Origin: a virus
Virus record (IMG/VR): IMGVR_UViG_3300044727_000048
Coordinates: 1-38,510 of that record
DNA length: 38,510 nucleotides
Direction: 5' to 3' (one strand)
The number at the start of each line of letters is the position of its first letter. Position 1 is the first letter of the stretch. Shown here piece after piece: positions 1-38,510 of the stretch. Both the position numbers and the translations under genes were made by a program. The notes beneath the pieces are model-generated. The model was not told the origin of the DNA. It was given only the letters and a program-made list of their open reading frames with translations, and did not search any database.

Positions 1-63
1 GCGGATACTTGTTCAATATCGCGAACAACCAAAACATGCCGATTGTGGGAAGTTACGGACCCT
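1..63. repeat. Terminal direct repeat, left copy (circular junction)
   Basis: These 63 bases are identical to 38448-38510. An open reading frame running off the right end continues in the same frame here and encodes one coherent protein. The simplest reading is a circular assembly whose ends overlap, with a unit of 38,447 bp. The physical phage could be circularly permuted or have other ends; the repeat length alone fits an assembler overlap better than a biological terminal repeat. Confidence 0.9.
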
Positions 64-1316
64 CCGACAGTTTCTCCGCCGATCGAGGCCGCGTCGAGGA
101 AGCCCTGTATGGCCGCCTTAATCCGCAACTCGGGTTGGAGCAGCAGCATATCGAACAACAATTAGCCGACCAGGGTATCAGATACGGATCGGCCGCGTAT
201 CAAAACGCGATGGACAGCTACAACAGGCAAGCGAACGATGCGCGCCTCGCGGTGACGCAAACCGCGGGCCAGGAACAGCAACGAATGATGGACATGGCCG
301 CCAAACAGGCCGGGTTTCAGAATGCCGCGCAGATGCAGGACTTTCAGGAAGCGCAACAGCGCACCCAGGAATACAACCGGGCATCAACCTCGAAATTTCA
401 GACCGAAATGCAGCAAGGACAATTTGTTAATTCCGCGCAGCAACAAGCCTATCAACAGGCATTGGGCAAGGGTACGTTTGCAAACGCCGCGCAAGAGGCA
501 GCCTATCAACAAGCACTGGGACGGGCTTCATTCGCCAATCAGGCGCAGCAGGCTGCCTTCGGGCAGGAGCAGGCGCGCGGGTCATTCGCCAATCAGGCAC
601 AGCAATCGCTCTATGACCAATTGCAGGGCAGGGGCGCCTTTGCCAATCAGGCGCAGCAGGCCAATTTCAATCAGGCCGCACAGCGCGAGCAATTCTACAA
701 TCAGGCGATGTCTCAACAATGGGCCGGACAGCAGGCGCAAGCCTCATTCCAGAACCAGCTTCGCCCGCAATATCTGTCAGAGCAATATGCTCGTCGCAAT
801 CAGCCGATCAATGAGATTTCGGCGCTGTTGTCTGGCTCGCAGATACAGCAGCCCGGTTTCATGCAAACGCCGCAACAGCAAATTCCGTACACGGACATTG
901 CAAATTTGTTCAATCAGAACTTCAGCCAGCAATTCCAGAACTACCAGCAGCAGAACACCAATTATAACCAGCTTCTCGGCGGGTTACTCGGCGGAGCTGG
1001 CAACGTGGCGAAAGGCTATTTCTCCAATCCAAGTCTGTTCTCCGACCGCCGCATGAAGGAAAACATTCATCGTGTGGGCACGGTATTTGCCGCCACGCCG
1101 CAGCCAGTGCAAGAGGTGGGCGACGTTGACAGCGACGAGGTGAAAAGGCTTCCGATTTACAAGTTCTCATACAAGGATGATCCGTCGAGCATCAGCCACA
1201 TCGGCCCGATGGCGCAGGACGTTGAGAAGATTGATCCGGGTGCCGTGGGCTCGGTCGGCGGGCGCAAGACGATTAATCCTGAGCGGGTTATGGGCTCGAT
1301 ATTGAGGGCGGCATGA
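1..1316 (+). CDS. S74-chaperone virion protein, 3' part (continues from 37874-38447)
   Basis: This is the C-terminal two thirds of a 629-aa protein that starts at 37874 and crosses the junction; the TTG at 9 is an internal Leu codon, not the start. The middle is very Gln/Ala-rich, with repeated units of the form G-x-FANQAQQ-x-x, probably helical or fibrous. The last ~90 residues form an intramolecular chaperone (Peptidase S74-like) domain beginning at SDRRMKENI, followed by LPIYKFSYK, GPMAQDVEKI and a final INPERV segment. In that family the chaperone trimerises the fibre and cuts itself off before the conserved Ser, here codon 1041-1043 (residue 539). Role inferred: tail fibre or virion-associated protein. 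Its TGA overlaps the next gene's ATG (ATGA at 1313). Confidence 0.85.
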   Translation, partial: GYLFNIANNQNMPIVGSYGPSDSFSADRGRVEEALYGRLNPQLGLEQQHIEQQLADQGIRYGSAAYQNAMDSYNRQANDARLAVTQTAGQEQQRMMDMAAKQAGFQNAAQMQDFQEAQQRTQEYNRASTSKFQTEMQQGQFVNSAQQQAYQQALGKGTFANAAQEAAYQQALGRASFANQAQQAAFGQEQARGSFANQAQQSLYDQLQGRGAFANQAQQANFNQAAQREQFYNQAMSQQWAGQQAQASFQNQLRPQYLSEQYARRNQPINEISALLSGSQIQQPGFMQTPQQQIPYTDIANLFNQNFSQQFQNYQQQNTNYNQLLGGLLGGAGNVAKGYFSNPSLFSDRRMKENIHRVGTVFAATPQPVQEVGDVDSDEVKRLPIYKFSYKDDPSSISHIGPMAQDVEKIDPGAVGSVGGRKTINPERVMGSILRAA

Positions 1317-3076
1317 GCGACACCTATGACAGCAATATTTTCGGCGGCAGCACGGGTCTCTCGTATGAGGACCTCAAGCGCAGGCGTGCGATTGCACAGG
1401 CGCTAGCGGCGAAAGAGCACGGCTATCCCAAGAACATAGGCGAGGGCATTTTCTCGCTTGGGCAGAGCGTTGGCGACATTCTATCAGAGCGCGGACTAAA
1501 GCAGGATGAATTGAAGCAACGAGTTGCAGAAGAAAGGCTGATTAATACGCCGCCGCCGGTCGGATATACGCCTGCGACCACGGCGCCTACTGCGGCTACG
1601 TCCATTGCGCTGCCGGCCGGTCCGGCTTCGCGCCCGCCACCGCCGCCCGCGCCTGAGCTTCCGCCCGGGCCGCCAGTGGAGCGAATAGCGGATATTCCCA
1701 CAACGCCGTCTCCGGATATGGCGGCCGCTATTCCGCCTAATCTCATCAGCGGCCAGGACATGACACAGGAAGCGCCCCCACTCTCGGGCGGCTTTGCTCC
1801 TGGTTCAGCCCCGCGTGATCGTGTTGCTAAGGCTCTGATGAGTGCTTCTCTTTCTCCGCAGGGGACGGAACCAGGACCGGCGCCTAATTCACTTCCTACC
1901 GGATCATTCATGGCTGCGCCCCAGGTTGCGCCGCAGATGGCGGCGGCGGGCAATCCTCCTATCCCGACAGATATTGCTCCGATGCCGGTCCAGGTAACAC
2001 CGCCCGCAAGAGGGGGAATGTTCAATCCGTCGAATGTTCCTATTCCAAACGAGGCGGCGCCGCCAATCAAGAATGCGGAGCCCAAGCCGACGCGGCCCGG
2101 TGTTGCCGGGCCTACGCCGGCAGAAGAATATTTGCTAAGGCAGAAGAACAACCCGAATTTGTCCGAGAGTACTCGCGCCATATTTGGGGCTCGATACGAG
2201 ACGGAACAGAGCTTCCGTAAATTGAAGGAACAGCAGCAGGATACGGATTTTACTTATGCGCGCGCCAAGGCCGATGAGAGTGAAAAAGAGCGCGATAAGT
2301 TGTTGCGTGAGCAGCGGGTGAATAATGTCGACTATCTGAATAAGCAATTGTCGGCACAAAAGACAATGCTGGATAACGCCAAAACGCCTTTCGAGATACA
2401 ACAAATCAAAGGCAATATCGAGAAGACGCAATCGGAAATCGTCAGGCTCGGTCAGCAGATCAGTGCGGGCGAGGCGCCTACGACGAAGGAATATCAGAAC
2501 AACCTCTTGCAATGGGATGCGAAGACGGAAGGTTGGAAAACTCTCAACCCAAACGTCAACACGCAGAATATCAAACTGACTTCGGAGGAACACCATGCCC
2601 TGAATTATTTCATGAACAGCTATGTTGCCTCCGGGCAACTTGGCGATCAGAAGGCGCTTGTAGGTCTTGCCGACAGCATGAAAAACAAAATCCCGGTATT
2701 CGGCAATGACTGGGTTGCGCCAGAGTATCGGCTAATCAAGAGCGCGGCCGATGCTTGGATTATGAACACGTTGCGCCATCAGAGCGGCGCCACGATCAGG
2801 CCGGAGGAAACGAAAGACTATTATGAATTGTACTTCCCGCGATTTGGCGATACGGAACAGGACATTGCCGCCAAGGCGATAAGGCGGAAAACTCAGGAGG
2901 CGGCACTTGCGGCCGGTCTGGGCCCGGTAAAAGCCTTGGCCGATGAATTTGTTCAAAAGCGTGAGCGGCAACGAGTGGGAGATATGACTTCAACGCCGCA
3001 CGGGACAACGCAGGTGGATAGAGAGAGCGGAAAGCAGCGCATCAATATCCATGGCTACTGGGAGGAAATCCCGTAA
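1313..3076 (+). CDS. Virion protein, Pro-rich plus coiled coil
   Basis: The product has 587 aa and I recognise no enzymatic motif. Residues about 75-270 are Pro/Ala-rich and low in complexity. Residues about 285-385 are highly charged and Gln-rich and look like a long coiled coil; the C-terminal ~200 residues look globular. The start is fixed by the ATGA overlap with the S74 gene, and the stop overlaps the ATG of the next gene (TAATG at 3074-3078). Its place among large late genes between the S74 protein and another big Ala/Gly-rich protein suggests an internal virion (DNA ejection) protein, as podoviruses encode in this region. That role is inferred from position only. Confidence 0.6.
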   Translation: MSDTYDSNIFGGSTGLSYEDLKRRRAIAQALAAKEHGYPKNIGEGIFSLGQSVGDILSERGLKQDELKQRVAEERLINTPPPVGYTPATTAPTAATSIALPAGPASRPPPPPAPELPPGPPVERIADIPTTPSPDMAAAIPPNLISGQDMTQEAPPLSGGFAPGSAPRDRVAKALMSASLSPQGTEPGPAPNSLPTGSFMAAPQVAPQMAAAGNPPIPTDIAPMPVQVTPPARGGMFNPSNVPIPNEAAPPIKNAEPKPTRPGVAGPTPAEEYLLRQKNNPNLSESTRAIFGARYETEQSFRKLKEQQQDTDFTYARAKADESEKERDKLLREQRVNNVDYLNKQLSAQKTMLDNAKTPFEIQQIKGNIEKTQSEIVRLGQQISAGEAPTTKEYQNNLLQWDAKTEGWKTLNPNVNTQNIKLTSEEHHALNYFMNSYVASGQLGDQKALVGLADSMKNKIPVFGNDWVAPEYRLIKSAADAWIMNTLRHQSGATIRPEETKDYYELYFPRFGDTEQDIAAKAIRRKTQEAALAAGLGPVKALADEFVQKRERQRVGDMTSTPHGTTQVDRESGKQRINIHGYWEEIP

Positions 3077-4926
3077 TGGCCGACTGGGTTACCGTTTCAG
3101 AGCTGCCATTGCCGACCCACTCTGCCTATACCGGGCCGGACCCGACCGTGGGCGATTTCGCGCGTGCGGCGGACCCGACTTTTGGCCTTGCGAACCGGGC
3201 TGCAGCTGGTCTCTCGGCATTGACGGGCGGGAAGGGCTACGACGAGGCTCTTGCTGAGCAGGTCAAGCGCGACGAGGCGGCCAAGGCTCGCCTTGGGCCG
3301 CTCAAGACCGGCGTGGCCGAAGTTGTGGGCGGGGCGTTGCCTGCCCTGGCCTCGGGCGGGGCGGGGCTTTCGGCCGCTCCGCTTGCCGCAGGGCGGGGCC
3401 TTTTGGCCAAAACAGGCTTGTACGGGGCAGAGGGGGCCGCCTATGGCGCCGCGCAGGGCGCCGGCCATACCTACAGCGGCGAGCCTTCAGACTACGCCAG
3501 GAACGCCGGTATGGGTGCTCTATTTGGGTCTGGTGCGGGTGTTGCCGCCCCGGTGGCCGGAGCGCTTGCGTCCGGCGCGTACCGGGCGGGCGCGGGCATG
3601 TGGGGGGAAATCCCCGATGTTTTGGCGCGAGGGGCAACGGCTGATCTGGCGGGCTTGCGGAACTTGGCGAATATCCCCGGCGCGATGCTGCCAGATGCGG
3701 GTCCCTCGATGCGGGGCGCTGCGCAAGGTGTTGTCGTTGGTCCTGGGGGCATGGGGCAGACCGCATTGATTAATGCCCTCACGGACCGCAACGCGGGCTC
3801 GGTTCCGCGCATTACGGGCGAGTTGAACAGACAGATCGGCCCCGCAGGCGTCCCAAGCGAAGGGCAAGCTGCAATTGCCGATCGGATGCGGGCAATGTCT
3901 CCCGAATATCAGCAGGTGCTCCTTAATTCTCGCGCCGTAGACACGCAGCCTATTGCAGACTGGGCAGAGGGTGCAGTGAATATGGAGCGCGGCCCGGCGC
4001 AAAAGGCTATGCGCGAGGTGCGGCGCATGCTCGATATTGCCGATGCTCCGGGTGTGCTCGATCCTCATCCCGAGGTCTTGCAAAAGACGCGCACCGCAAT
4101 TCGCGCCATGCAGGATGAGGCGACGAATGCCGATGAAAAGAGAATGCTAGGGGAGGCGTACGCCCACGTCACGCAGGAATTGCATAATAAGGTTCCCGGC
4201 ATTGCGGCGCTCGACAACCGCTACACCGAATTGGCCAGACAGCATGATGCATTAGGGCCACGAAGCCTCGGATCGCGTATTTTCGACACGGCGCGAGAAA
4301 CGGTAGTCCGCCCCGCCGAGTTTGATGCCGCTATGGCTCAGGCCGCGCAGCCGAAGGGTGTCAATCTTGGTCCGTCGCTTGAGCCGCTGCGCTTGCGGGA
4401 CGCGGCGCGCGCGGAACTCGACCGCATCGTTGGTACCGGAGCCGATGATCTGCGCAAGCTTGAAAATGCTCTTGCAACGCCCGCCGATTATAATTCGCAG
4501 AAGCTCAAGAGCATGTTCGGCGAGGATAAGGGGCAAGCGATTTCGGATTTGTTGACACGCGAACGAAAATTCCGGGACACATATCAACAGGTCGTGCATG
4601 GCTCTAAAACCGCGCAAACGACGGCATCAAAGGAAGGGTTCGAAGCCGGTCAAGGGAAAATCCCGGTGGGAGCGGGCGCAACAGGTTTGCTCTTGCGCGG
4701 CGCGCAAGAGGGCCTCAATATGATGAGGTCCGGCGCGGCCCAGTCCACGCGCGACCGTATTTCGCAACTGATGGCGGAGCGCGATCCTGCCGCAATACAG
4801 GCGACGGCCAATAGATGGCTGGACATCGGGCAGGCCCGGGACAAGCGCGCTGAAATGGTCCGACAGCTTATCAGGCAAGGAATTATCGGCGGCGGCGTTG
4901 CGCCGGCAAATTCGGGAGGGCAGTAA
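3076..4926 (+). CDS. Putative internal virion / DNA-ejection protein
   Basis: This 616-aa protein has an N-terminal third (about 85-200) very rich in Gly and Ala, of the kind that could insert in membranes, for example around VVGGALPALASGGAGLSAAP. The rest is mainly helical and charged. It is translationally coupled to the preceding gene (TAATG) and is followed after 2 bases by the tail-fibre gene, itself preceded by a GGAGGG ribosome site inside this gene's end. I did not find lysozyme or transglycosylase active-site motifs, so a channel-forming or ejection role is inferred from composition and neighbourhood. A host-derived prophage-type hypothetical remains possible. Confidence 0.55.
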   Translation: MADWVTVSELPLPTHSAYTGPDPTVGDFARAADPTFGLANRAAAGLSALTGGKGYDEALAEQVKRDEAAKARLGPLKTGVAEVVGGALPALASGGAGLSAAPLAAGRGLLAKTGLYGAEGAAYGAAQGAGHTYSGEPSDYARNAGMGALFGSGAGVAAPVAGALASGAYRAGAGMWGEIPDVLARGATADLAGLRNLANIPGAMLPDAGPSMRGAAQGVVVGPGGMGQTALINALTDRNAGSVPRITGELNRQIGPAGVPSEGQAAIADRMRAMSPEYQQVLLNSRAVDTQPIADWAEGAVNMERGPAQKAMREVRRMLDIADAPGVLDPHPEVLQKTRTAIRAMQDEATNADEKRMLGEAYAHVTQELHNKVPGIAALDNRYTELARQHDALGPRSLGSRIFDTARETVVRPAEFDAAMAQAAQPKGVNLGPSLEPLRLRDAARAELDRIVGTGADDLRKLENALATPADYNSQKLKSMFGEDKGQAISDLLTRERKFRDTYQQVVHGSKTAQTTASKEGFEAGQGKIPVGAGATGLLLRGAQEGLNMMRSGAAQSTRDRISQLMAERDPAAIQATANRWLDIGQARDKRAEMVRQLIRQGIIGGGVAPANSGGQ

Positions 4927-4928
4927 AA

Positions 4929-6161
4929 ATGCCGCGCGTTGCAGGAATTTACTCTCGACCGGCCGGGACTGACGGCGTTCCGAACGCGACGATCAGCTCG
5001 ACGGCCTACAACGCGAATGTTGCCGACGTCGAGCAGGACCTAAATCTTCCGCGCCCGGTGGTGGCGGGCGGCACAGGCGCGAGCAGCGCGGACACTGCGC
5101 TTGCCAACTTAAGTGCCGAGAAGGCAAACCAGATTGTCACCAATTTTGATACGCAAGTCTGGATTGCGGGTTCCTTCTCCGCGGCATCGACGGCGACTAA
5201 TGGGCCGGTCTCGGGACACGCAATGTCCGGCCTTGCCTTCGTGGTGGACAGCAGCAATATCATCATCGAAGCCTCCGACAATGACGTGACGGGCGGCATG
5301 CCGACCCGGTACGTCAGGCAAAAGAAAGCCGGAACCTGGGGCGCGTGGGTTGCGGATACCGGAGCACCCTTGCCGTGCGCCGGTTTGCTATCCTTCGTAA
5401 GCGCAACGGCGATTGCGTTCAAACCATTCAACGGCGACCGCATAAAGATCAACGGTGCCCTGTATCAGATACCGACGGGCGGCATTGCTGGCGTTGCCAA
5501 TACGAGTGTGTACGTCGGAGGTGTGGCAGCGCAGAACCTTGCAGCAAGCACGTTTTATTACGTCTATGCCTTCGTCAATGCGGGCGTGGTGACTGCGGAC
5601 TTTTGGACGACAGCGCCAGCGATTAGCCTGACAACCGGAAATGTTGGTACCGAGATTAGATCAGGCGACGATACCAGGTCTTTAATTGGTATGATTAGAA
5701 CCAATGCATCATCGCAATTTTCCGACAGCCTTCAAAACCGATTTGTGCGCTCATGGTTCAATCGGCAGGCTCAGAGGCTTGATTTCTTCGGAGCCTTTAC
5801 CGCGCAACGCACTTTGAATACTACCGGCATTGTCGAGGTGAACATCGAAATTCGAAGCAATTTTCTTGTGTGGGCTGGCGAAACAGTCAGCGCCAATCTT
5901 AATGCCTTCGGCTGGAGTAATAGCGCTGGCGTAATTAATTATGTGGCGATCGGGTTTGACGGAAACGCTAATGCCGGGTGGGTGGGGGTGGGTTCTGATG
6001 TGAATTTAAATTATGCAAATTATTCGTCCTCTGGCAGCTATGGGGGATTTTCCGAGGGCACCTGGCATTATGTCACTCTTTTAGGGTCAATCACAGTCGG
6101 CACTTTGACCCTTGGCAGCACCACGTTGTTTTGTACCTTAAGCGGCCATATCGCAATCTAA
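4929..6161 (+). CDS. Tail fibre / tail-spike-like protein
   Basis: The product has 410 aa. The N-terminus reads MPRVAGIYSRPAGTDGVPNA, then ISSTAYNANVADVEQDLN, then PRPVVAGGTGASSADTALAN. This is a head I know from many phage tail-fibre proteins, where it anchors the fibre to the virion. The remainder is Ser/Thr/Gly/Asn-rich beta-type sequence with no catalytic motif that I can identify, typical of a receptor-binding part. It starts 2 bases after the upstream gene with GGGAGGG as ribosome site. Next to the S74 and ejection genes, it is the likeliest host-recognition protein, together with the beta-helix protein at 21078. Confidence 0.7.
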   Translation: MPRVAGIYSRPAGTDGVPNATISSTAYNANVADVEQDLNLPRPVVAGGTGASSADTALANLSAEKANQIVTNFDTQVWIAGSFSAASTATNGPVSGHAMSGLAFVVDSSNIIIEASDNDVTGGMPTRYVRQKKAGTWGAWVADTGAPLPCAGLLSFVSATAIAFKPFNGDRIKINGALYQIPTGGIAGVANTSVYVGGVAAQNLAASTFYYVYAFVNAGVVTADFWTTAPAISLTTGNVGTEIRSGDDTRSLIGMIRTNASSQFSDSLQNRFVRSWFNRQAQRLDFFGAFTAQRTLNTTGIVEVNIEIRSNFLVWAGETVSANLNAFGWSNSAGVINYVAIGFDGNANAGWVGVGSDVNLNYANYSSSGSYGGFSEGTWHYVTLLGSITVGTLTLGSTTLFCTLSGHIAI

Positions 6162-6178
6162 GTGAAAAGGAAACGGCA

Positions 6179-6472
6179 ATGGCGTTAACATACACTCAAG
6201 CGGCAGACCTCATGATGGATACCGGTTTCCGGGGACGTATCAAGGTCGCATGTCTCAGATTTGCCAACTACATCTATGACGAGGTATCGAATACTCCCGC
6301 CCACTCTAGCCGCATGCGGTGGGCGCAACGTGCGCTTCAAATGCCGGATGCGGTGGCCGCCGATGTGCATGCCGAGGTTGTGATGGACCCGCAAGTTCAG
6401 TTGGACGGCGCGGCGATTACGGATGCCGCGTTGCAGACCGCGGTTGAAACGTGCGTCAACAAGATGCTATAA
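6179..6472 (+). CDS. Conserved small phage protein (97 aa)
   Basis: The ATG at 6179 follows AAAAGGAAACGGCA, a good ribosome site; an upstream in-frame start at 6131 would overlap the tail-fibre gene and lacks a site. The product starts MALTYTQAADLMMDTGFRGR and contains a central RMRWAQRA and a DPQVQLDGAAITDAALQ segment. I have seen this architecture in short phage proteins of unknown function next to tail or lysis genes. There is no signal peptide or membrane segment. It lies between the tail fibre and the small membrane-protein genes. Confidence 0.75.
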   Translation: MALTYTQAADLMMDTGFRGRIKVACLRFANYIYDEVSNTPAHSSRMRWAQRALQMPDAVAADVHAEVVMDPQVQLDGAAITDAALQTAVETCVNKML

Positions 6473-6482
6473 GGAGGCTGCT

Positions 6483-6647
6483 ATGCTCATGATTATTCTG
6501 ATTATCTTCCTTGCGCTCATCCTGCTCGGAGGTGTCGGGCCATGGGCACCGATGGGGTACGGCTATGGCTACGGCCACGGTCCAGTCGGCATCCTCGGGC
6601 TGATCCTGATTGTGCTGGTCGTTGTGCTTCTGATGGGGCGATTATGA
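6483..6647 (+). CDS. DUF3309-like small membrane protein, holin candidate
   Basis: This 54-aa protein consists of two hydrophobic segments (about 2-19 and 36-52) joined by a Gly/Tyr/Trp loop with GYGYGYGHGP and ends in GRL. The pattern matches DUF3309, a tiny two-helix family common in alphaproteobacterial chromosomes. The ATG at 6483 has a consensus AAGGAGG site 5 bases upstream. Its TGA overlaps the ATG of the next membrane-anchored gene (ATGA at 6644). Two transmembrane helices, small size and a coupled membrane protein make it the best holin candidate, but DUF3309 has no proven lysis role. Confidence 0.75.
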   Translation: MLMIILIIFLALILLGGVGPWAPMGYGYGYGHGPVGILGLILIVLVVVLLMGRL

Positions 6648-7156
6648 TCGACTATAACATAATTATCACAGCGGCTATTGTCGCCGTTCCAACGGTCTGC
6701 GCGACTACGATTGTGCCGATCTGGCTTGACCGATCAAGGCGGATGGACCGGCGCTTGGAGCGATTTGAGGACCGTGAGGCTTTGGCATTGGCCGCCAAAA
6801 AGGCTGAGGAAGTGGCTGAGCAGGCGCGGTTAGTCGCAAAATTGCTGGTAGTGAAAACCGAAAAAATGACGCAGCAAACGGCCGACCTCACGACGAAAGT
6901 CGAGAAGGTGGGGGAGGTAGGAAACATGGTCCACACACTGGTGAATTCAAAATTGACGGAGACGATGAAAAAGCTGCGTGATGCCAAAGCGGAGACGCTG
7001 GATTTGATGAAAAGTTCTTCTCCGGATAACAAGGTTTCAATCGGCATTCTTGCCGACGAACTGCGGGCCTTGGAAATGGAGCTGGGCGTGCGCGCCGTTG
7101 CCACGGACAAGGCCGCGGCCGATCAGAAAATAGAGCAGTCAGACAATAAGACGTGA
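6644..7156 (+). CDS. N-terminal TM plus coiled-coil protein (holin/spanin candidate)
   Basis: The 170-aa product starts MIDYNIIITAAIVAVPTVCA, one hydrophobic segment at about 5-26, followed by Arg/Asp-rich sequence and a long heptad-like helix (about 35-150) with many Lys, Glu, Ala and Thr. This is the shape of a membrane-anchored coiled coil. It is coupled to the DUF3309-like gene by ATGA. Spanin subunits and some holin-associated proteins look like this, but there is no lipobox and no nested outer-membrane partner that I could find. Its last 18 bases overlap the 3' end of the convergent minus-strand HNH-like gene. Confidence 0.65.
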   Translation: MIDYNIIITAAIVAVPTVCATTIVPIWLDRSRRMDRRLERFEDREALALAAKKAEEVAEQARLVAKLLVVKTEKMTQQTADLTTKVEKVGEVGNMVHTLVNSKLTETMKKLRDAKAETLDLMKSSSPDNKVSIGILADELRALEMELGVRAVATDKAAADQKIEQSDNKT

Positions 7157-7603
7157 CGGCAATTTCCGCTTCGGCCATGATATCTTCCGTCGGTCGCGCC
7201 GCGCCGCCCGGTCGCGCCGCACCGCCTCTCTAATACGCATGCGTTGTGTGCGCTTGAGTTCTCCCACGTCGCTATCCCTTGTCGTGACGGTGCGCTGTGC
7301 TCCCGGCTTGCGGCCGGTGGTTTTGGTTTGATGATCTTCCTTCAGGAGCAGAACCAAATAATCAAGATCGCCCTGCGGCGGAATGAAGTCGTGCGCCTCG
7401 GTGTCATACTTGCGAAGCGCCAGAGCGGGACTGTGATCGACTTCGAGATTGCGAGCCCGCACGCCTGCCGCTGTCCACCTGAGCAATTGCACAAGCCCAT
7501 TACTATTGCCGCTCATGCGCAGCAATACCTCGGATTTTGCATGCGATGATATTGGCTTGCGAAACTGGCTCACATTGAATGTGCCAACTTCAAGGATTGT
7601 CAT
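7139..7603 (-). CDS. HNH-like endonuclease, Cys-free type
   Basis: This is the last gene of the leftward operon. The start at 7603 (MTILEVGTF) is chosen because its ATG overlaps the TGA of the DnaA-domain gene and GGAG lies just upstream; a start five codons earlier (7618) is possible. The protein of 154 aa has a VDHSPALALR motif at about 55-64 and KEDHQTKTTGRKPGA at about 88-102, then TVTTRDSDVGE and a basic tail ending in WPKRKLPSR. Rhizobial proteins with the same DH...H...K-TTGR-PGA arrangement are annotated as HNH endonucleases. Zinc-binding Cys pairs are absent. Possible roles are packaging-associated nicking or recombination; activity is inferred. Confidence 0.6.
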   Translation of the reverse strand: MTILEVGTFNVSQFRKPISSHAKSEVLLRMSGNSNGLVQLLRWTAAGVRARNLEVDHSPALALRKYDTEAHDFIPPQGDLDYLVLLLKEDHQTKTTGRKPGAQRTVTTRDSDVGELKRTQRMRIREAVRRDRAARRDRRKISWPKRKLPSRLIV

Positions 7604-8121
7604 GACTGCCTGCTCCATTTTGCGCGACGGTAGAGATACTGACGCGGATCATTGCCGATTTCGGCGATGCGTTTGCGGATCAAATCCTTGAGCAACTCGA
7701 TTTCGCCGCGCACTAGCGGGTTATTCTCCACAAGTTTTGCGATTTTATTGCGTGCGGAAAGAAGGGTTGTGTGATCGCGGCCGCCAAATATACGGCCAAT
7801 AGCGGGAAGGCTGCTGCCGGTCATTGTAATTGCAAGATATATGGCAATATGACGGGGACGCACAAATTCTGCATGGCGGCAATCTCCTGTAAGATCGCGC
7901 CATTTCATGCCATAAAATTGTGCAACGATGGCTCCGATTGATTGAATTGGCGCAAAAGGCTTGAATGGCGCATCGGGCGGCGGCGGCAACGGTGGCGGTG
8001 TCTTAGGTGGCGGGGCCTCGCAGATGCGCGGGCGCGGGACTGGAGGAAACATTCGCTTATGAACCTCGCGATAGTGTGCGCGCATTTCCGAAACTGATGT
8101 GAATTGTCTCACGTCGCTCAC
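7600..8121 (-). CDS. DnaA domain IV (DnaA-box binding) protein
   Basis: The protein has 173 aa. After a Pro-rich linker (about 25-58), residues about 59-150 match DnaA domain IV: a FVRPRHIAIYLA segment and the signature GGRDHTTLLSARNKI (GGRDHTT at 113-119), the helix-turn-helix that contacts DnaA boxes. There is no AAA+ ATPase domain, so it is not a full initiator; it could bind an origin, recruit host machinery or compete with host DnaA. The start is GTG at 8121, overlapping the TGA of the upstream gene (GTGA). It sits downstream of the recombination genes in the leftward operon. Confidence 0.85.
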   Translation of the reverse strand: MSDVRQFTSVSEMRAHYREVHKRMFPPVPRPRICEAPPPKTPPPLPPPPDAPFKPFAPIQSIGAIVAQFYGMKWRDLTGDCRHAEFVRPRHIAIYLAITMTGSSLPAIGRIFGGRDHTTLLSARNKIAKLVENNPLVRGEIELLKDLIRKRIAEIGNDPRQYLYRRAKWSRQS

Positions 8122-8621
8122 GTATCACCTCTTTTCGCGTTGGCCTTGAGTTCATCAGTGGAAATCCCGATCATGCTGGCGGCAAGATCGAGCACGGCGA
8201 CTTTTGAAGCCTGAAATAGATCATGTCCCATCGCGCTTTTCGACTGGGACATTGGTGTGAGGACTTGGACCGTTGTGCCAGAAATCGTAATGATTGCAAA
8301 GGGATGGCGCCCTCCAATCGCGGTTGCTAGCACTTTTGCATCTTTCTCGGTATCCATCGGATAGAGGTCCTGCTTTGCGTACCCGCATTTCATCAGGCAC
8401 CAGGCGCGGAAGTGTTCGAAGCATTGAAAGCGTGCTTGTGTGTTCTCGGGCAGATTGTTGTAGGCTATTTGTAGAGCGGCAAAATAATGATTGTGAGAGG
8501 CTATCGAGCGTTCGTCGTCCAGCACGAAGCGATGAACGCTGCCGACTTTTAGTTCCTCTCTCATTGGGTGGGCTGGCTTGAGCACTTCGCCGGTCCACAG
8601 GAGTTTGATTGCCCAGCTCAT
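8118..8621 (-). CDS. Conserved alphaproteobacterial phage protein
   Basis: The product has 167 aa and its function is unknown to me. Residues about 38-80 (ERSIASHNHYFAAL, then LPENTQARFQCFEHFRAWCL) and a late SQSKSAMGHDLFQASK segment resemble a hypothetical family that recurs in alphaproteobacterial phages beside exonuclease and annealing genes. No membrane segment or nuclease motif is seen. It lies between the YqaJ-type exonuclease (14 bases upstream) and the DnaA-domain gene (4-base overlap), so a role in replication or recombination is plausible by context only. Confidence 0.75.
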   Translation of the reverse strand: MSWAIKLLWTGEVLKPAHPMREELKVGSVHRFVLDDERSIASHNHYFAALQIAYNNLPENTQARFQCFEHFRAWCLMKCGYAKQDLYPMDTEKDAKVLATAIGGRHPFAIITISGTTVQVLTPMSQSKSAMGHDLFQASKVAVLDLAASMIGISTDELKANAKRGDT

Positions 8622-8635
8622 GAAGCTCGCCTCTG

Positions 8636-9250
8636 CTAATCGTGGGTCAATTGTCTGTATCGCTTCACGCGCGTAACAACGCTGGCAAGCTCGACGTGAA
8701 AATTTGCAACGGCATCGGCTAGCTTGGCGATGTATGCTTCATTGCGGGCGATATTGTAGCGGATCAAGGGTAGCCCAGGCCAAAAGATTGCGAGGTCACA
8801 CCATTGGCGGCCCGTCACCCAGAGCGAACCTTGACACTGTGCCATATGCTCCTTCGGCACATTGCCGGTTAGCATGCGTTCAATCATCAGTTCCGGGAGT
8901 TGCGTTTTGAGTTCGAGCACCCCGGCCGCGCCGATCAGAGCATCAGGCGAGGCACCGCATTGGTGTTCTTCGTCCAAAACAAAGCCGACATTGGTAAGAT
9001 CGTGGTTCGTCATAAACGAATATGCATCTTTCGCTTGTTGCTCCATGGCGATGCCGCGTTCCATGTGATGATTAGTGTAGGTTTCGGCCGGATTGCCGGT
9101 GATTGCCTCCGCTGCAAGCTGCAACATGTATTTGCGGCGCGTCTTGCCTTCGCCCGCCGCGAGAATATCGGAGAAACGGGAGGCGGTGGGAATGCCGCAA
9201 CGAGCTTTTTTCCACACGTCGTCGCCTTGGGTGCATTCGACGATCTTCAT
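8636..9250 (-). CDS. YqaJ / lambda-exonuclease-type viral recombinase
   Basis: The 204-aa protein carries the PD-(D/E)XK nuclease core of YqaJ-like phage exonucleases. GIPTASRF (19-26) and ERGIAMEQQAKD (64-75) come first, then GASPDAL with D103, LELKT with E113 and K115, and a QCQGSLWVTGR helix at about 138-148. Family members digest double-stranded DNA 5' to 3', leaving single strands for an annealing protein. The ATG overlaps the stop of the TOPRIM-ERF gene (ATGA at 9247-9250), so exonuclease and annealase are made as a coupled pair, as in Red-type systems. Confidence 0.9.
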   Translation of the reverse strand: MKIVECTQGDDVWKKARCGIPTASRFSDILAAGEGKTRRKYMLQLAAEAITGNPAETYTNHHMERGIAMEQQAKDAYSFMTNHDLTNVGFVLDEEHQCGASPDALIGAAGVLELKTQLPELMIERMLTGNVPKEHMAQCQGSLWVTGRQWCDLAIFWPGLPLIRYNIARNEAYIAKLADAVANFHVELASVVTRVKRYRQLTHD

Positions 9251-10866
9251 GAGGCGGTTCCTTCCTTTACAGCGAGCTCTTGTACGGCAATTTTGCTGTT
9301 GAGGGCAGTCATGGCGATCTTGAATTGGCTCTGCGTCATGTCCTCTATTTGTTTTATCCGCATAAAGACAAGAAATTTTGCAATATCGGAATTAGATTTT
9401 GTCACCAGGCGGCGGATTGCCTGCGCTTCGGCCTCGTTAATCAAGGGCTCTGGCTGGCGTGTAGCCGCATTGCCGTCGTCATCCTCGCCCACTATGGCGA
9501 TGTTAAAAATCATTGTTTGCAGATATCGGCGGCCGTATGTCATTGACGATCCAAACCCATGCATTGCGGTTTTGTTCGGATTGCCCTTGACGCCAAGGCG
9601 ATCCTCGGGGAGGTCTACCTGAAAACGTCGGCTATCGCCAGCGATGTGCCCCACATCGCATACCATGCGGGTGTGATCGGGCTTTGGGCAATCAACCGTG
9701 CTGAAGGAAAGAAAAAATCCGTTCTCAGTGATGATCGGCGTCAGTATCTTGCAGATTGTTTCTAGACGCGCATATTTCGATCGCGTGTCATTATTCTGTG
9801 CATCCCGCATTATGCGCGGAATAGCGCGCTGCACCGCGACCATGGCGGCGTTGTATGCCTGCCGCTGCTGCTCAAGCTTCTGCGGAAGATAATCAGAAGC
9901 GACTTGCTGCTCAAGCTTCTGCGGAAGATAATCAGAAGCGACTTGCTGCTCAAGCTTCTGCGGAAGATAATCAGAAGCGACTTGCAGCGGAGTGGGCGGT
10001 GTATGTACTTGCTCATTCATATCTGATTTCCTTGGATTGAGAGGGAGCGGCTGCGGCACAAAGTCAGGGGCGGCCTCGATCAATGCAAGAAGGCGTTCGG
10101 TTGAAGCCTGTTCGGTCCTGCTGGCAAGCCAATCCGAAACGTCTGCGCCCTTCGGCATATCGTGCCAATGCTTCGACAGATCAAGCCGCCGCACGCGCTT
10201 GGCAATGCCGAGCGATAGCTTGCAGATAGCCTCGGCATGTGCGTAGCCAGCGGCGTCATTATCATTGAATACGACGATATCGGCGCCGCACAATTGTTTG
10301 CTGTGCGCCTTCGTCCACTTTGCCAGCTTTCCCGGTTCGCTGGCGCCATGCGCGTTGCAGGTGGCGGGAATTCCCATGGCCCAAAGATTGTCTACGTCCT
10401 TCTCGCCTTCGACACAGGCGATCACGCGATACGGGTATATGCCGGAGGGGTTCCTGAATTGAATAGCGCGGTGCACTTCGTCAATGCGGTAGAGACGAAC
10501 ATTACTTTTTATGTCTTTTGATAATCCCTTGCTCCATCCGTCGCCGTTCTTTCGTTCAAGCCAAAATTTCGGCTCGCGGCCGGGCAGGTTGCGCACTTTG
10601 CGGAATAGCACTTTGCCAGCGGCGTTGCGGTAGACATAAGTCTGCAATTCATGCGTCTGCCGCTCCGGGCCGGTCCAGGCGCAATGATTGCACCCCCAGC
10701 GCACGCTCCCATCATTACCGATGGTGACGCCGAGCACTTTCAATTTCTGATGCGCCGGATGGCGTTCGGCTGAGCACTTCGGGCAGATGGTGTAATGGCG
10801 GCCCGGAGCCGTGGTCGCGAGCGCGATCCCATGTCGCTCCAAGAGGTCTGCGGCGCGGATAGGCAT
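9247..10866 (-). CDS. Zn-finger/TOPRIM primase-like protein fused to ERF annealing protein
   Basis: This 539-aa open frame joins two usually separate proteins. Residues 1-270 are a primase-type module: zinc ligands C28, C31, C59 and C62, then a TOPRIM core with VEGEKD (E153) and FNDNDAAG (D202, D204). Residues about 334-470 match the ERF family, with YARLETICKILTPIITENG, then GFGSSMTYGRRYLQ and the following GEDDDG. ERF proteins anneal single strands made by the neighbouring exonuclease. Between them lie three 13-residue repeats VASDYLPQKLEQQ. M283 (ATG at 10020) is preceded by AAGGAAAT and could start ERF alone, so one long and one short product are possible. A missing stop codon, real or by sequencing error, is the alternative. 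Confidence 0.85.
   Translation of the reverse strand: MPIRAADLLERHGIALATTAPGRHYTICPKCSAERHPAHQKLKVLGVTIGNDGSVRWGCNHCAWTGPERQTHELQTYVYRNAAGKVLFRKVRNLPGREPKFWLERKNGDGWSKGLSKDIKSNVRLYRIDEVHRAIQFRNPSGIYPYRVIACVEGEKDVDNLWAMGIPATCNAHGASEPGKLAKWTKAHSKQLCGADIVVFNDNDAAGYAHAEAICKLSLGIAKRVRRLDLSKHWHDMPKGADVSDWLASRTEQASTERLLALIEAAPDFVPQPLPLNPRKSDMNEQVHTPPTPLQVASDYLPQKLEQQVASDYLPQKLEQQVASDYLPQKLEQQRQAYNAAMVAVQRAIPRIMRDAQNNDTRSKYARLETICKILTPIITENGFFLSFSTVDCPKPDHTRMVCDVGHIAGDSRRFQVDLPEDRLGVKGNPNKTAMHGFGSSMTYGRRYLQTMIFNIAIVGEDDDGNAATRQPEPLINEAEAQAIRRLVTKSNSDIAKFLVFMRIKQIEDMTQSQFKIAMTALNSKIAVQELAVKEGTAS
9865..9981 (-). repeat. 39-nt tandem repeat, three units
   Basis: Three in-frame 39-nt units (9865-9903, 9904-9942, 9943-9981), nearly identical, encode VASDYLPQKLEQQ three times just before the ERF domain. 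The identity shows recent expansion, probably by slippage or recombination. Because the unit is a multiple of three, the frame is preserved and the linker simply lengthens. Confidence 0.95.
10018..10055 (-). promoter_or_regulatory. Internal translation start of the ERF half, copy of primase leader
   Basis: Read on the minus strand, the bases before the internal ATG (10020) run GCCGCTCCCTCTCAATCC then AAGGAAATCAGAT. Before the primase ATG (10866) the leader is GCCGTCTCCCTCTCTCTC then AATCCGAGGAACCCTTC. The shared CTCTCAATCC-RAGGAA core and flanks suggest the ERF start retains, or has copied, a gene leader, supporting independent initiation of ERF inside the fused frame. Confidence 0.6.
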
Positions 10867-10900
10867 GAAGGGTTCCTCGGATTGAGAGAGAGGGAGACGG

Positions 10901-11260
10901 CTACGGAGCCCCGCAGCTCTTGAGCGCCTCGCGTGCGATCTCGCCGATGCCCTTCAGAGCATGTCGTGCCGCGTCGGCACTGACCGCGTCGAGCGTCATG
11001 CCGCCGGCTGCAAGCAGCGCACGTGCCTTCTCCAGGTCAATCGGCGGGAACACCTTCTCGGGATAGGCGCGGCTCCAGGCGTCGATCTGGCGCAGCGCTT
11101 CGGTCAGTACGTCGAGCTTGTCGTCCTTCAAGGCGCGGCTCCAGGCGTCGATCTGGCGCAGCGCTTCGGTCATTACGTCGAGCTTGTCGTCCTTCAAGGC
11201 GCGGCTCCAGGCGTCGATCTGGCGCAGCGCTTCGGTCAGTCGCTGTCGCCAATTGTGCAT
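10901..11260 (-). CDS. Hypothetical protein with 22-residue tandem repeats
   Basis: This is the first gene of the leftward operon, 119 aa. The N-terminal half is three tandem copies of a unit starting TEALRQIDAWSRA and continuing LKDDKLDV; the third ends in YPEKVFPPIDLEKAR. The C-terminal part, ARALLAAGGMTLDAV then ADAARHALKGI, resembles small rhizobial phage proteins of unknown function. No enzyme motif is present. A divergent promoter candidate lies about 75 bases upstream; the ribosome site is weak. It precedes the primase-ERF gene by 34 bases. Confidence 0.65.
   Translation of the reverse strand: MHNWRQRLTEALRQIDAWSRALKDDKLDVMTEALRQIDAWSRALKDDKLDVLTEALRQIDAWSRAYPEKVFPPIDLEKARALLAAGGMTLDAVSADAARHALKGIGEIAREALKSCGAP
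11066..11240 (-). repeat. 66-nt tandem repeat (2.6 units)
   Basis: Units at 11066-11131 and 11132-11197 are near identical, with a partial third unit from 11198. Each full unit encodes 22 residues in frame within the hypothetical gene 10901-11260. It is the second in-frame minisatellite in this operon. Confidence 0.95.
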
Positions 11261-11335
11261 GGTTTCATCAATGAAGCAAACCCCCGTTGCCGTCGCGGCT
11301 GCGTCGGAAAGCCCTCGGGGGCTAACGATTGTCCT

Positions 11336-11364
11336 TTCCTAGTCCCAATAATTTCAGAAGTCAA
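11336..11364 (-). promoter_or_regulatory. Leftward promoter candidate for the replication operon
   Basis: On the minus strand TTGACT (11364-11359) is followed after 17 bases by TAGGAA (11341-11336). The -35 is near consensus; the -10 is poor for sigma-70 but shares TAGG with two other candidates here. It would give a leader of about 70 bases before the ATG at 11260. Confidence 0.45.
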
Positions 11365-11373
11365 GCGCCAAAT

Positions 11374-11401
11374 TTGACAGAACCAAAAAATGCGGTAGGC
11401 T
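11374..11401 (+). promoter_or_regulatory. Rightward promoter candidate, divergent
   Basis: TTGACA (11374-11379) and TAGGCT (11396-11401) are 16 bases apart. The -35 faces the leftward -35 across 9 bases as an inverted repeat, GTCAA-N9-TTGAC. If real, transcription would begin almost at the ATG of 11408, giving a leaderless or near-leaderless message. Confidence 0.4.
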
Positions 11402-11407
11402 GGCGCG

Positions 11408-11587
11408 ATGAAATGCTCGAAATGTGGCCGGACGCACAGGCGGATAAGACAGCGATACTGTCCTAAATGCCATAAGCTCTACCAGCGGAAATGGCGGCGG
11501 GGCCAGAGTGTCACACGTGAAACACTGCGGCATGAGGCGCTAGGGCTTGTACGGCTGGCAAAGAGAATACTAGCCCTAGTGGCTTGA
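11408..11587 (+). CDS. Small zinc-finger protein (CxxC...CxxC)
   Basis: The 59-aa product begins MKCSKCGRTHRRIRQRYCPK and continues CHKLYQRKWRRG. The two CxxC pairs (C3, C6 and C18, C21) followed by a basic YQRKWRR helix match a class of tiny phage zinc-ribbon proteins (C-x-x-C ... RYC-x-x-C ... Y-x-R-x-W-R). They are thought to bind nucleic acid, but no function is established. There is only a weak purine-rich site upstream; initiation may be leaderless from the promoter candidate just before it. Confidence 0.7.
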   Translation: MKCSKCGRTHRRIRQRYCPKCHKLYQRKWRRGQSVTRETLRHEALGLVRLAKRILALVA

Positions 11588-12139
11588 CACACGACCCCTG
11601 TTGCGGGATGCTCAGATGCTTTTTTGAGGTAAGTGCCCTGGACCGTCCCCGCTTGCGGTCTATGTTGCTACCTAGACACTCTGCAAGTCGCCGGGGCGAG
11701 CCTCAAGAAAAGCAAACGCCCCGCCGATTTCTCAGCAGGGCGTTCACTTGTCCGAGACTGGTTGGGGAGACCTTTGGATCGGACGGTTCACTTAGGCGAA
11801 TATAGCAGCCTAGACCGTCCAAATCAAGGCCTCCCCCCAAAATCGGAAGTTACCGCCCGGAAATCACCGGGGAGCGTTGGGTGTAGGGGAGTTGCTCCCC
11901 AGGTCGGATGCGCTAATACAAACGCCGATCACAGGCTATTATAGCCCGCCCCCCTGCCCGCCTCCGCGGGCCTGCGCCTGGCTTTGCCAGAAACCTGCGC
12001 AGGGTGCGGTGGGGGGTGGGGGGGTGATGAGAAGAAACAAGCAGTAGCAGAGCGGCTAAGTAAGAAGCGGCTAAGAAAGTGAAGTACAGAGTAGAGGTAT
12101 GTAAGGGGCGGTACACACGCAAAAGGAGAACGATCACAA
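11588..12139. other. Hairpin-rich 552-bp region without a convincing gene; candidate origin/regulatory region
   Basis: I find no coding sequence with a ribosome site here. Visible structures are an AACGCCC/GGGCGTT stem (11715-11744, T-rich on the minus strand, so possibly a terminator for antisense transcripts); GGACGGT...ACCGTCC (11781-11820) with an inner TAGG/CCTA stem; GGGGAG-TTG-CTCCCC (11886-11900); CCCGC/GCGGG (11957-11970); nested CTGGC-TTT-GCCAG within TGCGC/GCGCA (11973-12001); G runs of 6 and 7 around 12011-12024; and a repeated GCGGCTAAG near 12051-12074. A TTGACA at 11584-11589 lacks a good -10. Position between the divergent early operons makes a replication origin or control region plausible; this is inference. 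Confidence 0.5.
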
Positions 12140-12241
12140 ATGTTCACCGAATGGCAGAGGATGACCGCGGGTCAGCGTTTGGAAGCAATCAAACTGCGGC
12201 CGCGCGCTATGTTGCGGCTCCCGGTGATAAGAGCGGCTTGA
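12140..12241 (+). CDS. Possible 33-aa protein or start of a decayed regulator
   Basis: The ATG has a strong AAAAGGAG site nine bases upstream. The short product MFTEWQRMTAGQRLEAIKLR ends soon after at TGA. Its beginning (W..MTAGQRLEAIK) is faintly like the start of GcrA-type helix-turn-helix regulators, and a shifted frame stays open to 12285, so this may be a frameshifted remnant. The overlapping frame 12079-12285 (68 aa) lacks a comparable ribosome site. Confidence 0.3.
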   Translation: MFTEWQRMTAGQRLEAIKLRPRAMLRLPVIRAA

Positions 12242-12293
12242 GTAAATGGAAACCGGGTGTCACGTTTCATTTCACGAACAAATGAGGGCCGTA

Positions 12294-12566
12294 ATGAAAA
12301 CCGGAAAGACAATCGCTTTCGGCATTCTGGAACGCAATTCCGGATGCTGGCGCGATGATGCCCCGCTCGGGGCGCTGATCGACGACATCGCGCGGGAGAT
12401 TGACCGCGCTCGGACTGACCTTGTGCAACAGGTGTTTAATGACCGGTCGCAAGGATATGCCGAAGTTTCCCTTTACGGTAAGAACCTCACCGTGCGCAAC
12501 CCGGAAAAGAATGTGAGAAAGTTTATCTCACAATACGAGAAAATATTGGCAAAGGGGCACACGTGA
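12294..12566 (+). CDS. Hypothetical protein (90 aa)
   Basis: The start MKTGKTIAFGILERN is preceded by GAGGG; ATGs at 12282 and 12246 are in frame but less well placed. The body is polar, with an acidic DDIAREIDRARTDL helix and a C-terminal NVRKFISQYEKILAKG. No known motif is seen. Its TGA overlaps the GTG of the helicase gene (GTGA at 12563), so it is coupled to helicase production and may act with it. Confidence 0.6.
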   Translation: MKTGKTIAFGILERNSGCWRDDAPLGALIDDIAREIDRARTDLVQQVFNDRSQGYAEVSLYGKNLTVRNPEKNVRKFISQYEKILAKGHT

Positions 12567-14029
12567 AAACACTCAGGCCGGATCAAGAGGATGCCATCGC
12601 CAGACTGCGGCAGAAACTCAACACGGGCATTCGCCGCGTTGTAATGATGGGAGCGACCGGGTATGGTAAGGGATTGGTCGCGGCGTCTATAATCAGATCG
12701 GCGCGTGAGAAGGGGAAGAAAGTTTTATTGACCGTCCCCGCAATCTCGCTTGTCGATCAGATGGTGGACGTTCTTTATGAGCAGGGTATTACGGACGTAG
12801 GCGTGATCCAGGCCAGCCATCACATGACGGATTGGTCCAAGCCCGTGCAGGTCGCGAGCGTGCAAACCTTGCAGCGCAAAGATCGACTTCCCGAGTGTGA
12901 TTTGATCCTGATTGATGAGTGTCACATCTTATTCAAATTTTATGAAAAACTTCTATTGTCCCATGAGCAAAGATGCATTCCTAAAATTGGTTTCAGCGCG
13001 ACGCCGTTCACGAAAGGTCTCGGCAAATATTATCAGGATTTGATAATTGCCGCTACGACAGAACAACTAATCGCGGAAGGCAAGCTATCCCCGTTTCGTG
13101 TGTTCGCTCCGTCGCATCCTGACTTGAAAGGCGTGAGAACTCTTGCGGGCGACTATCACGAAGGCGATCTTGCCGACCGAATGAACCAGGCCAAATTGAC
13201 GGCCGACATTATTTCGACGTGGCAGGCGCAGGGCGAGAACCGGCCGACAATTTGCTTTGCGGTCAACCGTGCGCATGCCGCGGCTATTGCGGACCAGTTC
13301 AAGGCGCGGGACATTGGTGCGGGTTACATGGACTGCGAAACATCGCTGGATGAGCGGCGCAATATCCGCAGGCAATTCCTGGCAGGCGAGCTACGGGTGA
13401 TCTGTAACGTCGATGTGGTTGGGATGGGCATTGATTGGCCGGAAGTGTCATGCGTGATCTATGCGCGCCCGACTAAGAGCGAAATACGATATGTGCAGAA
13501 TATCGGGCGGGCACTGCGCACGGCGGAGGGCAAGGTTGACACGATCATTTTGGATCACAGCGATACGACACTGCGGCTCGGATTTGTGACCAACATCAGG
13601 CACGATCAGCTCGACGACGGCGAGCCAAAAGAAAGAGCCCCGGCCAAGATCGCGCTCCCAAAGGAATGCCCGCAGTGCCACTATCTCAAGCCGCCGAGGA
13701 TGGCGGTATGTCCAGCGTGCGGGTTTGTGTCGAAGATTATCAACCGGATCGAGCCGCGGTCCGGAGAATTGCGGGAGCTAACCGGCGGGACGAAATCGGC
13801 TAAGAAATTCCCGGATAGGATTGCTATTTTCGGACAATTGATGTGGTGGGGTCGGCATCGTGGTTATAAGGACGGATGGGCCGCGAACAAATACCGCGAT
13901 CTTTACGGCGTGTGGCCGCGTGGCTGTAGCGGGGCTCCGCATGAGCCTCCGGGCCTTGAGTTGGCGTCATGGATTAGGAGCACGGAAATCCGATGGGCGA
14001 AAAGCAAGAGATTGGAGGCACGGGCATGA
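12563..14029 (+). CDS. Superfamily 2 DNA helicase
   Basis: The 488-aa protein has the SF2 motifs in order: Walker A GATGYGKG (30-37), DECH box (118-121), SATPF (145-149), a motif V-like VVGMGIDWP (285-293) and QNIGRALR (312-319). A zinc ribbon follows with CPQC (369-372) and CPAC (383-386). It is related to the UvrB/RecG/RAD25-type phage helicases that unwind DNA during replication or recombination. The GTG start overlaps the upstream stop. With the primase-like, DnaA-domain and Red-type proteins of the leftward operon it forms the replication set; no DNA polymerase is encoded, so the host replisome must supply it. Confidence 0.93.
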   Translation: MKTLRPDQEDAIARLRQKLNTGIRRVVMMGATGYGKGLVAASIIRSAREKGKKVLLTVPAISLVDQMVDVLYEQGITDVGVIQASHHMTDWSKPVQVASVQTLQRKDRLPECDLILIDECHILFKFYEKLLLSHEQRCIPKIGFSATPFTKGLGKYYQDLIIAATTEQLIAEGKLSPFRVFAPSHPDLKGVRTLAGDYHEGDLADRMNQAKLTADIISTWQAQGENRPTICFAVNRAHAAAIADQFKARDIGAGYMDCETSLDERRNIRRQFLAGELRVICNVDVVGMGIDWPEVSCVIYARPTKSEIRYVQNIGRALRTAEGKVDTIILDHSDTTLRLGFVTNIRHDQLDDGEPKERAPAKIALPKECPQCHYLKPPRMAVCPACGFVSKIINRIEPRSGELRELTGGTKSAKKFPDRIAIFGQLMWWGRHRGYKDGWAANKYRDLYGVWPRGCSGAPHEPPGLELASWIRSTEIRWAKSKRLEARA

Positions 14030-14241
14030 AAATAGACGAGCCTACCGACGAAACGCAGCTCAAGAGTGCCCTGGCAACAAAAGCGCAAAAGATCGGAGAG
14101 CTAGCAATCGCGTTCGCCGATGCCGCAATAACAGCGCGCGAAGACGGCGACCAGGTGCGTGCGCTATTCTTCGTCATCAAAGCCGGAGAATGCTTACGGT
14201 TGGCAAGACTGCTTGATTTGATTGATGAACATATGCAATAG
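14026..14241 (+). CDS. Small helical hypothetical (71 aa)
   Basis: The ATG at 14026 overlaps the helicase stop (ATGA) and has GGAGG upstream. The product is largely helical (KSALATKAQKIGELAIAFAD, then LFFVIKAGECLRLARLLDLI). Function is unknown to me; coupling with the helicase suggests an accessory role in the same process. Confidence 0.65.
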   Translation: MKIDEPTDETQLKSALATKAQKIGELAIAFADAAITAREDGDQVRALFFVIKAGECLRLARLLDLIDEHMQ

Positions 14242-14268
14242 CCACGCCGTACACCCAGCTTTACGGGC

Positions 14269-14297
14269 TTGACAATCATTGCCCGATCCGATAGGTC
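14269..14297 (+). promoter_or_regulatory. Promoter candidate upstream of the ribbon-helix-helix gene
   Basis: TTGACA (14269-14274), a 17-base spacer and TAGGTC (14292-14297) lie about 30 bases before the ATG at 14327. The TAGG-type -10 recurs in the divergent promoter pair at 11.34-11.40 kb. Confidence 0.45.
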
Positions 14298-14326
14298 CCA
14301 GTGCGAAGGTCAATAGAGGATTTGCT

Positions 14327-14497
14327 ATGGTGGGAAAAATCAAGGCTCGCAAACGTGGCCGCCCGCGCACATACTGTACTGAGGTCAAGTTGCGTGTGCC
14401 GCCTGATTACCTGCTACATCTGGATCGGATCGTCCGCAAGCAGAAATCGACCCGTCAAAAAGTGATGATTTCTCTTCTGCGGGATTATTACTTGTGA
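14327..14497 (+). CDS. Ribbon-helix-helix-like DNA-binding protein
   Basis: The 56-aa product has a basic head with an AT-hook-like KRGRPR, then EVKLRVPPDYLLHLDRIV and KSTRQKVMISLLRDYY. A short strand of alternating residues followed by two helices is the CopG/Arc plan. The start at 14327 has AGAGGA upstream and follows a promoter candidate; TTG at 14279 would lie inside that promoter. It is a plausible autoregulator or early-late transcription regulator, though this is inferred from fold pattern only. Confidence 0.6.
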   Translation: MVGKIKARKRGRPRTYCTEVKLRVPPDYLLHLDRIVRKQKSTRQKVMISLLRDYYL

Positions 14498-14508
14498 CGG
14501 ATTGACCA

Positions 14509-14736
14509 ATGTCCGACGTCACTCTTGAAATCATCGCCGAACGGCTTGAGCGGATACAGGCTGAGCAGGCGAGCATGTGCGCCGCCATGGCCGACATGGC
14601 TGCGGATCAAACCATGCTGATTGCGCGGACGATGCTCGGCATCGAGGTCAACATCGTGCAAGTGCGCGATCACCTCGGCAGAATAGACGCCCGGATTGCA
14701 CGTCTTGAGAGTGCACCGGAAACAACAACGTCATGA
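14509..14736 (+). CDS. Small coiled-coil protein (75 aa)
   Basis: The product begins MSDVTLEIIAERLERIQAEQ and ends with a second heptad-like stretch VQVRDHLGRIDARIARLES. Similar short helical proteins recur in Bradyrhizobium-type genomes and phages; function is unknown. It lies just after the ribbon-helix-helix gene. Confidence 0.6.
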   Translation: MSDVTLEIIAERLERIQAEQASMCAAMADMAADQTMLIARTMLGIEVNIVQVRDHLGRIDARIARLESAPETTTS

Positions 14737-14752
14737 GCGCTGGCGCGTGGTG

Positions 14753-15004
14753 ATGCTGGTACACAACGTTCGCGACCGACGACACGGAGGGATCGTCGGC
14801 TCTTGGGAGGTTGAACCTCTCGACCTCTCCAGATTGAAGCCAACGGACGTCGGTCGAACCGTCATATATCGCGACTACGGGCGCGCCGAAGCCGGCACAC
14901 TTACCTCGTGGCGTGGTGACATCATATTCGCGCGATATTCGACGGGCGACACTGCCGCTGGGGCGCGCGCGTCCGACCTTGTGTTTGGTTGCGTGAGGCT
15001 CTGA
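14753..15004 (+). CDS. Conserved hypothetical (83 aa)
   Basis: The C-terminal part DVGRTVIYRDYGRAEAGTLT then SWRGDIIFARYSTGDTAAG resembles a family I recall from rhizobial phages: a compact beta-type domain of unknown function. ATG 14753 was chosen over upstream in-frame TTG/GTG codons because it follows the previous gene closely. No catalytic residues are evident. Confidence 0.6.
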   Translation: MLVHNVRDRRHGGIVGSWEVEPLDLSRLKPTDVGRTVIYRDYGRAEAGTLTSWRGDIIFARYSTGDTAAGARASDLVFGCVRL

Positions 15005-15060
15005 TGGTCGCAGGACTAGACATTTGGACTGTCCGTCCAAGATGGCTTAAGAAATAGACC

Positions 15061-15364
15061 ATGCCTATCCGGGTAACGCACACAAACAAGGGGGCCCACT
15101 GGATGTTGACGCAACGCGCCGAGAACCTGAAAACCGCTTTCGCTGAACACAGCATCCCGTGGCCTAAGGATACGACGATTTTTTGGCACCCAACCGGCCC
15201 GAAAATCAGCTACGGCGGCGGAATGCTCAAGGTTTCGAGCCCCGATCGAGCGGCTGAAGGATTTGGCGCGGGATGCCTTTCATGCTAAACTTTATCGCAA
15301 GAATGGCGGTGATGGCGCGCGGTCGAGCAATATTTTGCTGCCTCTTTCGTGGGTGTTGAAATGA
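15061..15364 (+). pseudogene. Hypothetical gene with an apparent +1 frameshift
   Basis: From ATG 15061 the frame gives MPIRVTHTNKGAHWMLTQRA and continues to KVSSPD, then ends at 15288 in unlike sequence. If one C is dropped from the CCCC at 15240-15243, the frame continues as SSPIERLKDLARDAFHAKLY to SNILLPLSWVLK and ends at TGA 15362-15364, giving a coherent 100-aa protein. Either the gene is broken or the read has one extra C. The final 30 bases (15331-15360) are also found inverted at 24634-24663. Confidence 0.55.
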
Positions 15365-15385
15365 TATGCAAGGCGGGAGGGTAAA

Positions 15386-15694
15386 ATGGTTGTGCATATG
15401 ACGCCGCTGTATGTGTGGCACAAGTCGATCAGAGTGGCGAATGCGAGAGCCAAGAGAGCGGAGCGGGGCATAAAAAATGGGCCGGTATGGAGTTCGCGGC
15501 GTCCTCACTGGGCACAGAAATCAAAAAAATTGACGGCGGAAGGCCAGGCACAATGGGAGGCGTTTAGGTTGCGGCATGGAATTTATGAGCCAATTAACCG
15601 CGGCAATGGCTTCACAGAGACAAAAAGCAGGCGCAGCGGCAAATCGCAACGCAAAGTCACCCTTCCCAAAGTGACAATATCAGAACCCGCTTAG
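15386..15694 (+). CDS. Basic hypothetical immediately before TerL
   Basis: This 102-aa, strongly basic protein contains WHKSIRVANARAKRAERGIK and RPHWAQKSKKLTAEGQAQWE, and ends directly before the TerL ATG (TAG-ATG). Its place is that of a small terminase subunit, but I see no helix-turn-helix resembling one and it is short, so that role is only a possibility. Bases 15513-15548 inside it reappear inverted at 24664-24699. Confidence 0.5.
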   Translation: MVVHMTPLYVWHKSIRVANARAKRAERGIKNGPVWSSRRPHWAQKSKKLTAEGQAQWEAFRLRHGIYEPINRGNGFTETKSRRSGKSQRKVTLPKVTISEPA

Positions 15695-17053
15695 ATGCCG
15701 GAAATCACGCTGCCGCATAACCAATGGGCTCCGCGCAGGCATCAGATGCCGCTTTGGCGCTATCTGCATGAGGGCGGCAAGCGCGCGGTGGCGATTTGGC
15801 ACAGGCGGGCCGGTAAGGACGAGGTGTCGCTACATCGCACCGCCGTGGCTGCAATGCAGCGTCCCGGAAATTATGTCCATTGCCTCCCGGAATATTTGCA
15901 AGGGCGCCGTGCAATTTGGACTGCGATCAATCCGCATACTGGCAAGCGGCGCATTGACGAGGCGTTTCCCTTTGCCATGAGAACACACACAAATGATGCG
16001 ACCATGTTCCTCCGACTGGCTAACGGTTCAACATGGTCTGTGATCGGCTCGGACCGTTACGATACGTCATTGGTTGGTACATCGGTGGCGGGTATTGTTT
16101 TCTCCGAATATGCCCTGGCTAATCCTAGCGCGTGGGCCTATGCGCGCCCTGTGCTAGAAGAAAATAACGGCTGGGCAATTTTTATTTCAACGCCACGCGG
16201 CAGAAATCACGCATATGAGATGTATAAGCATGCGGGAAAGACATCGGGATGGTTCAGCGAACTTCTCACGGTGCGCGATACCGGAATGCTATCGGAACAA
16301 CAACTAGCGGAAACGCTGGCAGAGTATCGGGCGCTCTATGGAGGCGACCATGGCGACGCCTTCTATAATCAGGAATTTTTTTGCGATTTCAGTGTGGCCT
16401 TGTTCGGTGCGTTTTTCGTCGGCGAAATGGCGCAGGTCCGGCGGGAAGGCCGTGTGATGGAAATCGAGCCCATTGCGGGGCAGCCCGTGCACACCGCCTG
16501 GGACATTGGGCACGATACTAGCATTTGGTGGTGGCAGGCGTGCGGCGGGCAACTCCTTTTGCTCGATCATTGGGCCTCATCGACTGCCGTTCTTGAGTTG
16601 TGCCGCGATGAGATTGTGCAGCGCGAAAAGGAGCGGGGGTGGACGCGCGGTTACGACTACGTGCCGCATGACGCCAAAGTAAAGGAGTGGGGGACCGGCC
16701 GGACCCGCGTCGAAACCATGCGCGCGCTTGGGCTCAATCCCGTATTGGTGCCCCTGGCAACCCTTGAGGACGGCATAAACGCTATTCACCGAACGCTGCC
16801 GTTATGCGTATTTCACCCACGGTGTGAGCTGAGGGGGCTTCCCGCACTTGAACAATATCGACGGCAGTGGGATGATGAGCGGAAGTGCTTCCAGGAATTT
16901 GCGGTTCATGACTGGACCTCGCATGATACCGATGCGTTTCGGTATATGGCACTCAGTTGGCGGCCCGCGCCGCTGATGGTGGCCAAGGACGCGGCGCCTC
17001 GGGGCTGGACGATCCTGCCGCCTGCCGAAGCGCGAAAAGGAATGAGGCTATGA
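15695..17053 (+). CDS. terL: Terminase large subunit
   Basis: The 452-aa packaging motor has a Walker A-like HRRAGKD (36-42), Walker B GIVFSEYA with SE at 137-138, and coupling motif STPRGRNH (165-172). The RNase-H-like nuclease has acidic residues D270 (AWDIGHDTS), D326 (VPHDAK) and D413 (HDTDAFRY). It cuts concatemeric DNA and pumps it into the prohead through the portal. It starts directly after the upstream stop, and its TGA overlaps the portal ATG (ATGA at 17050). Confidence 0.93.
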   Translation: MPEITLPHNQWAPRRHQMPLWRYLHEGGKRAVAIWHRRAGKDEVSLHRTAVAAMQRPGNYVHCLPEYLQGRRAIWTAINPHTGKRRIDEAFPFAMRTHTNDATMFLRLANGSTWSVIGSDRYDTSLVGTSVAGIVFSEYALANPSAWAYARPVLEENNGWAIFISTPRGRNHAYEMYKHAGKTSGWFSELLTVRDTGMLSEQQLAETLAEYRALYGGDHGDAFYNQEFFCDFSVALFGAFFVGEMAQVRREGRVMEIEPIAGQPVHTAWDIGHDTSIWWWQACGGQLLLLDHWASSTAVLELCRDEIVQREKERGWTRGYDYVPHDAKVKEWGTGRTRVETMRALGLNPVLVPLATLEDGINAIHRTLPLCVFHPRCELRGLPALEQYRRQWDDERKCFQEFAVHDWTSHDTDAFRYMALSWRPAPLMVAKDAAPRGWTILPPAEARKGMRL

Positions 17054-19353
17054 GCGATAAACCCGTGCCCGCCCCGACTGACGAGGACCTTCGCCACGAT
17101 GATCTGGAATACAATCCTGCTGCGGTCGCGGCAACCGAACCCCGAAGCGCAAAAGCATGGCTCAACTTACTAGAGGAAAGCGAGAAGGCATTTGACCGGT
17201 GGAACGACCATTGTGATCTGATCGACAAGCAATTTGCGAATTTGGAGAGATTGGCGAACGACAATGCGCGCGACAAAGAGTTCCAAATGTTTTGGGCGAA
17301 TTGCGAGGTTTTGAAACCTTCGATTTATGCGAAGGCGCCGGTCCCGATAGTCACGCCAAAATTCAAGGATAGGCGGCCGATTTATCAGGCGGCCAGTGAA
17401 GTTTTGGAGCGTGTGGCAGTTGTGTCATTCGATCTGACTTCCATTAACGATCTGATGATGCAAGTGCGGGACGATCTTGCAATCTGTTGCCGCGGTGTGG
17501 CGTGGTGCCGCTATGAGAGCGGCGGCGGAAAGAGCCACTATGACACCGAACGCGTCTGCGTTGATTTCAAGCATAGGCGAGATTTTCTTCATTCGCTTAG
17601 CCGCTCTTGGCCGGAAGTGACATGGGTGGCGGGCGCGAGCTATTTGACCAGGGCGGAGGCGAAAGAGCGTTTCTTCAAAACTTCAAAGGACGAATATTCG
17701 ACGGCCGAATATAGTGTAGACAAGGACGCTAAAGAAGTTGGCGGCGCTGACGAGCGCGAGCGGGCGAAGTTCTGGGAAGTCTGGGACAAAAGCAATCGTC
17801 GTGTGGTGTGGGTCGCGAAAGGGTGTGAAAACATTTTGGACGAAGCCGACCCGCACCTTGATGTGCAGGGTTTCTTTCCCTGCCCGAAGCCGGCCTACGG
17901 GACGCGCCAGCGCAACTCATTAGTTCCAGTCCCGGACGTGCTGCAGTATAAAGACCAGTTGGAGGAAGTTAATCTTCTAACGGGCAGAATTCATGCGCTT
18001 TCCGACGCGCTTGAGCTGAAAGGTTTCTATCCATCTGGCGGCGGTGAGCTTGCCGATGCGATCCAAACGGCAATTAAAATCAAAACGGGCGGGCGCGTGC
18101 TAATTCCGATTGCCAACTGGGCGGCATTCGGCGGGACGAAAGATGTGATTATTTGGTTGCCTATTGAGAAAGTCGCGGAGACAATCACGGCGCTTGTGGT
18201 GCTGCGAAAACAGGTGATTGAGGACATTTATCAGATCATGGGCTTGAGCGACATTATGCGCGGCGCCACAGACCCGCAGGAAACTCTCGGCGCGCAACAG
18301 CTCAAGACGGAGTACGGATCGAGCCGCGTGCGGGATAAACAATTTGAGCTGATTAGGGTAGCGCGGGATTTGGTCGGGATCACAAGCGATATTGTGTGCG
18401 AAAATTTCGCTTCAGATACAATCATCGAAATGTCGCAAACACAATTGCCCACGGAGGCAATGCAGGGCAAGGCGCTCGCTCATCTAACGCAGCAACTCGG
18501 CGTAACAGTCCAGAAAATTCAGCAGGCCGTGAAGTCCCCGCAGGCACAGCAATTGCAACAGCAGAACCCAGATGAGGCTAACCAGATGATGCAACAGGCT
18601 CAATTGCAGGTGCAACAGTTGCAGGATCAGATTGACAAGATACGGGAAAGGCCGACCATCGAGCAAGTGCTTAAGTTTTTGCGGGATAAAAGATCGCGCG
18701 CATTCATCCTCGACATTGAGACGGACAGTACAATTCTTGCTGATGAGAATGCGGAGAAGCAACGGCGAACCGAGTTTTCGAATATGCTTGGGACGCTCCT
18801 GCCGCAACTTGCGGCAATGATTGCAGCCGAACCACAGTCCGCCGAGTTCTGCGGGGAGTTCCTGAAATTCTGCGTTGCGCCCTTCCGGGCCGGGCGCTCG
18901 CTCGACGGCGCGATTGATGGGCTTGTCGAGCAGATGAAGGCCAAGGGCGCAGGCCCGCGCGGCGATGATCCGACCACGGCGACGAATAAGACGGCGCTTC
19001 AAATCGAGCAGCTCAAGCAACAGCGCCAGGCGGAAAAGGACAAGGCGGATAATAAAATGAAACAGCAAGAGTTGGCGATGAGGGATAGGCATGAAGTAAT
19101 GAAAATCCAGAGTGCAGAAAACCTCAAGCAAATGGAATTGCAACAGCGCAATCGGGATGATGCCGCCAAGGCGGCAAGGACGAACCAAGAGGCCATGGCA
19201 GAGGGCGAAGCCCACCAAATGGATATGGTCCGCAAACAAGCCGATATTCAGAACGAGCGCGAGAAGGCAGCAATGCAACGGTCGGCCGAATATACGCGGA
19301 ACATGGAACGCGTACAGCGAGCGCGTATGCCGCCACCGAAAGGGCTAACCTGA
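17050..19353 (+). CDS. Portal protein
   Basis: The protein has 767 aa, in the size range of podovirus (P22-like) portals. The start at 17050 is set by the overlap with TerL. The core includes FWANCEVLKPSIYAKAPVPI, an acidic middle and EDIYQIMGLSDIMRGATDP followed by ETLGAQQLKTEYGSSRVRD, which is typical of portals of this group. Residues about 490-560 and 650-760 are long Gln/Lys-rich helices, fitting the barrel and crown. It forms the dodecameric DNA channel at one capsid vertex. Its TGA overlaps the next ATG (TGATG). Confidence 0.9.
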   Translation: MSDKPVPAPTDEDLRHDDLEYNPAAVAATEPRSAKAWLNLLEESEKAFDRWNDHCDLIDKQFANLERLANDNARDKEFQMFWANCEVLKPSIYAKAPVPIVTPKFKDRRPIYQAASEVLERVAVVSFDLTSINDLMMQVRDDLAICCRGVAWCRYESGGGKSHYDTERVCVDFKHRRDFLHSLSRSWPEVTWVAGASYLTRAEAKERFFKTSKDEYSTAEYSVDKDAKEVGGADERERAKFWEVWDKSNRRVVWVAKGCENILDEADPHLDVQGFFPCPKPAYGTRQRNSLVPVPDVLQYKDQLEEVNLLTGRIHALSDALELKGFYPSGGGELADAIQTAIKIKTGGRVLIPIANWAAFGGTKDVIIWLPIEKVAETITALVVLRKQVIEDIYQIMGLSDIMRGATDPQETLGAQQLKTEYGSSRVRDKQFELIRVARDLVGITSDIVCENFASDTIIEMSQTQLPTEAMQGKALAHLTQQLGVTVQKIQQAVKSPQAQQLQQQNPDEANQMMQQAQLQVQQLQDQIDKIRERPTIEQVLKFLRDKRSRAFILDIETDSTILADENAEKQRRTEFSNMLGTLLPQLAAMIAAEPQSAEFCGEFLKFCVAPFRAGRSLDGAIDGLVEQMKAKGAGPRGDDPTTATNKTALQIEQLKQQRQAEKDKADNKMKQQELAMRDRHEVMKIQSAENLKQMELQQRNRDDAAKAARTNQEAMAEGEAHQMDMVRKQADIQNEREKAAMQRSAEYTRNMERVQRARMPPPKGLT

Positions 19354-19457
19354 TGCCGTTATTCTCGCAGGGCGATGGGTTTGTATGTGCGATCTGCGGC
19401 AAGGTGTCTCTTTATCCCATAACCCTATGCCTTCCCGTTGCGATGGATAAAAAATGA
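19353..19457 (+). CDS. Coupled 34-aa CxxC mini-protein
   Basis: The ATG overlaps the portal stop (TGATG at 19351-19355) and the stop overlaps the next ATG (ATGA at 19454). The product MPLFSQGDGFVCAICGKVSL continues YPITLCLPVAMDKK; it has one CxxC pair and a third Cys. Overlaps on both sides suggest real, coupled translation. A metal- or disulphide-linked accessory role is speculative. Confidence 0.6.
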   Translation: MPLFSQGDGFVCAICGKVSLYPITLCLPVAMDKK

Positions 19458-20926
19458 ACCTGCTAGGCTCTGCCAATTATGACCCGGCCGTTGCGGTGGT
19501 CAAGGCGACTTCGGCCTTGTTGGCAATGACCGCGGTTGATACGACTAACTTGCGCCTGGCGATTACGGTTCCGGCGCACGGCAAGGTGTTGTTCCGTCTC
19601 AAGTGCGCGATAACGGGCGCCACCACGCTGCCGGCCATTCTGCTCGGCGTCATGAACGGTGCGACGGTGCTCGGGCGGCAGGTGCCCACGCAATTCATCG
19701 GCACGGCGAGCGCGGCCACGCAGAACGCGCTCGCCGTTGCGGAGTTTGTCGCGACCGGCCTTACGCCCGGCGCGATGAACGTTGACGCGGCCTACGCGGT
19801 GCAGGTCATTGTTGCTGTGACAAATATCAAATATGGCGGTCCTAACACCAATGCGGGCGCGAACGCTTGGGGCGGCTTCGTATTTGAAGCGTGGGACCCG
19901 GTACAGCCGACCAACTTCGGCGTCCTATCCATCGACGCCAGCGGCCGCGTCGATGTGGGCAAGGTAACGGGCACGGCGCAAACGGCGCGCGACCTCGGCG
20001 CCAGTGTGTTGCTATCGGCCGGAACGGGAGCGGGACAACTCGATTTCACCGCAGGGATAGTCAAGGCCAATGTGACGCAATTGCTCGGAACCGCTTGGCT
20101 GGCCCCGGCCGTGGCCGGAACACCGGACGTGAATACTAAGCAGGTAGGGGGTACGGCGCAGACCGCGCGCGACCTCGGGGCCCAGCTTGATGCCGCGGTG
20201 TCGAGCCGCATGGCTACCTACACGCAACCGACCGGCTTCCTGGCGGCGACATTTCCCGCGGGGACGATCGCCAACACGACCAACATCACGGCCGGGACGA
20301 TCGCGACCGTGACCAACTTGACGAACGCCCCGACCGCGGGCGATCTGACGGCCACCATGAAAACATCCGTGACGACGGCGGCGACGGCGGCGACCCCTAC
20401 CGTCACCTTGGCCGGCGCCGCGGTGCAGGCCATTTGGGACGCGCTCACGACTGCGCTCACGACGGTAGGCAGCATCGGCAAGAGGCTTGCCGACAGCATT
20501 GACGCTACGGTTTCGAGCCGACTGCCAACCGCATCCTATGTTGCGCCGCTCACAGCGGCCGGAACTCGCACTGCGGTTGGGCTTGCCACCGCAAACCTCG
20601 ACACGCAATTGTCATTGATTGACCTTGACGTGCTGACACGCTCGACCTACGCGGGCGGGGATACGGCGGGCACGACTACCTTGCTAACGCGGGTTCCGGG
20701 CATCGTGCAGCCGCAGACCGGGGACAGCTACGCCAGGCTAGGCGCTCCGACAGGTGCCTCGCATGCGGCCGACGTGGCGGCCGTGAAATCGGACAGCGCG
20801 GCAATCAAGTTGCAAACGGACAAGCTGCTATTCAACGGTGTGAGCCAAATTGCCGCTGATATCAAGGCGGTTGTCGGGATGCCGGTATCTGGCGCCGGAA
20901 CGCTTGCGAACCCGTGGGGGCCGTAG
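19454..20926 (+). CDS. Structural protein, Ala/Thr/Gly-rich
   Basis: The 490-aa protein has an N-terminal domain (about 1-160) that looks like a beta-sandwich, with FVFEAWDPV at its end. Modular Thr/Ala-rich repeats follow: TGTAQTARDLGA and GGTAQTARDLGA, AGTIANTTNITAGTIATVTN, then DSYARLGAPTGASHAADVAA. These GTAQT and ARLGAP modules recur in phage structural proteins. It is likely a capsid-decoration, tail or fibre component; the exact place is unknown. The position after portal is unusual for a fibre. Confidence 0.65.
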   Translation: MNLLGSANYDPAVAVVKATSALLAMTAVDTTNLRLAITVPAHGKVLFRLKCAITGATTLPAILLGVMNGATVLGRQVPTQFIGTASAATQNALAVAEFVATGLTPGAMNVDAAYAVQVIVAVTNIKYGGPNTNAGANAWGGFVFEAWDPVQPTNFGVLSIDASGRVDVGKVTGTAQTARDLGASVLLSAGTGAGQLDFTAGIVKANVTQLLGTAWLAPAVAGTPDVNTKQVGGTAQTARDLGAQLDAAVSSRMATYTQPTGFLAATFPAGTIANTTNITAGTIATVTNLTNAPTAGDLTATMKTSVTTAATAATPTVTLAGAAVQAIWDALTTALTTVGSIGKRLADSIDATVSSRLPTASYVAPLTAAGTRTAVGLATANLDTQLSLIDLDVLTRSTYAGGDTAGTTTLLTRVPGIVQPQTGDSYARLGAPTGASHAADVAAVKSDSAAIKLQTDKLLFNGVSQIAADIKAVVGMPVSGAGTLANPWGP

Positions 20927-21163
20927 GTGGCTGACACGCATTGGGGCATAGCTTGGGGTGTAGCATGGGGGCACAGTTGGGATATCCCGGCCCCGCCGCC
21001 GCCGCCGGAGTATGGTATTAAATTAGTACGCGGGATAGTACGGACCCGGCGCCCGAGCATTCGATGGACAAGGAGGGATGATGATAGTCGATCTGGCAGC
21101 GCGTGGATTACGCGGGGATTATCTCATGTCGGATGGCGGACTGAACCCGAGGCCTACAGATAA
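20927..21163 (+). CDS. Trp-rich small protein overlapping the tailspike start
   Basis: A GTG directly after the upstream TAG opens a 78-aa frame starting MADTHWGIAWGVAWGHSWDI, then a Pro run and a basic tail. Repeated AWG modules occur at the ends of some phage structural proteins. The last 86 bases overlap the tailspike gene in another frame, so the true product may be shorter or this may be a displaced C-terminal module. Confidence 0.4.
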   Translation: MADTHWGIAWGVAWGHSWDIPAPPPPPEYGIKLVRGIVRTRRPSIRWTRRDDDSRSGSAWITRGLSHVGWRTEPEAYR

Positions 21164-21950
21164 TTTCTATGCATGGTCTGCCCTCGTAGCAGAAGCCGAA
21201 GTGGGCGACGAATGGAAATTACCATGGGCACTTGAAAAAGGGCACTATGCTTTCGGCGGTCCTATTATTCTGCCTCGCGGTGTGGCGATTGTCGGTGAAG
21301 GCGGCATGCGCGCCTCCCTGGTCCGAAATTATCAGGGCAACGGCGAGACATTCCTAGACCTTTCACCCTATGCGCGAATTGAGAATATAGCTATTCAGTC
21401 TGGCAAGCAACTCGCCCCTAGCGGGGTTGCAATTGGCGGGGTCGCGACAAATGCCGATAATGCGCCAATGCAAAACCGATTGCGTAATGTGATGATTTCG
21501 GCATTCGGCACTGGCCCGCAATGGTTCGGTGGGTTGAACCTCGACGCGATCAACGGTGCTCCGCAATATGGAGCGCGTGATATTGTTGTAGATGACCTGA
21601 TCGTGGCGCGGTGCGCTGGATATTGCGTGCGAATGGCGGCGGTGAACGCGAGCAGGTTCAGCAATATGGCAATGGTCGGAGAAACAGAGCAGGGCGAAGT
21701 GTGGTTTACGGGGTCGGAGAACAACCCAAACAACGGCGTTTATTGGAGCGGTGCAAGCGCGGGCAAAATCTGGTGCGAGAATGTGCACTCCGCGAAATTT
21801 GATGTGAGCGGCATTGGTCAGGTCGCAATCAATGACAATTGCGTGGGTGTCACGATTTCTGCGGCCAGCTACAGCGCGGAGCCGCTTTTTGTGCGCGGCC
21901 ATGGTAATTTCGTTTATGCGGAGGGGCGGGAGTGGAAATCGCCACCATAG
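21078..21950 (+). CDS. Beta-helix (pectate-lyase-like) tailspike candidate
   Basis: In this 290-aa protein, a short head (FYAWSALVAEAEVGDEWKLP) leads into GGPIILPRGVAIVGEGGMRA, a classic entry to right-handed beta-helix spikes. Repeated short strands follow: IENIAIQSG, RNVMISAF, RDIVVDDLIV, SRFSNMAMVG, WCENVHSAKFDVSGIG. Such proteins trimerise and bind or degrade surface polysaccharide. AAGGAGG precedes two ATGs (21078 and 21081); the second has better spacing. No catalytic residues can be assigned from sequence alone. Confidence 0.7.
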   Translation: MMIVDLAARGLRGDYLMSDGGLNPRPTDNFYAWSALVAEAEVGDEWKLPWALEKGHYAFGGPIILPRGVAIVGEGGMRASLVRNYQGNGETFLDLSPYARIENIAIQSGKQLAPSGVAIGGVATNADNAPMQNRLRNVMISAFGTGPQWFGGLNLDAINGAPQYGARDIVVDDLIVARCAGYCVRMAAVNASRFSNMAMVGETEQGEVWFTGSENNPNNGVYWSGASAGKIWCENVHSAKFDVSGIGQVAINDNCVGVTISAASYSAEPLFVRGHGNFVYAEGREWKSPP

Positions 21951-21959
21951 GAGGCGTCA

Positions 21960-22379
21960 ATGGGAATAATCTTGAGTTGGCCAACTATATTCGCAAATGT
22001 CAGAGCGATAGTGCCAATTTGGCTAACCATATCTGCAAATGTCAGCGCCAACGCGCGCGAACTTTATCCCGGCCAGTATGCGCAAGCGCCTCCGGATCAG
22101 CGGCGATGGTTCAACGAGCAGATATCGCCCAAGACTGGGGATGGCTGTTGTTCTCAAGCGGACGGGGAGTTTGTGCAGGAGGATATTCGTATCGGGAGGG
22201 ATGGTACCTCCCATTATTTTGCGAGCGGCAAATTTTCGGAGGGGGAGTGGATTGAGGTTCCGAATGACGTAATATTGCCGGTTCCTAATTGGCACGGGAA
22301 GCCTGTTGTGTGGTGGGTTTTCGATGCCGATATTGGCGTGCTGGAGATACGGTGTTATAGTCCCGGAGCGGGCTTGTAA
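21960..22379 (+). CDS. Probable exported conserved protein
   Basis: The ATG follows a consensus AGGAGG. The hydrophobic N-terminus (MGIILSWPTIFANVRAIVPI then WLTISANVSANA) may act as a signal sequence, followed by ARELYPGQYAQAPPDQRRWF, SPKTGDGCCSQADG, an acidic region and LEIRCYSPGAG. The CC and C pattern and the ARELYPGQYA start resemble small secreted rhizobial proteins of unknown function. The N-terminal coding region is built of a DNA repeat that recurs at 22386-22475. Confidence 0.6.
   Translation: MGIILSWPTIFANVRAIVPIWLTISANVSANARELYPGQYAQAPPDQRRWFNEQISPKTGDGCCSQADGEFVQEDIRIGRDGTSHYFASGKFSEGEWIEVPNDVILPVPNWHGKPVVWWVFDADIGVLEIRCYSPGAGL
21974..22048 (+). repeat. Direct repeat, copy 1 (partner 22386-22475)
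   Basis: A unit with the core TTGGCYAACYATAT plus GCAAATGTCAG occurs twice in tandem here and again near 22386. 21974-21998 is identical to 22386-22410. In copy 1 it encodes the hydrophobic N-terminus of the 21960 gene. Confidence 0.85.
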
Positions 22380-22385
22380 AGAGCG

Positions 22386-22475
22386 GAGTTGGCCAACTAT
22401 ATTCGCAAATCTCAGAACTATGCAAATGTCAGAGCGATAGTCCTGATTTGGCTAACCACATTCTCAAATGTCAGA
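22386..22475 (+). repeat. Direct repeat, copy 2, with an extra inserted stretch
   Basis: After an identical 25-base start this copy carries an additional CTCAGAACTATGCAAAT before resuming GTCAGAGCGATAGT, then a degenerate second unit ending CAAATGTCAG. It lies between two genes and is open but probably not translated. Confidence 0.8.
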
Positions 22476-22487
22476 AGGGAGGGCGGG

Positions 22488-22586
22488 ATGAGCAGGGCGG
22501 CAGCGTGGGCGATTGTGCTCTTCGTGGTCCTGGCGCACGTGGCGTTTTTGATTGTCAGCATATGGGTACGGTTTGTAATACTCTGA
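22488..22586 (+). CDS. 32-aa single-TM peptide
   Basis: The ATG has an AGGGAGGGCGGG site. MSRAAAWAIVLFVVLAHVAF and the following residues to the end form one long hydrophobic segment. Such tiny membrane peptides are frequent in phages and could modulate lysis or the host envelope; nothing specific can be said. Confidence 0.4.
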   Translation: MSRAAAWAIVLFVVLAHVAFLIVSIWVRFVIL

Positions 22587-22654
22587 AACAAATCGTGATT
22601 AGACTTTCTCGATTTCCGGGCCCATAAAGAGACATCAGAAACGGGAGATACCAA

Positions 22655-23035
22655 ATGAACTCGATCGAAATAAATGCCTGGCAGAAAAACCCCAGCATCG
22701 CGGCTATCGTCAAGGCCACCTTTCCGGACTACAGGCGTAAGAAAGTCTGGCTGCGCGCGGCCGACACCATCACTTTCTATGACTTGAATTGGTCTGGCGG
22801 GACGCGCTCCGAATACCGCGCTTGCACGACCGATGGTCAATCCGCCGGTTCAATGGCCAAGTATCACACCTACGCTCCGTGGGACGCGCGGCAAGTTGAG
22901 GGGCAGAGCGTTCCTATTCCCGCGGGAATGATCGTGGTCCGTGGTGGAGATTTTTGCGGCAAGCAGGCGACCCTTTGCTTTCACGTCAACCCGGCGGATA
23001 TGCCAAAATACCTAGCAGCCATTTCCGCAAAATAG
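22655..23035 (+). CDS. Conserved phage hypothetical (126 aa)
   Basis: The product begins MNSIEINAWQKNPSIAAIVK and contains TFYDLNWSGGTRSEYRACTT, then VEGQSVPIPAGMIVVRGGDF with CGKQATLCFHVNPADMPKYL. I recognise it as a family recurring in alphaproteobacterial phages and prophages, function unknown; compact beta structure is likely. The start is preceded by CGGGAGATACCAA, a leader form shared with the next genes. Confidence 0.75.
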   Translation: MNSIEINAWQKNPSIAAIVKATFPDYRRKKVWLRAADTITFYDLNWSGGTRSEYRACTTDGQSAGSMAKYHTYAPWDARQVEGQSVPIPAGMIVVRGGDFCGKQATLCFHVNPADMPKYLAAISAK

Positions 23036-23070
23036 GGCGCCTCACCTACTGAACCAACGGGAGAAACCAA

Positions 23071-23313
23071 ATGGCCGCCACTCAGTATACCAGCGAAGCG
23101 AGCCTCGGATATGCAAATCCTGATGACAAACCGCCATTTCTCTTTTCGTCCAATTCGTACTACGCGTGGTGTATTGGGCGGTGGCTACGACGGACGCACC
23201 GATCTGCACCGCGCGACGTGCGCGCTAGTCGGGGCTACACTTTCCATGTCAACGATATGAAAGTTCAGCTTAACGACATTCAGGGTTGCACCGAAGTCGA
23301 GCGGATAGCCTAG
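23071..23313 (+). CDS. Conserved phage hypothetical (80 aa)
   Basis: The start is preceded by CGGGAGAAACCAA. Its core, SNSYYAWCIGRWLRRTHRSA then PRDVRASRGYTFHVNDM, resembles short hypothetical phage proteins. No known motif is present; it lies in a run of small same-strand genes with similar leaders. Confidence 0.65.
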   Translation: MAATQYTSEASLGYANPDDKPPFLFSSNSYYAWCIGRWLRRTHRSAPRDVRASRGYTFHVNDMKVQLNDIQGCTEVERIA

Positions 23314-23339
23314 CCCCACCTAACCCGGAGGACGAACCA

Positions 23340-23705
23340 ATGATGCAAGCTATCACCACGCAACACTATGGCCCACCGACTAGTCACCATCTTAATTTTG
23401 CAGCCGAACTATTGCGCTCCCACGGCTATCGGGTTAGCAATAGCAAGCCGGCCAAGTCGAAGGAAGCCGCGCCGTGGCTTAATTGCCTCGGATTGCCAAT
23501 GTCACCCAGCTACGACCCGAACTATAAAATGAAATATCACACTCCGCCGCTCAAGCGGCAGCAGAATGTAGGCCCCGGTATCAGCCCGGAGAGGTGGGCG
23601 GAAATGTGCAGCGAGGCTCGGGAAAATCTGGCCGGCATCGTGGCCGATCCGACAACCGAGCCCCACGCTGACAAAGCTACTGTCGAGCGGAGGGTGGAAC
23701 AATGA
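23340..23705 (+). CDS. Hypothetical protein (121 aa) with a transplanted 3' end
   Basis: ATG 23340 (MMQAITTQHYGPPTSHHLNF) follows CGGAGGACGAACC. Function is unknown. The last codons (ATVERRVEQ) lie in 23677-23711, an exact inverted copy of 28694-28728 inside another gene, so the C-terminus may be recently acquired. The ribosome site and start (23324-23343) are themselves copied in inverted form at 24583-24602. Confidence 0.6.
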   Translation: MMQAITTQHYGPPTSHHLNFAAELLRSHGYRVSNSKPAKSKEAAPWLNCLGLPMSPSYDPNYKMKYHTPPLKRQQNVGPGISPERWAEMCSEARENLAGIVADPTTEPHADKATVERRVEQ

Positions 23706-23711
23706 AGCCTG
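23677..23711. repeat. 35-nt inverted repeat with 28694-28728
   Basis: Exact reverse complement of 28694-28728, about 5 kb away. At 28.7 kb the segment encodes ASLFHPPLDS of an intact protein; here it forms the end of gene 23340 and the start of a 21-codon frame. Confidence 0.95.
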
Positions 23712-23767
23712 GGACACTCGTCACCGACCGCTCAGACAGCAGCCTTCTGGAATGGCCGGGAGCGTAA
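23702..23767 (+). CDS. Possible 21-aa peptide
   Basis: The ATG overlaps the previous stop (ATGA) with GGAGGGTGG just upstream. The frame MKPGTLVTDRSDSSLLEWPG ends two codons later. It is composed largely of two repeat segments (23677-23711 and 23731-23760), so its protein may be accidental; the ribosome site is good. Confidence 0.3.
   Translation: MKPGTLVTDRSDSSLLEWPGA
23731..23760. repeat. 30-nt segment, inverted copy at 24604-24633
   Basis: Exact 30-base reverse-complement match; bases on both sides do not match. This is one of the four pieces making up the composite block 24583-24699. Confidence 0.95.
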
Positions 23768-23772
23768 ATAGA

Positions 23773-23786
23773 ATACCGCGCGGTAT
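23773..23786. promoter_or_regulatory. 14-bp perfect palindrome
   Basis: ATACCGCGCGGTAT lies in the gap between small genes. It could be an operator or restriction/methylation target; nothing else supports a role. Confidence 0.35.
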
Positions 23787-23903
23787 GCGACTAGCCTACG
23801 GTTGCTATGCCGACAAATTCCAATAGCTTCGCCATGAGACCGCACGTGCGTTTCAATACTGGCGGGGCCGCGGTGCAAACATCTAACCGGAGGATGAGAC
23901 AAA

Positions 23904-24116
23904 ATGGTGGACGGGAAACTAATGGCCAACAATTTGGCTCGTATCAACAGTGCTTCCAGGCGTATGATTATGCGGTTCCTTTACATGGTACGCAGTCGGG
24001 AGAACACCAAGAGATTGCGCAGTAAGGCCCGCATGCGGGCAATAGTTACGGCGGATGATCTGGTGGGCCTAGACCTCAATCGTGCGGAGCGTGACGCTGC
24101 GGAGCGGAACCGATGA
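23904..24116 (+). CDS. Small basic hypothetical (70 aa)
   Basis: ATG 23904 has a CCGGAGGATGAGACAAA leader. The product is very basic in the middle (INSASRRMIMRFLYMVRSRE then NTKRLRSKARMRA) and acidic later; it may bind nucleic acid but no fold is evident. The competing frame 23807-24025 lacks a ribosome site. Its stop overlaps the following ATG. Confidence 0.55.
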   Translation: MVDGKLMANNLARINSASRRMIMRFLYMVRSRENTKRLRSKARMRAIVTADDLVGLDLNRAERDAAERNR

Positions 24117-24220
24117 TGGACTGGTGGGACCACTTCGTTGACAACTGGCATGAGCCATGGATGGTGCTCCTGGCAATCGCCGTCCACAACTGGCTAGCGC
24201 AGCTCGGGTTAACGTGGTAG
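24113..24220 (+). CDS. 35-aa Trp-rich membrane peptide
   Basis: Coupled by ATGA to the preceding gene. MMDWWDHFVDNWHEPWMVLL and the rest give an amphipathic Trp-rich head and one hydrophobic helix. A small membrane role is likely; function is unknown. Confidence 0.45.
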   Translation: MMDWWDHFVDNWHEPWMVLLAIAVHNWLAQLGLTW

Positions 24221-24312
24221 CATCCTGCCTGACCGCAATCGCGATATTCACGGTCAGCACGCTGTTGGCTGGCGCCATAGTCATGGTGCTCACAGCCATT
24301 GATAACGATTAG
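24214..24312 (+). CDS. 32-aa TM peptide overlapping the previous one
   Basis: From GTG 24214 the frame encodes VVASCLTAIAIFTVSTLLAG and continues hydrophobic, ending AIDND. It begins inside the stop region of the 35-aa gene. There is no clear ribosome site, so coupling would be needed. Confidence 0.3.
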   Translation: MVASCLTAIAIFTVSTLLAGAIVMVLTAIDND

Positions 24313-24339
24313 ATCGGGAGGGGTCGACCCCGAACCTAA

Positions 24340-24579
24340 ATGGCGAAACGAATTGAGGATATACGTAGCTTGTGCCGATCCTACACGAACACAACCGTGC
24401 GGATCATGAGCCATATTGCCCACGATAAGACTGTACCGCCCAACGTGCGGATTTCTGCGATTGAGGCCCTATGGGCGCGCGGATGGGGCCGGCCGCAGCA
24501 AGAGGTCAAGCACACCGGCGCCGGCGATGACGACGACATCAGGATCACGATCCGCAACATTGTTGAAGAACGAAAGTGA
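24340..24579 (+). CDS. Conserved small phage protein (79 aa)
   Basis: The product begins MAKRIEDIRSLCRSYTNTTV, continues with a helix PNVRISAIEALWARGWGRPQ and ends DDDDIRITIRNIVEERK. This helix, the RGWGRP turn and the acidic DIRI-I tail recur in rhizobial proteins of phage origin, sometimes near terminase genes; function is not established. The composite repeat block starts 3 bases after its stop. Confidence 0.65.
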   Translation: MAKRIEDIRSLCRSYTNTTVRIMSHIAHDKTVPPNVRISAIEALWARGWGRPQQEVKHTGAGDDDDIRITIRNIVEERK

Positions 24580-24582
24580 GCT

Positions 24583-24699
24583 TCATTGGTTCGTCCTCCG
24601 GGGCCCGGCCATTCCAGAAGGCTGCTGTCTGAGTTCAACACCCACGAAAGAGGCAGCAAAATACCTGGCCTTCCGCCGTCAATTTTTTTGATTTCTGTG
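24583..24699. repeat. Composite block of four abutting inverted segments
   Basis: 24583-24602 is the reverse complement of 23324-23343 (20 nt). One extra base follows. 24604-24633 is the reverse complement of 23731-23760 (30 nt), 24634-24663 of 15331-15360 (30 nt), and 24664-24699 of 15513-15548 (36 nt). All four matches are exact, all are inverted, and they join with no gap and no evident microhomology. The block fills nearly the whole space between the stop of 24340-24579 and the recognisable start of the zinc-finger protein. Confidence 0.93.
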
Positions 24700-24957
24700 A
24701 GCTCGATCGACCGTTACGGGGCGATTGACCCCTGCCCAGCGTGCGGGCGCGACATGACGTTGGTTGGGCGTCTGCATTATTGCGTGGGAAAATCGTCCGC
24801 TCTTGCAGAAAAGTCTAACACCCAGGCGGCGGAAAAGTCTAACACGTCGGTCAGGCTCGACAAGGCTGCGTACCGGCGTGGCAGGTTCGATAAGGTTGCG
24901 TACCAGCGTGAGTACATGCGGCGGCGGCGGTGTGCCGAGAGAGGTGGGCGGCAATGA
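24697..24957 (+). CDS. Zinc-finger protein with short tandem repeats
   Basis: Recognisable sequence begins at SSIDRYGAIDPCPACGRDM; CPAC with HYC downstream makes a probable zinc ribbon. Two near repeats AEKSNT follow, then LDKAAYRRGR and FDKVAYQREY, and the basic tail MRRRRCAERGG, the DNA-binding-type tail of small phage zinc proteins. The start is uncertain. GTG 24697 is formed at the edge of the composite block, and the frame also stays open upstream to TTG 24586. The original start may have been lost to the block. Confidence 0.5.
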   Translation: MSSIDRYGAIDPCPACGRDMTLVGRLHYCVGKSSALAEKSNTQAAEKSNTSVRLDKAAYRRGRFDKVAYQREYMRRRRCAERGGRQ

Positions 24958-25178
24958 CCAAGCAGCACGACTACATCACTGTTCTCCGTCGCCGTTGGTG
25001 CCGTAATTGCAACACGTTCCAGACGTGGAATGGGCGGCGATGGTGCGACGATCCGCTGCTCATTGGCTCTTGGCCTTGGGGTTACGACACAACGAAGGCC
25101 GAATGCCCTAACAACAGAGGCACAGAATTGACCCTGGCAAGGATGGCCGATCATCCGCCAGACCTGCGAGAGACATGA
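24954..25178 (+). CDS. Small Trp/Cys zinc-ribbon-like protein (74 aa)
   Basis: Coupled by ATGA to the preceding gene. The core RRRWCRNCNTFQTWNGRRWC carries a CxxC and a further Cys; ECPNN supplies another. Bases 24995-25077 are duplicated exactly at 25592-25674. Nucleic-acid binding is plausible, function unknown. Confidence 0.55.
   Translation: MTKQHDYITVLRRRWCRNCNTFQTWNGRRWCDDPLLIGSWPWGYDTTKAECPNNRGTELTLARMADHPPDLRET
24995..25077 (+). repeat. 83-nt direct repeat, copy 1 (partner 25592-25674)
   Basis: Exact 83-base match 597 bases apart, same orientation. Copy 1 is read in the zinc-ribbon frame. Confidence 0.97.
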
Positions 25179-25381
25179 TGCATTGGTTTATTCTGCTCGC
25201 GCTTCTCACTGGCCCATCTGACGCCGCGGTGCGCCGGTCAACTGGCATAACCAAGGCTCAGTGCGCCGAGCTTCGGTCCGCGGTCAAGACCCATGGTGTA
25301 GCTGCGGTGTACGTCGGGGCCGTGTTGCGGGGATACAAGCCTGCACAGATCAGCTACGCGCGCAAGGTCTGCAACGTATGA
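25175..25381 (+). CDS. Small secreted protein (68 aa)
   Basis: Coupled by ATGA to the preceding gene. MMHWFILLALLTGPSDA is a good signal peptide with cleavage near A17-A18. The mature part has a Cys pair (AQCAELRSAV ... RKVCNV) and a central AVYVGAVLRGYKPAQISYAR. Similar short exported proteins are known in Rhizobiales; function is unknown. Confidence 0.6.
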   Translation: MMHWFILLALLTGPSDAAVRRSTGITKAQCAELRSAVKTHGVAAVYVGAVLRGYKPAQISYARKVCNV

Positions 25382-25389
25382 GGGGTGAT

Positions 25390-25773
25390 ATGGAACAAGA
25401 ATGCCTGGAGTTCTGCTTATCCTTTCGGCCGGAGGGCGAATTTTGGAACGCGTATGTCGCCAGGCGCAACTCAACGGACGGAGCCATCTTGATAGGTTCA
25501 ATCGTGTTGGCTGCGGCGGAGGACAAGTTGATCCGGGCGGAGTTTGTGGCCTTGATGAAGAGTGCCACGACCGCGAGAATTAAGGCCCTTTTTGGTGCCG
25601 TAATTGCAACACGTTCCAGACGTGGAATGGGCGGCGATGGTGCGACGATCCGCTGCTCATTGGCTCTTGGCCTTACACCGACGGTAAGGTTCATTGGCAA
25701 TCTAAACCCCGACGACGAGCAGGCGGAGGCCGTGGATGAGCAACACCGACTGGATGCGCAAGCTAGCGGATGA
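25390..25773 (+). CDS. Conserved hypothetical with out-of-frame acquired tail
   Basis: ATG 25390 (MEQECLEFCLSFRPEGEFWN) follows GAGGGG; ATG 25378 is an alternative. Residues 1-68, up to LMKSATTARIKALFG, resemble a family of short phage hypotheticals. From there the sequence is the second copy of the 83-nt repeat, read in a different frame than in the zinc-ribbon gene, giving a new tail AVIATRSRRGMGG onward to 25773. The tail overlaps the start of the next gene. The N-terminal part is likely functional; the tail is probably neutral or novel. Confidence 0.55.
   Translation: MEQECLEFCLSFRPEGEFWNAYVARRNSTDGAILIGSIVLAAAEDKLIRAEFVALMKSATTARIKALFGAVIATRSRRGMGGDGATIRCSLALGLTPTVRFIGNLNPDDEQAEAVDEQHRLDAQASG
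25592..25674 (+). repeat. 83-nt direct repeat, copy 2
   Basis: Identical to 24995-25077. In the original zinc-ribbon frame it remains open and continues with YTDGKVHWQSKPRRRAGGG to a TGA overlapping ATG 25736, but there is a TAA at 25581 and no start codon before it, so that frame is a fragment here. Confidence 0.97.
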
Positions 25774-26632
25774 TCCTGGCTACACGCACCCAGGCCTTGA
25801 CCCTGTTGCGGAGGCGATTGCTGAACGACTGCGTGCGGCTGGAACGGGGGCCGCCAACATTGCCGGTCGCCTTGGTGATTTAGCGGACACAGGCGGGGCG
25901 CTGCTCCGAGGCGACCCGAGATTTGCTGTCACACCGGAGATACCTGGCCAGCGGTCAGAGATTGACGACTGGCGGCAAGACCAGATCAATCATGAATTAG
26001 CCGCTCGTTCTGCGGGCATGGCCTATCATACGACCGGTTATGGAACGATGGGAGCAGCTCTGGGACGCAGCGGTCTCGGTGTGGGAGGTGGCAAGGTAGT
26101 CACGCCCGCGCCGCCGCCGGCGGTCATGAGTGCAGAGGATTTGGCTGTCGCGGTCGCGAGCAAATGGAGCCCGCAAGTTGCGGCACAGGCGGCTGCGCCC
26201 GCGTTGCGGCAGCTCGATCAGGCGCGGCTGGCAGCGGCCGCGGCCCGCGGCAAGCAAGCGGTGTCTGAGGCAAATTTTAGGCTTGGCCCAGAACCGACAC
26301 GGCAAGCGTTTGAAGCATGGGCCCTGCGGCCGATCGGCGGAGGTGGCAAGGTAGTCACGCCCGCGCCAAGAGCCGCGCCTGCGGCGATGGCCGAGGTTGC
26401 AGCTCCGTCCGGTACTAAGCTTGGCCCGGAACCGTCGCCGAATGCTGAAAAAGTTATGCAGCAGAACGCACAAAGCAGCCGCAACGATTATGGTGCATGG
26501 CGGGAAGAACTTGACCGTTTAAAAATGCCCGTCAACGACAATCTGATCGACATCTTGCGCAAATACGGCCTAGCCGGGGCGGCTCCGACTGGCATGGGGG
26601 CGCTGGCATCGCAGAGCGATTATCAGGAATAG
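25736..26632 (+). CDS. Ala/Gly-rich structural or accessory protein
   Basis: This 298-aa protein begins MSNTDWMRKLADDPGYTHPG and has a helical Ala-rich body without known motifs. GGGKVVTPAP occurs twice (a 29-nt exact DNA repeat at 26084-26112 and 26339-26367) and LGPEP occurs twice, so a segment of about 85 codons looks duplicated and diverged. Upstream of the scaffold gene, a virion or assembly role is possible. Confidence 0.5.
   Translation: MSNTDWMRKLADDPGYTHPGLDPVAEAIAERLRAAGTGAANIAGRLGDLADTGGALLRGDPRFAVTPEIPGQRSEIDDWRQDQINHELAARSAGMAYHTTGYGTMGAALGRSGLGVGGGKVVTPAPPPAVMSAEDLAVAVASKWSPQVAAQAAAPALRQLDQARLAAAAARGKQAVSEANFRLGPEPTRQAFEAWALRPIGGGGKVVTPAPRAAPAAMAEVAAPSGTKLGPEPSPNAEKVMQQNAQSSRNDYGAWREELDRLKMPVNDNLIDILRKYGLAGAAPTGMGALASQSDYQE
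26084..26112 (+). repeat. 29-nt direct repeat (partner 26339-26367)
   Basis: Exact 29-base match, 255 bases (85 codons) apart, in the same frame of gene 25736-26632, encoding GGGKVVTPAP. Confidence 0.95.
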
Positions 26633-26658
26633 GCAAATCACACACCCCATGCTATAAG
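26630..26658 (+). promoter_or_regulatory. Weak promoter candidate before 26684
   Basis: TATAAG at 26653-26658 is a good -10; TAGGCA, 17 bases upstream, is a weak -35. It would serve the structural gene at 26684. Confidence 0.3.
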
Positions 26659-26683
26659 AGTTCAACCTATAGGAGACAGAGCC

Positions 26684-27454
26684 ATGGCCCAGAGCACTCT
26701 TACCGTGACGCCGCCGTCGCCGACGCCACCGACGAATTTCGCGACGACGGGAGCGACACCGCCGAACCCACCGAACTTTACCAAGAACACGATGAACGAC
26801 CCGAAAAATTGGTCGTGGGTCAACCCGAAGGATTTCGCGCCACCCTACTTTGACGACGGCGCGGCGCAATCGCTGGTGTTGTTCAATGCCAATACCGCCG
26901 CATTGGCCTCGGGCTCGGGCGCGACGGCGGGAGGGGGCGAGAACACCTATCCCGGCATTGGCGGGTTGACGCCTCCGGCGCCGAACATGGGCGGTGCGGT
27001 TCCGGCGAGCACCAGCGTCGCGAGCGAGGGAGCCGGGACTGAGACGTTGTTTACGCAGACCTATTCGTCCGCGATTTACAATCCTGCTGGCGCCCTGCTG
27101 GCGACCGGAGACCTCGGGAACTTTGTCGGTGTCGGCACGGTGGCCGGGCTTGGCAATTCAGCGAACCAGATGCACGCGTCGAGCTTGTCACCGCCGACGA
27201 CAACGCTCACGTCGCTCGGGACGAACAACACGGCGTCGGGCGGCGGCACTGTATCGCAGACCGTGACGGGCGTCGGCTTCACGCGCCAGAGCGTGATTTG
27301 GGTGAACGGCGTGGCGCAAGCGACCACGTTCACAAACTCGACCACGATTGTAGCCGCGGCCGTGACCAAAAAGCTAACAGCCGGAACGTGGCCCGTGGTT
27401 GTGATTACCGCGGGCACGGTGACGACCGCGGCGCTAACTTGGACGTTCACCTGA
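26684..27454 (+). CDS. Virion protein with Ig-like (IPT/TIG) domain
   Basis: In this 256-aa protein residues 1-90 are Pro/Thr/Asn-rich. The C-terminal ~85 residues, from LTSLGTNNTASGGGTVSQTV through GFTRQSVIWVNGVAQATTF to TAALTWTFT, look like an IPT/TIG Ig-like fold, a module that phages often add to capsid or tail surfaces to contact sugars. It has AGGAGACAG as ribosome site. Likely a head decoration or accessory surface protein. Confidence 0.6.
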   Translation: MAQSTLTVTPPSPTPPTNFATTGATPPNPPNFTKNTMNDPKNWSWVNPKDFAPPYFDDGAAQSLVLFNANTAALASGSGATAGGGENTYPGIGGLTPPAPNMGGAVPASTSVASEGAGTETLFTQTYSSAIYNPAGALLATGDLGNFVGVGTVAGLGNSANQMHASSLSPPTTTLTSLGTNNTASGGGTVSQTVTGVGFTRQSVIWVNGVAQATTFTNSTTIVAAAVTKKLTAGTWPVVVITAGTVTTAALTWTFT

Positions 27455-27494
27455 TGGATGATCTTCATCATGGCGTCACCCAACGGAGGCTTCA

Positions 27495-27731
27495 ATGGCT
27501 GACCACAAGCGCAATTCCCTCGATCACGATGTTCCTGCAGACCCGCACGACCCGAACAAGGGGCCTCCGGGCGGGCTTGCCTCGATCAACGAGCCCCCGG
27601 GCTCGGACGTGAGCTACCCCCCCGTGCCGAAGCCAGGGCCGGGCGGTTTGCCGCCGGTTAAGGAACCGAAGCATCATCGGCCAAAGACGGCGGCCGTACG
27701 CAGAGGCGGGGGCAAGAAAGGCCGGCGCTAG
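27495..27731 (+). CDS. Pro/Gly/Lys-rich small protein (78 aa)
   Basis: MADHKRNSLDHDVPADPHDP leads into Pro/Gly-rich sequence and a basic end RRGGGKKGRR; probably unstructured. Its TAG overlaps the GTG of the next gene (TAGTG). A virion minor component is possible. Confidence 0.55.
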   Translation: MADHKRNSLDHDVPADPHDPNKGPPGGLASINEPPGSDVSYPPVPKPGPGGLPPVKEPKHHRPKTAAVRRGGGKKGRR

Positions 27732-27907
27732 TGTCAACTCCGGTAGTTACGGTATCATCCGGCGGCTTGCCCGTCGTCGATGTGACGATTATTGCGCCGC
27801 TCATGGGCGTTCCCGTGTCGGAGGCAGCAAACGGCTACGGTATTCCTGTGACTAAGGTAGTTGCAAAGCCCGGAATGCCCGTCGTGTACCGGACGCCGCC
27901 GCCATGA
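27731..27907 (+). CDS. 58-aa conserved phage module
   Basis: The GTG start overlaps the previous stop and the TGA overlaps the next ATG (ATGA at 27904). Its core SGGLPVVDVTIIAPLMGVPV and YGIPVTKVVAKPGMPVVY is a repeating G-x-P-V-beta pattern that I recall from many phage virion proteins. It is flanked on both sides by coupled genes, so it is very likely translated. Confidence 0.65.
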   Translation: MSTPVVTVSSGGLPVVDVTIIAPLMGVPVSEAANGYGIPVTKVVAKPGMPVVYRTPPP

Positions 27908-28239
27908 GGCTTGTTGAAGTCGAACCTGGCCGGTGGCGGATTGAGAGGGCGGACGTTATTCCGAAGCGGTCGGCCCTGGCGACGCCGTATGTGATTTCGG
28001 ATGAAATGCCCGAAACGGAGCAGGTGGACGGGAGGTTTTATACGAGCAAGGCCAAGTTTAGGGCGGTCGGCCGTTCACTTGGCCTAACAGAGGTCGGGAA
28101 TGAAAAACTTAAACCCAAGCAGCGGTTCGATCCCAAACGGGAGCGGCGCAAGGCCATTGAGCGAGCTATCACGGAATTCAAGCAAGGACGCCGCCCGCGC
28201 GAAAGAGAAAGAATACGAGACGGTGGTGAAACTTATTAA
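27904..28239 (+). CDS. Conserved small phage protein, basic C-terminus
   Basis: The 111-aa product contains PYVISDEMPETEQVDGRFYT followed by SKAKFRAVGRSLGLTEVGNE, a pattern widespread in short podovirus proteins located just before scaffold and capsid genes. The C-terminus is strongly basic. Function is unknown; a head-assembly link is inferred from position. Confidence 0.7.
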   Translation: MRLVEVEPGRWRIERADVIPKRSALATPYVISDEMPETEQVDGRFYTSKAKFRAVGRSLGLTEVGNEKLKPKQRFDPKRERRKAIERAITEFKQGRRPRERERIRDGGETY

Positions 28240-28435
28240 CGTATGCGCGGGAAGGCCAATTACGGAGGCTATTCACGCGTATGCATTCTGCTTGACGCGA
28301 GCTGTGCTGATGTTCGCGCCTGCTCAGCAGGAAGAGGCATGGGCCTCGGTTGAACGCTATATTGAAAACATCACGGCGGCTAAGCGGGCACAGGAAGCCA
28401 AGCAAGACGTCGGAAAGGGAAAACATGCCATATAA
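28223..28435 (+). CDS. Small helical hypothetical (about 70 aa)
   Basis: The frame is open from 28100, but the conserved-looking part begins at GTG 28223/28226: VKLINVCAGRPITEAIHAYA, then MFAPAQQEEAWASVERYIEN. It overlaps the end of the preceding gene and ends 11 bases beyond the next start. The start codon is uncertain. Confidence 0.5.
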   Translation: MVKLINVCAGRPITEAIHAYAFCLTRAVLMFAPAQQEEAWASVERYIENITAAKRAQEAKQDVGKGKHAI

Positions 28436-28607
28436 ATCGCTGGCTCAAGAGCGATGGGCGCATACGCCGGCCGGAACCAAGGCGCTCGGAGGTTCCGGAA
28501 AGGTTGCCGAGTGGGATGCGGCCACCAAGGGCAGGAAGCTGCCGAAAAAACTTGGGCGCCGGGAGCAAATCAGGCGCGCAATTCAAAACAAGGGGAGACG
28601 GCAATGA
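28425..28607 (+). CDS. Small phage protein, PYKS type (60 aa)
   Basis: ATG 28425 gives MPYKSLAQERWAHTPAGTKA and continues KVAEWDAATKGRKLPKKLG. This PYKS-AQ-R ... KV-E-D-A-KG--LP pattern is common in tiny phage proteins near capsid genes, function unknown. The stop overlaps the next ATG. Confidence 0.7.
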   Translation: MPYKSLAQERWAHTPAGTKALGGSGKVAEWDAATKGRKLPKKLGRREQIRRAIQNKGRRQ

Positions 28608-29014
28608 CACAAGAGGATCAGACGATAATGACGACATGTACGTGCAATCAGCCCGACGCGAGCGATCTGCGCAGCAGAGCAGAGAACACCTTTCAGGCTT
28701 CATTGTTCCACCCTCCGCTCGACAGTAGGCGCTTCGTTGGTCTGATGAATTGGCTTAACACGCCTGTTCCGCTCACGACGCTCACGCTTGCCAAGCTGTT
28801 GGCAGCATGCGAACTCGTTCGCGACGTTCCGCCCGATCCGCTCCATGGTGCGCGTATCCTTTACGCGCACGAGAACATGCTGGATGCGGCGCGTCGGCTC
28901 GCGGACGCGGCGAATGGGCGCCTAATCGTTCTGCGCAGCCGCCTTGTGCCGCCTGGACACATCGTTGCCATGGATGGCGACCGCGTGGCTTGCGTCATAG
29001 GACCGGAGAATTAA
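28604..29014 (+). CDS. Conserved hypothetical (136 aa)
   Basis: The ATG is coupled to the preceding stop. The body AENTFQASLFHPPLDSRRF followed by LNTPVPLTTLTLAKLLAACE and DPLHGARILYAHENMLDAAR reads as a regular globular protein that ends GDRVACVIGPEN. Function is unknown. It contains the 28694-28728 segment found inverted at 23677-23711; coherence here suggests this is the original copy. Confidence 0.6.
   Translation: MTQEDQTIMTTCTCNQPDASDLRSRAENTFQASLFHPPLDSRRFVGLMNWLNTPVPLTTLTLAKLLAACELVRDVPPDPLHGARILYAHENMLDAARRLADAANGRLIVLRSRLVPPGHIVAMDGDRVACVIGPEN
28694..28728. repeat. 35-nt inverted repeat with 23677-23711
   Basis: Exact reverse complement of 23677-23711; see that entry. Confidence 0.95.
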
Positions 29015-29056
29015 ACACGGACGACCTTGAACACTACATTGAAAGGAATGAGAAAA

Positions 29057-29164
29057 ATGACAGAGACACACGGAAGTTTGGGAGCGATACGTGTTCGTGA
29101 AGCATTCAATCCAAGCGGCACGTCGACGGTGGATAAGATCAAACGCTGCCATGTGGGCAGTTAA
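29057..29164 (+). CDS. 35-aa small protein
   Basis: MTETHGSLGAIRVREAFNPS then GTSTVDKIKRCHVGS. The R-V-R-x-A-F-N-P-S-G ... V-D-x-I-K pattern recurs in short phage proteins, so translation is likely. It is preceded by GAAAGGAATGAG. Confidence 0.55.
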   Translation: MTETHGSLGAIRVREAFNPSGTSTVDKIKRCHVGS

Positions 29165-29191
29165 GGCTGCAACAACAAGGAAATGAAAAAG

Positions 29192-29215
29192 GCCCTCCGG
29201 CTTGGACCGGAGGGC
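29192..29215. terminator. Perfect 9-bp hairpin, T-run on the minus strand
   Basis: GCCCTCCGG-CTTGGA-CCGGAGGGC. On the minus strand it is followed by CTTTTTC, an intrinsic-terminator form; on the plus strand there is no T-run, so for the late message it may act as an mRNA structure before the scaffold gene. Confidence 0.5.
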
Positions 29216-29227
29216 AAGGAGGGCACC

Positions 29228-29302
29228 ATGTTGAAGGGAAGTGCCTTTTATTTAGCCGATCCCTTTGCGAATTGCAAGGGAGTGCGGCAAAGGAGACTTT
29301 GA
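29228..29302 (+). CDS. Possible 24-aa leader peptide of the scaffold gene
   Basis: ATG 29228 has a consensus AAGGAGG site; the frame MLKGSAFYLADPFANCKGVR ends 3 bases before the scaffold ATG. It may couple scaffold translation, or be accidental. Confidence 0.3.
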   Translation: MLKGSAFYLADPFANCKGVRQRRL

Positions 29303-29305
29303 CCG

Positions 29306-30556
29306 ATGACTGATACGACGCAAGCGCCCGCCGCTCCGGCGGCGCCGACCGCGCCACCGCCCGGCGAAACTCCGATCAACCCTAACCCGGTGAGCATACC
29401 GCAGCCGGTAGGCTCTCAGGCGCCGAATGCTCCGGTGGGCGATGTAGAGGGTCAGCATCATCCGCAGAGCAAGCGCGAGGCTGCACGTGACGCCATCAAG
29501 CGGGCATTCGACAAGGCGACCGAACCGGCCGGAACCGACAAGGGCAAGGCGAAGCCACAGCAGAAGGCGCCTTCGAGCCAAGCCGAAAGGGAGCCGCTCA
29601 ATCTTAGGAAGCGCCCCGACGATCAGGAACCCCGTCCCCGTGCCGAACACGGGCATTTTGCTGCGAAGGCGGTTCAGGACGCCCCGCAGCCGCAGGCTGG
29701 CCCTGAGCTATCCCCAGGGGCGAAGGGTCAGCCTGCGTCCATCAAGGCCGTAGTCCTTCCGGAGGGTGTCCCCTATCGGGAGGCACCAAAGCGATGGGAT
29801 GAAAGGGCACGGGCCGAATGGGGCGCCGCACCTGAGAGTGTCAGGGCGAGCGTTCACCGCATGCATAAAGAGTTTTCCGACGCCTATCAGCGGTTCAAGC
29901 CCGATCTTGAAACGATGAATTCCATCCGCCGCTACCATCAAATGGCGGTCCAGCAGGGCACGACGCTTAAGCAGGCTTTGGACAATTACGTGCCAATGGA
30001 ACACAAGCTAAGAACTAACCCTATCGGTGGCTTGGACGTGATCGTCAACAATTTGAACCTGCGGACCCCGCAGGGTCAGAGGATCGGTTTGAGGGATATA
30101 GCGTGGCACATCGTGAACTCGACGCCGGAGCAGCAGCAATCGCTGGAATTGCAGAACACTCAAGCCTCGATCCGTCACCAATTGGGCCAATTGCATCAGC
30201 AGCAGAGGGCTCTTGCGCAAAGTCAGCAAAAATTGCAATATGAGCGTGCCTTTGCCCAGACGCGAGGCGGAGTGGACCGGTTTGCCGACGCTCATCCGCG
30301 TTTGGACGAATTAGGCGATATCATAGTGAAGGAATTACGCCTAGGCTTCGACTTGCCGACAGCGTACAGAAGGGCAGAGCTATTAAAGCCTGCCACGCGA
30401 GCGGCTCAGACCCGCACCGCAACGGCTCAGACCCGTATCAGTGACCGGTCTATTCACGGTGCGCCCGATGGTTCGAGCGGGCAGACCAGAAAGAAATCGG
30501 CCGGACGCCGCGACACCATCGCCACCGCAATCAAGCGCGCGCATGGGTCGCTCTGA
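29306..30556 (+). CDS. Scaffolding protein candidate
   Basis: In this 416-aa protein the N-terminal 150 residues are Pro/Ala/Gln-rich and disordered. From APKRWDERARAEWGAAPESV onward it is helical, with SVHRMHKEFSDAYQRFKPDL and a long Gln-rich helix (about 265-310), ending in a basic tail. This plan (Pro-rich arm, W-x-x-x-A-R-A-E-W motif, long helices) and its place immediately before the capsid gene are typical of scaffolds in podoviruses of this kind. It would be lost or degraded before DNA packaging. Confidence 0.75.
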   Translation: MTDTTQAPAAPAAPTAPPPGETPINPNPVSIPQPVGSQAPNAPVGDVEGQHHPQSKREAARDAIKRAFDKATEPAGTDKGKAKPQQKAPSSQAEREPLNLRKRPDDQEPRPRAEHGHFAAKAVQDAPQPQAGPELSPGAKGQPASIKAVVLPEGVPYREAPKRWDERARAEWGAAPESVRASVHRMHKEFSDAYQRFKPDLETMNSIRRYHQMAVQQGTTLKQALDNYVPMEHKLRTNPIGGLDVIVNNLNLRTPQGQRIGLRDIAWHIVNSTPEQQQSLELQNTQASIRHQLGQLHQQQRALAQSQQKLQYERAFAQTRGGVDRFADAHPRLDELGDIIVKELRLGFDLPTAYRRAELLKPATRAAQTRTATAQTRISDRSIHGAPDGSSGQTRKKSAGRRDTIATAIKRAHGSL

Positions 30557-30598
30557 TCCCTTTGTGGTCCGCTGACAATGCGGGCGTGGAGATAGACA

Positions 30599-31621
30599 AT
30601 GCCCAATATCACTACGAATGCTCAATATCAGCAAATCTTGAGCATGAGCCTGGAGGACCGGTCCTCCGACTATCAGGATTTGGTCTCCAACAACAACGCG
30701 CTGTTGGCCGTGATTAGGCGGAAGGGCCTATGGCAGACCTACTCGGGTCCGCGTATCAGGCAAACGCTGCAAATCGGCAAGCAAGCCGCCCAGTGGTACA
30801 GCGGCTACGACCAGTTGCTTAACCCGGCGCTGGATTTGTTCAACGATGCCTATTGGGAGCCGAAGATGGTGGCGGTTCCGGTCATCCTGTCGATGCAAGA
30901 GGTGTTGAACAACGAGGGCGATGCGCAGTTGCTCGACGTGTACGACACCTACATCAGTGCCGCAGAGAACGCCCTTTCCGACACCATGGACGCCGGCATT
31001 TATTCGGATGGAACGGCCAACGGTGGAAAACAGATCACGGGGCTGGCGACGGCCGTTCCGATCGTGGTCAACACCGGCACCTACGCCGGCATTGATAGGG
31101 CAACTGCGCTGATCTGGCGCACACAGACCTTCGACGTGCAGACCTACAACACTGCGATCGGTACGCAGGTGACATCAGCGACAATCCGGCCGTTCCTGAA
31201 TGCGGTCATGACGCGCATGTCGAGAGGCCGCGACTATGCCGATTTGCTAATCATGTCGCCGGAGCACTATTCGGCCTACGACGCGGCAACCGTAGTCATC
31301 CAACGTCAACAGAACGAAACGTCGCTCGGCAAGCTCGGCTTCTCCGCGCTTGAATACATAGGCGGAGGAAAACGCGCCGAAATCGTGCTCGACGGCGGCA
31401 TCGGCTCCAACATGCCAGCGAACACCACGTTTGGCTTGAACACCGACACGTTCCGGCTTCGCTATCACCCGAACAGGAATTTTGACAAGCTGTTCGAGGG
31501 TGACGGTCAGATGCCGATTGATAAAGATGCAATCGCGCAATTCATCGGCTGGATGGGAGAACTCACTCAGACGAACCCGCTGTTCAACTGGCGCATGTAC
31601 GACAGCAACCCGGCCACCTAG
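30599..31621 (+). CDS. Major capsid protein
   Basis: The 340-aa product is identified by position after the scaffold, size and composition. It has MPNITTNAQYQQILSMSLED, then VIRRKGLWQTYSGPRIRQTL, WYSGYDQLLNPALDLFNDAY, MDAGIYSDGTANGGKQITGL and LLIMSPEHYSAYDAA. These are features of HK97-fold coat proteins in rhizobial and related phages: a strand-rich core with an IYSDGT loop. The protein assembles with scaffold and portal into the prohead. GGAGATAGACA precedes the start. Confidence 0.85.
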   Translation: MPNITTNAQYQQILSMSLEDRSSDYQDLVSNNNALLAVIRRKGLWQTYSGPRIRQTLQIGKQAAQWYSGYDQLLNPALDLFNDAYWEPKMVAVPVILSMQEVLNNEGDAQLLDVYDTYISAAENALSDTMDAGIYSDGTANGGKQITGLATAVPIVVNTGTYAGIDRATALIWRTQTFDVQTYNTAIGTQVTSATIRPFLNAVMTRMSRGRDYADLLIMSPEHYSAYDAATVVIQRQQNETSLGKLGFSALEYIGGGKRAEIVLDGGIGSNMPANTTFGLNTDTFRLRYHPNRNFDKLFEGDGQMPIDKDAIAQFIGWMGELTQTNPLFNWRMYDSNPAT

Positions 31622-31706
31622 GTGGATAGCCGGCCAGTCCGGTTCCGCCGCTGTATCATCACCGCGGCGGCGGGACCGGGCGCGACAAAAGGAAAAGGAA
31701 ACTCCG

Positions 31707-31793
31707 ATGGCTCAAAAACCCAAGCCGAAGCCGAAGCCGACGAAAAACGGTCCCGCCGTGCCCGTCACGTGCGATCACGTCAGGGGGAAATAA
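31707..31793 (+). CDS. 28-aa Lys/Pro-rich peptide
   Basis: MAQKPKPKPKPTKNGPAVPV ends CDHVRGK. It has an AAAAGGAAACTCC ribosome site and lies between capsid gene and terminator, so it is probably co-translated with capsid; the function is unknown. The longer overlapping frame 31622-32068 lacks a ribosome site and crosses the terminator. Confidence 0.5.
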   Translation: MAQKPKPKPKPTKNGPAVPVTCDHVRGK

Positions 31794-31845
31794 GCGAGCG
31801 CGGTCAGGAAGTGCCCCCCCATCCCAACCCGCTTCCTGGCCACCG

Positions 31846-31897
31846 CACCGCCCGCCCGGCCGTCCCCGTCCTCCGGGCGATGGGCGGGCGGTGTTTT
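31846..31897 (+). terminator. Intrinsic terminator after the capsid gene
   Basis: ACCGCCCGCCC (31847-31857) pairs perfectly with GGGCGGGCGGT (31882-31892), with further pairing in the loop, and is followed by GTTTTAAT. It would limit read-through and keep capsid mRNA more abundant than downstream messages. Confidence 0.7.
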
Positions 31898-31914
31898 AAT
31901 AGAAAGGAAATGAA

Positions 31915-32802
31915 ATGCCGGTTAATCCGAAAGACCCCGACGCTTCTCTCGTCCCGTTATTCAAGAACCATGCAATCCCGAATACTGCCAAGAGCGCGAA
32001 GGCGGGCAGGCCGATTTTCGATGACATGGAAGTCTGCGAAATCCGCATCCCCGGATCGAGGGACGTAAAGGTGGTTCCGGCTACTGCTTTCTCGGACTGG
32101 ACCTACGACCAATTTACCGGCGAGCAGATCAAGCGCACCTATGCGGAACGATTTGCAAGCCAGTATCGGCAATTCAAGATGAAAGATGTGCAGACCAAGG
32201 CCGGTACGCCGCTCGAATATGTGCCGTTTCTCACGGAAGGAAAACGCGCCGAGTTGAAGGCGCTGAATGTCTACACGATCGAGGCGTTGGCTCACATCGA
32301 CGGCCAGGAACTCAAGAACCTCGGGCTCGGCGGGCGCGAACTGAAGAACCAGGCGGTTGCCTTCCTTGAGGATACGAGCAAAACCGCGCCCTCAAGTCAG
32401 ATGGCGGCGGAACTCGAAGCATTGAAAGCCCGCAATCAGATATTGGAAGAGGACAACAAGGCTCTTGCTGCCAGGAGGGCAATGCAGGAGAAGGCCAAGC
32501 CGGAAACCCCGCCGTTCGGCAACGCCATGCTCGACCTCGAAGCATTGAAAGCCCGCAATCAGATATTGGAAGAGGACTACAACAAGGCTCTTGCTGCCAG
32601 GAGGGCAATGCAGGAGAAGGCCAAGTCGGAAACCCCGCCGTCCGGCAACGCCATGCTCGACGCTATGAGCGATCCGCAACTGAAGGAATACATCAAGTCA
32701 CAGACCGGGGGGAGGGTGCTTGGCAATCCGGCACGCAAGACGCTTCTGCGCATGGCGGTCGATGCCACGCCGAAGCTATCAGAGGCAGATCAGGTGGCAT
32801 GA
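31915..32802 (+). CDS. Head-associated protein with duplicated coiled coil
   Basis: The 295-aa product runs from MPVNPKDPDASLVPLFKNHA and has an N-terminal globular part. It continues with a helix-hairpin-like EYVPFLTEGKRAELKALNVY followed by VYTIEALAHIDGQELKNLG, and then two 41-42-residue copies of a coiled-coil unit starting LEALKARNQILEED. The end, MSDPQLKEYIKSQTGGRVLG, recurs in phage proteins encoded after capsid genes. A minor head or completion role is inferred. AAAGGAAATGAA precedes the start. Confidence 0.65.
   Translation: MPVNPKDPDASLVPLFKNHAIPNTAKSAKAGRPIFDDMEVCEIRIPGSRDVKVVPATAFSDWTYDQFTGEQIKRTYAERFASQYRQFKMKDVQTKAGTPLEYVPFLTEGKRAELKALNVYTIEALAHIDGQELKNLGLGGRELKNQAVAFLEDTSKTAPSSQMAAELEALKARNQILEEDNKALAARRAMQEKAKPETPPFGNAMLDLEALKARNQILEEDYNKALAARRAMQEKAKSETPPSGNAMLDAMSDPQLKEYIKSQTGGRVLGNPARKTLLRMAVDATPKLSEADQVA
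32413..32661 (+). repeat. Tandem duplication of 123/126 nt
   Basis: Unit 1 is 32413-32535 and unit 2 is 32536-32661, the latter with one extra codon. They are near identical and in frame, doubling the coiled-coil segment of gene 31915-32802. Confidence 0.93.
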
Positions 32803-32805
32803 AAT

Positions 32806-33513
32806 ATGACGCTGCTTTCGACGGTCAAGAGCGTTTGCGCTTTCATCGGCGTGCCACAACCCGCGTCGGTCTTTTCCGGCGTCGGCAGCAACCGCACGAT
32901 GGCGGAAATGCTGGAACACGCCAATGAAATGGCTACCCGGATTGCCGCCGATAGTCGAGACTGGACCGTCCTGAAACTTACCGGGCAATTCACGGGGGAT
33001 GGTGCAACGGAGGGGTTCAGCCTTCCGGCAAATTTCAGACGCATCCTCATGAATGGCGATTTGTGGCGATCGACTTCCGCATATTTCCCGATGATGTTTG
33101 TTCCGGATTTGAACGAATGGATGAGCAGGAGGGCGGCAAATTTCTATGATGCTCGCGGAGAATGGATCAATTATGGCGGTAAAATTCATATCGCGCCGAT
33201 CCTGGCCACGGGGCAGACCGTGCGATTTTCCTATCTGGACAAGAACCCGGTTGTGCTTGCGTCGCCGGGAGGCACGTTTGGGGAAATGTTCGTTGCCGAT
33301 AATGACAGCTTTCGGCTGGACGAACGGCTTCTGAAACTCGGCATAATTTGGGAATGGAAAAAATCCAAGGGCTCGCCCTACGCAGAGGATATGGGGACGT
33401 GGGAAGACGCGATGGGCGTGGCGATGGGCGGCGACAGTCCCGGCCCCATTATCATCGGGCGCCAGCCAATTTCCAAATTTGCGCGCACGCCTTATCCGTT
33501 CCCGATCCCGTGA
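32806..33513 (+). CDS. Head-tail adaptor protein candidate
   Basis: The 235-aa protein begins MTLLSTVKSVCAFIGVPQPA with a four-helix-like first third (LEHANEMATRIAADSRDWTV), then strands GFSLPANFRRIL and RDERLLKLGIIWEWKKSKG-type helices. It resembles the phage adaptor proteins (P22 gp4-like in role) that plug the portal and join the tail. Position between the head protein and the large tail gene supports this. Confidence 0.65.
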   Translation: MTLLSTVKSVCAFIGVPQPASVFSGVGSNRTMAEMLEHANEMATRIAADSRDWTVLKLTGQFTGDGATEGFSLPANFRRILMNGDLWRSTSAYFPMMFVPDLNEWMSRRAANFYDARGEWINYGGKIHIAPILATGQTVRFSYLDKNPVVLASPGGTFGEMFVADNDSFRLDERLLKLGIIWEWKKSKGSPYAEDMGTWEDAMGVAMGGDSPGPIIIGRQPISKFARTPYPFPIP

Positions 33514-33521
33514 GGTGACGG

Positions 33522-35543
33522 ATGAGCCAACACGCGCTTTTTCGACGGCAACCGGTCGACCAGCAGTTTGCCCAGAACTTGCGGACAACGGTGCTGCCCG
33601 CCCCGACCAGGGGGATTGTGCTAAATGAGAACGAAGCCTTCATGCAGCCTGGCGGAACGCTTGTGCAAGACAATTGGACGCCCACGGTGCGCAGCGTGAA
33701 ATTGCGGGGCGGGAGCATTCGCTACTGTGATTTGCACGCGCTCGATAGTGCTGCATGGCTGAATAATACCGCGTATGTGATCGGCAACGTGCGCTACGAC
33801 GGCAGTGATTATTCCTTCTGGACGTGTGCGGTCAATCACACAAGCGCAGTGGCGGGCACTTTCGCCGCGGATCGTATCTTACATCCCACTTTTTGGACGG
33901 CGACGGCGCACACGCGGTTGCCGGTGATTTCCGCGTTCGAATATCAGTTTGGCTCAACTCAGCGCATGTATGCTGCCCAAGCCACAAAATTATTCGACGT
34001 GACGGGCACGACGCCGGTTCTGATCGCGAGTGGGCGGACCAGTGGAAACTATGCATCTGCTCAATTCGCGAACGCCGCGGTCAGTGCGCTTGGAACCAAT
34101 TGGCTAATCGCATGCAACGATACCGGCGATTATCCGCTGCGGTTCGACGGGACCACATGGGTTGTGCTCGATCCTTCGGCTATCATCGCATGGGCGAACA
34201 ACACGGCCTACGTCGTCAATGATGTTCGCTACGATGTGACCGACCGGAGCTACTGGAAATGTACGACCAATCATACGAGCGCAGCGGCGGGCACATTCTC
34301 CGCGGATCGGATCGCGCATCCGACATTCTGGCTACCGGCCAACGCATCGGACGGGGCGGGTTGGATTGTTGGACCAATTGGAACGAATGTCGTCAATGGG
34401 CTTAATCTCTCCTACGTTTGGAAATACCGTAACAGATTGTTTTTCATCGAAGCCAATTCGATGAATGCCTGGTATCTTGGCATCAATTCGGTCGGCGGCC
34501 TTCTGACGCAAATCCCGCTCGCCGGATCGACAACCAAGGGCGGCAAGCTCTTGTTTGGCGCCACATGGTCGATGGACGCGGGCGATGGAATTGACGAAAA
34601 ATGTATTTTCTGCACAGACCAGGGCGAAGTGATTATCTTCACTGGGACCAATCCCAGTGATGCGGCGAATTGGCGGCAGCAGGGCCGCTACAGCATCTCG
34701 CCTCCCTTAGGTATGAACGGCCACTTGCAGGTCGGCGGCGATAAATTGATCCTTACTGTCGATGGCATCGTTCCATTGACGCAGGCGATCAGCAAGGATG
34801 CGGGGCAATTGGACCTCGCCATGCTGACCAGGACCATCGAAATCATGTGGCATAGCGAGGTAGCTGCCAAACGCGCATGGTCATGGACGATTAAAAAGTG
34901 GGATGAGCAGAGTTCAATATTTGTCAGTACGCCGGGCGGATCGCCTGGGAACCGCTGTTGTCTGCTTGTGAACAACACGACGGGCGCATGGGCGAGAAAT
35001 GTCGGGTGGGATGCGACGTGTTTTCTCCGATTAAGAGCTGATATGTATTTCGGAACTCAGGACGGGTTCATCGCCCAGGCGGAGCGGACAGGGTTGGATG
35101 ACGTTTACGACGCGAGCGCGCAGGCGATCAGAACCCGACCCTATGTGGCTACTCTCGTCGGCGGATGGGAGGCATTTGGAGCCCCAGCAAATCAAGTAGT
35201 CTGGCATCAGGCGCGAACCTCATTCCGATCGACCGGAGGTCAGCCATTTCAGCCCCAACTGGCCTCGACGGTCGATTACGTCGTGACGATACCGCCGCCG
35301 CCCGCACCGGGAGCCGATCCTGGCGTACAAGAGGTGTGGGACCAAGGGCTATGGGACGTGGCCAGATGGGACCAGCTCACTACGGCGGTCGCGCCCGTGC
35401 GCAACACGCTATGGCAATCCATTGGCCAGACCGGATTTGCGCATGCGCTGATCGTACAGGTGACAGTAGCGCAGCAGGCGCCTCCGAGTGTAGAATTGAT
35501 TGCGACCTCAGTCACCTACGAGCCCGCAGGCGTCAACGTCTAA
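33522..35543 (+). CDS. Large tail protein (gp10/nozzle-like) with two carbohydrate-binding-like repeats
   Basis: This 673-aa protein has the general features of podoviral tail hub or nozzle (packaged-DNA stabilisation) proteins: many WT/YxxG strands, LRGGSIRYCD near 61-70, and a long beta-propeller-like region. Two related segments (79-125 and 224-270) share W-x-NNTAYV, VRYD, Y-x-W-x-C, NHTSA-AGTF-ADRI-HPTFW; this W/Y/NHT pattern recalls small chitin-binding type (CBM5/12-like) modules. They may bind host surface glycan. GAGGTGACGG precedes the start. The nozzle role is inferred from order and size. Confidence 0.6.
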   Translation: MSQHALFRRQPVDQQFAQNLRTTVLPAPTRGIVLNENEAFMQPGGTLVQDNWTPTVRSVKLRGGSIRYCDLHALDSAAWLNNTAYVIGNVRYDGSDYSFWTCAVNHTSAVAGTFAADRILHPTFWTATAHTRLPVISAFEYQFGSTQRMYAAQATKLFDVTGTTPVLIASGRTSGNYASAQFANAAVSALGTNWLIACNDTGDYPLRFDGTTWVVLDPSAIIAWANNTAYVVNDVRYDVTDRSYWKCTTNHTSAAAGTFSADRIAHPTFWLPANASDGAGWIVGPIGTNVVNGLNLSYVWKYRNRLFFIEANSMNAWYLGINSVGGLLTQIPLAGSTTKGGKLLFGATWSMDAGDGIDEKCIFCTDQGEVIIFTGTNPSDAANWRQQGRYSISPPLGMNGHLQVGGDKLILTVDGIVPLTQAISKDAGQLDLAMLTRTIEIMWHSEVAAKRAWSWTIKKWDEQSSIFVSTPGGSPGNRCCLLVNNTTGAWARNVGWDATCFLRLRADMYFGTQDGFIAQAERTGLDDVYDASAQAIRTRPYVATLVGGWEAFGAPANQVVWHQARTSFRSTGGQPFQPQLASTVDYVVTIPPPPAPGADPGVQEVWDQGLWDVARWDQLTTAVAPVRNTLWQSIGQTGFAHALIVQVTVAQQAPPSVELIATSVTYEPAGVNV

Positions 35544-35556
35544 CACAGGGAGACTT

Positions 35557-36912
35557 ATGATGGCACGAGGCGGCGGATTGCGCGACTGGATCACGCAAGC
35601 GATGATGGCACAGCAAGCCCCGCAAATGATGCCGGGCGGCGGCGGCGCGGGCCAGGGCGCCAATGTCGGCGGCGCGGGCCAGGGCGCCAATGTCGGCGGC
35701 GCCGGTTTCGGCAACACTGCCGGCCCATTCAGCGGCGTGAATGATCCCAGTCAGCTTGGCCCGTCAGTGGGGCCGGCGCCCTCCGTCAATATCGGCGTGC
35801 CGGGTGCCCCGCCAGTCGGGGCGCCAGTTGCGGGATTAACCTCAGGGCAACAAGCCGCAGCACAGGCGGCGCTGGCCGGACAGGTTGGTCCCACGCAGGC
35901 TCAAGCCGGTATTTCCTCTCTTTATGGCGGGTTCAATCCGGCTCGGGGCGGGTTGGAAGAGGAAGTTCATCCGCAGCAGGAAGAGGAACCGCCGACGCCA
36001 ACGATGCAAGAGGAATTTGATCCAGAGGGAATGACATCAACCCACAGCCAAGGTGCGCAGCCCGCGCAAGGTATGCAAGGCGTTCCCGTGGATGAGGAAG
36101 GCGTGCCATTTTCAGGCGATGCCGTTCCCCATTCCGGCATAGGTGGCCTTCCCGGCCAGGCGCCGGATTTTAGCGGCTATCAAAGTTCTCCCTTCGGGAT
36201 GGGGCCTGACTATACAGGGCAGGGCCGGGGCGGAGAACTACAGGGAGGCCGGGGCGGCGCCGCGCCTGCTTATGCAAGTCTTGAACAGGGTATCTATGGC
36301 GGCCCCTTCGGCGGCATTCAAGGCGCCACTTACGGCAGCCCTCTAAGCGATCCGTATGGAGAAGTGGCGGCAGCAAACCCCGACGCCTACGGTTTGGGAG
36401 GTGTCGGGCCAGTTGGCGGCGCTTTGAACGGCCCGGACTACAGTGCCAGCTATGGCGGTCCCGGCGCGGCGGCCGGAACTCAGGCCGGCCCCTTCGGCGG
36501 AGGTGCATGGGATGGCAGCGTTCCCGACGCCTCCGGCATCGGCGCCGGATGGGGCGGGGGATGGGGCGGCGGTGCCGGATGGGGCGCGGGCGGTCTCGCC
36601 GGCGGCCCCGGCGGCAACCCTACCGGAATGTCCACAGAAGAGGCCATGGCCGCGGCTGAAGCGGCTTATGGCGGGTATGGGGCCTATGGCGGGTTTGGCG
36701 GCGCGTACGGCGACGAGGGCCCCCCAGGGTCAGGCGCGTACGGCGGATCGTTTGGTGGCGCCTATGGCGATGAGGCCTATGGCGATGCCTACGGCGGCGA
36801 TGCCTACGGCGGCGATGCGGCCACGGGCGACACATCCTCCGATGATGACAGCGACAGCAGCGACGGCGACGGCGGGGACGGCGGCGACGGCGGCGACGGC
36901 GGCGACGACTGA
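35557..36912 (+). CDS. Gly/Ala/Tyr-rich low-complexity protein
   Basis: In this 451-aa protein the head MMARGGGLRDWITQAMMAQQ is followed almost entirely by Gly-rich sequence: GGAGQGANV repeats, AYGGFGGAYGDE and GDAYGGDAYGGD units, ending in an acidic Asp/Ser/Gly tail. Except for the head it lacks globular sequence. The stop overlaps the next ATG (TGATG). A virion-associated linker or glue, or a condensate-forming protein, is imaginable; no family is recognised. An upstream frame from 35500 overlaps the tail gene and is not used. Confidence 0.6.
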   Translation: MMARGGGLRDWITQAMMAQQAPQMMPGGGGAGQGANVGGAGQGANVGGAGFGNTAGPFSGVNDPSQLGPSVGPAPSVNIGVPGAPPVGAPVAGLTSGQQAAAQAALAGQVGPTQAQAGISSLYGGFNPARGGLEEEVHPQQEEEPPTPTMQEEFDPEGMTSTHSQGAQPAQGMQGVPVDEEGVPFSGDAVPHSGIGGLPGQAPDFSGYQSSPFGMGPDYTGQGRGGELQGGRGGAAPAYASLEQGIYGGPFGGIQGATYGSPLSDPYGEVAAANPDAYGLGGVGPVGGALNGPDYSASYGGPGAAAGTQAGPFGGGAWDGSVPDASGIGAGWGGGWGGGAGWGAGGLAGGPGGNPTGMSTEEAMAAAEAAYGGYGAYGGFGGAYGDEGPPGSGAYGGSFGGAYGDEAYGDAYGGDAYGGDAATGDTSSDDDSDSSDGDGGDGGDGGDGGDD

Positions 36913-37394
36913 TGAAGTACCTATTCGGTCAGCATGAGATAGTGGCCGATTTCGTCGCGTGGATGATCCCGCACGTGCGCGAGCGGGGATTTGGCAACTG
37001 CCGCGCGATCGGGATTGTGGATGATGACGACGAACTCATCGCCGGGCTTGTCTATCACCACCTTTCGATCGAGGCGCAACTGATGGAAATCTCAGGCGCC
37101 GCTCTGCCCGGTAAACAGTGGGCGACGCGCGAGACGCTGCGCATCATGCATGAATATCCGTTTTTGCAATGCGGGTGCCAAATGGTCGTGATGAAAGTAC
37201 TGGCCTCCGACGAGCGGCTACTGCGTATGCTGGCCATGCTTGGGTATAGATTTATTACGCTTCCGCGGTTGTTTGGACGCGAACGGGATGGTGTATACTG
37301 CTATCTGACCTACGAGAATTGGTGCGCGAACAAGATCGCGAAACGGCTTGAGCGCAAAAAAGCGCAAGAGCAGATAGAGAAGGAGGCCGCCTAA
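36912..37394 (+). CDS. GNAT-like acetyltransferase
   Basis: The 160-aa product begins MKYLFGQHEIVADFVAWMIP, then CRAIGIVDDDDELIAGLVYH, strands with LMEISGAALPGKQWATRETL, FLQCGCQMVVMKVLASDERL and LRMLAMLGYRFITLPRLFGR. This is the strand-helix order of GNAT proteins that occur in phage structural modules. The usual Q/R-x-x-G-x-G/A acetyl-CoA loop is not clear, so catalysis is uncertain; modification of a virion or host protein is possible. Coupled on both sides (TGATG, TAATG). Confidence 0.65.
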   Translation: MKYLFGQHEIVADFVAWMIPHVRERGFGNCRAIGIVDDDDELIAGLVYHHLSIEAQLMEISGAALPGKQWATRETLRIMHEYPFLQCGCQMVVMKVLASDERLLRMLAMLGYRFITLPRLFGRERDGVYCYLTYENWCANKIAKRLERKKAQEQIEKEAA

Positions 37395-37840
37395 TGGCAA
37401 ATCTCATGGGCGCTCAACCCTTTGCCGCGTCGAATGCGCCAATGGGAGCACCCTACGCCACAATGAACGCGCCAGGGATGATGGCGAACATGCCGCAGTC
37501 ACAGCCATCAATGCCGATGCCTGGAATGGGCGGGTCCGATGATAACGGATTTCCCGGCCCCACAGGGCGCGACGCGATCACACAGGCCGTGCTGGCCAAC
37601 CAGATCGGCGGAGGCGGGCTGCCGGAGAATAATGCTCCGATGATGGGAAATTCTGGCATGAACCCGTCCCCATTCGGGATGCAGCCGCCGGCGGGCGGGG
37701 TGCAGCCTCCGGCGGGCGGGATGCCGGGGAACACAATGCCGCCGGGGGTGACGGCGCCGGGGGTTCTCCCCAACGTCATGAACCAAGCAACGGGCCAGCC
37801 TCCCGGCGGATCATTGAGCTACAGTCCTCTGGGGCGCTAA
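37394..37840 (+). CDS. Met/Pro/Gly-rich protein
   Basis: This 148-aa low-complexity protein contains PPAGGVQPPAGGMPGN and RDAITQAVLANQIGGGG. Its end NQATGQPPGGSLSYSPLG resembles NQVTPLGSLSYNPTG at the start of the following S74 gene, at DNA level too, suggesting a short duplication. It is probably a minor virion protein; its ATG overlaps the previous stop. Confidence 0.5.
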   Translation: MANLMGAQPFAASNAPMGAPYATMNAPGMMANMPQSQPSMPMPGMGGSDDNGFPGPTGRDAITQAVLANQIGGGGLPENNAPMMGNSGMNPSPFGMQPPAGGVQPPAGGMPGNTMPPGVTAPGVLPNVMNQATGQPPGGSLSYSPLGR

Positions 37841-37873
37841 TCCAATCATGCCGCCAAGGGCAAAAGGAAAGTC

Positions 37874-38510
37874 ATGAGCAAGGGCAGCGCCCCAACTCCG
37901 CCCAATCCGATCGCGACGGCCGGAGCGCAGACAAGCTCGAATGTGAGCACTGCGGTCGCGAACGCATTTCTGAACAACACGAACCAAGTCACGCCGCTTG
38001 GATCATTGAGCTACAATCCCACGGGGACCTATTCCTTTGCCGATCCTAGTACTGGATCGATTTACAACATTCCGCGCTTTACGGCGACGCAGGAATTGAC
38101 GCCGGAAGAGCAGGCAATTCAGGAACAGTCGCAGTCTGCAAAATTCAATCTGGCCAACCTGTCAAGCACGCAGAGCGGGCGCATTGGCAGTATTCTCGGA
38201 AATCCGTTCGATCTGGGCGGTGCGCCACCTCCCGGCTCGCTGCCAGATTTCGGCAATTATTCGGCAATCTCGGATATTGGCGGCAATAACAATCTCGGCT
38301 GGCAACAGACCGATTTTGGCGATGCGGGAAGACCTCAGAGCACATTTGGTGATGCTGGCCAGCAGCAAAGGACATTTGATGACGTTGGCGAGCAGCAAAG
38401 GACATTTGATGATGTTGGCGGTCCGCAACGGTGGGCGCCAGGCTCAAGCGGATACTTGTTCAATATCGCGAACAACCAAAACATGCCGATTGTGGGAAGT
38501 TACGGACCCT
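37874..38510 (+). CDS. S74-chaperone virion protein, 5' part (continues at 1-1316)
   Basis: The ATG follows AAAAGGAAAGTC. MSKGSAPTPPNPIATAGAQT leads to NQVTPLGSLSYNPTGTYSFA, a start typical of podoviral internal or fibre-like virion proteins, and then TPEEQAIQEQSQSAKFNLAN. Near 38325-38430 short repeats TFGDAGQQQR, TFDDVGEQQR and TFDDVGGPQR occur. The frame continues across 38447/1 without change to the stop at 1316, for 629 aa in total. The last 63 bases duplicate 1-63. Confidence 0.85.
   Translation, partial: MSKGSAPTPPNPIATAGAQTSSNVSTAVANAFLNNTNQVTPLGSLSYNPTGTYSFADPSTGSIYNIPRFTATQELTPEEQAIQEQSQSAKFNLANLSSTQSGRIGSILGNPFDLGGAPPPGSLPDFGNYSAISDIGGNNNLGWQQTDFGDAGRPQSTFGDAGQQQRTFDDVGEQQRTFDDVGGPQRWAPGSSGYLFNIANNQNMPIVGSYGP
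38448..38510. repeat. Terminal direct repeat, right copy
   Basis: Identical to bases 1-63; see that entry. Confidence 0.95.

Follow-up and report, generated by a model that had tools for sequence, protein, structure and literature searches.

Organization of the locus

The window, the whole stretch of 38,510 nucleotides of viral DNA that was analysed, contains on its minus strand one reading frame of 539 amino acids in which a predicted primase core is followed by a predicted ERF annealase. The frame has zero stop codons and is undamaged along its full length, which bears out the in-frame fusion proposed in an earlier note on this DNA. The features of the region, with the basis of each assignment, are the following:

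8118–8621, minus strand: NinB/Orf-like recombination mediator (phrog_15346, E 4e-33; phrog_319, E 4e-6)
8636–9250, minus strand: YqaJ exonuclease, its start overlapping the ERF stop (PF09588, E 5e-24)
9247–10866, minus strand: fused frame, putative primase core and ERF, 539 aa (one stop-free ORF)
9247–10020, minus strand: predicted annealase of the ERF family, 257 aa; own start codon, ATG, at 10020 (PF04404, phrog_155, fold match, start features)
9866–9985, minus strand: 39-bp × 3.1 tandem repeat (QVASDYLPQKLEQ × 3) in ERF (repeat search)
10021–10053, minus strand: 11-residue linker QPLPLNPRKSD, the translated leader (leader alignment, reading frame)
10028–10056, minus strand: leader copy 2, within the fused frame; Shine-Dalgarno AAGGAA (alignment to copy 1)
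10057–10866, minus strand: predicted zinc/TOPRIM primase module, residues ~1–270 (phrog_6088, phrog_239, AlphaFold2 model, fold match to DnaG and T7 gp4)
10873–10906, minus strand: leader copy 1, 5′ of the primase start, holding the TAG of the upstream gene at 10903–10901 (alignment to copy 2)
10901–11260, minus strand: upstream gene, with 66-bp repeats and a stop codon in leader copy 1; no convincing family match (ORF, repeat search)
12563–14029, plus strand: DEAD/ResIII helicase, a separate gene on the opposite strand (PF04851; phrog_16, E 2e-88)

The operon that holds these recombination genes also encodes, at 7600–8121 on the minus strand, a small protein that bears the C-terminal DNA-binding domain of DnaA (PF08299, E 8e-22). 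Tandem repeats are found at several places in the window. The gene at 10901–11260 carries a 66-bp × 2.7 repeat (11065–11240, 98%), the ORF at 31915–32802 a 126-bp × 2 repeat (32413–32661, 96%), and more short arrays lie at 35640–35702 and 36541–36907. The in-frame repeats in neighbouring genes may reflect frequent repeat expansion in this phage.

The primase and ERF modules

The two modules were modelled apart, each alone. Among the PHROGs, the primase module matches phrog_6088 (E 9e-17) and phrog_239 (E 9e-13); the Pfam family Toprim_2 scores 18.2 bits, which is under its cut-off of 22.1 bits. The AlphaFold2 model of this module, built with 34 sequences, has a mean pLDDT of 86.9, and its best Foldseek match is the DnaG catalytic core (E 5.6e-8). 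VIA-align superimposes the model on the Aquifex primase with a Z score of 15.2 (173 residues, rmsd 4.5) and on T7 gp4 (5ikn) with a Z score of 14.4 (158 residues, rmsd 2.6). In both cases the aligned part begins at about residue 63–73. Judged by the model, the module is a primase module with the RNA-polymerase/TOPRIM core fold of the DnaG/T7 type. The residues E153, D202, D204, D242 and D245 are invariant in 34 of 34 aligned primase sequences, the one from the window included, and we take them to be equivalent to the catalytic residues of T7 and DnaG. The cysteines C28, C31, C59 and C62 are invariant in the four closest sequences; no Pfam zinc family is matched here at E 0.01. A helicase-type domain after the TOPRIM part is absent from the window protein, and ERF stands there instead. 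A remnant of such a domain was sought in the window with the post-module parts of three primase-helicase relatives (L002, L018 and L019), and none was found (best E 0.46).

The C-terminal module, which extends from Met283, matches PF04404 (ERF) over residues 340–472 with an E value of 5.5e-14 and 52.8 bits, compared with a curated cut-off of 25, and phrog_155 with an E value of 1.2e-30. The only two Foldseek matches of its model below 0.001 are Gp77 (E 2e-5) and Sak (E 1.2e-4), both phage annealases of solved structure. On the basis of Pfam and fold, this module is predicted to be an ERF-family annealase. The primase families of PHROGs, PF04404 and the fold matches agree with the TOPRIM and ERF parts that had been assigned to the one frame in the earlier note. 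The same note had placed three 13-residue repeats at the joint of the modules. The repeats exist (39 bp × 3.1, 100% identical), but the array begins 12 residues past Met283, within the N-terminal part of the ERF module and not at the joint. It occupies the place of the conserved segment that precedes the AFNAAM motif in other ERFs, which makes the repeats a part of ERF, not of the linker.

The duplicated leader and the internal start

The leaders of the primase and of ERF, 10873–10906 (CCGTAGCCGTCTCCCTCTCTCTCAATCCGAGGAA) and 10028–10056 (CCGCAGCCGCTCCCTCTCAATCCAAGGAA), align with a score of 35. This is the highest score of 528 gene-leader pairs in the window, the next being 25, and it was reached by none of 20,000 shuffles, the largest shuffle score being 26. 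The core pattern CTCTCAATCCRAGGAA occurs mismatch-free in the window at these two leaders only. The suggested duplication of the leader is thus upheld both by the score, which exceeds those of all other pairs and shuffles, and by the restriction of the core pattern to two sites. The best local alignment stops short of the genes, and the longest identical run common to both copies is about 10 bases. A scan for promoters and terminators gave no signal above shuffles. Apart from the window, the leader motif has a sole match in viral_contigs, at 12045–12069 of L183, which is another phage; it lies before an unrelated gene and directly 3′ of a terminator-like hairpin. As the phage is unrelated and the gene a different one, this match was judged to be due to chance and rejected as a relative of the leader.

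In copy 1 the leader contains the TAG stop codon of the upstream gene, and this triplet aligns with a CAG in copy 2. The CAG (10053–10051) is in frame and forms codon 272; given a copy of the leader, the chance of this is about 1 in 3. A TAG at codon 272 would give a primase of 271 aa, ending just where the conservation shared with the primase relatives ends. Because the TAG of copy 1 is aligned with an in-frame CAG of copy 2, the fusion would most economically have arisen by loss of one stop codon, and we infer this history from the leader alignment. None of the relatives listed has the joint. Recoding of TAG was also weighed, and dismissed because codon 272 is CAG and several ORFs of the window end in TAG.

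The evidence for the primase–ERF fusion comes down to a single base in one metagenomic contig, and an error or polymorphism at codon 272 is its main rival. In that event two ordinary adjacent genes would be present: codon 272 would be TAG in the real phage, or in the greater part of its population, CAG would be a consensus error or a polymorphism, and the products would be a stand-alone primase of 271 aa and ERF. TAG and CAG are one transition apart, the aligned leader copy has TAG, and ERF has a start of its own, all of which suits two genes. The contig nevertheless reads CAG, and a consensus error at exactly that base is a priori unlikely. We consider this explanation possible, if somewhat doubtful. 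It is very improbable indeed that the frame is an assembly chimera of two phages joined at the leader. A chimera is favoured by the likeness of the leader copies, by the metagenomic origin of the contig and by the tandem repeats close by; in our judgement, however, the identity of about 10 bases between the copies is too short to mislead the usual assemblers, and ERF, YqaJ and the NinB-like gene follow the order that is usual in relatives.

The internal ATG pointed out previously was recovered at 10020–10018, where it forms codon 283, with AAGGAA 7 bases 5′ of it. Codons 1 and 283 are the only two of the 13 in-frame ATGs that pair with the anti-Shine-Dalgarno sequence below −4 kcal/mol (−5.9 and −5.4 kcal/mol, respectively; next −3.4). 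On the other hand, of the 503 ATGs on the minus strand, 9.9% pair as strongly as that of ERF. In local structure, the ERF start ranks among the weakest 4% of the 840 windows compared in the region, and none of 200 shuffles folds less well. Since codons 1 and 283 are the sole in-frame ATGs with a good ribosome-binding site, two products from one gene are likely, with predicted masses of 60.3 and 28.9 kDa.

There is about an even chance, in our estimation, that the locus is a two-start gene with a long primase–ERF product and a short ERF-only product, fused by loss of a stop in the duplicated leader. The long product would consist of a primase core of the DnaG/T7 type, the 11-residue linker and ERF, a single-strand annealing protein; initiation at the internal ATG (10020) would yield the short one, which is ERF by itself. 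The change of TAG to CAG at codon 272 would have turned the duplicated leader into the linker, and ERF would have retained both its ribosome-binding site and its ATG.

Relatives, possible role and known systems

The same architecture was looked for in related phages, and no fused relative was found in phages, plasmids or contig loci. In a tblastn search with the whole fusion, 0 of 333 phage records and 0 of 46 plasmid records had one place covering at least 80% of it. That no fused relative turned up among phages, plasmids and the loci listed is in keeping with two separate genes. A megablast of window positions 1–12500 against phages, run for a sister phage, gave zero matches. The viral_contigs were scanned with peptides, profiles and patterns, and genome_contigs were scanned too. 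The profile scans cover the matches listed or the best 80 loci, so that rarer or weaker relatives were possibly missed, and two of those of viral_contigs gave largely the same contigs. As single-sequence queries of viral_contigs, the ERF half, the YqaJ gene and the NinB-like gene each gave zero or one distant locus. The primase query matched 0 of the whole records of 50 of the best 80 ERF loci, in a search run without a known positive; the ERF query matched 3 of the whole records of 50 virus loci from the primase scans.

Among 265 listed loci, many of which are repeats of the same contigs, the primase module was found in 174 and ERF in 92 (tblastn, E 0.001). Only three contain both modules, namely L001, which is the window's own, L181 and L182. 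In L182 the primase module and ERF are on opposite strands. L181 has the closest primase module among the matches listed (47%) and encodes a 708-aa primase-helicase and a 246-aa ERF with a YqaJ-like gene separately on one strand, about 5 kb apart (873–2999 and 7992–10096). The earlier note had held that the fusion would be refuted if relatives always had two separate, normally spaced genes. In L181, the sole close relative with both modules on one strand, the genes are indeed separate, but they are not adjacent. Among the matches listed, ERF relatives stand alone, and none has the primase module in an N-terminal extension. The literature searches, which covered listings and selected passages, gave no description of a primase–ERF fusion. 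The parts of the window protein are known; their combination was unmet in the collections searched.

Besides the window's own, 173 primase-module loci are listed. After 8 that are cut by the locus end were dropped, 165 remained, and 163 of these run at least 150 residues past the module. The exceptions are L012, which is a 61-residue zinc-finger match only, and L265, which is ORF 38 of Salisaeta icosahedral phage 1 (245 aa); the existence of this stand-alone TOPRIM of the same family adds to the case for two genes. In five relatives, the region after the module contains AAA_25 (L002, L019, L013), DUF5906 (L018) or DUF3987 (L007). The continuation of nearly all complete listed loci past the module, the lack of a helicase part or remnant in the window and the strong separate start of ERF are what would be expected if readthrough were simply tolerated, with a fused frame, ERF made mainly from its own start and a fusion without a function of its own; the primase may then be a remnant of a primase-helicase. 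The primase has kept its cysteines and acidic residues, however, and the frame is undamaged from end to end, which makes mere tolerance unlikely.

If the two-start gene is expressed as proposed, single-stranded DNA would be coated by ERF oligomers, some of whose subunits would be of the fused form and could carry the primase to annealed or recombining ends. Together with the YqaJ exonuclease encoded alongside, these subunits would favour recombination-linked replication, and the separate DEAD helicase could provide unwinding. The Pseudomonas phages PS-1 and YA3 pair a DEAD helicase related to that of the window (38%) with a primase without a helicase domain, so that such a primase is not strange. 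Their primase, a protein of the Toprim_3/DUF7146 type encoded 3′ of the helicase gene, has only weak similarity to that of the window (BLASTP E 0.001). Phage 80alpha needs Sak, which belongs to another annealase family, to replicate and form concatemers normally (PMC5499656). Together with the DEAD helicase of the window and its counterpart in PS-1 and YA3, this makes it reasonable that fused subunits in ERF oligomers would bring priming to annealed ends. We infer the mutation, both products, the mixed oligomers and their benefit; that ERF works from its own start with the primase merely attached is equally simple. A bolder proposal, in which a helicase ring has been swapped for an annealase ring and fused and ERF-only subunits share one oligomer that lays primers at annealed strands, as a recombination-primed replication machine from one gene with two starts, seems quite unlikely. 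The earlier idea that one gene links priming to annealing as an economical design lacks support, as none of the relatives searched has the architecture and the TAG/CAG pattern looks more like stop loss than like a conserved design. If expressed, the fusion would be the first primase physically tied to a phage annealase, as far as our searches reach, and the coupling of annealing and priming in phage replication would become testable. It would also offer a snapshot of how new domain fusions may form in mosaic phages, where a leader minus its stop becomes a linker and the downstream gene keeps its start.

The gene order of the window has parallels in phiLM21, VSN-002, phiAH14a and the plasmid pSK06. 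In 4 of these 4, a PF04404 ERF is followed by a YqaJ/lambda-type exonuclease gene, as in the window, and in 3 of the 4 an annotated NinB gene is next. Their ERFs are stand-alone, and the upstream neighbours have no primase annotation. On the primase side, the phage TOPRIM primase-helicases of phrog_239 and phrog_6088 share 47% (L018), 43% (L002) and 41% (L019) identity with the window over the primase module. They go on into DUF5906 (L018) or AAA_25 (L002, L019), whereas the window protein goes on into ERF. ORF 38 of Salisaeta icosahedral phage 1 belongs to the TOPRIM family of the window's primase and has no helicase part; it ends at its own stop and is unjoined to an ERF. T7 gene 4 resembles the window gene in its primase core fold and in a second in-frame start that leads to a shorter product. 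Its C-terminal partner is a ring helicase, whereas that of the window is an ERF annealase, and the internal start of the window omits the whole primase, unlike that of gene 4. The M64L change in T7 gp4 prevents expression of gp4B (PMC12658067, PMC7073461). For a phage primase gene with two starts, the pair gp4A/gp4B is the precedent.

Follow-up and report, generated by a model that had tools for sequence, protein, structure and literature searches.

Mosaic joins are a well-known hallmark of phage genomes, and whether these arise by homology-based or illegitimate events is debated. Filler DNA, that is, a junction patched with short exact copies, is a type of scar well known in plants and yeast, and a phage is an unusual place for it; no report of a comparable phage filler scar was found in the literature searched, the coverage of which was partial. 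In maize p2/p1, the filler left by nonhomologous end joining (NHEJ) comprises 50 bp from two sites and one unaccounted base (PMC2686159). In yeast, inverted copies of ~5-34 bp are inserted at breaks, one end of which is closed by NHEJ (PMC11724301). Bacterial Ku/LigD repair, as described for Rhizobium etli and Sinorhizobium meliloti, needs no homology and occasionally inserts one base (PMC10932983); the S. meliloti products at an I-SceI break, as cited in that paper, were small deletions and, once, a one-bp insertion. Finally, inverted joins of a single genome are produced by the T7 replisome and in multiple displacement amplification (PMC9484634).

The locus described here lies in a 38,510-nt contig of a soil phage (the whole of this stretch is referred to as the window) and shares some features with each of these systems. 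Like the maize filler, it holds tens of exactly copied bases from at least two sites, abutting at a presumptive breakpoint and accompanied by one unaccounted base; unlike the maize event, which involved a large deletion and a gene fusion, it shows a 4-7 bp duplication and all of its pieces are inverted. The inverted orientation and the size of the pieces recall the yeast insertions, whereas yeast foldback copies use an inverted microhomology beside the break and the phage sources lie 0.8-9 kb away, with four copies chained. Relatives of this phage are associated with rhizobia, in keeping with the Ku/LigD systems, for which nevertheless mostly small deletions are reported (no chained capture of fragments was found in PMC10932983). 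The T7 and amplification chimeras are likewise inverted, but they usually consist of two long arms made in vitro and not of four short pieces. A fresh, fully readable scar with exact donors would demonstrate that broken phage DNA can be mended with a chain of fragments from the phage's own genome, and it poses a testable question, namely whether the Ku/LigD system of soil alphaproteobacteria or a strand-switching replisome writes new sequence into phages.

Anatomy of the block

The block at positions 24583-24699 is made up of four abutting stretches, each a perfect reverse complement of a distant segment of the phage genome (features are given on the + strand unless stated otherwise). Segment 1 (24583-24602, 20 nt) copies 23324-23343, the ribosome site and start codon of gene 23340-23705, and segment 2 (24604-24633, 30 nt) copies 23731-23760, just 3' of the same gene. 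Segment 3 (24634-24663, 30 nt) is drawn from 15331-15360, between an ORF at 15061-15288 and gene 15386, while segment 4 (24664-24699, 36 nt) is drawn from 15513-15548, within gene 15386-15694 and just upstream of the terminase large subunit gene terL (15695-17053). The sources thus form two local pairs, at 23.3/23.7 kb and 15.3/15.5 kb. A single G at 24603, between segments 1 and 2, is the only base of the block without a source. A preliminary description of this DNA had reported the four exact inverted matches, and both a self-match search and direct reading found its coordinates right to the base; the both-strand self-comparison that it proposed recovers all four and, in addition, an 83-nt and a 35-nt exact self-copy (see below).

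The block is bounded on both sides by a 7-bp direct repeat, GTGAGCT, and the total insertion amounts to 121 bp. The left copy (24576-24582) includes both the stop codon of gene 24340 (TGA, 24577-24579) and what was formerly the GTG start codon of a zinc-finger-like gene, and the right copy (24697-24703) was identified by direct reading. By our own estimate, the chance of such a repeat falling at the exact block ends is ~6e-5 (4 to the power -7). Microhomology amounts to 0 nt at the entry join and at two of the internal joins, and the third internal join carries the added G. The earlier statement that the pieces meet without microhomology and with one extra base is borne out at these four joins; at the exit, a 3-nt microhomology is one possible reading of the GTG that ends segment 4. 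Microhomology is therefore present at no more than one of the five joins, where an MMBIR-type process would show it at most switch points. Exact copies of at least two separate sites, with little or no microhomology and an occasional untemplated base, are what characterizes complex filler DNA.

Chance does not account for these matches, as the preliminary description had already argued from their adjacency. In 40 third-order Markov genomes modeled on the window, the longest inverted match between sites more than 150 nt apart was 17 nt. Among 90 relatives and related loci (1.46 Mb, or 20.6 times the pair space of the window) there were two inverted matches of 18 nt and none longer, and in a second control set (80 loci, 0.88 Mb, picked by capsid protein and sharing few contigs with the first) the longest was a palindrome-like repeat of 23 nt. 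No inverted copy of at least 24 nt comparable to those of the window was thus present in ~2.3 Mb of relatives. The window itself holds four inverted matches of 30-36 nt and two of 20 nt. One of the latter, an exact pair between two coding regions (20602-20621 and 21826-21845), is possibly an older patch. In a scan for abutting matches, the three joins of the block formed the only all-inverted chain with distant sources.

The presumptive empty site and other rearrangements

When the 121 bp are taken out, the resulting site reads ...GAACGAAAGTGAGCTCGATCGACC..., and the TGA of gene 24340 overlaps the GTG that opens the zinc-finger gene as MSSIDRYGAIDPCPACGRDM..., restoring a GTGA stop/start overlap. 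When the block is present, the coupled GTG runs into an 18-codon dead end, and the zinc-finger-like (CxxC) gene is read as an ORF at 24697-24957; an ORF can be read there with and without the block. Because the overlap returns on removal of the 121 bp, the block, as far as sequence can tell, is a recent insertion and neither a gene nor an original gap. The zinc-finger gene was probably coupled to gene 24340 through the GTGA overlap, and the effect of the insertion was probably to uncouple its translation, with no function of the block needed. The block had previously been described as filling the gap between the stop codon and the zinc-finger region; an insertion into a stop/start overlap that had no gap is a better account. 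The restored overlap and the flanking repeat also support the direction of copying, from the four loci into the block. The reverse, one block feeding four loci, was rejected as it needs four copies tiling the block without overlap. Two further candidates were set aside: a coding insert (the block is open in the zinc-finger frame, but ~40 open codons are not unusual) and a transposon-type insertion, for which a 4-7 bp duplication is present but the ends, TCATTG/CTGTG, are not inverted repeats.

The tested junction and the empty site gave no exact-pattern match in IMG/VR (weak as a sign of absence), and blastn against the phage collection returned no close relatives of the region. An IMG/VR scan gave no homologs of genes 24340, 28604 and 23340 and only a 30-aa partial match for the zinc-finger gene 24697; for gene 28604, tblastn likewise found nothing in phages. 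Gene 24340-24579 is terS-like by position and belongs to phrog_15261 (unknown function). Its relatives lie just upstream of terL (5-1432 bp) in all 46 loci in which terL could be placed, whereas here the gene lies 7.3 kb downstream of terL, a gene order absent among those relatives. This displacement shows that a rearrangement took place. The donor sites of segments 3 and 4 are in the stretch just upstream of terL, that is, at the ancestral address of gene 24340. In one related locus (L006), a relative of the nearby gene 25390 also sits between the gene 24340 relative and terL.

Gene 25390-25773 contains the longest of the other self-copies, an 83-nt exact direct copy (25592-25674) of 24995-25077, the likely source, which lies inside a zinc-ribbon-like gene (24954-25178). 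The copy alters the final part of gene 25390, whose overlap with gene 25736 it lengthens, and the similarity of gene 25390 to its counterpart in L006 (just before terL there) ends at the copy. With the 83 nt removed, gene 25390 runs on to a TGA stop that forms an ATGA overlap with the start of gene 25736, and its protein tail is restored; because of this restored overlap, the 83-nt copy looks like an insertion, too. The 35-nt pair comprises 28694-28728 and its exact reverse complement at 23677-23711 (the end of gene 23340 and the ribosome site of a short ORF). Both of these loci read through with or without the copy, so either copying direction fits. All of the copies are still exact, which points to recent events. 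Taken together with the displacement of the terS-like gene, the 83-nt copy and the 35-nt pair suggest that the genome was broken and patched at least once. It is tempting to infer that the block, the 83-nt copy and the relocation belong to one episode; the relocation may differ in age. An exact 29-nt direct repeat (26084-26112 and 26339-26367) was also observed, in frame, inside gene 25736-26632.

Proposed end joining and its alternatives

We tentatively favor, at somewhat short of even confidence, the reading of the block as complex filler DNA left where a double-strand break was mis-repaired, likely by host Ku/LigD end joining. The ancestor would have read ...AAAGTGAGCTCGATC..., and a staggered break at the palindrome GAGCTC would have left AGCT overhangs that were filled in and hence duplicated. 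Four short pieces of the phage genome (20-36 bp), perhaps released by nuclease attack on the phage DNA, would then have been joined in to close the gap, with hardly any base pairing at the joins and a single untemplated G. The join profile (no microhomology, an added G and an exit that is either filled AGCT or GTG) is that of end joining with fill-in. The joining machine is more likely to be of host origin because HMM searches detected no Ku, ATP-dependent ligase or family A polymerase (DNA_pol_A) in the phage genome. The recombination functions that the phage does encode are an ERF annealase fused to a primase-like part, a lambda-exonuclease-like protein and an SF2 helicase. The annealase gene (9247-10866, - strand) combines a primase/Toprim-like N-terminal part with the ERF-type annealase in one protein, and the lambda-exonuclease-like gene (8636-9250) adjoins it.

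Ku/LigD end joining is common in rhizobia. Relatives of this phage either infect alphaproteobacteria or reside in them (Rhizobium phage RHph_I3_18, Bradyrhizobium phage ppBjS10J-1 and Rhizobium sp. J15), and Rhizobium sp. J15, which holds the terL of one relative, has four Ku and three LigD-type primase-polymerase matches. Because the hosts of its relatives are alphaproteobacteria, with Ku/LigD in J15, host end joining is plausible for this phage. Three features of the block argue against it: every one of the four pieces is inverted (under random ligation, 1 in 16), their sources form two local pairs, and the exit join is readable as a 3-nt microhomology; the first two of these are more in line with template switching than with free fragments. 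In addition, no case of bacterial NHEJ capturing multiple short fragments was found in the literature searched.

Serial template switching by a polymerase is the next explanation, unlikely by our assessment and yet the most credible of the alternatives. A stalled 3' end at 24582 would have moved to the opposite strand, copied 20, 30, 30 and 36 nt in turn and returned via the GTG of GTGAGCT, with no fragments being ligated. Template switching usually uses a few matching bases, and the zero microhomology at the entry and two internal joins, together with the extra base at another, speaks against it, as do moves of 8-9 kb between the sources at 23-24 kb and those at 15 kb. On the other hand, the templates are local and consistent in polarity: all four pieces are inverted, as expected when one strand keeps invading the opposite one, and the jump has the same direction within each of the two source pairs. 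The 3-nt exit microhomology and the resulting 7-bp repeat also fit, and precedents exist both in the short inverted templated insertions of yeast (5-34 bp; PMC11724301) and in the strand switching of the T7 replisome in vitro (PMC9484634). Blunt joining of fragments and repeated template switching, both named in the preliminary description, remain the two leading explanations. A third origin named there, placement of the copies by the phage annealing/exonuclease pair, would call on the ERF-type annealase and the lambda-exonuclease-like protein described above.

We consider it rather improbable that the block is a technical product, made by amplification or library chimerism or by misassembly of a metagenome contig. 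The sequence is a single virus contig with a 63-bp end repeat and has no second copy in IMG/VR, and amplification chimeras are mainly inverted joins (PMC9484634); all of this would fit an artifact. Such chimeras are, however, mostly two long inverted arms and not four pieces of 20-36 nt within 117 bp, the 83-nt and 35-nt copies sit elsewhere, and relatives from the same type of data show nothing of the kind. The presumptive empty sites, moreover, restore the GTGA and ATGA overlaps, which argues that the flanks at both sites were once joined and that sequence was added later, biologically or in vitro.

In a more far-reaching reading, which appears quite improbable, an active process of the phage or its host repeatedly takes up stretches of phage DNA 20-36 nt long, or RNA copies of them, and installs them inverted in the 24-29 kb region; if true, this would constitute a recurrent source of new sequence in the genome and not a single accident.

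A functional antisense RNA, which had been thought conceivable, is still less probable. A rightward transcript of the block would pair with the ribosome site of gene 23340 and with transcripts near terL, and segment 1 is exactly complementary to that ribosome site and the start codon. Three of the four pieces, however, cover no start site and the block is not conserved. No sigma-70-like promoter was found on either strand of 23-26 kb (with the sigma-70 consensus as the only model), the terminator count is near chance, and neither an Rfam family for the block nor a copy of the junction in IMG/VR was found. Segment 1 could have an accidental antisense effect on gene 23340; a selected regulator is without support. 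The least probable candidate, off-target integration by a CRISPR adaptation complex, was suggested by spacer-like piece lengths (30, 30, 35 and 36) and was rejected on flanks and spacing, given that one piece is 20 nt and one copy 83 nt, the pieces abut without repeats, no PAM-like motif is common to the flanks of the five sources and the duplication measures 4-7 bp.

Two genome-wide features were observed in addition. The BglII, BamHI, BclI and XhoI sites (AGATCT, GGATCC, TGATCA and CTCGAG) are absent from the 38.5 kb, which suggests restriction avoidance. The 63-bp end repeat occupies 1-63 and 38448-38510, and because of it the contig is probably a complete circular assembly.
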